NCBI GenBank assembly: GCA_009835735.1
Contig: VXWX01000014.1
Location: forward strand, 1 to 38,561
Direction: 5' to 3'
Origin: Acidimicrobiaceae bacterium
GTDB taxonomy: Bacteria; Actinomycetota; Acidimicrobiia; Acidimicrobiales; Aldehydirespiratoraceae
Length of the DNA stretch: 38,561 bases
Below, piece after piece: positions 1 to 38,561 of the stretch. A program made the position numbers and the translations under genes. Each line of letters begins with the position of its first letter. The stretch's first letter is position 1. The notes beneath the pieces were generated by a model. That model did not search any database, had not been told where the DNA came from, and worked only from the letters and a program-made list of their open reading frames with translations.

Positions 1-529
1 CGCAGCGCCACATGGTGGTGAAGGTGCCCTCCACCAGCGGCACGTAGAAGGCGGCGGGGTAGTCGTCGATGGGGGTGGCGGGCCGACCCGAGCGCACTGT
101 GTCGGCCAGGCGAGTCCAGTTCTCGTGCGGGCCGGGCGCCACCGGGATCAGCCCCGCCATCGAGGCGGCCCCGTCGACGAGCAGGTAGCGGCGGGCAGCG
201 TCGTTGAGCTTGAAGTGGTCCACCACCCGGTCGAGCAGGCCGAGGGCCACCACCGAGTCCAGCAGCGCCTCAAGGTGCAGTTCCGGCAGGTCCAGCCGCC
301 CGGCCAGTTCCTCCGCCGTCATGCCAGCGTCCGGACCTTCGTCCAGAGCCTCGAACACCCCGAGTTCCAGCGCGGCCAGCAGCACGTGGTAGCGGCCTAA
401 TCCCTCGATCACCGCCCACACCGGCGCGGCCGCGGGCGGCTTGAAGTCTGTGAACGGCCGGCCCACATGGGCCATCGTGTGGGTCTTCTTCAACTCCGGA
501 TAGGGCGCGTCGCGAGGTTCGGCAGACAT
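1..529 (-). CDS. SAM-dependent O-methyltransferase, N-terminal part (runs off the left edge)
   Basis: The reading frame is open from an ATG at 529 leftwards to the window edge, giving 176 residues without a stop. The protein begins MSAEPRDAPYPELKK. Residues about 35-120 read as the dimerisation/winged-helix domain of the O-methyltransferase family that includes acetylserotonin and polyketide O-methyltransferases. Seen there are GRYHVLLAALELGVFEALDE, then AEELAGRLDLPELHLEALL, then LLDRVVDHFKLNDAARRYL. That helix-turn-helix-strand pattern is typical of this N-terminal domain. The SAM-binding Rossmann domain would lie beyond the left edge and is not visible, so substrate and activity cannot be judged. 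The gene is followed on the same strand side by a serine hydrolase gene whose stop lies 58 bases upstream of this start. Confidence 0.72.
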   Translation of the reverse strand, partial: MSAEPRDAPYPELKKTHTMAHVGRPFTDFKPPAAAPVWAVIEGLGRYHVLLAALELGVFEALDEGPDAGMTAEELAGRLDLPELHLEALLDSVVALGLLDRVVDHFKLNDAARRYLLVDGAASMAGLIPVAPGPHENWTRLADTVRSGRPATPIDDYPAAFYVPLVEGTFTTMWRC

Positions 530-587
530 CAGCCCCTATGTTCGTCGCTCCTGATCGCCGGAGTCGAACTCATCCGGTGTCGGATTC

Positions 588-1616
588 TCACTGCGAACCG
601 GTGAGGAGGGTGGCAGCCAGCCGGGCGGAGCTGTTCAGGACGCGGTTCCGGCCGTCGTTGCAGGCGACCAGCACGGCCCTCCGGCGGCGGTCGTCAAGGA
701 GGGCGGTAGCCGACCACATCGTGTTGGAACCCTGCATCGCGTATCCGACACCCGGCAGGGAGCCGATCCCTCTCCAGCCCATAGCCATCCCGTACCTCCC
801 GTCATGGGGCGTCAGCAAGAGGCGATCAACCGCGGCTTCATTCAGCAGGTCCGAGCCTCCAAGGAGAAAGACCCGCACGAACTTGGCCCAGTCGGCCATG
901 GTGATGTGCATCGTGCCGGCAGCCGACAGCACCGCGGGGTTGTCGCTCCTGGGATCGGAGGGATCTGCCGGCGGTCCGGCAAGGAGGCCGAGACCGCCAA
1001 GACGGAACCGCGCCGGATGACCCCATACCTCTCCGGGCGGGCCGAAACCGGCAGTCTCGATGCCCAGAGGGGCCAGCACGTGGGCGTCCAACGCCTGCTC
1101 GAATGTCGTTCCTGCCAGCCGATCGATGGCCGCACCCACGACGATGTAACCCAGGTTCGAGTAGCGGAACTGACCGGGCTCATCCGGTCGCGCCCAGAGC
1201 GCCCGTCGGGCGGCGTCGGTGCGCTGGACGTCCAGCGGCCGAGAGTCCTCCCAAGCTTGATCCATCTGGTGCGAGCTGAGATTTGCACTGATACCCGCGT
1301 GATGCCAGAGCACCGAGTCAACGGTCTGGTCAGCCCAATCACCGTGAATGTCGCTGCCGAGGTCAGCCAGAGCCTCCACCAGCGGCATGTCCCATTCAGC
1401 CTGACCGCGCTCGACCAGGCAGGCCCATAAGACGGCGGTGAACGTCTTGGTGCACGAGCCGATGTGCCATCGATCCGACGCCAACGCGCCATCCTGACTG
1501 CCCCGCCGACGGACACCGACCACATGCACGTCGACAGGGCCTTCAGCAGGAACCACGCATGCGGCCACCGCTGGAACGCGGTATCGCCGCGCAAACCGTA
1601 GGAGAAGCTCGTCCAT
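588..1616 (-). CDS. Beta-lactamase-like (class C fold) serine hydrolase
   Basis: A 342-residue protein of the beta-lactamase/esterase/D,D-peptidase superfamily. The SxxK motif is at residues 54-57 (HIGSCTKTFT), which supplies the nucleophilic Ser and general-base Lys. The YxN motif is at 152-154 (FRYSNLGY). The usual third motif (KTG or HxG) is not evident. The equivalent place near the C-terminus reads YAMQGSNTMW, so the His/Lys position appears to be Gln. Without a clear signal peptide the enzyme is probably cytoplasmic and more likely an esterase or amide hydrolase than a true beta-lactamase. It is divergent from the M20 hydrolase gene at 1730. A TAGCTA hexamer (1625-1630) lies eight bases upstream of the ATG and may be a -10 box, but no convincing -35 was found. 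Confidence 0.82.
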   Translation of the reverse strand: MDELLLRFARRYRVPAVAACVVPAEGPVDVHVVGVRRRGSQDGALASDRWHIGSCTKTFTAVLWACLVERGQAEWDMPLVEALADLGSDIHGDWADQTVDSVLWHHAGISANLSSHQMDQAWEDSRPLDVQRTDAARRALWARPDEPGQFRYSNLGYIVVGAAIDRLAGTTFEQALDAHVLAPLGIETAGFGPPGEVWGHPARFRLGGLGLLAGPPADPSDPRSDNPAVLSAAGTMHITMADWAKFVRVFLLGGSDLLNEAAVDRLLLTPHDGRYGMAMGWRGIGSLPGVGYAMQGSNTMWSATALLDDRRRRAVLVACNDGRNRVLNSSARLAATLLTGSQ

Positions 1617-1729
1617 ATGGGTAGTAGCTAGTTTCGCCTACCAGCGACGACGGGTCTCGGCTCGGTCACGATCCCAGCCCGGACGCGCTGATCGCGGCAT
1701 TTTCTTGATGACATGGGAGAATCGGATGC

Positions 1730-2965
1730 ATGAGGGAAGTGCACACCAACCCGGAACGGCTTTGGTCGCGGTTGATCGACATGGCCGAGGTGGGGGCTAC
1801 CCCGGCGGGAGGCTCGAACCGGCAGGCGCTGTCCGACGACGACAAGGCTGGCCGCGATCTGTTCATCGGCTGGGCCGAGGGTGCCGGCTGCTCCATCGAA
1901 CTCGACGGGGTGGGCAACCTGTTCGCCCGCCGGCCAGGCGCCGACCCCGATGCCCTGCCGGTGGTCCTGGGCAGCCACCTCGATACCCAGCCCACCGGCG
2001 GGCGCTTCGACGGGGTGTACGGGGTTCTGGGCGGGTTCGAGGTGGTCGAGGCGCTCAACGACCACGCTGTCGAGACCCAGGCGCCGGTCGAGGTGGCGGT
2101 GTGGACCAACGAGGAGGGATCCCGCTTCCCGGTGTCGATGATGGGCTCGGCGGTGTGGGCCGGCGCGCTGGCCCTCGACGACGTACGGGCCATCACCGAC
2201 CGTTCCGGGATCAGCGTCGGCGACGAGCTCGACCGCCTCGGGTGGGGCGGCACCGCGCCGCTCGGCAAGCCGCTGCGGGCCTACCTGGAACTGCACATCG
2301 AGCAGGGCCCGATCCTGGAGGCCAGCGGGTCGTCGATCGGCGTCGTGACCGGTGTGCAGGGGATCCGCTGGTTCACGGTCACCCTCGACGGCTTCCCCGC
2401 CCATGCCGGCACCACGCCGATGGATCGCCGCCACGACCCGGCTCGGCCCCTGGCCATGATCCTTAGCGGCCTTTACGAGATGGCCGCGGCCTACTTCCCG
2501 GCGATCCGGGTGACGCCGGCCCAGTTCCAATCCGAGCCGGTGTCGCCCAACACGGTGCCGGCCAAGATCTCTTTCACCATCGACCTGCGCCATCCCGACG
2601 CCGACGCGCTCGACGACATGGAGACCACGCTGCGCAACCTGGTAGCCGGTGCAGCCACCGAGCACGGATGCCACCACCAGGTGGACATCATCAACGACTG
2701 CGCCCCGGTCGTGTTTGACGACGAGTGCGTGCGCGCCGTGGAGTCGGCCGCGCAGCGCTGCGGCTTCGCCTACGAGCGGATCGGCTCAGGCGCGGGCCAC
2801 GACGCCTGCCACGTGGCCCTCAAGGCACCCACCGGCATGATCTTCGTTCCCTGCGAGGACGGCCTCTCACACAACGAGGCCGAGTCGATCGAGCCCGACG
2901 CCGCCGGCCGCGGCGCCGAGGTCCTCCTGCACGCCGCCCTGGACCTGGCTGGCGCGGCGTCCTGA
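1730..2965 (+). CDS. M20-family amidohydrolase (allantoate amidohydrolase / N-carbamoyl-amino-acid hydrolase / beta-ureidopropionase type)
   Basis: A 411-residue cytosolic metallohydrolase that removes a carbamoyl or ureido group from an amino-acid-like substrate. The di-metal ligand pattern is visible: GSHLDTQPTGGRFDG (H83, D85, D94), WTNEEGSRF (E128/E129), ELHIEQGP (H189), then GSGAGHDA and, near the C-terminus, LSHNEAES. The central lid/dimerisation domain (about residues 205-325) contains GFPAHAGTTPMDRR, characteristic of the HyuC/AmaB/AllC branch. Length matches the family (400-420). The exact substrate cannot be read from sequence. N-carbamoyl amino acids, allantoate and N-carbamoyl-beta-alanine are all possible. 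A gggag element lies about 12 bases upstream of the ATG. Several other C-N hydrolases occur in this window, which fits nitrogen scavenging. Confidence 0.9.
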   Translation: MREVHTNPERLWSRLIDMAEVGATPAGGSNRQALSDDDKAGRDLFIGWAEGAGCSIELDGVGNLFARRPGADPDALPVVLGSHLDTQPTGGRFDGVYGVLGGFEVVEALNDHAVETQAPVEVAVWTNEEGSRFPVSMMGSAVWAGALALDDVRAITDRSGISVGDELDRLGWGGTAPLGKPLRAYLELHIEQGPILEASGSSIGVVTGVQGIRWFTVTLDGFPAHAGTTPMDRRHDPARPLAMILSGLYEMAAAYFPAIRVTPAQFQSEPVSPNTVPAKISFTIDLRHPDADALDDMETTLRNLVAGAATEHGCHHQVDIINDCAPVVFDDECVRAVESAAQRCGFAYERIGSGAGHDACHVALKAPTGMIFVPCEDGLSHNEAESIEPDAAGRGAEVLLHAALDLAGAAS

Positions 2966-3006
2966 CTCCGGGGATTGGCGGCTCCGGCCGGAATCTTGGT
3001 GCGATT

Positions 3007-3020
3007 CCTGGGTCTCCAGG
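3007..3020. terminator. Weak hairpin in a convergent intergenic gap
   Basis: Between the convergent gene ends at 2965 and 3058 there is an inverted repeat, CCTGG-GTCT-CCAGG (5-bp stem, 4-base loop). It is flanked by the palindrome TCCGGCCGGA at 2983-2992 and the near-palindrome CCCGAGATCTTGGG at 3033-3046. There is no U-tract. The convergent position makes a bidirectional transcription stop plausible, but the stems are short. Confidence 0.22.
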
Positions 3021-3057
3021 GCACGAAACCATCCCGAGATCTTGGGGGGAGCGGCTG

Positions 3058-4104
3058 CTAGGGGCGCAGGAGGATCTTTCCGAAGAAGTCGCTCTCCAGC
3101 ATCTTCTGCTGGGCGGCGGCCGCCTCCGACAGCGGGAACTCCGAGTCGATCACCGCGGTGAACTCACCCGAGCCGACGCCTTCGCAGAAGGTGTCCCACA
3201 GCGGCGCCATCTCGTCGGGCCGGTACGGATCCGAGCCGATGATCCGCAGACCGTTGTGGAACAGGTGGCCGAGCGACCCGATGGTGGCTGTGTCGCCCGA
3301 GGCGTTGCCGCAGTTGACCAGCCGGCCCCCGATGCCCATCGCGAACAGCGACTGGGTGAACAGGGCGGTGCCCACATGGTCGAACACCATGTCCACGCCG
3401 CGGCCGCCGGTCACCTCCATGGCCCAGCCGGTCACGTCACCGGTGCGGTTGTTGAGCACGTGGTCGGCGCCGATCTCGGAGGCCAGCTCACACTTGGCGT
3501 CGGTCCCGGCGGTGGCCAGCACAGTGGCGCCGGCGTGCTTGGCAAGCTGGATCCCGGCCACCGACACTCCCGATCCGGCCGCGTGGATCATCACCGTCTC
3601 GCCCTCAACTAGACCGCCCGTGTAGAACAGCGCGTGGCCGGCGGTGAGCCACACCGTTGGGAAGGTGGCCGCCTGCTCCAGCGACACATGGTCGGGCACC
3701 CGGTAGCAGTGCGAGGCCGGTACCAGGCACTTGGTGGCATAGCCGCCGTCGAGGGTGGCGCCCAGGATGCCGAGCTCGCCGTACAGATCGCCCATGCCCG
3801 CAAGCTTGGAGTTGTCGGGCACGCCGGCCATGGAAGGGTCGACTACCACCCGGTCGCCGGGCTGCCACTCGCTGACTGCTGCCCCCACCTCGGCCACCAC
3901 CCCAGCGATGTCCATTCCGGCGATGTGGGGGAAGGTGAACCCCGGCATGTGGTACCAGCCGTTGCGCTGGAGCAGGTCGAGCCGGTTGAGCGCGGTGGCC
4001 ACCACCTCCACCACCACGTCGCCATCGCCGGGAATCGGGTCGTCGACATCGGTGTACTCCAGCACCTCGGGTCCGCCCGAAGCGTGGTACAGCATCGCCT
4101 TCAT
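3058..4104 (-). CDS. MDR-superfamily NAD(P)H:quinone/alcohol oxidoreductase
   Basis: A 348-residue medium-chain dehydrogenase/reductase. The start is placed at 4104 (MKAMLYHASGGPEVLEY), the canonical N-terminus of the family. The frame stays open for 56 more codons upstream, but that stretch overlaps the end of the VOC gene and is unlike the family. The catalytic domain shows NRLDLLQRNGWYHMPGFTFP and HIAGMDIAGVVAEVG. The cofactor domain has VMIHAAGSGVSVAGIQLAKHAG, where AGSGVS replaces the common AxGGVG nucleotide loop, and the protein ends FFGKILLRP. Structural-zinc cysteines are not obvious, so a quinone-oxidoreductase/enoyl-reductase role is at least as likely as alcohol dehydrogenase. It lies 58 bases downstream of the VOC gene on the same strand. 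Confidence 0.85.
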   Translation of the reverse strand: MKAMLYHASGGPEVLEYTDVDDPIPGDGDVVVEVVATALNRLDLLQRNGWYHMPGFTFPHIAGMDIAGVVAEVGAAVSEWQPGDRVVVDPSMAGVPDNSKLAGMGDLYGELGILGATLDGGYATKCLVPASHCYRVPDHVSLEQAATFPTVWLTAGHALFYTGGLVEGETVMIHAAGSGVSVAGIQLAKHAGATVLATAGTDAKCELASEIGADHVLNNRTGDVTGWAMEVTGGRGVDMVFDHVGTALFTQSLFAMGIGGRLVNCGNASGDTATIGSLGHLFHNGLRIIGSDPYRPDEMAPLWDTFCEGVGSGEFTAVIDSEFPLSEAAAAQQKMLESDFFGKILLRP

Positions 4105-4162
4105 GGTTGTGGGGTCTCTGTTGTCGGCTGGCTGGCGGCGAGCGCTGCCGTCAAGTGTTGCG

Positions 4163-4531
4163 TCAGCCGTGGCCCTCGTCGGGGGTGGCGCCCCACTCGA
4201 TGATCTGCAGCATGTTGCCGTCGGGATCGGCGACCGTGCCGATGAGCCCGAAGGGCATTTGCTCGACCTCACGCACCCACGTCGCGCCGTGGGAGTTGAG
4301 ATGCGCCTCCAGGCCGCGGCAGTCGCCCACGTCGAGGTTGAGGATGATGCGATGCCCGTTCTCGTTGGGTCCCGACACCTCGCTGTGCTCCTCGATGAAG
4401 AGCTGGACCCCGCCGAACACGAACGCTCCCATCTCGTTCTCGTCGGGCCCGAAGCAGGCCCGGTACCAGTCCTTCATGGCGTCGACCTGTGACGATCCCA
4501 CGAGAATGCTGCCCAGATTGGGTGCTGACAT
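4163..4531 (-). CDS. VOC-family (glyoxalase/bleomycin-resistance fold) protein
   Basis: A 122-residue single-domain vicinal-oxygen-chelate protein starting MSAPNLGSILVGSSQVDAM. The start at 4531 is fixed by a strong AGGAGG ribosome site (4537-4542) five bases upstream. Family hallmarks are DAMKDWYRACFGPDENEMGA near the N-terminus, HRIILNLDVGDC in the middle, and the C-terminal strand ADPDGNMLQIIEWG, where the E of IEW is a typical metal-ligand position. The fold covers glyoxalases, ring-cleavage dioxygenases, epimerases and binding proteins, so the reaction is not assignable. It precedes the MDR reductase gene at 3058-4104 and is divergent from a second VOC gene at 4657. Confidence 0.85.
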   Translation of the reverse strand: MSAPNLGSILVGSSQVDAMKDWYRACFGPDENEMGAFVFGGVQLFIEEHSEVSGPNENGHRIILNLDVGDCRGLEAHLNSHGATWVREVEQMPFGLIGTVADPDGNMLQIIEWGATPDEGHG

Positions 4532-4656
4532 TGGATTCCTCCTGAACTCACGAGCTGCTGGCCGGACGGTACGCCCGGCAAGAGAGCCGGACCAAGTCCG
4601 CCCGGCGAGGTTCCAGCCGAAGTTCAGGGGTAGTGTCGCCGCCATAGGGGGTTGAC

Positions 4657-5148
4657 ATGACTGATACCGCTTCGCCTCCCGCCACGGTGCCCGCGGACAA
4701 GCCGCCGCCGTCGCTGCTCACCCACATCGCGCTGCCCGTGCGCAGCCTCGACGACACCCTTGCCTTCTACGAGAAGTTCACCACCCTGGTGAAGATCTCA
4801 GAGCGCCATGACGACGAGACCAAGATGCGAACCGCGTGGCTGGCCAACGAGCGCGACATCACCACCCCGGGGGCGGCCCGCTTCGTGATTGTGCTCATGG
4901 AGGGCGCCCTGCCCAAGCAGATCACCGGCGACATCGTCGAGGAGTACGGCTTCCTCACCTCCATTGCCCACCTCGGCATCTCGCTGGACACCCGGGACGA
5001 GGTGGACGAGGTCGCGCGCCTGGCCGCCGAGGACGGCTGCCTCGTGCTCGGACCGATGTACCGCAACCCCGATGTGGGCTACATCTGCCTGATCAAGGAT
5101 CCCGACGGCAACAACGTCGAGTTCTCGGTGGAGCAGGTCCTGGGCTGA
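4657..5148 (+). CDS. VOC-family (glyoxalase/dioxygenase fold) protein
   Basis: A 163-residue VOC protein. After an 18-residue Pro/Ala-rich leader it shows LLTHIALPVRSLDDTLAFYE (putative metal-ligand His in THIALPV). Further on come SIAHLGISLDTRDEVDEVA (second His) and, at the C-terminus, CLIKDPDGNNVEFSVEQ (ligand Glu in VEF). The H...H...E pattern is that of a metal-binding glyoxalase-fold enzyme. AGGGGG lies about five bases before the ATG. The gene is divergent from the VOC gene ending at 4163 and its stop is only 16 bases from the stop of a third, convergent VOC gene. The substrate is unknown. Confidence 0.86.
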   Translation: MTDTASPPATVPADKPPPSLLTHIALPVRSLDDTLAFYEKFTTLVKISERHDDETKMRTAWLANERDITTPGAARFVIVLMEGALPKQITGDIVEEYGFLTSIAHLGISLDTRDEVDEVARLAAEDGCLVLGPMYRNPDVGYICLIKDPDGNNVEFSVEQVLG

Positions 5149-5164
5149 TCTGCCCCGAGGTCAA

Positions 5165-5557
5165 TCAGGCGTTCTTCTCGGAGGCCGATCCGGGCACGTA
5201 GGTGCCCTTGTTGCGCCACAGCACCACCTCGGCGCCCCACGGGTCGCGGAAAGCGGCGTGGCGGGCGTCGAATTCCTCCCAGTAGTACTCGTCCCACATC
5301 TTGGTGGCGCCCATCTCAATGGCGGCGGCGAGCTTGGCCGGCGGGTCGTCGACCATGACGTAGATGCGGGGCACGGGCCCGGTCACCGGCTCGGTCTCGA
5401 GGTGGATCCCGAGGTTGGGCTTGACCCCCGGCAGCACCTCGTGGAACTCGCCGGCCGGGCGCCGCTTGTATTTCCAGTCGAACAGCTTCTCGTAGAACTG
5501 CGAGGTCGCCTCCGGGTCGGGGGTGGGCAGATCCACGAAGATGAGAGGGTTAACCAT
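5165..5557 (-). CDS. VOC-family (glyoxalase-like) protein
   Basis: A 130-residue protein starting MVNPLIFVDLPTPDPEATSQ, with AAGGAG about eight bases upstream of the ATG. It has the two beta-alpha-beta modules of the VOC fold. The first contains QFYEKLFDWKYKRRPAGEF and the second VMVDDPPAKLAAAIEMGATK followed by AAFRDPWGAEVVLWRNKGTY. The first ligand position, usually His, seems to be Val/Asp (IFVDLPTPD), so it may be a binding or non-metal member like those of the PhnB/CFP-30-like group. It is the third VOC gene within 1.4 kb. Confidence 0.84.
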   Translation of the reverse strand: MVNPLIFVDLPTPDPEATSQFYEKLFDWKYKRRPAGEFHEVLPGVKPNLGIHLETEPVTGPVPRIYVMVDDPPAKLAAAIEMGATKMWDEYYWEEFDARHAAFRDPWGAEVVLWRNKGTYVPGSASEKNA

Positions 5558-5611
5558 GCCGGTCGCTCCTTAATGACGGTCGATGGATGGCAGTCGATGC
5601 CTGACGCCACG

Positions 5612-6937
5612 CTAGACCGGCCGGTCCAACCGGGCGACAGCGGCGTCACCGAGCTCCACGAACCGCTCGTAGTTGGCCTGGTAGGCCTCGTCGGGCCCGG
5701 GCTCGATCCGGGTCATGTCGGCCAGCGGCCAGGAGTCCATGCTGGCCGCCCCGACACCCTCCCACCAGTCCAGCGCCGCGCCCGCGGCCAGCGCGCAGCC
5801 GTGGGCCGACAGCTGCTCGGGCCGCTCGGGCATGTCTACAGCCACCTCCAGCACCGACGCCTTGATCGAGCACCACAGGCGGCTGAGCGCGGGCGAGCCG
5901 CCACAGCACATCACGTCCATTTCCACTCCGGCACTCCGGAGCTCCTCGTGTACATGCCGCAGGCCGTAACCGGCGGCCTCCAGCACGGCCCGGGCGATCT
6001 CGGCCGCGCCGGTGTCGAATGTCAGGCCGTGGATCTCGCCCCGCAGGCGGGACTCCCACCGGGGCGCTCGCTCACCGTCGTGATAGGGCAGCACCAGAAG
6101 GCCACCCGCGCCCGGCTCGACGCTCCCGGCCAGCGTCAGCAGTTCCTCGATGGATCGACCCGACGTGGCCGACCACCACTCCAGCAGCTGCCCGTGCCCG
6201 TTGGTTGGGCCGCCGACCACCTCGACCCCGGCCACCGGGCTGAAGTAGCCGGGTATCTCGACGGGGCGCTGTGCTGCGTCCACCGCCACGCCCAGCCCCC
6301 CGGTGCGCCCTCCGGGGTCGTGGCCCCGGCGGGGAGTGCCGAGTCCACCCGCCCAGAAGCTCATGTACGCGTCGTTGGACGCGCTCACCAGAGGCGTGCC
6401 GGCGCGCAGGCCCAGCGACCCGTCGCAATGCCCGATGATGGCCCCAACCTCGACCCGCTCGCCGTATCCCGCGATGGCCTCCTCGCCGGGCCACAGTCCC
6501 TGGATATCCCCCGCGCCCAGGCAGCGCAGCGCCCAGTCCCAGATCTGCGCGCCGGCCAGCGGGCGGCCCGCCTCGTGGCTGAGGAACTCAAGTTGGGCGA
6601 GGTGCTGCCCGGTTCGGTCCAAGCCGATGCCGGCCGGATGCCGGCAGGTCGCGGCCCACCCGACGGGATCCCTGCTCTGGTCGTGGAGCAGCGGGACGGT
6701 GGTGGGGCTCTGACCGCCCACCCCCACGGCTGCAACCGGTAGGCCAGCCTCGTCCACCCTGGCCAGGAGCCGGCCCAGGCCGTCGAGCCAGGCGGCGGGA
6801 GCGGCCCGCCCCGCCGGCCAGGAGTCGGCCCCCGCGAACGGCTCGTACATCCACAGCCTCACACTCCCGCTGCGAGCCAGTGCAACCGCGCGAGCTCCGC
6901 CGGTTCCAAGATCGACACCCAAGACGACCGAGCTCAC
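5612..6937 (-). CDS. FGGY-family carbohydrate kinase (xylulokinase-like)
   Basis: A 441-residue sugar/polyol kinase of the ASKHA fold, predicted to phosphorylate a ketose or polyol with ATP in the cytoplasm. The N-terminus VVLGVDLGTGGARAVALARS is the phosphate-1 loop of the family. VAAVGVGGQSPTTVPLL replaces the usual SGQMHG substrate loop. The adenosine-side motif CCGGSPALSRLWCSIKA precedes SAHGCALAAGAALDWW, the expected GxAxxA segment. At 441 residues it is shorter than typical xylulokinases (480-510). The start is a GTG at 6937 with GGAGGA upstream. It is the last gene of a three-gene minus-strand set (amidohydrolase, dehydrogenase, kinase) with gaps of 28 and 35 bases, consistent with a catabolic operon. 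Confidence 0.84.
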   Translation of the reverse strand: MSSVVLGVDLGTGGARAVALARSGSVRLWMYEPFAGADSWPAGRAAPAAWLDGLGRLLARVDEAGLPVAAVGVGGQSPTTVPLLHDQSRDPVGWAATCRHPAGIGLDRTGQHLAQLEFLSHEAGRPLAGAQIWDWALRCLGAGDIQGLWPGEEAIAGYGERVEVGAIIGHCDGSLGLRAGTPLVSASNDAYMSFWAGGLGTPRRGHDPGGRTGGLGVAVDAAQRPVEIPGYFSPVAGVEVVGGPTNGHGQLLEWWSATSGRSIEELLTLAGSVEPGAGGLLVLPYHDGERAPRWESRLRGEIHGLTFDTGAAEIARAVLEAAGYGLRHVHEELRSAGVEMDVMCCGGSPALSRLWCSIKASVLEVAVDMPERPEQLSAHGCALAAGAALDWWEGVGAASMDSWPLADMTRIEPGPDEAYQANYERFVELGDAAVARLDRPV

Positions 6938-6972
6938 CGCAGAGAGTCCTCCATCTCAGCCAGAGGGTCGTC

Positions 6973-7989
6973 TCACCCCACCATCACCCGGTAGACGGGC
7001 TGCGACACAGCCAGCGTCATGGCGTCGGCGACCTCGTCCAAGCGGTAGCGGGCGGTCACCAGCCGGTCGAGGTCAGCGGCCAGCGCGCCCGAGGACAGCA
7101 GGCCGGCGGCCGTCCGCCAGTCCTCCGGCTCCTGGCTGAACACCCCGATGATCGACAGCTCGTGGTGATGGATGCGGTCCGCACCGACCGACGCCATCAC
7201 GTCCTTGGGGAAGGCGCCGTAGAGGACCACTGCGCCCGCGTCGTCGCACAGATCGAGGGCCAACTCCACCGCGCCCGGGGTTCCGGCGGTCACGAACACG
7301 ACATCGTGCTGGCCCAGCCACCCGGTCAAGTCGTCCGGCCCGGCCACCCAGTCAGCCCCTGCATCGACCGCCTCAGACCGGCGCTCCGCACTCACATCAA
7401 CCATGCCGACGCACGACGCCCCCCAGGCCCGGCACAGAGCCAAGTGGAGCCTGCCCATGTAGCCCGCGCCGATGACCGCTACCCGGTCGCCGGCCCGGAA
7501 GCCGCCCAACCGTACGGAGTGCACCACGCAGGCCAGCGGCTCGCCCATGGCGGCGTGCTCGACCGGGATCTCGCCGACCCTGTAGGTCTGGGCCGCAGCC
7601 ACCCTGACGACCTCGGCCAGACCGGCGCCCATCGAGACGGTGCCGTCGCTGAGCTTCCCGCCCTGGGGCCGTTTGCACAGGGCGCTGCGGCCCCGGCGGC
7701 ACATGTGGCAGGTGCCGCAGCGGGTCAACAGGTCCATGGTGACCAGATCACCCACCTGCGGAGCCCCGGGAAGCGACGCCACTGCATCCCCGGCCTCAAC
7801 CACCCGGCCTGCGGCCTCGTGCCCCGGAGCCACCGGGTATATCGGCTTCGTGCCGTCGAACAGGCGCCGCTCCATGGTGCATAGTCCGCAGGTGCCCACC
7901 TCGACCAGCACGTCGTCGGGGCCGGCGCGGGGGCGGGGCTCGTCGCGAAGCTCGACTGCTCCCGGCCCGGTGACGACGGCAACCTGCAT
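6973..7989 (-). CDS. Zinc-dependent alcohol/polyol dehydrogenase (MDR family)
   Basis: A 338-residue medium-chain zinc dehydrogenase, probably oxidising a sugar alcohol, threonine-like or other secondary alcohol with NAD(P). The start is MQVAVVTGPG at 7989 with AGGGAG upstream. The frame extends 39 codons further upstream, but that stretch overlaps the neighbouring gene's end. Catalytic zinc residues are C34 (VGTCGLC) and the H57-E58 pair (PGHEAAGRV). The structural zinc lobe is intact, with C91, C94, C97 and C105 in CGTCHMCRRGRSALC. The Rossmann loop is VIGAGYMG (residues 171-178). It lies between the kinase and amidohydrolase genes in the same orientation, which suggests dehydrogenation and then phosphorylation of a carbohydrate-like intermediate. 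Confidence 0.9.
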   Translation of the reverse strand: MQVAVVTGPGAVELRDEPRPRAGPDDVLVEVGTCGLCTMERRLFDGTKPIYPVAPGHEAAGRVVEAGDAVASLPGAPQVGDLVTMDLLTRCGTCHMCRRGRSALCKRPQGGKLSDGTVSMGAGLAEVVRVAAAQTYRVGEIPVEHAAMGEPLACVVHSVRLGGFRAGDRVAVIGAGYMGRLHLALCRAWGASCVGMVDVSAERRSEAVDAGADWVAGPDDLTGWLGQHDVVFVTAGTPGAVELALDLCDDAGAVVLYGAFPKDVMASVGADRIHHHELSIIGVFSQEPEDWRTAAGLLSSGALAADLDRLVTARYRLDEVADAMTLAVSQPVYRVMVG

Positions 7990-8017
7990 GATGCTCCCTA
8001 ATTCGCTCCAGTACAGG

Positions 8018-9430
8018 TTAGGGACACGGGATGTGGGGCCATCGCTGCGGTATCTCCAGACCGGCTCTCGCCAGCAGCGAACGCTGCGCCTCAGCGGCCT
8101 CAGCATGCAGTGCGACCAGGTCGACAGTGACGCAAGCGCCGTCGCGCACCACCGGCCGGCCGGCGACCACTACATCGCGCACGGAGCGCCCATCGGTGCC
8201 CCACACCAGCTGCAGAACTGTCTCGCCCCGCGGGTTCCAGGCCACTGAGGTGGTGTCGTGCACCACGATGTCGGCCTGTTTGCCGGTCTCCAAGCTGCCG
8301 ATCCGGTCATCCATGCCGATCGCGGCCGCGCCCTCAATGGTGGCCAGTTCGAAGGCGGTGTGAGCTCCGAAGCGCTCAGGATCGACACGGGTGTCGCGGG
8401 CCAGGCCCGCAGTCAGGGCAGCCGCCCTCAGGATGTCGGAGGTGTCACCCGCGTTGGAGGCGTCGCAGCCCAGCGCCACTCGCCCACCCCGCTCCACGAT
8501 CTCGGCGTGGCGGCCCTGGCCGGCCACGCCCTGGCCTAGGCGCAGATAGGCCCACGGGCAGTAGGCGAGAGCCGTCGACGTGGCCAGCACCAACTCCACC
8601 TCGGAGTCGTCCAGCCACACGCCGTGGGCCACCAGCAGGTGGGGTCCGAGCACGCCCAGCGCGTCGAGGTGAGCCAGCGGTCGGCGCCCCGTGCGGGCCA
8701 GGTACCGCTCGGGATCCGAGGACGTGGGCGACATGTGCATGGTGAGGCCGGTGCCCCGATCCCGGGCCAGATCCGCAGACCCGGCCAGCAGTTCGTCAGA
8801 AGCGAGATCATGACCGACCAGGGTCACCCACCCCTCGACGAGTCCCCCGGATCCCAGCGCGTCGACCACCTCGCGCTGGCGTTCGAGCACCTCGGTCGCC
8901 GGCGCGGTGAAGGGACCCTCCTCGATGTCCCATCCCCAGGTGCCCATCGTGCCGCGGATGCCGGCCCGGCGCATCCCGGCCGCAGCCCGGTACGGGTTGG
9001 CCACTGTGCCCGCTTCCACCACCGTGGTCACGCCGTTGGTGAGGTTCTCCACCGAGGACAGCACCGCCGAGAGCTCGTCGTCGTCGCCGGTGTGGGCCCC
9101 GTGAGCGGGCACCGACCATTCGAAGATCGAGGCGCCCGGGGGCAGCAGGTCGGGAATGCAGCTGCGGATGAGGGGATCACCCGTCAGGTGCTGGTGGGCG
9201 TTGACCATTCCCGGCGTGACCACACACCCGGTGGCGTCGATCACCTCGGCCTCGGGATAGCGGCCGGCCAGCTCGGTGCTGGAGCCGACCGCGGCGATCA
9301 CATCGCCGGCAACCGCAACCGCACCCCCGACCAGCACCTCCCGGGCCGTGTTCATGGTCACGACGTCGCCGCCGGATACCAGCAACGTCGTGCGAGCCGC
9401 CGGCGCAGTCTCGGCCATCTCGGCCCCCAT
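8018..9430 (-). CDS. Metal-dependent amidohydrolase (chlorohydrolase / cytosine-deaminase-like, SsnA-type)
   Basis: A 470-residue protein of the amidohydrolase superfamily that hydrolyses C-N or C-Cl bonds of heterocycles. The metal-site series is complete: NAHQH (H79, H81), MHMSP (H232), VAHGVWL (H269) and LGCDASN (D323). The small N- and C-terminal beta domains are present (VSGGDVVTMN and KQADIVVHD). This matches the chlorohydrolase/8-oxoguanine-deaminase branch. The substrate may be a purine, pyrimidine or triazine-like ring but cannot be fixed. The first ATG (9430) and the ATG at residue 5 are both possible starts. TATGCT at 9439-9444 lies eight bases upstream and could be the -10 of a nearly leaderless transcript. 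It is divergent from the formamidase-family gene and is first in the operon with the dehydrogenase and kinase. Confidence 0.88.
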   Translation of the reverse strand: MGAEMAETAPAARTTLLVSGGDVVTMNTAREVLVGGAVAVAGDVIAAVGSSTELAGRYPEAEVIDATGCVVTPGMVNAHQHLTGDPLIRSCIPDLLPPGASIFEWSVPAHGAHTGDDDELSAVLSSVENLTNGVTTVVEAGTVANPYRAAAGMRRAGIRGTMGTWGWDIEEGPFTAPATEVLERQREVVDALGSGGLVEGWVTLVGHDLASDELLAGSADLARDRGTGLTMHMSPTSSDPERYLARTGRRPLAHLDALGVLGPHLLVAHGVWLDDSEVELVLATSTALAYCPWAYLRLGQGVAGQGRHAEIVERGGRVALGCDASNAGDTSDILRAAALTAGLARDTRVDPERFGAHTAFELATIEGAAAIGMDDRIGSLETGKQADIVVHDTTSVAWNPRGETVLQLVWGTDGRSVRDVVVAGRPVVRDGACVTVDLVALHAEAAEAQRSLLARAGLEIPQRWPHIPCP

Positions 9431-9496
9431 CGCGACCGAGCATAGGCGGCGAGGCTCGCGCGAGAATCAGCGGGTGAGCAGCGTGGAGCCACCACC

Positions 9497-10600
9497 TTGA
9501 TCCTGAATCCGGGCCAGGGCCGTATCGACGGCGAGCACTACCTACCGGTCACCCCGGAGACGTGCCGGTGGGGCTGGTGGCCGAACCGGCTCACCGGACC
9601 CGTGCTGTCGGTGGCCGATGGCGCGGTGATCACGGTCGACACCCTGTCGCACGAGGGGATCCTCGAGGACCAGGGCCGCGATCCGACCGCCTTCTTCGGT
9701 ACCCGGGGCGTGGCTTCCCGCGACGTGCTGGCCGACGCGGTGGAGATGGCCCGCGACGTGCCCCACACCTTCGGAATCGACGGCCCCCATGTGGTGACCG
9801 GACCGATCGAGGTTCAAGGAGCCGAGCCGGGCGATCTACTGAAGGTCGACATGCTGGGCTTCGCCATGCGGGTGCCCTACGGCGTCACATCGAACCGCCA
9901 CGGTCTCGGCGCGCTGGGCGGCGAGATGCCCGACGGGACCGCGCCGGCCGACGCGCTCACGCCCGGCGCGCCCGGCGGCACCGTGTCGGTGTTCACCGAA
10001 GTGGAGGGCCATGCCGGCGACGGAACCGCTGTGCTGCGCTACACCGAGGGCCGGGCCGTGCGGTATCCGATCGCACCGTTCCTGGGAATGACGGGAGTCG
10101 CGTCTGACACGGCCGAACCTGTCGCCACCCGGCCGCCGGGGCGCCATGGCGGGAACCTCGACATAAAGCACCTCGTGAGCGGCACCACCCTGTACTTGCC
10201 GGTACAGACACCCGGCGCCGGCTTCGCGGTGGGAGATCCCCATTTCGCCCAAGGCAACGGGGAGGTGGCGCTGACCGCTCTGGAGGGCTCGCTACGGTCC
10301 GACCTGCGCCTGTCGCTGCTGCGCGGCTCCGAGGCCCGCCGCGCCTGCGGGTTGATCGAGAACCCGCTGGGCGAGACCGCAGACCACTGGATGCCGATCG
10401 GGCTCCACGCCGACCTGAACGAGGCGATGCGCGAAGCGGTCCGCGAGGCCCTGCGCTTCTGTGAGAGCCGGCTCGGTCTGCCCCGCCACATCGCCTACGC
10501 CTATCTGAGCTGCGCGGCCGACTTTGAGGTGACCCAAGTGGTGAACGAGATCAAGGGCGTCCACTGCATGATCCCCAAGCGGGACTTCCCCGGCGTCTGA
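9497..10600 (+). CDS. Acetamidase/formamidase family protein
   Basis: A 367-residue cytosolic enzyme of the FmdA/AmdA family that hydrolyses short amides to ammonia and the acid. Family marks are GPIEVQGAEPGDLLKVDML (residues about 101-119), the PPGRHGGNLDIKHL block, and GDPHFAQGNGEVALTALEG. The frame begins at TTG (9497). No ATG or GTG occurs upstream in frame, and a GTGGAG element (9483-9488) about eight bases before supports the TTG. The gene is divergent from the amidohydrolase and convergent with the MMPL gene, 30 bases from its stop. With the M20 hydrolase, amidohydrolase, DUF1989 and amidase genes it adds to a C-N bond-cleaving theme. Confidence 0.9.
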   Translation: MILNPGQGRIDGEHYLPVTPETCRWGWWPNRLTGPVLSVADGAVITVDTLSHEGILEDQGRDPTAFFGTRGVASRDVLADAVEMARDVPHTFGIDGPHVVTGPIEVQGAEPGDLLKVDMLGFAMRVPYGVTSNRHGLGALGGEMPDGTAPADALTPGAPGGTVSVFTEVEGHAGDGTAVLRYTEGRAVRYPIAPFLGMTGVASDTAEPVATRPPGRHGGNLDIKHLVSGTTLYLPVQTPGAGFAVGDPHFAQGNGEVALTALEGSLRSDLRLSLLRGSEARRACGLIENPLGETADHWMPIGLHADLNEAMREAVREALRFCESRLGLPRHIAYAYLSCAADFEVTQVVNEIKGVHCMIPKRDFPGV

Positions 10601-10607
10601 CGGTCCC

Positions 10608-10624
10608 CGGAGGCCCGGTCTCCG
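10608..10624. terminator. Hairpin in 30-base convergent gap
   Basis: CGGAG (10608-10612) and CTCCG (10620-10624) form a 5-bp stem with a 7-base loop. It sits in the 30 bases between two convergent stop codons. There is no poly-U run. The position fits a bidirectional terminator, but the stem is short. Confidence 0.28.
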
Positions 10625-10630
10625 CAACGC

Positions 10631-12976
10631 CTACTTCCCGGCTTCGGCCGCCGGAGTCAGGTCCTGCTGACTGCCCTCCACGTTGAGGTTGGGCAGGATC
10701 CGGTCGAGCCATCCGGGCAGCCACCAGTTGCGGGCCCCGAGAAGTTCCATGGTGGACGGCACGATGAGCATGCGCACCAGGCTGGCGTCGGCCGCGACGG
10801 CGGCGGCGAGGCCTAGCCCGAACATCTTGATGGCGCGCTGGTCCTCGAGCACGAAGCTGCCGAACACGAACACCATGATCAATGCAGCCGCGGTAATCAC
10901 CCGAGCGGTGGCGGCCAGGCCGTCGGCGACGGAGTTCACCGCGTCGCCGGTGCGCTCGTACTCCTCCTTCATGCGCGACAGCAGGAAGACCTCGTAGTCC
11001 ATCGACAGCCCGAACAGCACCGCGAACAGCATCATCGGCATGAACGGCTCGATCGGGCCCGGTTCGATCCCTATGAGACCGCCGAACCAGCCCCACTGGA
11101 ACACGGCCACCAGCACCCCGTAAGCGGCGCCGATCGACAGCATGTTCATGATGACCGCCTTGAGCGGCACCACCAGCGAACGGAACACGGCCATCAACAA
11201 CAGGAAGGAAGCGCCCAGCACCGCCACGAAGAACACCGCGGTGCGCGACTTCAGGAAGTCGCTCACGTCCGCCTTCACCGCGACCAGCCCGGTGATCACC
11301 GGATCGAGATCGGTCCCTGCCGTCGCCGCGGGGATCACCGTGTCGCGCAGGTGCTTGACGAGGGCCTCGGTCTCGGCGGCCTGCGGTCCGGTGGTGGGTC
11401 GCACCTCGATGGCGGCAGCCGTCGGTGCTATCGGGCTGTTGGGGATCGGCGGGCTGACGAAGCTGACACCGTCGGTGGCCGCCATGGCCTGCACCACGCG
11501 GTTCAGCTCGGTCATCTGGGAGGCTCCCGACACCTCGGCCACTACCACCAGCGGACCGTTGGCGCCCGCCCCGAAGCCGTCGACGAGTAGGTCGTAGGCC
11601 TGGCGGGTGGTGGTCTCGGGGCCGTAGTTGCTCTCGTCGGCGAAGCCGAAGCGCAGCACAAGCACCGGAGCAGCCAGCAGAAGCAGCAGCAGCGTGCCGC
11701 CGATCGCGAACGCCCACGGTCGGGCTTGCACCGCCCGGCTGAGCCGGTACCAGCCGGTCTCCCGCACCGGCCGCTCACGGCGCGGCCGCAACTTGCGCCG
11801 CAGCGGGTTCCGGTCCCGGCCGAACATTCCTGCCACCAGCACGATCACCGCCACCGGCAGAGCCCCGAGCAGCGGCTCTATCCCGGCACCGAAGCCGAAG
11901 AGGGCCACGCTCAACAGCACCGCGGCGATGATGCCCCGCACCCGGGTGGTGGTGATCCGCTCACCGAGCAGCGCGATGAGCGAAGGCAGCAACGTCACCG
12001 AGCCGACCATGACGACCGCCACCGTGGCCGCGGCCGCCACACCGAAGCCGGTCACGAACGGGATCCCGATGAACAGCATTCCCAGCAGCGACACGACGAC
12101 CGTCGCTCCCGCGAAAATGACAGACCGGCCTGCAGAGTCGAGTGCCACCACCAAGGCCTGCTCGCGCCCATGGCCCTCGCCCAGAGCGTCCCGGTAGCGG
12201 GTGATTATGAACAGGGCGTAGTCGATGCCGACGCCCAGCCCGATCATCAGGCCGATGGCCGGCGCGAAGTCCGGCACCGTCATGAAGTTGCTGAAGACGA
12301 TGATGGAAGCCGCGCCGATCCCGACGGTCACCAGAGCCGCAGCCACCGTGGCCCCCATGGCCATCACCGAACCCAGCACTGCGATCAGGACGAAGACGGC
12401 GAACGCGAGTCCGATCGCCTCCGACTCGGGCGGCCGCAACTCGGCGAACCAGATCCCGCCGACCTCCACGTCCAGGCCCTCGATGGAGTTCAGGTCCAGC
12501 TCCTCGATCAGACCCTCGATGGTCCGGCCCATGTCCTGAGCCTCGGTGCCGCTCGTCCCGGGCGGGAGGCTCACATCGGCGTAGGCGATCCGGCCGGCTT
12601 CGTTCCCTTCCCGAGCTATCCGCAGCGCTCCGACGAACGGGTCATAGGGCGTGATGACGTCCGTGTCCTCAAGGGCCTTCACCCGAGCGAACAACTCGCC
12701 CATCGCGGATCTCACCTCGGGATCGTCGACCCCCTGCTCGGCCCGGAACACAATCGTCCCGGCGGGGCCGGCGCCGGCCCCTGAGAAGTGCCGCTTCAAA
12801 ATGTCGTTCCCGTCGTGGCTCTCGGTGCCCGAGATAGCCAGATCGCCGCTGTAGGCCTCCCCGAGACGCTGGGAAGCACCCAGGGCCAGGAACAAGACGA
12901 CGAGCCAGACGACAACACCGCGCCACGGATGGCGGAAGCAGGATCGAGCCAGCGACGAATACACCGCGGCGCACAC
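10631..12976 (-). CDS. MMPL/RND-family membrane transporter
   Basis: A 781-residue inner-membrane transporter of the actinobacterial MMPL branch of RND exporters, which move lipids, glycolipids or drugs by proton antiport. The duplicated plan is visible: an N-terminal membrane segment (residues about 18-36), a large extracytoplasmic loop, and a bundle of segments with GVGIDYALFIITRYRDAL. A second copy follows with GLSMDYEVFLLSRMKEEY. The two Asp-Tyr pairs are the family's proton-relay residues. Between the halves (residues about 345-385) there are two further hydrophobic stretches (GIIAAVLLSVALFGFGAG and LPVAVIVLVAGMF) before a basic linker. The start is annotated as GTG 12976; GTG 12964, eight bases after a TAGTGT hexamer, is an alternative. 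It is last in the minus-strand block, 42 bases after the MFS gene. Confidence 0.92.
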   Translation of the reverse strand: MCAAVYSSLARSCFRHPWRGVVVWLVVLFLALGASQRLGEAYSGDLAISGTESHDGNDILKRHFSGAGAGPAGTIVFRAEQGVDDPEVRSAMGELFARVKALEDTDVITPYDPFVGALRIAREGNEAGRIAYADVSLPPGTSGTEAQDMGRTIEGLIEELDLNSIEGLDVEVGGIWFAELRPPESEAIGLAFAVFVLIAVLGSVMAMGATVAAALVTVGIGAASIIVFSNFMTVPDFAPAIGLMIGLGVGIDYALFIITRYRDALGEGHGREQALVVALDSAGRSVIFAGATVVVSLLGMLFIGIPFVTGFGVAAAATVAVVMVGSVTLLPSLIALLGERITTTRVRGIIAAVLLSVALFGFGAGIEPLLGALPVAVIVLVAGMFGRDRNPLRRKLRPRRERPVRETGWYRLSRAVQARPWAFAIGGTLLLLLLAAPVLVLRFGFADESNYGPETTTRQAYDLLVDGFGAGANGPLVVVAEVSGASQMTELNRVVQAMAATDGVSFVSPPIPNSPIAPTAAAIEVRPTTGPQAAETEALVKHLRDTVIPAATAGTDLDPVITGLVAVKADVSDFLKSRTAVFFVAVLGASFLLLMAVFRSLVVPLKAVIMNMLSIGAAYGVLVAVFQWGWFGGLIGIEPGPIEPFMPMMLFAVLFGLSMDYEVFLLSRMKEEYERTGDAVNSVADGLAATARVITAAALIMVFVFGSFVLEDQRAIKMFGLGLAAAVAADASLVRMLIVPSTMELLGARNWWLPGWLDRILPNLNVEGSQQDLTPAAEAGK

Positions 12977-13018
12977 TAGCCCAGCCGCGCCGCGGGTAAC
13001 CCGGATAAAGCGCCTGTG

Positions 13019-14227
13019 TCAGTGCGGCCGCGGCGCCGGTGCGTCCGGGCCGGAGGCGGGCACAGTTCCCCTGATACGGAGCCATCCCGCCACCACCAGC
13101 ACCAGCACCGCCAGACCGACAGCAGCCCAGGTCGGCCCGGACCCGAAGCTGTCGTACATCCAGGCCGCGGGGAGGGCTGCCACCGCCGCTCCCGCCACCT
13201 CGGCCGCGCCCATGAGGCCCAGGGCGGCGGCCTGGCGCTGCTGGGGCACGGCCCGAGCCACCACCACGTGGGCTGCGGTGAAGCCGTAGCCATCCGCGAA
13301 GCCCACCAGCGTCATCGCCCCCGCTATGGGGATGACGCCCGGAATTACGCCGAAGGTCATCGTGGCCAAGCTCACGGCGACGAGCCCGGCCATCGTCACC
13401 CGCACCGGCCCCACACGATCGGCCAGCCGGCCGGCCCGAGTGCCCACCATCATGATCGGCAGCGCCACCATGGTGAACGTGAGGCCGGTCATGATGGCGC
13501 CCGCGCCCCGGTCGGCGAACATCACCGGGAGTACGGCCTCCCAGGCGCCGATCATCATGAAGTAGCCGCCGACAATGATCAGCGCGCCCTGAAGGCGCCT
13601 TACCTTCAGGAGATCGAGGGATGTCGCCCGTCCCGAGACGTCGAGAAGGCCGCGGTCGGGGGGCAGTCTCATCGCCACCGGCAGGAACAGCAGCATGGCG
13701 GCAGCGAACACGGCGAAAGGCACGCGGATCCCGCCCGCCCACACTAGGAGGGCGGTGAGAGTGGGGCCGAAGATGAAACCGGTGGTCTCGGCCACCACCA
13801 TCCGTCCAAGGTTCTCGCCGGCCTTGAGCGGATCAAGCACAGAGGCAGCCCGGCGCATCCCGGGAAGGATCAGCCCTCCGGCGAAACCCAGAGCCGCCCG
13901 GCTCAGTATCCAGACGGACAGACCCTCGGCGAAGACCATCACCACCATGGCCGCTGCGCTGAGCGCGATCCCCGCAGTGGCCATCATCCGGGAATGGCCT
14001 GCGTCGGCCAGCCGGGCCAGGGTGATCTGCGCCACGAAGGCGGCCACGAATCCACTGGCCACCATGACGCCGATCCCGGCGCCGCTGAATCCCAGCTCGT
14101 CGCGCAATTCGCCCAGCACGGTGACGATCCCGCCGATGCCCCCGGCGGTCACCCCCATGAGCAACTGGAAGGGCAACAGAGGTCGTGCGGTACCCCGGCG
14201 CGGCGAGGCGCCGGCCCGGCCGGTCAC
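13019..14227 (-). CDS. MFS transporter
   Basis: A 402-residue major facilitator superfamily permease with about twelve hydrophobic segments. The loop between helices 2 and 3 reads LARLADAGHSRMMATAG, a recognisable variant of the MFS A-motif (GxLaDrxGrr). A second copy in the other half reads AGRLADRVGPVRVTMAGL. The GTG start at 14227 lies four bases after the stop of the 101-residue protein gene, so the two are probably translated from one message. The substrate cannot be told from sequence. Its place behind the Rieske oxygenase genes suggests uptake of the oxygenase substrate or export of a product. Confidence 0.88.
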   Translation of the reverse strand: MTGRAGASPRRGTARPLLPFQLLMGVTAGGIGGIVTVLGELRDELGFSGAGIGVMVASGFVAAFVAQITLARLADAGHSRMMATAGIALSAAAMVVMVFAEGLSVWILSRAALGFAGGLILPGMRRAASVLDPLKAGENLGRMVVAETTGFIFGPTLTALLVWAGGIRVPFAVFAAAMLLFLPVAMRLPPDRGLLDVSGRATSLDLLKVRRLQGALIIVGGYFMMIGAWEAVLPVMFADRGAGAIMTGLTFTMVALPIMMVGTRAGRLADRVGPVRVTMAGLVAVSLATMTFGVIPGVIPIAGAMTLVGFADGYGFTAAHVVVARAVPQQRQAAALGLMGAAEVAGAAVAALPAAWMYDSFGSGPTWAAVGLAVLVLVVAGWLRIRGTVPASGPDAPAPRPH

Positions 14228-14231
14228 GGAT

Positions 14232-14537
14232 TCAGACCTCTTTCAGCAGCAGGTCGCTGGTCTGGCCGGAGACGAACAGCTCACTGCCCGCCTTGAGGAT
14301 CTCCTGGTATCCCTCCTCGGCCGGCAGCCGCTCCAGGAACTCGTCGAGCACGGCCAGGCTCGGGGCGTCGATCATCCAGTACACCTTGCCGTAGGAGCCG
14401 TAGGCCTCCATCCACGAGGTGACCGTCACCTGCTCGGGGTCGGCCGCAGCCATATAGCCGGTGTAGCGCTCTATCCACGCGCGCACCCGGGCCACGTCGC
14501 TGGAGTCGACCTGGGCCTTGCGAAGCATCCTCACCAT
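14232..14537 (-). CDS. Small protein of unknown function, possibly dimeric alpha/beta-barrel
   Basis: A 101-residue protein starting MVRMLRKAQVDSS at 14537. The frame continues upstream only through the neighbouring DUF1989 gene and is not used. Its strand-helix-strand pattern (VARVRAWIERYTGYMA, then VTVTSWMEAYGSYGKVYWMI, then LAVLDEFLERLPAEEGYQEI) is like small ferredoxin-fold dimers of the Dabb/NIPSNAP/ABM type, but I cannot name a family. It ends GQTSDLLLKEV. It sits five bases after the DUF1989 gene and four bases before the MFS gene, tight spacing that argues for a real, co-expressed gene. A binding or auxiliary role for the Rieske system is only a guess. Confidence 0.75.
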   Translation of the reverse strand: MVRMLRKAQVDSSDVARVRAWIERYTGYMAAADPEQVTVTSWMEAYGSYGKVYWMIDAPSLAVLDEFLERLPAEEGYQEILKAGSELFVSGQTSDLLLKEV

Positions 14538-14542
14538 CACAG

Positions 14543-15178
14543 TTACTTCCCTTCCCGAACTTCGAGGCCTATTCGCTTCGGCTCTCCGCCATTGGACGCC
14601 GACGTCTCGCTGGGACAGGCCGACACCGCGGCCAGCACGTCGATCTCGGCTCTCAGGTCGATGTAGTCGCCGGCAGCCGCGGGCGACTCCCGGAACACGA
14701 GACGCTGCTCGTCCTCCACGTCGGTGTACATGAAGACGTTGAATACGTCCGGTATCAGATCGGGGTCCACCCCCCAAGGTCTCACCGCCTCCTCCAGGTT
14801 GCCCTGGCACGTCCGGTGACCCGACTCGATGCCGTCGCGGATGTTGTAGACGCCCGCTGAGCAGCGGCCACCGTTCCAAGCGAAATGAACACCCACCGGG
14901 TCGTCGATGACGGTCATCATGGGCCGCTCGTAGGGCGGGCGCGACCACAGTGTCGTGACGCGCCGCATGGTTCCGGTTCCGGCCAGCATGTTGAGCGCCA
15001 CGGTCTGGCCTGCGTGGTAGCCCTCGCGAGGGTTGTCGAGGGCCAGAAAGGTCGAGTCGGCCACCTGGGGACCGTCAAGCGCCACGATCCGGAGCACCTG
15101 TCCGGCCCGAACTTCCACGGCCCGGCCCTCGCATCGCGGCACGACCACTTCCTGCATGACCTGCCCGGGAGGCGTCAT
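14543..15178 (-). CDS. DUF1989 / urea carboxylase-associated family protein
   Basis: A 211-residue protein of the family found beside urea carboxylase and some catabolic operons. Its role is not biochemically settled. Signature segments are CSAGVYNIRDGIESGHRTCQ, then GNLEEAVRPWGVDPDLIPDV, then FNVFMYTDVEDEQRLVF, and near the C-terminus AAAGDYIDLRAEIDVLAAVS followed by ACPSE. Conserved His and Cys residues hint at metal binding. The start MTPPGQVMQEVV at 15178 forms an ATGA overlap with the stop of the Rieske large-subunit gene, a hallmark of translational coupling. No urea carboxylase or allophanate hydrolase is in the window, so its partner here seems to be the oxygenase. Confidence 0.87.
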   Translation of the reverse strand: MTPPGQVMQEVVVPRCEGRAVEVRAGQVLRIVALDGPQVADSTFLALDNPREGYHAGQTVALNMLAGTGTMRRVTTLWSRPPYERPMMTVIDDPVGVHFAWNGGRCSAGVYNIRDGIESGHRTCQGNLEEAVRPWGVDPDLIPDVFNVFMYTDVEDEQRLVFRESPAAAGDYIDLRAEIDVLAAVSACPSETSASNGGEPKRIGLEVREGK

Positions 15179-16488
15179 GCGGCCTTCTCGAAGCTGGTCT
15201 CGCCGGCGCGGGCCGTCGTGAGCTTCGCGTCGGTCGACATCAGCTCCAGCCAGGCCCGCAGATAGCCCCGCATCGGTCCCTCGTGGGTCACCGGCGCCCG
15301 CCTCACACCGTCGGCCGCCACTTCCTCGGCCGGGTGCCCGAGCCCCTTGCTCATGTCCACCCACTCGACCTCAGGTATGGCCAGTCCCTCCTGGCAGCGC
15401 TCGAATATCTCGAGGTCGTCGGGGTTTCCGAGGCTGGGAAAATCCTCCGCTATCCGCATGCGCAGCACGTTCACCTCGTCGGGCGCGCCCTCGGCGGCGG
15501 CCACCCAGGTGTGCAGCCGGGTCTCGCCGACGCTGACGGGATCCACCGTCTCGAGATGGTTGCCCTTGATGAGCAAGTTGGGGAAGATCGACAGGTTGAT
15601 CATCGAGCCCGGAGCCATCTCCAGAACCTCGGCCGCGCCGTCGCCATGGGTCTCGACGATGCGGTCGGCATACCACTCCCGGCCCGGCACCGGTCGCTGC
15701 GTCTCCCAGAAGGACTGATGAAGGCCGGGACGCTGGTCCACGAACATGTGGCCGTTGCCGAGGTCCGCGCCGTACATGCCGGTGTCGTCGGGGCTGGCCT
15801 TGAACTGCGACAGCGAGCGGGCGCCGCCGTGTTGGCGCTCGTTGAGCACCAGGAAGCTGCGATGGGCGAAGGTGGGGTGCAGCCCGTCGCCGGCGTTGTC
15901 CCAGGCCAGCTTCCAGTTGCCTCGGTAGACCATCCGCTGGCAGTTGCGCACCTCTATGCGCCCAGAGGGCGAGCGGTCCACGAACTCGCCGATCAGGGGG
16001 CCGGCCGGCCCAAGCCACTCGGCGAGGCTCGGAGCGTCGGGATTGAGCGTGCCGAAGATCAGGCCCCGGTAGGTGCCCAGGCGCGGCACCTGGGCCAGGC
16101 CGTGGTCGGACAGGTCGAAGTCGGCCGGGTAGCCCTCGGCGAAGGGCACGTTCACCAGCTCGCCACGGTTCGAGTACGTCCACCCGTGGTAGGAGCACTG
16201 GAAGCGGCGGGCCGATCCGCACTCGGCCTGGCACACGGTCGAGGCCCGGTGGGCGCACCGGTTGAACAGCCCGTGCAGCCCGCCGTCGTCGTCACGGGTG
16301 AGGATCAGCGGGCGCAGGCCCATCCGGGCGGTGATGAAGTCGTTCGGCTCGGGCAGCTGGCTCTCGTGGGCCAGGTAGACCCAGGCGCCGCCGAAGATCT
16401 TCTCCATCTCGGTAACGAAGATGTCCGGATCGGTGTAGAGGGAGCGATGCACCCGGTGGGGCTGGATCAGGGTGTCGAGAGCGTCCAT
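15175..16488 (-). CDS. Rieske non-heme iron oxygenase, large (alpha) subunit
   Basis: A 437-residue aromatic-ring-hydroxylating-type oxygenase subunit. The Rieske [2Fe-2S] ligands are C78, H80, C98 and H101 (NRCAHRAS ... FQCSYHGWTY). The mononuclear iron site is in DNAGDGLHPTFAHRS, with D201 as the bridging acid and H204 and H209 as ligands. It begins MDALDTLIQPHRVHRSLYTD at 16488. A 45-base longer version from 16533 would overlap the small-subunit gene. The adjacent small-subunit gene (13 bases upstream) implies an alpha3-beta3 oxygenase. No ferredoxin or ferredoxin reductase of the usual kind is adjacent, so the electron donor is elsewhere. The substrate is unknown. Confidence 0.92.
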   Translation of the reverse strand: MDALDTLIQPHRVHRSLYTDPDIFVTEMEKIFGGAWVYLAHESQLPEPNDFITARMGLRPLILTRDDDGGLHGLFNRCAHRASTVCQAECGSARRFQCSYHGWTYSNRGELVNVPFAEGYPADFDLSDHGLAQVPRLGTYRGLIFGTLNPDAPSLAEWLGPAGPLIGEFVDRSPSGRIEVRNCQRMVYRGNWKLAWDNAGDGLHPTFAHRSFLVLNERQHGGARSLSQFKASPDDTGMYGADLGNGHMFVDQRPGLHQSFWETQRPVPGREWYADRIVETHGDGAAEVLEMAPGSMINLSIFPNLLIKGNHLETVDPVSVGETRLHTWVAAAEGAPDEVNVLRMRIAEDFPSLGNPDDLEIFERCQEGLAIPEVEWVDMSKGLGHPAEEVAADGVRRAPVTHEGPMRGYLRAWLELMSTDAKLTTARAGETSFEKAA

Positions 16489-16501
16489 GGCGGCGCGGCC
16501 T

Positions 16502-17065
16502 CTATAGCACGAACGAGAACTTGCGGACGTCACTGCGGCTGTCCACTAGGCGCACGATCTTGAATCTCACCGACCAGTTCTCGCCGAGCGTGGCCAACAC
16601 GTAGTCGTTGCGGCTGGCGAACGGGGTCAACCGATCCTTGCGATGTTCCCAGACCACGGTCGAGCACCGAGCCAGCGTGTCTCCGTCAGCGAGGGGCCAT
16701 GCCTCGACGTTGGACACGATGCGACAAGTACGCGACGGCGGCTCCTGGGCATGAGCCCACCCGGTCTCCAGCAGCCCGATGCGGTCCTCCATGCGACGAC
16801 GGTCATCCAGCAGGTACGAGACCCGGGTACGGGGATCGGCGGCGGGGTCGAGGGGGATCCAGTACACGCAGTCCTGGGTGAACCGGTCCAGCCAGGCCCG
16901 GTAGAGGCGCTCGTCCAAGAGTCGGGCCTCATGGTGGAGGGCCTGCTCAACCGCAGGCCGCAGATCGGGACGGCCAGGCCCGCGCTCAGCCCCGTCCGGC
17001 GCGGCCAGCTCGACAAGCCGCTGGTACAGGCGATCGTCGAGCACCGACGCCGCTGGCGCGTCCAT
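16502..17065 (-). CDS. Rieske oxygenase small (beta) subunit
   Basis: A 187-residue protein of the ring-hydroxylating dioxygenase beta family (SnoaL/NTF2-like cone fold). Typical stretches are QALHHEARLLDERLYRAWLD, then CVYWIPLDPAADPRTRVSYL, then LDDRRRMEDRIGLLETGWAH, and the C-terminal FKIVRLVDSRSDVRKFSFVL. The beta subunit is structural and stabilises the alpha trimer. The start is the ATG at 17065 (MDAPAASVLDDRLYQRLVEL), which overlaps the stop of the aldolase gene by one base (TGATG). A longer open frame upstream runs inside the aldolase gene and is not real. It lies directly before the alpha-subunit gene. Confidence 0.9.
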   Translation of the reverse strand: MDAPAASVLDDRLYQRLVELAAPDGAERGPGRPDLRPAVEQALHHEARLLDERLYRAWLDRFTQDCVYWIPLDPAADPRTRVSYLLDDRRRMEDRIGLLETGWAHAQEPPSRTCRIVSNVEAWPLADGDTLARCSTVVWEHRKDRLTPFASRNDYVLATLGENWSVRFKIVRLVDSRSDVRKFSFVL

Positions 17066-17856
17066 CAGGCCGACCCGGCACCGTGGACGGCCTCGAGCAG
17101 GCGGCCGACCAGCGCAGCCGGATCGTCGGATCCCCAGACGTTGCGGCCGAAGGCCACACCGGCACCACCCGCTTCGACCACGCCGCGGGCCAGCGCGACG
17201 ACCTGGTCCTCGTCGTCGACCTTGGGACCGCCCAGGGCCACGACCGGCGCGGGGCAGGCCTCGGCCACCTCCGCGAACTCCTCGGGGGGGCCGGGGCACA
17301 TGGTCTTGACGATGTCGGCGCCCAGCTCCACCGCGAGCCGGGCCCCCCGGCTGACGTTCTCCGCGGTCCAGGGCACCGTGCGGGGCCAGCCTCCCGGTAT
17401 CGACTCGGCCATGACTGGCAGACCGAGGAGCTCGCACTCGGCGGCCAGGCGGGCCAGCCGCCCAAGCGAGTGCTCCTCGTCGGGGGTGCCGGGGAACACC
17501 ATGATCACTACGGCGTCGGCGCCGAGAACCATCGCCTGTTCCGCCGAGTAGAGCAACGAGGTCGTGTCGCTGGCCGGCGGATCGCCGAGATCGGAGATCC
17601 CGCCGTCGACCCGCAGCACCAGCCCCGCGCCCGCGAAGGCCTCGGGACGGGTGCGAGCCAGATGCCAGGTGGCGAGGACAGCGTCGGGCTGCCCTTGCGC
17701 TATCGCAGCCGCGGCGGAAGGCGCAACACCCATACCCATGTAGGCGGGATGGTCCATGGCCACGAAGACAGCCCGACCATCGGCGCGGAAGATGTGACTA
17801 AAGCGCCGGCGCTTTCCCGCCGACACCGCCGAGGCCGGAGGGCCAGCCTTGCTCAT
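17065..17856 (-). CDS. DhnA/FbaB-type class I aldolase
   Basis: A 263-residue (beta/alpha)8 Schiff-base aldolase of the DhnA family, which includes archaeal fructose-bisphosphate aldolase, LsrF and 2-amino-3,7-dideoxy-hept-6-ulosonate synthase. FVAMDHPAYMGMG holds the conserved Asp (D35). The putative Schiff-base lysine is K184 in ADIVKTMCPG. The phosphate-binding strands VVALGGPKVDDEDQ and GGAGVAFGRNVWG follow. It probably cleaves or forms a C-C bond with a phosphorylated or 2-oxo fragment. Position within the Rieske operon (23 bases after the second Rieske gene, one-base overlap with the beta subunit) suggests that it processes a ring-opened or hydroxylated product. Confidence 0.87.
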   Translation of the reverse strand: MSKAGPPASAVSAGKRRRFSHIFRADGRAVFVAMDHPAYMGMGVAPSAAAAIAQGQPDAVLATWHLARTRPEAFAGAGLVLRVDGGISDLGDPPASDTTSLLYSAEQAMVLGADAVVIMVFPGTPDEEHSLGRLARLAAECELLGLPVMAESIPGGWPRTVPWTAENVSRGARLAVELGADIVKTMCPGPPEEFAEVAEACPAPVVALGGPKVDDEDQVVALARGVVEAGGAGVAFGRNVWGSDDPAALVGRLLEAVHGAGSA

Positions 17857-17879
17857 GGGGATTCTTCCTCTCGTCCGGT

Positions 17880-19061
17880 TCAGTTGGCCGGCAGCGGCCC
17901 GCTGAACTCGTCGGCCGCCAGGGGGGTGGCCACGTCGGCTCGCACCATCTTCATCACATGGGCGGCCCTGCCCTCCCAGGTGGAGGCCGGGCCCACCCGG
18001 TAGAACGGCGAGCGCAGGTTGTTCATCAGCACCGTCACCATGTCGGTGTCCTCGCGGTTGGTGACAGCCAGGCGGTCAAGTTCGAAGTCCTGCTCCGCGA
18101 TCGACTTGTCGATCCCGTAGACGCGGCTGAAGAGCCGGGTGCGGTCCGGGGCGATGGGATCGGCCCGCACCAGGATGAGCTGCGTGGGGTAGGGCAGAGG
18201 CGTGAGGTTCGGGTAGATGTAGTCGGCGTAGTGGCCCAGGAGCTGCTCGGGGGTCAGGTCGGTGCGCCCGCCGGTGGCGTCCTCCTCGTCGGAGTGGGGC
18301 TTGAAGCCGCTGCAGGTGCGGCCCTCGAAGCGCACGATGGTGTCCATCTGCTTGCGCAGCTTGTTGAGTCGCCGGTGCACGAAGCGGACGTGGTAGTCGT
18401 CGTTGGAGTTCTCGGCGAAGGCCTTCCAGTTGATCGGGTAAGTCTGGTCAAGCTCGCGGTGGTAGCGGGTGAAAGTGCCGAACTTGTAGAGGTCGTATCG
18501 CTCGGCCAGCGGGGCGATCCACTCCGGGAACGGGGGTGCCTTGCGGGACAGGCATCCGAACACGAGCTTGTCCCAGGCCACCTCGATGCGGATGGGCGCC
18601 AGCCCGTAGTCCTCGGTGGGCATGCCCTCGGGGTACATACGGGCCCGGTCGGGGATGCCGACGAGCTGGCCGTCGATGGCGTACGCCCAGTTGTGGTAGG
18701 GGCAGGTCATGGTCTTGCCGCAGTTGCCGGCCGGCTCGAACAGCAGCCCCGAGGCCCGGTGGCGGCAGTTGTTGAGGAAGCCCCGCACCGAGCCGTCCTC
18801 CTGGCGGATCACCATCACCGGCTGGTAGCCGATGGTGCCGGTGATGTAGTCGCCGGGCTCGGCCAGGTCCTCGGTGTCGCCGAGCCACACCCATGACCGT
18901 CCGAAGACCCGCACCATCTCGAGGTCGAACAACTCCTGGTCGAACACCTCGTAGGGCTGGAGCATGGGGCTGTCGAGCGGAGCGTTGACCAGGCCCGATG
19001 TCTCGTCGACGGCGCGGCTCAGACGCTCCACCACAGGCTCGTGCTCCAGGTCCGCGATCAT
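17880..19061 (-). CDS. Rieske non-heme iron oxygenase, alpha-type subunit
   Basis: A 393-residue Rieske oxygenase. The Rieske ligands are C99, H101, C120 and H123 (NNCRHRAS ... MTCPYHNWAY). The catalytic iron site is ENSNDDYHVRFVHRR, with H224 and H229. The protein starts MIADLEHEPVVERLSRAVDE at an ATG preceded, with only six bases between, by TAGGGT, so the message may be leaderless. It differs from the 437-residue alpha subunit downstream and has no beta partner of its own, which suggests an alpha3-only demethylase or monooxygenase. It is followed by the aldolase gene 23 bases away. Confidence 0.92.
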   Translation of the reverse strand: MIADLEHEPVVERLSRAVDETSGLVNAPLDSPMLQPYEVFDQELFDLEMVRVFGRSWVWLGDTEDLAEPGDYITGTIGYQPVMVIRQEDGSVRGFLNNCRHRASGLLFEPAGNCGKTMTCPYHNWAYAIDGQLVGIPDRARMYPEGMPTEDYGLAPIRIEVAWDKLVFGCLSRKAPPFPEWIAPLAERYDLYKFGTFTRYHRELDQTYPINWKAFAENSNDDYHVRFVHRRLNKLRKQMDTIVRFEGRTCSGFKPHSDEEDATGGRTDLTPEQLLGHYADYIYPNLTPLPYPTQLILVRADPIAPDRTRLFSRVYGIDKSIAEQDFELDRLAVTNREDTDMVTVLMNNLRSPFYRVGPASTWEGRAAHVMKMVRADVATPLAADEFSGPLPAN

Positions 19062-19067
19062 GCCGCG

Positions 19068-19098
19068 ACCCTACCGGAGCGCCCAGAACCGAGTCCAA
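19068..19098 (-). promoter_or_regulatory. Putative promoter for a leaderless Rieske oxygenase message
   Basis: On the minus strand a TTGGAC hexamer (19093-19098) and TAGGGT (19068-19073) lie 19 bases apart, wider than the usual 17. TAGGGT ends six bases before the ATG at 19061, so transcription would begin at the A of the start codon. No ribosome site is visible. Leaderless messages with TANNNT-N6-ATG are common in actinobacteria. This is a prediction from spacing only. Confidence 0.33.
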
Positions 19099-19146
19099 GC
19101 AGCCCGCGAGGCTCAACCCCCGGCGGCCGGGAGCCGTCGCGGCGGC

Positions 19147-20058
19147 CTAGAACCAGTCGTATGCGTCTTGCGGCCGGGCGGACCAGCCGGAACGGCCGAT
19201 CTCGCGCATGGCCGGACCGAGGCGGCTCATCTGGTCGGCGTAGAGGGCGGCACCGACGTTGTGCCAGTTGCCGTGGCCCGGGAACACCCACTCGACCGCC
19301 AGCGTCGCCAGACGATCCATGGAGTCGGCCAGCACACCCCACGAATGGAACATGGCCCCGGCGAACACGTCCAGCTCGCCGCGCCGGTGGTTCCAGTGCA
19401 GGGTGTCGCCGGTGAGCAGCCAACGCTCTTCGATGTGGAACACGACCGAGCCCTCGGTGTGGCCGGGAGTCGGAACAGTCACCACCCCGGGTGCGACCTC
19501 GACGATCTCGTCGCCCTCGAAGACATTGGTGGCGTAGGGCGCGGCGTCGGCGTCGGCTGCGTGGATCCAGACATCGGCGCCGTAGCGGTCGGCCCAGCGG
19601 TCGGCGTCGGCCACGTCGTCTCGGTGGCTCAGCAGCACATGGCGCACCCCGCCCAGCTCATCGATCCGCTCGGCCAGAGCTCGGGTGAACCGCGGCGAGT
19701 CGGTCATCAGGTTCCCGCCGGGTCGGGGCAACAGGTACGAGTGCGCTCCGAACGATTCCCGGGCGTTGTGTCCCAGCGCATGGACGCCTGGCGTCAACTC
19801 GAACGGGAAAGCGGGCTCGGGCGGGCGGCGGGCCTCGGTGGTCCCGATGGACTGCGTCGGGCAAGCCACCGCGGCCCGCCACAGAGCAGCAGCCTCCTCA
19901 GGGTTCTCAGGCTGGCGGGCCACGAACGAGAGTCCGTCGGTGTCCATGTCGATGAGCCCGGGCGCCCAGTGCCGGGCGGCGTCGCATCGGATACAGCGCG
20001 TGTCGACGAACCAGGCCCCCTCGGCATTGTCCCGATGCGCCATGTCGATCCGAGCCAC
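19147..20058 (-). CDS. Ferredoxin-like domain fused to a metallo-beta-lactamase-fold hydrolase
   Basis: A 303-residue protein. Residues about 15-75 resemble a small, degenerate ferredoxin: DTRCIRCDAARHWAPG with C22 and C25, then AVACPTQSIG with C66, so fewer cysteines than a standard 4Fe-4S site. Residues about 90-290 are a metallo-beta-lactamase fold. The motif HxHxDH is changed to LLSHRDDVADAD, followed by TPGHTEGSVVF, LLTGDTLHW and FPGHGNWHN. The changed first motif is found in glyoxalase-like MBL proteins but would alter metal binding. The start is GTG 20058; ATG 20043 is possible. It is divergent from the permease gene (77 bases between) and lies 85 bases upstream of the Rieske oxygenase gene. 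Confidence 0.82.
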   Translation of the reverse strand: MARIDMAHRDNAEGAWFVDTRCIRCDAARHWAPGLIDMDTDGLSFVARQPENPEEAAALWRAAVACPTQSIGTTEARRPPEPAFPFELTPGVHALGHNARESFGAHSYLLPRPGGNLMTDSPRFTRALAERIDELGGVRHVLLSHRDDVADADRWADRYGADVWIHAADADAAPYATNVFEGDEIVEVAPGVVTVPTPGHTEGSVVFHIEERWLLTGDTLHWNHRRGELDVFAGAMFHSWGVLADSMDRLATLAVEWVFPGHGNWHNVGAALYADQMSRLGPAMREIGRSGWSARPQDAYDWF

Positions 20059-20135
20059 GGGGTGATGTTAGCTACGCCGCTCGGCAGTGGACCCACGACG
20101 CGATCAACGCAACGGTGCGACAATGAGAGACGCCG

Positions 20136-21887
20136 ATGACCTCACCTGAAGCCAACCAGGCCATCCGATACGAGCCGGACGAACGGTGCCCGCCGCTGAT
20201 CGCGCTGGGTGTCGGCGCTCAGGGGGTCATGCTGGTGCTGGCCACGATCGTGCTGATCGTGGCCATAACTGCCCGCGCCGGTGATCAGGACGACAGCTAC
20301 CTCACCTGGGCCGTGTTCGCATCCCTGGTCATCGCCGGGGCACTCACCGCGCTGCAAGCCAGCCGGTTCTGGCGGCTCGGCGGTGGGCACATCCTGATCA
20401 TGGGCCCCACGCCCAACTATGTGGCCATCTCCGTGCTGGCGTTGACAGCCGGAGGCCCGGCCCTGCTCGCCAGCCTCACCGTGGCGGCGTCGCTCTTCTA
20501 CCTCGGGCTGTCTGTCTGGCTCCCACTGGTGCGCCGGATCCTCACTCCGGTCGTGTCGGGGACGGTGCTCATGCTGATCGCAGCCGCGATCCTGCCCGTG
20601 GCACTCGACCGGGTCAACGAGGTGCCCGAGGCCGCACCCGCCGCGGCTGGCCCCTTGGCTGCCCTGGTGACGCTCATCGCGGTGGTCGCCCTGTCGCTGC
20701 GAGTGTCGGGGTCCTGGCGAATCTGGTCGCCATTCATCGCCATCGCGGCCGGCTGCGTGGTGGCCGTGTTGTTCGGCGCTTACGACGTCGAGCACATCGG
20801 CGACGCCCGATGGATCGGACTGCCCGGCGGCGGGTTCCCCGGACTCGACTTGACTCCCGGCGTCGACTTCTGGGCGCTGCTGCCGGCCTTCGTGGTGGTG
20901 GCCCTGGTGGGCAGCGTCAAGAACATCGGCGACTCCATCGCCATCCAGCAGGTCTCATGGCGCCGGCCCCGAGTGACCGACTTCCGGCTGGTGCAGGGTT
21001 CGCTCAACACCAACGGGATCGGCATCCTGCTCTCAGGCCTGGCCGGCACACCGCCGACGAGCGTCTACTCGTCGTCCAGCCCGTCACTGATCAACCTCAC
21101 CGGCGTGGCCGCCCGCCGTGTCGGCTATGCCGTCGGGGCGCTCATGGTGGTGCTTTCCCTGCTGCCCAAGGTGACGGCTGTGCTCCTCGCCATCCCCAGT
21201 CCGGTCATGGGTGCCTACCTGCTCACCGCCGTCGGAATCCTCTTCGTCAGCGGCATCCAGACCGTCGTAAGCGACGGCCTCGACCGGGGCAAGGCCCTCA
21301 CCGTGGGAATCGCGTTCTCGGTGGGCGTCGGCCTGGACAACCAGACCATCGGCGCAGACCTGATGGGCGAGACATGGGGGCCGCTGCTCGACAACGGCAT
21401 GCTGGCCGGTGCTCTCGTCGCGGTGCTGATCAGCCAGTTCGTGGAGCTGACTAGCCGCGGCCGTCGGGCGCGCCTGCGGGTCGACCTGCACCCGTCGGCC
21501 GTCGGTGAGATCGACGAGTTCCTCCACGGTTTCGCGTCCGACATCGGATGGGACGAGGCGGCCGCACAGCGACTTCGGTCGGCCGGCGAGGAGACGCTGG
21601 CAAGCCTGCTGGAACAGGGAGGCGACCGCTCCGTCGACGGCGCGCCCAGCCTGATCATCGCAGTCCGTCACAGCGGCACGGTGGTGGAGATGGAGTTCCT
21701 GGCCGTGTTCGAAGAGCAGAACCTCGAGGACCGGCTGGCCCACCTGGGCGAGGAGTCCCAGAGCACCGCCGGCATGGAGGAGGGCGAGATCTCGCTCCGG
21801 CTGTTGCGGCACTACGCGTCGTCGGTGCACCACCAGAAGTTCCACGGGCTCGATGTCGTGACGGTGCAAGTTAGAGAGACGGGCTAG
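20136..21887 (+). CDS. NCS2-type (xanthine/uracil family) permease with C-terminal degenerate ATPase-like domain
   Basis: A 583-residue membrane protein. Residues about 18-440 have around a dozen hydrophobic segments that follow the UraA/NCS2 plan: GAQGVMLVLATIVLIV at the start, and VQGSLNTNGIGILLSGLAGT, then INLTGVAARRVG, near the middle. At the place where NCS2 carriers have the QNxG signature this protein reads SSSSPS, so nucleobase specificity is doubtful. Residues about 445-583 form a soluble tail that looks like an RsbW-type histidine-kinase ATPase: EIDEFLHGFASDIGWDEAA, then RLRSAGEETLASLLEQG, then ISLRLLRHYASSVHHQKFHG, then LDVVTVQV. The N-box Asn and the DxGxG loop are not seen. GAGAGA lies five bases before the ATG. 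It is divergent from the MBL gene. Confidence 0.83.
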   Translation: MTSPEANQAIRYEPDERCPPLIALGVGAQGVMLVLATIVLIVAITARAGDQDDSYLTWAVFASLVIAGALTALQASRFWRLGGGHILIMGPTPNYVAISVLALTAGGPALLASLTVAASLFYLGLSVWLPLVRRILTPVVSGTVLMLIAAAILPVALDRVNEVPEAAPAAAGPLAALVTLIAVVALSLRVSGSWRIWSPFIAIAAGCVVAVLFGAYDVEHIGDARWIGLPGGGFPGLDLTPGVDFWALLPAFVVVALVGSVKNIGDSIAIQQVSWRRPRVTDFRLVQGSLNTNGIGILLSGLAGTPPTSVYSSSSPSLINLTGVAARRVGYAVGALMVVLSLLPKVTAVLLAIPSPVMGAYLLTAVGILFVSGIQTVVSDGLDRGKALTVGIAFSVGVGLDNQTIGADLMGETWGPLLDNGMLAGALVAVLISQFVELTSRGRRARLRVDLHPSAVGEIDEFLHGFASDIGWDEAAAQRLRSAGEETLASLLEQGGDRSVDGAPSLIIAVRHSGTVVEMEFLAVFEEQNLEDRLAHLGEESQSTAGMEEGEISLRLLRHYASSVHHQKFHGLDVVTVQVRETG

Positions 21888-21888
21888 C

Positions 21889-21905
21889 CCGGCCTTCGGG
21901 GCCGG
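21889..21905 (+). terminator. Hairpin directly after the permease gene
   Basis: CCGGCC (21889-21894), loop TTCGG and GGCCGG (21900-21905) form a 6-bp all-GC stem starting two bases after the permease stop codon. No U-tract follows. It may stop or slow transcription before the hydrolase-synthase unit. Confidence 0.35.
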
Positions 21906-21918
21906 CTCCAGCACCCGG

Positions 21919-21924
21919 TACGAT
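21919..21924 (+). promoter_or_regulatory. Putative -10 element for a leaderless hydrolase/PKS message
   Basis: TACGAT ends seven bases before the hydrolase ATG (21932), and no ribosome site is visible upstream of that ATG. The spacing fits a leaderless transcript starting at the start codon. The -35 candidate TTCGGG (21895-21900) is poor and lies inside the hairpin. Support is positional only. Confidence 0.28.
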
Positions 21925-21931
21925 CCACCCG

Positions 21932-22837
21932 ATGGCCTCGGAAGCTGACTGGATCCTTCCCGAGCCACTGTCGGTCCACGACGTACCGGTGGAGGGGGAC
22001 GCCACCATTACCTTGCGCCGGCACGGGAACCCGGAGGGCACCAGGCTCATCCTGAGCCACGGAATCGGTCTCTCGATCGATCTCTACTACCCGTTCTGGT
22101 CGCTGCTGACCGCGGAGTTCGACGTCGTCATCTACGACCTCAGGAGTCACGGCTGGAACGCGGCCAGCCCACTGTCGGACCACACCGTCCCCACCTTTGT
22201 CGACGACCATGACCGGGTCCTCGACGCCATCGACAGCCGCTTCGGCGCCAAGCCGCAAGTGGGCGTGTTCCATTCGGTGTCGTCCCTGGCTCCCCTGCTG
22301 TCCACCACCGAAGGTCGCCGGTTCTCGGCGCTCGTCCTGTTCGATCCCCCCCTGCGCAAGCCGGTTGAGACCCGCAACGAGTTCGACGAGGCCGTCAAGC
22401 GGGCAGCCAGGATGGCCGAGCGCCGCACCTATCATTTCGAGACTCTGGAGGCCTACACCGATCTGCTCGGCTTCCTGCCTGCGTACCGGCATACGGTTCC
22501 GGGCGTGCACGACCTGATGGCGCGAACCACGCTGCGCGAGGCTGCAAACGGCTCCGGTTACGAACTCCGCTTCCCCCGGGAGCACGAGGCGCAGATCATG
22601 GCTCATGCCAGGATCTTCGCGGTCCTGGTCGATCTGGATGCTCTGCAATGCCCGACCAAGGTGATCGGCGCCGACCCGACGCTGCCCTACTCGTACCTCC
22701 CCACGCTTGACTTCGGCGAGATGCTGACAGTGGACTACGACTTCCTGCCCGACGCCACGCACTTCCTCCAGCTGGAGCAGCCGGACAAGTGTGTGGCCAT
22801 CATGCGCAAGTTCCTGGAGCCGATCGGCCTTGCCTGA
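21932..22837 (+). CDS. Alpha/beta-hydrolase fold protein, coupled to the polyketide synthase gene
   Basis: A 301-residue alpha/beta hydrolase. The oxyanion segment is LILSHGIGLSIDLYYPFW, strand 4 reads FDVVIYDLRSHGWN, and the nucleophile elbow is VGVFHSVSSLAP. That elbow is an unusual form of GxSxG (FHSVS), with Ser in HSVS as the likely nucleophile. The C-terminal catalytic His is in FLPDATHFLQLEQPDKC. It could be an esterase, thioesterase or C-C hydrolase. Its stop overlaps the likely TTG start of the synthase by 8 bases, so it is probably translationally coupled to it. Because the synthase has no thioesterase domain, this protein is a candidate for chain release or editing in trans. Confidence 0.85.
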   Translation: MASEADWILPEPLSVHDVPVEGDATITLRRHGNPEGTRLILSHGIGLSIDLYYPFWSLLTAEFDVVIYDLRSHGWNAASPLSDHTVPTFVDDHDRVLDAIDSRFGAKPQVGVFHSVSSLAPLLSTTEGRRFSALVLFDPPLRKPVETRNEFDEAVKRAARMAERRTYHFETLEAYTDLLGFLPAYRHTVPGVHDLMARTTLREAANGSGYELRFPREHEAQIMAHARIFAVLVDLDALQCPTKVIGADPTLPYSYLPTLDFGEMLTVDYDFLPDATHFLQLEQPDKCVAIMRKFLEPIGLA

Positions 22838-25800
22838 CCCGGCGCCACACGCTGGAGGCCCGCCGGGGCCCATAGCGGTTGTGGGCATGGCGTGCCGGTT
22901 TCCCGGCGCGCCCGATATACCGGCCTTCTGGCGGCTCCTGGACGAAGGCGACAGCGCCATAACCGAAGGTGTGCCGGGGTCCGGGGTGGGACGTGTCGGT
23001 GAGCTGTTCACCGACCCCGGAGTGCAGAACAGCGCATGCCGGTTCGGCGCCTTCATCGACGGGATCGACCAGTTCGACGCCGCCTTCTTCCGCATCTCAC
23101 CAGTGGAGGCCCAACTGCTCGACCCGCAGCAGCGGCTGATGCTGGAAGTCAGCTGGCAGGCCCTCGAGGACGCCGGCATCGACCCGGACCGGCTCAAGGG
23201 CAGCCGCACCGGCGTCTACGCGGGCATAAGCAACAACGAGTACCGGACTCTGGTGCTCGACGGGAACGACACCGCGGAGCCCGCCGCCAGCCTCTACTCC
23301 GTCGCCGGGACCTCGTTCAACACCGCCATCGGGAGGGTCGCCTTCGCGCTCGGGCTGCGAGGCCCGGCCATGGCCGTGGACACGGCCTGCTCCTCGTCAC
23401 TGGCGGCCGTGCACCAAGCCGTGTCCGGCCTCCAGAGAGGCGAGGCCGACCTCGCCCTCGCCGGCGGGGTGCACGCCATCCTGTCGGGCCGCCTCTTCGA
23501 GCTGCGAGGCAATGCGGGGATGCTGGCGCCCGACGGGCGATGCAAGACCTTCGACGCGGCTGCCAACGGCTACGTGCGGGGCGAGGGCTGCGGGCTCCTG
23601 GTGCTGAAGCGCCTCAGCGACGCCGAGGCCGACGGGGATCGGATCTGGGGCGTGATCCGGGGCACGGCGCTGAACCAGGACGGTGCCAGCCAGGGTCTTA
23701 CCGTCCCGAACGGCGAGGCCCAGCAGCAAGTGATCGCCGATGCCCTGGCCTGGGCGGGCGTCACACCCGCGGACGTGGACTACGTGGAGACCCACGGCAC
23801 GGGCACACCGGTCGGCGATCCCATCGAGGCCGAGGCCACCGGGATGGCCTACCGCTCCGGACGGGACCGTCCGCTGTTGATCGGGTCGGTCAAGACCAAC
23901 GTCGGCCATCTCGAGTCGGCCGCCGGCGCGGCGAGCCTGATCAAGGTGATGCTGGCCATGAAGCGAGGGGTCATTCCCTCCCATCTCAACTTCCGTGACC
24001 CGAATCCCGAGATTCCGTGGGACCGGCTGCCGCTGCAAGTCACCGCGGAGCCCACGAATTGGCCCCGCCACGGCGACCGCCGGCCGCTGGCCGGGGTCAG
24101 CGGGTTCGGTTGGTCGGGCACCAACGCCCATGTGGTGGTGGAGGGGTACGGAACCCCGGACGCGGCCCTTGAGGGTGAAGACCCGCGGCGATGGCTGCGG
24201 GGGCCGGCCAGGCCCGTCGCCATCGATTCGCCGTCGGGGGTGGGCGACCCAGCGACCGCGCCGGCGGCTCGGCCCGCCCGGCTGCTGCCCTTGTCGGCCA
24301 AGACCGGCGACGCCCTGCGGGAGACGGCGGCCCGTTACGCGGGGTGGCTCGAGGAGCGCTTCGAGGATCCGTCCGGCGACGAGGAAGCGGACCTGCTGCT
24401 GTCTGACGCAGCCTGGACCGCAGGGGTGGGACGGAGCCACTTCGCCCGGCGGGCCGGCGTCGTGTTCTCGGACGGGGATTCACTGAAGGCAGGGTTGAGA
24501 GTGCTCGCGGAGGGCGACGAGCCGCCGCGCCGGACGGCCACCAAGGTCGCCTTCGCCTACACGGGCCAGGCCAGCCAGTGGGTGGGCATGGGCCGCGCCC
24601 TCTACGACTCCGAGCCGGTCTTCCGGGCCGTCCTGGACCGCTGTGACGAGGCGCTGCGATCCGAGCGCGGCGCCAGCCTGCTCGACGTGATGTTCGGCGT
24701 CGGCGCCGACGCCGAGGATCTGGACGATCCGGCCTGGACCCAGCCGTGCATCTATGCGATCGAGTGCGCCCTGACCAGCCTCTGGTCCAGCGTCGGAGTC
24801 CAACCTGATGTGGTCGTAGGCCACAGTCTCGGAGAGATCGCGGCCGCCCATGCCGCCGGGGCTCTCAGCCTCACCGATGGGCTGCAGTTCGCAGCCGCCC
24901 GCGGCGCGCTCATGGGCGCACTGCCCGAGGACGGTGCCATGGCCGCGGTGTTCGCCACGCCGGAGCGAGTGGCAGCTGCGGTCACCGAACTCAACGCCTC
25001 GACCGGAGGCTCGCCGGCGAGCGTGGCCGCCGACAACGGGATGCATCAGGTGATCAGCGGCCCGGCCAACAAGGTCGAGAGCCTTCTCGAAGGCTTCGAG
25101 TCCGAGAAGGTGTGGGTTCGCAGGCTGCGCAAGAGCCCCGCCTACCACAGCGCGCTGGTGGAACCGGCCCTGGACGACCTCGAAGCGGTGGTCGACAGCA
25201 TCGAGACGGTGGAGCCGTCGGTCTCGTACGTGAGCAGCATGACCGGCCAGGTGATGGACGCGGGCCAGGCCCTTGACGGCCGGTACTGGCGGCGCCAGGC
25301 CCGAGCCCCGGTCGCGTTCCGCACCTGTGTCGAGACGCTGGCCACCATGGGCGTGGACACGGTGATCGAGATCGGTCCCGACACGGTGCTGGGCCCCACC
25401 GTCGCCACCGCATGGCCCTCCGAACCGGGCACGGCCGAGCCCGCTATCGCCTCCAGCATGCGGAAACCGTCGGCCGGCAAGCCGGACCCGCTCGACGGCA
25501 GCGGGTTCCTCGACGCGGTAGCGGCCGCTTACGGTGCTGGAGTCGACGTGTCGTTCGAGGGCCTCTTCGCAACTGAGAGCCGACGCCGCGTCCCCCTTCC
25601 CGGCTACCCGTTCCAGCACCAGCGCCACTGGGTGGAGGCCCCTCGCCGGCGCAGGCAGACCGCAGGCCACCCGCTGCTGGGAACACGCCACGACTCCCCG
25701 CGGGGCGAGACCCTCCACACCACCGATATGTTCGCCTCGGACCCGGCGTGGCTCGGCGACCACCGGGTGTACGGGCGGGTGATCATGCCGGGCGCGCTGT

Positions 25801-28800
25801 ACGGCTCGATGGCTGCGGCGGCCTGCGAACCGCAGGGTGATTCAAAGTCGCTGATCGTGGAGGACCTTCAACTCCACAGCCCGATGATCTTCGAAGAGGA
25901 CGACCCGGAGGACGCCGCCGAGGCCGCCGGACGCACCGTGCAGTTCGTGCTCGACCGCGCCGACGGGGCGGCGCCACGCCGATTCGAGGCGTTCAGCCGC
26001 TCCGACGGCGAAGACGGATGGACCCTGCACGCGCAGGGTCAGGTGACGTCCGGTGCCAGCCCGTCGCCCGATACCGAGCCGCTCGAACTGGAGCAACTCG
26101 AGGCCGATCTCACCGCAGTCGACATCGCGGAGTTCTACCGGGCCCGGGCCGATGCGGGAGTGGACCTCGGCGAATCGTTCCGCACGCTGCACTCGCTGTC
26201 GGTTGGCGACGGCGAGGCGCTGGGCGAGGTGGCCCTGCCCGACGGCGTGGACGGCGGCGGCGCGGTGATGCACCCTCTCCTGCTCGACGGCTGCTTCCAG
26301 GTGATGGCCGCCGCTCGACGCACCACCGGTGCGGAGGACGGTTCCCCCTACCTGCCGTTCGGATGGGAGCGACTGTGGCTCGACGGCCCGCTGGAGGACC
26401 GGCTGCTCTGCCATGCCCGCCTCCGCGAGCCGGGGGGCGGTGCCGAGGGCGAACCGGCGGGGCCCCGTGAGGTGATCGCGGCCGACCTTCGGTTCTACAC
26501 CCTCGACGGCATCAGCCTCGGCGGACTGGACTCCTACACGGTCAAGCGGGCCACCCGGGCGGCTCTGCTCTCGGCGTCCGAAGGGCTCGACGACCTGCTG
26601 TACGAGGTTGCGTGGCGGGACCAACCCCTACCCGACGGAGTGGTGCCCGCCGATTTCCTTCCAAGCCCTGCGGTGGTAGCAGCCCGCTCCAGCCCGTTCG
26701 AGGCGTACCTGGAGGCCGCAGGGGTGGACACTGCCGGCCGGGCCAGCCTGCTGACCGACCTGGAGCGGCTGTCGTGGCGCTATGCGCTGCAGGCGCTGGA
26801 GCGCCTGGGCTGGCAGCGCACCGAGGGCGACGAGATCGAGTCCGACAGCCTGCGCCAGCAACTGGGAGTGCTGCCCGAGCACGGCCGCGTCTTCCGCCGG
26901 CTGTTCGAGTTGCTGGCCCGCGCGGGTGTGGTCGAGGCCGCCGGTGACACCTTCGTTGTCAGGTCTGGGTCCATCGACTCGCTGTCGCCGGAGATGCCCC
27001 GGGACCCGGAGGAGTTCGCGGCCGAGATGGCCGGCCGGTACGAGCACGGCTCGACCGAGATCGGTCTGTTCCGGCGCAGCGCCGACGCCCTGGCCGAGGT
27101 GCTCACCGGCGACACCGACCCGCTGACGCTGTTGTTCAGCAGCGGTGAGCCCACCGCGGCCGACCTGTATCTCAAGGCGCCGGTAGCAAGGGCGGCCAAC
27201 CAGATGCTGGCCGACGCGGTGGCGGCCCTGCTGGAACAGCTGCCCGACGACCGGAGGCTGCGAGTGATCGAGGTCGGTGCCGGCACCGGCTCGGCCACGG
27301 CCGCGGTGCTGCCGGAGCTGCCCGAGGGGCGCTTCGACTACACCTACACCGATATCTCCGCGGGCTTCTTCGCTGAAGCCGAGGGGCGTTTCGGCGGCCG
27401 CGAGGCGTGCATCGAATACCGGGTGCTCGACGTCGAGAAGGACCCGGCCGCCCAAGGCTTCGACTACCACAGCTACGACCTGCTCATCGCGTCCAACGTG
27501 CTGCACGCCACCCGCTACCTGTCCGAGACGCTGGAGCACTGCCGGAACCTGCTGGCACCGTCGGGCCATCTCGTGGCCCTCGAGAACCTGCGGGGGCAAG
27601 GCTGGCTGGACCTGACTTTCGGGCAGCTGGACGGCTGGTGGCGTTTCGCCGATTCCTGCCGGCCGCACCACGCCCTGGCCGGCCCCGCCGTATGGCGGCA
27701 GGCACTCGCCGACGCCGGCTTCGATGGGGCCGAAGTCCTGGGAGCGGACGAGTCCGATCCCGACCAGGAGCCCGATCGGGGCGTGATCCTGGCCCAGGGT
27801 CCGGCCCAGGTGACCGAGCGCCCCGGAGTGTGGGTCCTGGCCGCCGATCAGACCGGAGTGGCCGGCGAGTTGGCCACCCGGTTGGCAGCCCGCAACCAGA
27901 CGGTGGTGCTGGCCACCGACAAGACAGGGCCCGAGCAGGTTCCGATACCCCAATCCAGCGGGATCTCGAGAGCAGCCATCGACATGGAACAGCGCTCCGA
28001 TTGGCTCGCACTGTTCGAGAGCCTCCCGCCGGAAGTGCCCTTGGGCGGGGTGGGGCACTTCACCGCCCTGGACAACCGTGGCGCCCAAGCCGCCACTGGT
28101 GAACTGGCAACCGACGTGAAGAGGGCCACAGCGACTGCGCTCGCACTCATGCAGGGCCTCACCGATGCCGATGTGGCCGTGGCCAAGGGGGTGTGGTTCG
28201 TGACCCGGGGCGGCCAGGTGCTGGCCCACGAACGGGTCGACGGTCTGGCCGGCGCCGCGCTGTGGGGTTTCGGGAAGGTTGCGGGCCGGGAGGCAGCCCA
28301 TCTCCAGCCGAGGATGATCGACCTGGACCCTGCGGAGAACATGCCGTTGCCCGACCTCTCCGAAGAGTTCCTGTACCCCGATCCCGAAACGCACATCGCC
28401 TACCGCACCGGGCACCGCCAGACCGCCCGGCTGGTGCGGACCTCCACCGGCACAGAGCGCCTGAGCCTGCCCGAGCCGGCCGGCGAGTCGGCCTGGCTGC
28501 TCGAACCCGATCCTCAGGGCGCGCTGGAGGGGCTCGGTGTGGAAGCCGCGCCGGACCGCCCGCTGGCAGCCGGAGAGGTCCGTGTGGCCGTGCTGGCCAC
28601 CGGGCTCAACTTCTGGGACATGTTCCGATCACTGGGGGTGATCGACGAGGGTCTGCTGGGCGGCGAGTTCTGCGGGCGGGTGCTCGAAGTCGGGCCGGGC
28701 GTGACGACGGTGCAGGAGGGCGACCGGGTGGTCGGTCTGGCCTTCGGCACCTTCTCCTCGGAGACGGTGACGTGCGAGGAGATGATCGCCCCCGCCCCAC

Positions 28801-31800
28801 CCGACCTTCCCGCCGCCGCGCTGGCGACGATGCCGACCGCGTTCGTGTCTGCCGCCCTGTCGTTCGACTGTTCGGGCCTGGACTCCGGTGAGAAGGTCCT
28901 CATTCACGCCGGCGCCGGCGGGGTGGGCCTAGCGGCCATCCAGCTGGCACAGGCCGCGGGAGCCGAGGTGTTCGCCACCGCCAGCGCCCCAAAGCAGGCC
29001 TACCTGCGCTCGCTGGGCGTGAGGTACGTGTTCGACAGCCGCTCCACACAGTTCTCGGACCAGATCCTCGAAGCCACCGGGGGCACCGGCGTCGACGTTG
29101 TGCTCAACAGCCTCACCGGCCCCGGCTTCATCGACGCCAGCCTGGCGTGCCTGGCGCAGCGCGGCCGGTTCGTGGAGATGGCCAGGGTGGACATCCTCAG
29201 CCACGACGAGATGTCCGAAGCACGGCCCGATGTCGGCTACTGGATCCTGGAACTGGACGTGCTCAAGGAGCACGACCCGGCCCAGCCGGGCGAAGCGCTG
29301 AGGCGAGTGATGCAACGCCTGGAGGCCGACGAGTTGAAGCCGCTGGTCCACACCAGGTGGTCGCTGGCCGAAGCCGGTCCGGCCATGAAGTACATGCAGG
29401 CCGCTCGCCACATCGGCAAGATCGTCTTCGCATCGTCGCCGCTCGAGACCGGACGGCTGCGCGCCGATCGGACCTACCTGGTGACCGGCGGCCTGGGCGG
29501 CATCGGCTGCACGATGGCCGAGTGGCTGGCCGACCGCGGGGCCGGCGCCATCGTGCTAAACGGTCGGCGCGACCCCGACCCCGAAGCCGCCGCGGTCATC
29601 GACGGGCTGCGCGAGCGTGGCGCCACGGTGAGCGTGGAACTGGCCGACATGACCGACGCAGCCGCGGTGGACGCCATGCTGGGCCGCATCGCCGACACGT
29701 TGCCGCCGCTGGGCGGAGTCATCCACAGCGTGGGCGTGCTGTCGGACGCCTCGCTGCAAAACCAGAGCTGGGAGAGGTTCGAGCAAGTGCTGTGGCCCAA
29801 GGTGCTGGGTGCCTGGCAGCTGCACCGAGCCACGATGGACCTCGACCTCGACCTGTTCGTGCTGTTCTCGAGCGTGGCCGGCGTGATGGGAAACGCGGGT
29901 CAGGCCAACCATGCAGCAGCCAACGCCTTCCTCGACGTGCTCGCGGCCCATCGCCGGTCGCGGGGGCTGGCAGCACAATCCATCGCGTGGGGAGCGTGGT
30001 CGGGCCTCGGCGAGGCCGAGGAGCACCGGGAACGGATCGCCGGACAGTTGGAGGCAGCCGGGACGGGCTGGATCACCCCCCAGCAGGGCCTGAGGGCGTT
30101 CGACCGGCTCGTCCGGCAGGATCCGACGGCGCCCATGGTGGCGTCGGTGGACTGGCAAGTGGTGGCCGAGGGCGGCCAGCACCGCTCGCCGTTCGTGGAA
30201 GACCTGCTGGCCGCGGCCGGCCGTTCCGGAGAGCATCAGGAGACGCAGGCCGATCTGCTCTCGGAGTTGGGCCAGTCGCCACCGGCCGGGCACGAGCAGA
30301 TCCTGATCGAGTTCCTGCGGCGGGAGCTGCAAGCGGTGATGCGCCTGCCCAACCTGCCGGCTCCGTCGGCCGAGTTCGCCGATCTGGGGATGGATTCGCT
30401 GATGGCGGTGGAGTTCAGGAACCGTGTGAACCGCGGCTTCGCTGGCGCCTACTCGGCAGGCAACACGGTGGTGTTCGACTATCCCAGCGTTCAGAGCCTC
30501 GCCGCCCATCTGGCATCGGAACTGGCCGAACTGGGCACGATCGAGCACGCCGACACCGGTGCCGACGCGCGTTTCGCCATACAGGCCCCGACCGACCCCG
30601 CCGAGACGGGCCGAACGGAGCGGCCGGCACCACCGGAACGGCCCGAGCGGGCGGAGCAGGCTGACGGGAGCGACCCTGTGCCAGCGGCCGCCACCGTGCA
30701 GGACAGCCCCGCGGCGCCGGTCGCGCCGCCGAGCATGACCGGTAACCGGGGGATCGCCATCGTGGGCATGGCCTGCCGGTTCCCCGGCGCGCCCGACCTG
30801 GACAGCTTCTGGCGCCTCCTGGAGGCAGGTGAGAACGCGGTCACCGACGGGCGCCGGGACCCCGGTCCCTGGAACGGCGCATCCGGGGATCCCGACAACC
30901 CGGATCCCGGCAGCCGGATCGGAGCGTTCGTCGAGGGCATCGACCAGTTCGACGCGGGCTTCTTCCGGATCAGGCCCATCGAGGCCCGAATGATGGACCC
31001 CCAGCAACGAATGCTGCTCGAGACGACATGGCAAGCACTCGAGGACGGCGGCATCGATCCGTCCAGCCTGAAGGGAAGCCGCACCGGGGTGTACGCCGGT
31101 ATCGGCGGCAGCAGCGAGTACCGAAGGGTGATCGCCGCGGCCGGCCGGGGCGACAGCTACTTCGGCACGACCTCGAGCGTGGCCGTCGGACGGATCGCCT
31201 TCACTCTGGGCCTCGCCGGACCGGCCGTGCCGTTCGACCTGGCCTGCGCTTCATCGCTGGTCGCCATTCACCACGCGGTCACCGCGCTGCAACAGGACGA
31301 AGTGGACATGGCTCTGGCCGGAGGGGCCAACGCCGTCCTGTCCCCGTCCATCGCGAAGTTCCTCGAAGAGACCGGCATGCTGTCGGCCAGCGGGCAGTGC
31401 CGGGCCTTCGACGCCGGCGCGGACGGCTACGTTCGAGGCGAGGGCTGCGGCATGGTCGTGCTCAAGCGGCTCGACGATGCGATCGCCGCCGGCGACCGGA
31501 TCTGGGGCGCGGTTCGGGGCACGGCCGTGAACCAGAACGCGACCGGCCTCGGCCTCACCCAGCCCAACGGCCCGGCGCAGATGCAAGCGATGGAGCAGGC
31601 CCTGGAGCGAGCGGGAGTAATGCCCGCGGAAGTGGACTATCTGGAGGCCCACGGACCGGGCTCACCGTTCGGCGACGCGGTCGAGATGAACGCGGCCGCC
31701 AGCGTCTACGGCCGCGGCCGCGACCCCGAGGAGCCGCTGCTGGTCGGTTCGGTCAAGACCAACATCGGCCATCTGGAGTGCGCATCGGCCGTGGCCGGTG

Positions 31801-32489
31801 TCATCAAGACGGTGCTGGCCATGAACCGAGGCAAGATCCCCAGGCATCTGCACCTGACCGAACCCAGCGAGCAGATCGACTGGGAGCGCCTGCCGGTGCG
31901 GGTCACCACCGAGGCGACGGATTGGCCGGAATCTGACACGCGGCCCAGGCTGGCCGCAGTGAGTTCGTTCGCGATCTCCGGCGCCAACGCTCATCTGGTG
32001 CTCGAAGGGTACGACGCGGGCCCCGAAGCGGGAACGGCCGGCATTTCGCAGCCGGTCCCCGGGACGCGGCTGCTTCCGCTGTCGGCGCGATCCGATAAGG
32101 CCCTCCGCGAGCTGGCCGGCCTCTACCTCTCATGGCTTGACCAGCGGAGCGCCGAACCCTCACCCGCAAGCCCCTCGCCCGAAGAGCTGCTGGCCGACAT
32201 GGCATGGACGGCCAGTGTGGGACGCAGCCACTTCGATTGTCGCTCCGCAGTCCTGTTCAGCGACATCGAGTCTCTGCGCGAGGGACTGCAGGCGGTTGCG
32301 GCCGGGCAACCGCAGAGGGCTCAGGATCATGAGGCCAGCCCGGTGCAGGCCGTCGCGGCGGACTACGAGGCCGGGGGTGATGCGGCGTTCCGCGAGTTGT
32401 TCGAGGGTGAACGCCGATCCCGTGTATCGCTGCCGGGCTATCCGTTCGAGCGCCGCCGCCACTGGGTGGAGCCACTTAGTCCCGGTTAG
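22830..32489 (+). CDS. Large type I polyketide synthase: KS-AT-DH-CMeT-psiKR-ER-KR-ACP-KS (terminal AT-less)
   Basis: About 3,219 residues from TTG 22830 (GGAG at 22816-22819); GTG 22791 in the same frame is an alternative start. Domains, with nucleotide positions: KS1 22863-24150, with Cys codon 23388 (DTACSSS), His 23793 (THGTGT) and His 23907 (NVGHLE). AT 24543-25470, with Ser 24825 (GHSLGE), WTQPCIYAIE and SPAYHSALVEP, which suggest malonyl. DH 25660-26570, with His 25761 (DHRVYGRVIMPG) and Asp 26286 (LLDGCFQ). C-methyltransferase about 26700-27800, with SAM loop EVGAGTGS at 27272-27290. Structural pseudo-KR 27820-28440. ER 28500-29430, with HAGAGGVGLAAIQ. KR 29455-30000, with TGGLGGIG but His instead of the catalytic Tyr (29910). 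ACP with Ser 30396 (LGMDSLMAVEF). A Pro/Glu-rich linker. KS2 30745-32010, then linkers and stop. There is no thioesterase. The first module appears complete for a fully reduced, alpha-methylated chain and probably acts iteratively, as in fungal highly reducing synthases. No homology search was possible. Confidence 0.93.
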   Translation: MPDPAPHAGGPPGPIAVVGMACRFPGAPDIPAFWRLLDEGDSAITEGVPGSGVGRVGELFTDPGVQNSACRFGAFIDGIDQFDAAFFRISPVEAQLLDPQQRLMLEVSWQALEDAGIDPDRLKGSRTGVYAGISNNEYRTLVLDGNDTAEPAASLYSVAGTSFNTAIGRVAFALGLRGPAMAVDTACSSSLAAVHQAVSGLQRGEADLALAGGVHAILSGRLFELRGNAGMLAPDGRCKTFDAAANGYVRGEGCGLLVLKRLSDAEADGDRIWGVIRGTALNQDGASQGLTVPNGEAQQQVIADALAWAGVTPADVDYVETHGTGTPVGDPIEAEATGMAYRSGRDRPLLIGSVKTNVGHLESAAGAASLIKVMLAMKRGVIPSHLNFRDPNPEIPWDRLPLQVTAEPTNWPRHGDRRPLAGVSGFGWSGTNAHVVVEGYGTPDAALEGEDPRRWLRGPARPVAIDSPSGVGDPATAPAARPARLLPLSAKTGDALRETAARYAGWLEERFEDPSGDEEADLLLSDAAWTAGVGRSHFARRAGVVFSDGDSLKAGLRVLAEGDEPPRRTATKVAFAYTGQASQWVGMGRALYDSEPVFRAVLDRCDEALRSERGASLLDVMFGVGADAEDLDDPAWTQPCIYAIECALTSLWSSVGVQPDVVVGHSLGEIAAAHAAGALSLTDGLQFAAARGALMGALPEDGAMAAVFATPERVAAAVTELNASTGGSPASVAADNGMHQVISGPANKVESLLEGFESEKVWVRRLRKSPAYHSALVEPALDDLEAVVDSIETVEPSVSYVSSMTGQVMDAGQALDGRYWRRQARAPVAFRTCVETLATMGVDTVIEIGPDTVLGPTVATAWPSEPGTAEPAIASSMRKPSAGKPDPLDGSGFLDAVAAAYGAGVDVSFEGLFATESRRRVPLPGYPFQHQRHWVEAPRRRRQTAGHPLLGTRHDSPRGETLHTTDMFASDPAWLGDHRVYGRVIMPGALYGSMAAAACEPQGDSKSLIVEDLQLHSPMIFEEDDPEDAAEAAGRTVQFVLDRADGAAPRRFEAFSRSDGEDGWTLHAQGQVTSGASPSPDTEPLELEQLEADLTAVDIAEFYRARADAGVDLGESFRTLHSLSVGDGEALGEVALPDGVDGGGAVMHPLLLDGCFQVMAAARRTTGAEDGSPYLPFGWERLWLDGPLEDRLLCHARLREPGGGAEGEPAGPREVIAADLRFYTLDGISLGGLDSYTVKRATRAALLSASEGLDDLLYEVAWRDQPLPDGVVPADFLPSPAVVAARSSPFEAYLEAAGVDTAGRASLLTDLERLSWRYALQALERLGWQRTEGDEIESDSLRQQLGVLPEHGRVFRRLFELLARAGVVEAAGDTFVVRSGSIDSLSPEMPRDPEEFAAEMAGRYEHGSTEIGLFRRSADALAEVLTGDTDPLTLLFSSGEPTAADLYLKAPVARAANQMLADAVAALLEQLPDDRRLRVIEVGAGTGSATAAVLPELPEGRFDYTYTDISAGFFAEAEGRFGGREACIEYRVLDVEKDPAAQGFDYHSYDLLIASNVLHATRYLSETLEHCRNLLAPSGHLVALENLRGQGWLDLTFGQLDGWWRFADSCRPHHALAGPAVWRQALADAGFDGAEVLGADESDPDQEPDRGVILAQGPAQVTERPGVWVLAADQTGVAGELATRLAARNQTVVLATDKTGPEQVPIPQSSGISRAAIDMEQRSDWLALFESLPPEVPLGGVGHFTALDNRGAQAATGELATDVKRATATALALMQGLTDADVAVAKGVWFVTRGGQVLAHERVDGLAGAALWGFGKVAGREAAHLQPRMIDLDPAENMPLPDLSEEFLYPDPETHIAYRTGHRQTARLVRTSTGTERLSLPEPAGESAWLLEPDPQGALEGLGVEAAPDRPLAAGEVRVAVLATGLNFWDMFRSLGVIDEGLLGGEFCGRVLEVGPGVTTVQEGDRVVGLAFGTFSSETVTCEEMIAPAPPDLPAAALATMPTAFVSAALSFDCSGLDSGEKVLIHAGAGGVGLAAIQLAQAAGAEVFATASAPKQAYLRSLGVRYVFDSRSTQFSDQILEATGGTGVDVVLNSLTGPGFIDASLACLAQRGRFVEMARVDILSHDEMSEARPDVGYWILELDVLKEHDPAQPGEALRRVMQRLEADELKPLVHTRWSLAEAGPAMKYMQAARHIGKIVFASSPLETGRLRADRTYLVTGGLGGIGCTMAEWLADRGAGAIVLNGRRDPDPEAAAVIDGLRERGATVSVELADMTDAAAVDAMLGRIADTLPPLGGVIHSVGVLSDASLQNQSWERFEQVLWPKVLGAWQLHRATMDLDLDLFVLFSSVAGVMGNAGQANHAAANAFLDVLAAHRRSRGLAAQSIAWGAWSGLGEAEEHRERIAGQLEAAGTGWITPQQGLRAFDRLVRQDPTAPMVASVDWQVVAEGGQHRSPFVEDLLAAAGRSGEHQETQADLLSELGQSPPAGHEQILIEFLRRELQAVMRLPNLPAPSAEFADLGMDSLMAVEFRNRVNRGFAGAYSAGNTVVFDYPSVQSLAAHLASELAELGTIEHADTGADARFAIQAPTDPAETGRTERPAPPERPERAEQADGSDPVPAAATVQDSPAAPVAPPSMTGNRGIAIVGMACRFPGAPDLDSFWRLLEAGENAVTDGRRDPGPWNGASGDPDNPDPGSRIGAFVEGIDQFDAGFFRIRPIEARMMDPQQRMLLETTWQALEDGGIDPSSLKGSRTGVYAGIGGSSEYRRVIAAAGRGDSYFGTTSSVAVGRIAFTLGLAGPAVPFDLACASSLVAIHHAVTALQQDEVDMALAGGANAVLSPSIAKFLEETGMLSASGQCRAFDAGADGYVRGEGCGMVVLKRLDDAIAAGDRIWGAVRGTAVNQNATGLGLTQPNGPAQMQAMEQALERAGVMPAEVDYLEAHGPGSPFGDAVEMNAAASVYGRGRDPEEPLLVGSVKTNIGHLECASAVAGVIKTVLAMNRGKIPRHLHLTEPSEQIDWERLPVRVTTEATDWPESDTRPRLAAVSSFAISGANAHLVLEGYDAGPEAGTAGISQPVPGTRLLPLSARSDKALRELAGLYLSWLDQRSAEPSPASPSPEELLADMAWTASVGRSHFDCRSAVLFSDIESLREGLQAVAAGQPQRAQDHEASPVQAVAADYEAGGDAAFRELFEGERRSRVSLPGYPFERRRHWVEPLSPG
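30745..32489 (+). other. Terminal KS2 region with excised AT (part of the synthase)
   Basis: KS2 has Cys 31245 (DLACASSL), His 31650 (EAHGPGSPFGD) and His 31770 (NIGHLECASAVAG), so the C-H-H triad is kept but the surrounding motifs differ from KS1. After it comes the KS-to-AT linker (LPLSARSDKALRELAG, then MAWTASVGRSHFD, to about 32310). It is joined directly to a post-AT linker (VQAVAADYEAGGDAAFRELF, then RRSRVSLPGYPFERRRHW, 32340-32470). In module 1 the same two linkers are separated by a ~970-base AT. No AT, KR or ACP follows in any frame before the next gene. Confidence 0.85.
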
Positions 32490-32520
32490 TCCAGAAAAAT
32501 CGACCGGCTTTTCCAGAAAA
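32490..32520 (+). repeat. Two direct copies of TCCAGAAAA spaced by two helical turns
   Basis: TCCAGAAAA occurs at 32490-32498 and 32512-32520, 22 bases start to start. The first copy begins immediately after the synthase stop codon. The stretch is AT-rich in an otherwise GC-rich window. The spacing, on one face of the helix, would suit a dimeric DNA-binding protein, but no regulator gene is in the window. Confidence 0.45.
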
Positions 32521-32526
32521 TTTGAA

Positions 32527-32554
32527 TTGACAGGAGCAGCAGTGTCACTAGGCT
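32527..32554 (+). promoter_or_regulatory. Putative promoter for the discrete ACP gene
   Basis: TTGACA (32527-32532), a 16-base spacer and TAGGCT (32549-32554) resemble a housekeeping sigma promoter. It lies in the 103-base gap after the synthase gene and 38 bases before the ACP start codon. The AT-rich direct repeats lie just upstream. Confidence 0.38.
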
Positions 32555-32592
32555 CCCGCTGACGTTCCCTCACAGCTACGAAAGGAACCAGG

Positions 32593-32832
32593 ATGTCATC
32601 CACCGAAGAACGGATTCGAGCACTTGTGGACGCGAACCTCCAGATCGAGGGCCGCGAGGCAGGCTCGCCGCTGACCCCGGATCTCAACATCGTCGACGCA
32701 GGAGTCAGCTCCACGGATGTGGTGGCGTTCTGGAGGCTCGTGTGCGAGGAGTTCGGCGTCGACATTCCGGCCGAAGAGTTCGCAGAGCTCTTGACGCCGA
32801 GCGACTTGATCGCGTATCTGGACGCCCAGTAG
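32593..32832 (+). CDS. Discrete acyl carrier protein
   Basis: A 79-residue stand-alone carrier protein with the four-helix pattern of the ACP/PCP family: MSSTEERIRALVDANLQ (helix 1), NIVDAGVSSTDVVAFWRLV (start of helix 2), EEFGVDIPAEEFAEL and TPSDLIAYLDAQ. The attachment serine is S40 by alignment with GxDSL, though S39 precedes it and the usual Leu is Thr (GVSSTD). AAAGGA lies six bases before the ATG. It follows a synthase that ends in a KS without its own ACP, and precedes a phosphopantetheinyl transferase, so it is the best candidate to carry the unit used by KS2. Its codon use (cga, ctt, ttg, tca, gaa) is less GC-biased than its neighbours, which may mean a different history. Confidence 0.9.
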   Translation: MSSTEERIRALVDANLQIEGREAGSPLTPDLNIVDAGVSSTDVVAFWRLVCEEFGVDIPAEEFAELLTPSDLIAYLDAQ

Positions 32833-32841
32833 GGCTGACGC

Positions 32842-32853
32842 GGAGGTCTCCTG
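32842..32853 (+). promoter_or_regulatory. Ribosome site GGAGG followed by CTG start candidate
   Basis: GGAGG at 32842-32846 is followed, four bases later, by CTG at 32851, in frame with the phosphopantetheinyl transferase. The in-frame stop TGA is at 32836. Between that stop and 33046 there is no ATG, GTG or TTG in this frame, yet the encoded residues fit the family. Confidence 0.45.
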
Positions 32854-33597
32854 ACTCCTCTCCCGTCCGGGAAGCTCCTCACGCCGGTCCTTCCGGCAAC
32901 TGAGGGGTCAGAGCATTGGTGCAGTGCGTTCCGCGCCTTCGATGATGTCCGCGTACTGCATGTAGACCTGTCGACCGGCGATGGGCGTGAGCAGCGCGCC
33001 CTGCAGTGGCTCAACGGCACCGAGCAGCGCCGGCGAGAACGGTTCGTGTACGAGAGTCCTAGGCACCGGTTCACGCTGTGCCGGGCCGCACTCCGATCCG
33101 TGCTGTGCCGGGAACTCGGCTGCAGCAACGAGCACCTCGCCTTCCGGACCTCTAGGCACGGCAAGCCGTACGCCACCGTGCGCGGGCGGCGCGCTCCGAT
33201 CAGCTTCAACGTGAGCCACAGCGGCACCCACGGGCTGATCGCCCTAGCACCCGGCGGGCAGGTCGGGATCGATGTCGAGGAGCGGGTTCCCCACCGGAAC
33301 CTCGACGAGTTGATCGAGGCAGTGTTCGGCCCCAACGAGAAGCAGGAGTTGTCCGCGGCGAACAATCGGGATCGGCTCCACCTGTTCTTCAGGCTCTGGA
33401 CGATGAAGGAAGCACTGAGCAAGGCCCACGGAATGGGCCTGTCGTTGGACGTGTCCCGCTTCGAGATCCCGCCGGACATGAGGGCCGGCGCAACCAGCGG
33501 CTCTGTCCGGCTCGCTGGCATACCGGGATGGAGACTCGAGGACATCAGCACCGACCGCTTCGCGGCCGCGGTCGCCTACGAAGGCCGCGGCCGATGA
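32851..33597 (+). CDS. Sfp-type 4'-phosphopantetheinyl transferase
   Basis: About 248 residues if it starts at CTG 32851, the usual length for Sfp-type enzymes. The first standard start, GTG 33046, gives only 183. The enzyme transfers phosphopantetheine from CoA to carrier-protein serines. The N-terminal half, before GTG 33046, contains FDDVRVLHVDLSTGDGRE and LNGTEQRRRERFVYESPRHR, which fit the family's beta-alpha start. Core motifs are GKPYATV, FNVSHSGTHG, VGIDVEERVPHRNLD (Mg-binding Asp and Glu) and FFRLWTMKEALSKAHGMGL (WxxKEA). It starts 18 bases after the ACP stop, and its stop overlaps the dioxygenase start (ATGA). It should activate both the integral ACP and the discrete ACP. Confidence 0.88.
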   Translation: MTPLPSGKLLTPVLPATEGSEHWCSAFRAFDDVRVLHVDLSTGDGREQRALQWLNGTEQRRRERFVYESPRHRFTLCRAALRSVLCRELGCSNEHLAFRTSRHGKPYATVRGRRAPISFNVSHSGTHGLIALAPGGQVGIDVEERVPHRNLDELIEAVFGPNEKQELSAANNRDRLHLFFRLWTMKEALSKAHGMGLSLDVSRFEIPPDMRAGATSGSVRLAGIPGWRLEDISTDRFAAAVAYEGRGR

Positions 33598-34520
33598 CCT
33601 CGGCCCCGCCCCTGAGAGACGTCACTGACGCCGAGAGCGAGGCGTTCCACCGCGATGGCGCGGTGCTGCTCGAAGGCGTGCTGGCCCCTGAGTGGGTGGA
33701 CCTGGTCGCCGACGGGCTGGAGGAGTGCTACGCCGAGCGCGACCACATGTCCAGCGAGGTTGTCGCCCGGGGGGCGACCGTGCGGGCCGACCAGCTGCTG
33801 GCTGCCCGGTCCACCAGCCTTCGCCGGTTCGCCAACGACTCACCCGTCGGCGGCCTCGTGGGCTCGGTGCTCAGCGCCCCGGTGCGCTTCTACATGGACC
33901 AGATGTTCTTCCGGAGGGCAGGGTTCATGGCCCCGACCCCTTGGCACCAGGACACCAGCTATCACAACGTGGAGGGCCACCACCTGGTGCGAGCCTGGGC
34001 GTCGCCGGACCGGGTGCCCCGCCCGGCCAGCCTCGAAGTGGTCCGCGGATCGCACCGCTGGAACGTCACATACCGGCCGATGGTGGGCCGGGACCCCGAC
34101 ATGTCCGACGAGGAGAACGCGCTCCGGATGGCCTTGGCCCGCAAGCGGGGCGTCTACGAGAAGGGGGGTTCCGGGTTTGCCTACCGCGGCGTGGTGATGG
34201 ACAAGTCGCTGCCTCCCACCCCCGACGTGCCTCGCGATCGCGGATCGTTCGACATCATGGGCTGGGACTACCGGCCCGGTGACGTGATCCTCTTCCACGG
34301 CAACCTGCTCCACGGGACGGCCGAGGGAGTGACCCTCGAACACGACCGGCGGGCCTACGCCGCCCTCTTCGCCGGCCCCGAGGCCCGGTACATCCAGCGA
34401 GTTGGGCAGATGGTGCCCGACCCTCCGGGCCTGGCCGAGCAGCAGCCCCAGACGGGTCAGACCCTCGACTCGTTCGGGGATGTCTTCCCACTGGTGTGGT
34501 CGCCGGGAGACTGGAACTAA
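33594..34520 (+). CDS. Phytanoyl-CoA dioxygenase (PhyH) family Fe(II)/2-oxoglutarate oxygenase
   Basis: A 308-residue non-heme iron oxygenase that couples 2-oxoglutarate decarboxylation to hydroxylation of a substrate. The facial triad is H118-x-D120 (TPWHQDTSYHN) and H240 (LFHGNLLHGTAEG). R252 or R253 (DRRAYAALF) is a likely 2-oxoglutarate carboxylate binder. Start MTSAPPLRDVTDAESEAF at 33594 overlaps the PPTase stop as ATGA, so a longer frame upstream is not used. Given its place after the synthase, ACP and PPTase genes it is probably a tailoring hydroxylase acting on the polyketide, possibly while carrier-bound. That function is inference; the family is clear. Confidence 0.9.
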   Translation: MTSAPPLRDVTDAESEAFHRDGAVLLEGVLAPEWVDLVADGLEECYAERDHMSSEVVARGATVRADQLLAARSTSLRRFANDSPVGGLVGSVLSAPVRFYMDQMFFRRAGFMAPTPWHQDTSYHNVEGHHLVRAWASPDRVPRPASLEVVRGSHRWNVTYRPMVGRDPDMSDEENALRMALARKRGVYEKGGSGFAYRGVVMDKSLPPTPDVPRDRGSFDIMGWDYRPGDVILFHGNLLHGTAEGVTLEHDRRAYAALFAGPEARYIQRVGQMVPDPPGLAEQQPQTGQTLDSFGDVFPLVWSPGDWN

Positions 34521-34529
34521 AGACCGGAC

Positions 34530-36122
34530 GTGGTTGACGATTGGGCGGTCACCAGGGGATGCAGCGCGATCCCCGAGGACATTCTGAATCTGGCGGCCGA
34601 TACCCAGGCCACGCTAGGCGACAAGCTTGCCGCGCTGCGATCGGTGAGCGAGCCGTTCCCCAACACTGTCGGTCCCGCGGCAGGCGATCGCTGGATCTCT
34701 GAAGCCGGGCCGCCAAAGGCCCGGACTGCATCCGGGACCGTCGAGGAGTCCCGTCCCTCGCCGGAGAGCGAACCTGCCAAGGTTGGAGACGAACTGACCG
34801 ACCTCAGTGCTGCAGCTCTACTCGATGGCTACCAGACGGGGGCATTCAACCCGGTCGAAATGGTCGACGCCTGCCTCACCCGCATCAACGACACCGACAT
34901 CGGAGCGGCTGTGACCCGCGACGACGACGCGGCCCGAGAACAGGCGGCACGCTCAGCCCAACGGTGGCGAAGAGGTGACGCCGGGCCGCTGGAAGGCGTC
35001 CCTGTCGGAGTGAAGGACATCATCGATACGGCCGGTCTGGCCACGACAGCGGGATCGAGCCTGTACGCGGGCCGCGTCCCTCCCGCCGACGCCACCGTCG
35101 TGGCCCGGCTGCGGGACGCCGGCGCGGTGATCCTGGCCAAGACGACCACCCCGGAGTTCGCCTTCGGCGACGAAACCGGTGACGGCGTGACCAATCCCGC
35201 CGCCCCGGGTCGGTGGGCGGGGGGCAGCTCATCGGGCTCGGCCGCCGGCCTAGCCGCCGGGATCTTCCCGGTGGCACTCGGCAGCGACACCGGCGGGTCC
35301 ATCCGGGTGCCGTCGTCGTACTGTGGTGTGAGCGGCCTCAAGCCCACGTTCGGCCGGGTGCCCCGCGACGGCGTTCTTGGTGTGTCCTGGACGCTGGACC
35401 ATGTCGGCCCCATGGCCCGCACCGTCGAGGATCTGGGGTTGGTGCTTGGCGTGATCGCGGGTGGATCCGACACCGATCCCTACGCTTCCGATCAGCCCGT
35501 GCCCGCCTACGGCCCGCTGGCCCGGTCGATTCGAGGCACGCGCGTCGGCGTGGTCGACGGGTGGCTCCCCGAAGGCAGCTCGCCCGGTGTGGCCGCAGTC
35601 CTGTCCGGCGCGCTGGCTCGCCTCAAGGAAGTCGGCTGCACGGTCGAGACGGTTCCATTCCCCCACGCCGAGTTGGCCGGCATCATCGCCTGGGTCATCA
35701 CGGTGGTGGAGTTCGCCGCGTACCACGCCAGCAACCTCCACCGCATCGGCGAGTTCACGCCCTCGGCCGCTTGCCGGCTCACGGCCGGAGCCCGAACCAG
35801 CGCCGCCGACTACCTGAGGGCGCTGCGAGCCCGCAGTCTGGCCCAGCGCGACCTCGACGCAGCCTTCGAGCGGGTGGACGTCCTGGTCACCGCGGCCACG
35901 CCCACCTCCGCGCCCGACCCGGCCACCTTTTTCGACGACGGCGACCGCCTATGGCTCGACAAGGTGGCCCGCAACTTCCTGCCGTTCAACGTCACCGGGA
36001 ATCCCGCTCTGGTCGTGCCAGCCGGACTCGACGAGGGCCGGCCCACGGCGGTGCAGATCGTCGCCCCACCCCACGCCGACGCCCGGTGCCTACAGGTCGG
36101 AGCAGCCCTACAAGTTGTCTAG
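34530..36122 (+). CDS. Amidase-signature family enzyme with N-terminal extension
   Basis: A 530-residue amidase-signature hydrolase. The catalytic triad is K162 (VGVKDIIDTAGL), cis-Ser S234 (WAGGSSSGSAAGLAAG) and nucleophile S257 (GSDTGGSIRVPSSYCG). The C-terminal part ends FNVTGNPALVVPAG, then RPTAVQIVAPPHADAR, as usual. The catalytic core begins near residue 88 (ELTDLSAAALLDG). The first 88 residues, including AIPEDILNLAADTQATLGDK and a Pro/Glu-rich linker at 60-85, are an extension I do not recognise. The GTG start at 34530 is nine bases after the dioxygenase stop. It may form or cleave an amide in the product, or serve unrelated amide catabolism. A gap of 123 bases separates it from the next gene. 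Confidence 0.87.
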   Translation: MVDDWAVTRGCSAIPEDILNLAADTQATLGDKLAALRSVSEPFPNTVGPAAGDRWISEAGPPKARTASGTVEESRPSPESEPAKVGDELTDLSAAALLDGYQTGAFNPVEMVDACLTRINDTDIGAAVTRDDDAAREQAARSAQRWRRGDAGPLEGVPVGVKDIIDTAGLATTAGSSLYAGRVPPADATVVARLRDAGAVILAKTTTPEFAFGDETGDGVTNPAAPGRWAGGSSSGSAAGLAAGIFPVALGSDTGGSIRVPSSYCGVSGLKPTFGRVPRDGVLGVSWTLDHVGPMARTVEDLGLVLGVIAGGSDTDPYASDQPVPAYGPLARSIRGTRVGVVDGWLPEGSSPGVAAVLSGALARLKEVGCTVETVPFPHAELAGIIAWVITVVEFAAYHASNLHRIGEFTPSAACRLTAGARTSAADYLRALRARSLAQRDLDAAFERVDVLVTAATPTSAPDPATFFDDGDRLWLDKVARNFLPFNVTGNPALVVPAGLDEGRPTAVQIVAPPHADARCLQVGAALQVV

Positions 36123-36245
36123 GAGCGGGCTTCCTCTGCTCGGGGTCGTCCGGGCTCTCCCGATATCAGCCGCCGCGAGCCAACCAACTAGGTTCAGCGG
36201 CACGCTGACCACCTCCCCGACGCGCGCCACTGTGAGGAACGAGCC

Positions 36246-37415
36246 ATGACGGTTCTGACCGACGAACTCCTAGACAGCTTCACCGATTCCGTCGGCCCGG
36301 TGGGCGAGGCCCGGCTGCTGCCGCCGGTCCTCTACACCTCGCCGGAGTTTTACGAGTTCGAACGGCGGGCCATCTTCCAGCGTGAATGGCTCTGTGTGGG
36401 TCGGGCCGACCAGTTGAAGGAGCCAGGCGACTTCCGCTGCATCACCATCGCGGGCGAACCGCTGATCGCGGCCCGGGACTCAGACGGCGAACTCCGGGTC
36501 ATGTCGGCCGTGTGCCGCCATCGGGGCATGGTCATCGCGGAGGAATCCGGCAACTGCCGCCGCTTCACGTGCCCCTACCACCACTGGACCTACGGGCTCG
36601 ACGGCGAGTTGCTGGGCACGCCGGCCATGGAGCGGACGGAGGGCTTCGATCGGTCCGACCATCCGCTGCCGCAGCTCAAGGTGGAGCTGTGGCAGGGGTT
36701 CATCATGGCCAACTTCGACCACGACGCCTCGCCCTTCGGTCCGACCATGACCAAGATCGACGACATGCTCATCAACTACGGGCTGGAGTCGACGACCACC
36801 CTCGGAGGCAAGACGATCCCTGACCTTCCGTGGAACTGGAAGGTCATGATGGAGAACTTCAACGACCCCTACCACGCCAGCCGGCTGCACGGCCCGCTCC
36901 AGACTTTCGCTCCCAGTCACATGAACGACTTCCTGCCCTGGGACGACCACGACGGCGCCATCGGCCGGATCCAGCACTTCACCGACATCGACAGCTCGTT
37001 CAATCCCACCCAGCGCTGCATCTTGCCCGTGTTCTCCAACCTGACCACCGAGCAGCGCAAGCGGGGCGGCTTCGTGCTGATCCCGCCCACGCTGGCGCTG
37101 GCCATCGTCCCCGACGAGGTGGCCTACTTCATCATCAGCCCGCAGGACGCCGGCAACATCACCATCCACATCGGCTACTGCCTGGAGCCATCGGCGCTGG
37201 AGGACCCCCTGTTCGACTACCTGTTCAAGGCGGCCGAGGACGGCGTCAACAACTTCAACGAACAGGACATCTACGTAGACGCCATGACGCAGCGGGGCCT
37301 CAACTCGCATCTCGCGCCCCGCGGTCGCTACTCGTGGCAGGAGGAGACGCTGGTGCAGTTCAACCGCTGGCTGGTGAAGCGCTACCGCGAGCACTGGCCC
37401 GCCAACGGCGCCTGA
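36246..37415 (+). CDS. Rieske non-heme iron oxygenase, alpha-type subunit
   Basis: A 389-residue Rieske oxygenase. Rieske ligands are C90, H92, C109 and H112 (SAVCRHRGMV ... FTCPYHHWTY). The mononuclear iron site is ENFNDPYHASRLHG with D207, H210 and H215. It has no adjacent small subunit. GAGGA occurs about seven bases before the ATG at 36246. The 123-base gap upstream contains TAGGTT (36189-36194) and a weak CGGG-CTCT-CCCG hairpin (36151-36162), so it may begin a new transcription unit. A flavin-reductase-fold gene follows 36 bases later and might contribute electron supply, although Rieske systems usually use ferredoxins. Confidence 0.92.
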   Translation: MTVLTDELLDSFTDSVGPVGEARLLPPVLYTSPEFYEFERRAIFQREWLCVGRADQLKEPGDFRCITIAGEPLIAARDSDGELRVMSAVCRHRGMVIAEESGNCRRFTCPYHHWTYGLDGELLGTPAMERTEGFDRSDHPLPQLKVELWQGFIMANFDHDASPFGPTMTKIDDMLINYGLESTTTLGGKTIPDLPWNWKVMMENFNDPYHASRLHGPLQTFAPSHMNDFLPWDDHDGAIGRIQHFTDIDSSFNPTQRCILPVFSNLTTEQRKRGGFVLIPPTLALAIVPDEVAYFIISPQDAGNITIHIGYCLEPSALEDPLFDYLFKAAEDGVNNFNEQDIYVDAMTQRGLNSHLAPRGRYSWQEETLVQFNRWLVKRYREHWPANGA

Positions 37416-37451
37416 GCGGGCGACCACGCGACACCGGCCGGGACCAGCACC

Positions 37452-38126
37452 GTGGACCAACAGCGGACCGTCACCTTCGACCCGGCCGAGCACCCGCCGA
37501 TGGAGCGGCAGTTCATGCTGTCGCAGTTGGTGGTGCCCCGCCCCATCGCCATGGTGTCGACCCGCAGTCCCACCGGCGTGGCCAACATCGCGCCCATGAG
37601 CTACTACCTGCCCATCACCGGCGATCCGATGCTGCTCGGCATCACTATGGGCCTCAGGGAGACCGGGGAGCTCAAGGACACCTACAACAACGCCATGGCC
37701 AGCGGCGACTTCGTGGTGAACGTCACCACGGAGGTCTTCCGCGACCGGATCGAGACGGTGGCCATGGAGGCGCCGAGCGATGTGGACGAGTACGAACTGG
37801 CCGGCTGGACCCCAGTGCCGGCTACCAAGGTCAAATCACCTGCCATCGGCGAGGCTCTGGCCTGCCTCGAGTGCGAGGTGCGCAAGGTGGTCGACCTCGG
37901 AACGCCGGGAAAGATCTTCAGCGAGGTCCACCTGGTCATCGCCGAGGTGGTGTGGGTGACCTACGACGCCGCCATCTGCGACCCCGACGGACGCATCGAC
38001 CCGCTGCTGCTGGGACCCATCGGCCGGCTCGGTTTGCGGACCTATCTCCGCACAGTGGACGATGGCGCCTACTTCCTGGCCCGCACCCCGTGGTCGGAGT
38101 TCATCGACAACCCGAAGGAGCCGTAG
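37452..38126 (+). CDS. Flavin reductase-like (FMN-binding split-barrel) protein
   Basis: A 224-residue protein of the flavin reductase-like/DIM6-NTAB group, which binds FMN in a split beta-barrel. Typical sequence runs are LVVPRPIAMVSTRSPTGVAN, then IAPMSYYLPITGDPMLLGIT, then DTYNNAMASGDFVVNVTTEV, and SEVHLVIAEVVWVTYD. The GTG start at 37452 lies 36 bases after the Rieske gene. Its TAG stop overlaps the GTG of the next gene by one base (TAGTG). A role as an NAD(P)H-flavin reductase for a neighbouring oxygenase, or as a stand-alone FMN oxidoreductase, is plausible. Confidence 0.86.
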   Translation: MDQQRTVTFDPAEHPPMERQFMLSQLVVPRPIAMVSTRSPTGVANIAPMSYYLPITGDPMLLGITMGLRETGELKDTYNNAMASGDFVVNVTTEVFRDRIETVAMEAPSDVDEYELAGWTPVPATKVKSPAIGEALACLECEVRKVVDLGTPGKIFSEVHLVIAEVVWVTYDAAICDPDGRIDPLLLGPIGRLGLRTYLRTVDDGAYFLARTPWSEFIDNPKEP

Positions 38127-38561
38127 TGGAGACGTCGACGCTGCTTGGCCTGTACCGCGACATGTGGCTGATACGGGCCTTCGAACAGGGGCTAGAGCGC
38201 GAGTTCGAGAAGGGCAACGTGCCCGGGATGCTGCACACTGGCCTCGGCCAGGAGGCCACCCAGGCCGCTCTGGCCTGGCACCTGAAGGCCACCGACACCT
38301 TCTTCCCCGACCACCGGTGCCACGGCATCAACGCCCTGGCCCAGCAGCGCCACGGCGGCGACGGCGAACGGGTCATGGCCGAGCTGTTCGGGAAGGCCAC
38401 CGGGGTGTGCAGCGGCAAGGGCGGCAGCCTGCACTCGGCCGACCCCGCCGTCGGGAACTTCGGTGACAACGCCGTGGAGGGCTCCTACATGGCGACCGTG
38501 CTGGGCGTGGCGCTGGCCGCCAAGATGCGGGGCCAGCCCAACGTGGCCTGCGCCATCATCG
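38126..38561 (+). CDS. 2-oxoacid dehydrogenase E1 component, alpha subunit (partial, runs off the right edge)
   Basis: The frame is open from GTG 38126 to the window end, giving 145 residues. They read METSTLLGLYRDMWLIRAFE, then LHTGLGQEATQAALAW, then FFPDHRCHGINALAQQRHGG, then CSGKGGSLHSADPAVGNFGD, the conserved N-terminal pattern of thiamine-diphosphate-dependent E1 alpha subunits (pyruvate, acetoin or branched-chain dehydrogenases). The thiamine-diphosphate motif GDGxxN lies beyond the edge. A beta subunit and E2 would be expected to the right. The start overlaps the flavin-reductase stop by one base. It could supply acyl-CoA starter units for the polyketide synthase, which is inference. 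Confidence 0.85.
   Translation, partial: METSTLLGLYRDMWLIRAFEQGLEREFEKGNVPGMLHTGLGQEATQAALAWHLKATDTFFPDHRCHGINALAQQRHGGDGERVMAELFGKATGVCSGKGGSLHSADPAVGNFGDNAVEGSYMATVLGVALAAKMRGQPNVACAII

Follow-up and report, generated by a model that had tools for sequence, protein, structure and literature searches.

The window analysed here, a stretch of 38,561 nucleotides from an Acidimicrobiaceae genome (contig VXWX01000014.1), encodes a type I PKS that ends on a second KS (KS2), behind which the KS-AT linker and the post-AT linker are joined and the protein stops. This raises two questions: how did the AT between these linkers come to be missing, and what might a KS do at the very end of a cis-AT synthase? 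A preliminary description of the sequence had read the site as the clean excision of an AT, leaving an AT-less, ACP-less terminus distinct from the AT-docking remnants of trans-AT systems.

The absence of the AT is clear within the window. The Pfam AT model finds a single stretch in the ORF, which is AT1, while the Pfam KS-AT linker models fall on ORF residues 3094–3172. In translation, the motifs 3′ of KS2 run SVGRSHF (KS-AT linker), AVAADY, LPGYPF and RRHWV, up to the stop codon at 32487–32489. Searched against its own genome, the tail gives two separate matches (51% and 48%), to both linkers flanking AT1, which lie about 0.92 kb apart around AT1 and are contiguous behind KS2. Aligning the linkers of the two modules, a check that the preliminary description had proposed, recognises both halves of the junction where it had placed them. 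By Pfam, neither KR, DH nor ACP lies downstream of KS2 within the same ORF. The PKS is predicted to comprise one module, with full reduction and C-methylation, plus the extra C-terminal KS2 (Table 1).

Table 1. Features of the PKS locus, with positions in the window.
Feature	Position	Strand	Basis
NCS2-type permease, recurrent; SupE-like by type and position only	20136..21887	+	Pfam; 20/50 loci
Alpha/beta hydrolase, recurrent, overlaps PKS start	21932..22837	+	Pfam; 33/50 loci
Type I PKS, KS1-AT1-DH-MT-ER-KR-ACP-KS2-linker-linker-stop	22791..32489	+	ORF, translation, Pfam
KS1	22869..24155	+	Pfam
KS-AT linker, module 1 (scar comparison)	24276..24539	+	51% to tail, E 1.8e-20
AT1 with GHSLGE, AYHS and small subdomain	24552..25466	+	Genome AT search, alignment
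Post-AT linker, module 1 (scar comparison)	25458..25637	+	48% to tail, E 2.7e-11
KS2 with its catalytic Cys, both His and Lys	30750..32015	+	Pfam, alignment
KS-AT linker behind KS2	32058..32300	+	Pfam PF22621 and PF22336, alignment
Junction at site of missing AT, loosely constrained	32301..32354	+	Alignments, dN/dS
Post-AT linker LPGYPFERRRHWV, last residues, stop	32355..32489	+	Translation, alignment
Discrete acyl carrier protein, proposed KS2 partner	32593..32832	+	Pfam PF00550; 44/50 loci
Phosphopantetheinyl transferase, start codon uncertain	32908..33597	+	Pfam ACPS, orthologues; 24/50 loci

The same ending, which the preliminary description had suggested looking for, occurs in related genomes. 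We searched 100 relatives, the window's own genome included, with the tail (threshold E 1e-8); 14 gave a match, and 11 of these 14 have the continuous linker–linker tail, at 100% to 51% identity and in two families of the order. A tail 98% identical lies on a 236 kb contig (G009) and an AT2-less tail on a contig of 3.6 Mb (L161 in G394), while in G013 and G007 the tail region is interrupted by contig ends. In G001 (L043) the KS-AT linker has been lost too, and KS2 runs directly into EARRRISLPGYPF, a further step of erosion. Within the wider class, a close KS2 match was found in 26 of 395 genomes; 19 regions were fetched and 15 used (left out were L146, on the contig of L047, the cut L148, and L163 and L164, which are KS1), giving 4 AT2-less tails and 11 tails with a degenerate AT2 (pseudo-AT). 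L164 (G253) is a collapsed cluster in which KS1-AT1 is broken inside AT1 and continues in frame into a permease-like C-terminus. Plasmid and phage collections yielded nothing but KS matches, all below 60% identity.

More distant relatives show what stood at the junction. A scan of GTDB genomes, restricted to the best 80 of 580 relatives, gave 79 loci (L047–L125), of which the 46 loci L047–L092 were analysed and L093–L125 left out. The loci belong to uncultured MAGs from a wide range of phyla and for the most part share the domain order of the window, several being cut; the SB, COS, RHO and APA MAG series we take to derive from sponges. The KS2 tail is closed in 38 of the 46 (the exceptions being L051, L066, L069, L079, L081, L082, L083 and L092), and in 35 of these 38 a shortened AT sits between both linkers behind KS2. 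The regions from the wider class and further loci (39, less four KS1 matches, two cut loci and seven duplicates) brought the set to 91 closed tails and, with L169 set aside for a frameshift inside its pseudo-AT, to 90 classified ones; L044–L046 are outside this set, L037 and L039 are in it but outside alignment A1, and L058, whose frame is lost ahead of the post-AT linker, was counted as pseudo-AT. A pseudo-AT is present in 71 of the 90 tails and no AT in 19.

All 71 pseudo-ATs lack the small subdomain and the catalytic His, with at most 9 of 70 residues remaining, and the nucleophile column reads Gly in 59, Asp in 7, Ser in 3 (L086, L194 and L196), Ala in 1 and Asn in 1. As a control, both Ser and His are present in 44/44 AT1 domains (45 matches in 50 loci, the match in L049 being removed because it was its AT2). 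L194 and L196 have an intact GHSLGE despite the absent small subdomain and possibly represent the earliest stage of decay; the Ser may therefore have outlasted the subdomain. For L048, the predicted structure shows the pseudo-AT as a folded core (mean pLDDT 82.5), and in a fold search the complete model matches KS-AT didomains. In the two pairs compared, dN/dS was 0.42 and 0.26 for pseudo-AT2 versus 0.13 and 0.10 for AT1. By sequence comparison, then, KS2 is shown to have once stood before a second AT. In none of the 71 tails with an AT2 is this domain a working one; nor do any of the 90 tails hold a complete AT, the finding in homologues that the preliminary description had set against its own reading. 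Its picture of a working AT cleanly excised finds no support in that form, since an AT-derived domain, never complete, occupies 71 of the 90 homologous tails; with a dead partial AT so common, the loss looks like stepwise decay.

The final step of this decay, complete loss of AT2, took place on three or more occasions. In a tree built from 65 KS2 sequences and rooted on four KS1, absence of AT2 requires five changes, at least three of them forced by starred branches, and placing the 19 AT2-less tails in one clade is rejected (AU test, p 7e-43), which rules out a single loss. The AT2-less rows are the window with the other Acidimicrobiia, a group of 17 with two pseudo-AT rows inside it, L072 (Nitrospirales) and L089 (Gammaproteobacteria); the AT2-less calls of L047, L072 and L089 come from one MAG each. 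Members of different phyla intermingle on this tree, pointing to movement of the cluster by horizontal transfer. The KS2 domains of L072 and L193 are 93% identical, one with a pseudo-AT2 and the other without; by eye, their linkers look less alike than their KSs, possibly a trace of recombination at the end of KS2.

While the AT decays, the KS does not. In the 50 loci aligned, the catalytic Cys, the second His and the Lys of KS2 are present in all 50 and the first His in 47. Loss of the first catalytic His marks a non-elongating KS0; the KS2 of the window has this residue, whereas L060, L078 and L080 have Gln or Asn in its place with the other three residues kept. These three are KS0-like variants, so that condensation is not universal in the family. 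Values of dN/dS (Nei–Gojobori, own script) are 0.07–0.17 for KS2 in six pairs versus 0.08–0.11 for KS1; they are 0.13–0.39 for the post-AT linker, 0.13–0.75 for the KS-AT linker and, where defined, 0.24–1.06 for the AT junction. KS2 is thus shown to be under strong purifying selection with its catalytic residues kept.

The resulting terminus resembles those of trans-AT synthases. Modelling of the C-terminus, also proposed in the preliminary description, gave a KS2 end (mean pLDDT 83.4) shaped like a trans-AT KS core: the model of KS2 plus its two linkers aligns near full length with the solved trans-AT KS cores 4na2, 4tkt and 5e5n (TM by target 0.83–0.88), although the top matches by E-value are cis KS-AT didomains, their AT being left unmatched. 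The contrast with trans-AT systems drawn in the preliminary description therefore fails for architecture. The bacillaene PksJ/PksL and isomigrastatin MgsE/MgsF KS cores have the same KS-linker-linker order without an AT and align with it over nearly their full length, and the composition of a trans-AT module (KS, KS-AT linker and post-AT linker, without AT) is what the tail contains. The likeness is one of architecture and fold; the trees of the window's KS2 covered KS1 and KS2 only. The structure alignments comprised 32 and 31 rows, a subset of the sequences. In the window model the KS-AT linker has three helices, similar to that of the AT-bearing L048 model, the mark of trans-AT being extra LINKS helices. 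Unlike trans-AT KS cores, the protein has a cis-AT of its own, AT1. Trans-AT KS cores, which keep the KS-AT linker (PMC11907408), and split modules in trans-AT PKSs, where one protein has a KS as its C-terminal domain (PMC9113145), are both already known.

The window has the arrangement of such a split module, its KS ending one protein and an ACP being carried on another, in a PKS that, unlike the trans-AT examples, otherwise relies on a cis-AT. The discrete ACP gene begins 103 bp past the PKS stop, and the separate adjoining ACP that belongs with a terminal KS is thereby present. The claim of an ACP-less end accordingly stands for the polypeptide and falls for the locus. An iterated profile finds the free ACP in 44 of the 50 loci, sometimes upstream or on the opposite strand; it was not found in L049, L058, L075, L077, L086 and L088, some of which have several kb of flank. 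Its attachment Ser is present in 44/44. The residue before this Ser is Ser in 37, Pro in 3, Asn in 3 and Ala in 1, and Asp in none of the 44. Against models of acyl carrier proteins from fatty acid synthesis, the free ACP gives scores that stay below the cut-offs. Beyond AT1, the only other AT match in this genome is FabD, on contig C81 together with a KS-family gene. No stand-alone, PKS-dedicated AT was found; at a genome completeness of 84%, a dedicated trans-AT could be missing.

The neighbouring genes are recurrent to different degrees. The counts for the phosphopantetheinyl transferase, hydrolase and permease in Table 1 are minimum values, since loci are truncated, and clustering of the neighbours yielded mostly shadow frames. 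Among the orthologue loci, the amidase and the Rieske gene at 36246 were found only in congeners, and PhyH only in some congeners. Three Rieske-type oxygenase genes lie near the PKS (15175–16533 and 17880–19061 by similarity, 36246–37415 by Pfam), and the last ≈180 residues of the NCS2 permease are without a Pfam match. In L063, a partial second PKS copy (20082–22498) and a second hydrolase lie near the first cluster.

The module and its neighbours suggest what family this is. The synthase is most likely a Sup-type (sponge symbiont ubiquitous) PKS, an assignment by type of module and type of neighbour in which SupA and SupE are set beside the window by description only. Sup is described as a small monomodular PKS (PMC4245539) and SupE as a permease (PMC3908369); the window shares the small one-module PKS of SupA, to which it adds the extra KS2, and, by type and position, a permease neighbour. 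Mid-chain-branched fatty acids have been proposed as Sup products (PMC4245539), and from these an MT domain may be inferred for Sup. The same source states that supA, formerly given to Poribacteria, is absent from the poribacterial genome; among our GTDB-scan loci, drawn from the best 80 of 580 relatives, Poribacteria is named in none. A sponge-specific KS clade is placed mostly in Gemmatimonadetes and Alphaproteobacteria (PMC10308959), hosts that it has in common with the relatives of the window. Sup clusters are reported as recovered across sponges (PMC9426513), and Sup-type clusters are mentioned elsewhere (PMC12795557). The terminal KS2 of the window, the pseudo-AT of its relatives and the absence of AT2 from its lineage differ from Sup in the descriptions covered here, which present a one-module enzyme and name no second KS. 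No description of a terminal KS or a broken AT in Sup was found in the literature covered, the earliest Sup reports lying outside it, and in that literature the product of this widespread PKS is unproven. Two Bryobacterales loci, L079 and L081, hold multi-module PKSs whose AT matches span about 800 bp and whose KSs are 60–63% like those of the window; PKSs of this type are a possible source of the one-module type.

What, then, might KS2 do? We believe, with rather more confidence than doubt, that the locus is a Sup-type PKS in which AT2 has been lost and KS2 works with a free ACP fed in trans. KS2 would receive the chain, once processed, from the ACP within the protein and, together with the discrete downstream ACP, would act as a split module carrying out an extension step, with AT1 or FabD providing the malonyl for the free ACP in trans. 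The least certain part of this explanation is whether KS2 catalyses condensation or simply passes the chain on, and KS2 and the free ACP may be co-inherited just because the whole cluster moves. If KS2 only handed the chain to the free ACP, the AT would have been useless and would have decayed for that reason, as the 71 crippled AT2 domains and the absence of reductive domains behind KS2 could suggest; the KS0-like L060, L078 and L080, the fatty-acid-synthesis models to which the free ACP scores below cut-off, and the pairing of FabD with a KS-family gene on C81 lean the same way. We nevertheless regard hand-over as rather unlikely, because 47 of the 50 KS2 domains retain the Cys, both His and the Lys needed for decarboxylative condensation. 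That KS2 and the linkers serve a purely structural purpose, as a tail for dimerisation or docking, would fit a pseudo-AT2 that still folds in the L048 model and is still constrained in both pairs, but is highly improbable with Cys, second His and Lys in 50/50 loci and a KS2 dN/dS close to that of KS1. A deletion or chimera introduced into the window by assembly, the genome being a draft of 167 contigs, can be rejected with near certainty, since the tail is in frame, is common to 11 of the 14 matching relatives and has the identical layout in other genomes, G009 and G394 among them.

The MT domain and the full reduction in the module lead us to expect a methyl-branched chain. It is conceivable, if doubtful, that the family has repeatedly evolved a trans-AT-like terminus in a cis-AT PKS, with KS2 and the free ACP as an exit port that would hand the C-methylated chain to this ACP and onward to type II fatty acid synthesis, leaving the methyl branch mid-chain; AT2 would then have died by loss of its small subdomain and been deleted independently in several lineages. 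One protein family offers a natural series that starts with an intact AT (AT1), passes through a pseudo-AT lacking the small subdomain and ends with the AT fully excised and the KS still in place, a direct look at how a cis-AT module can become trans-AT-like. The series also shows the linker boundaries that nature tolerates after removal of an AT, a point of interest to PKS engineering, and names the free ACP as a testable partner for a widespread PKS.
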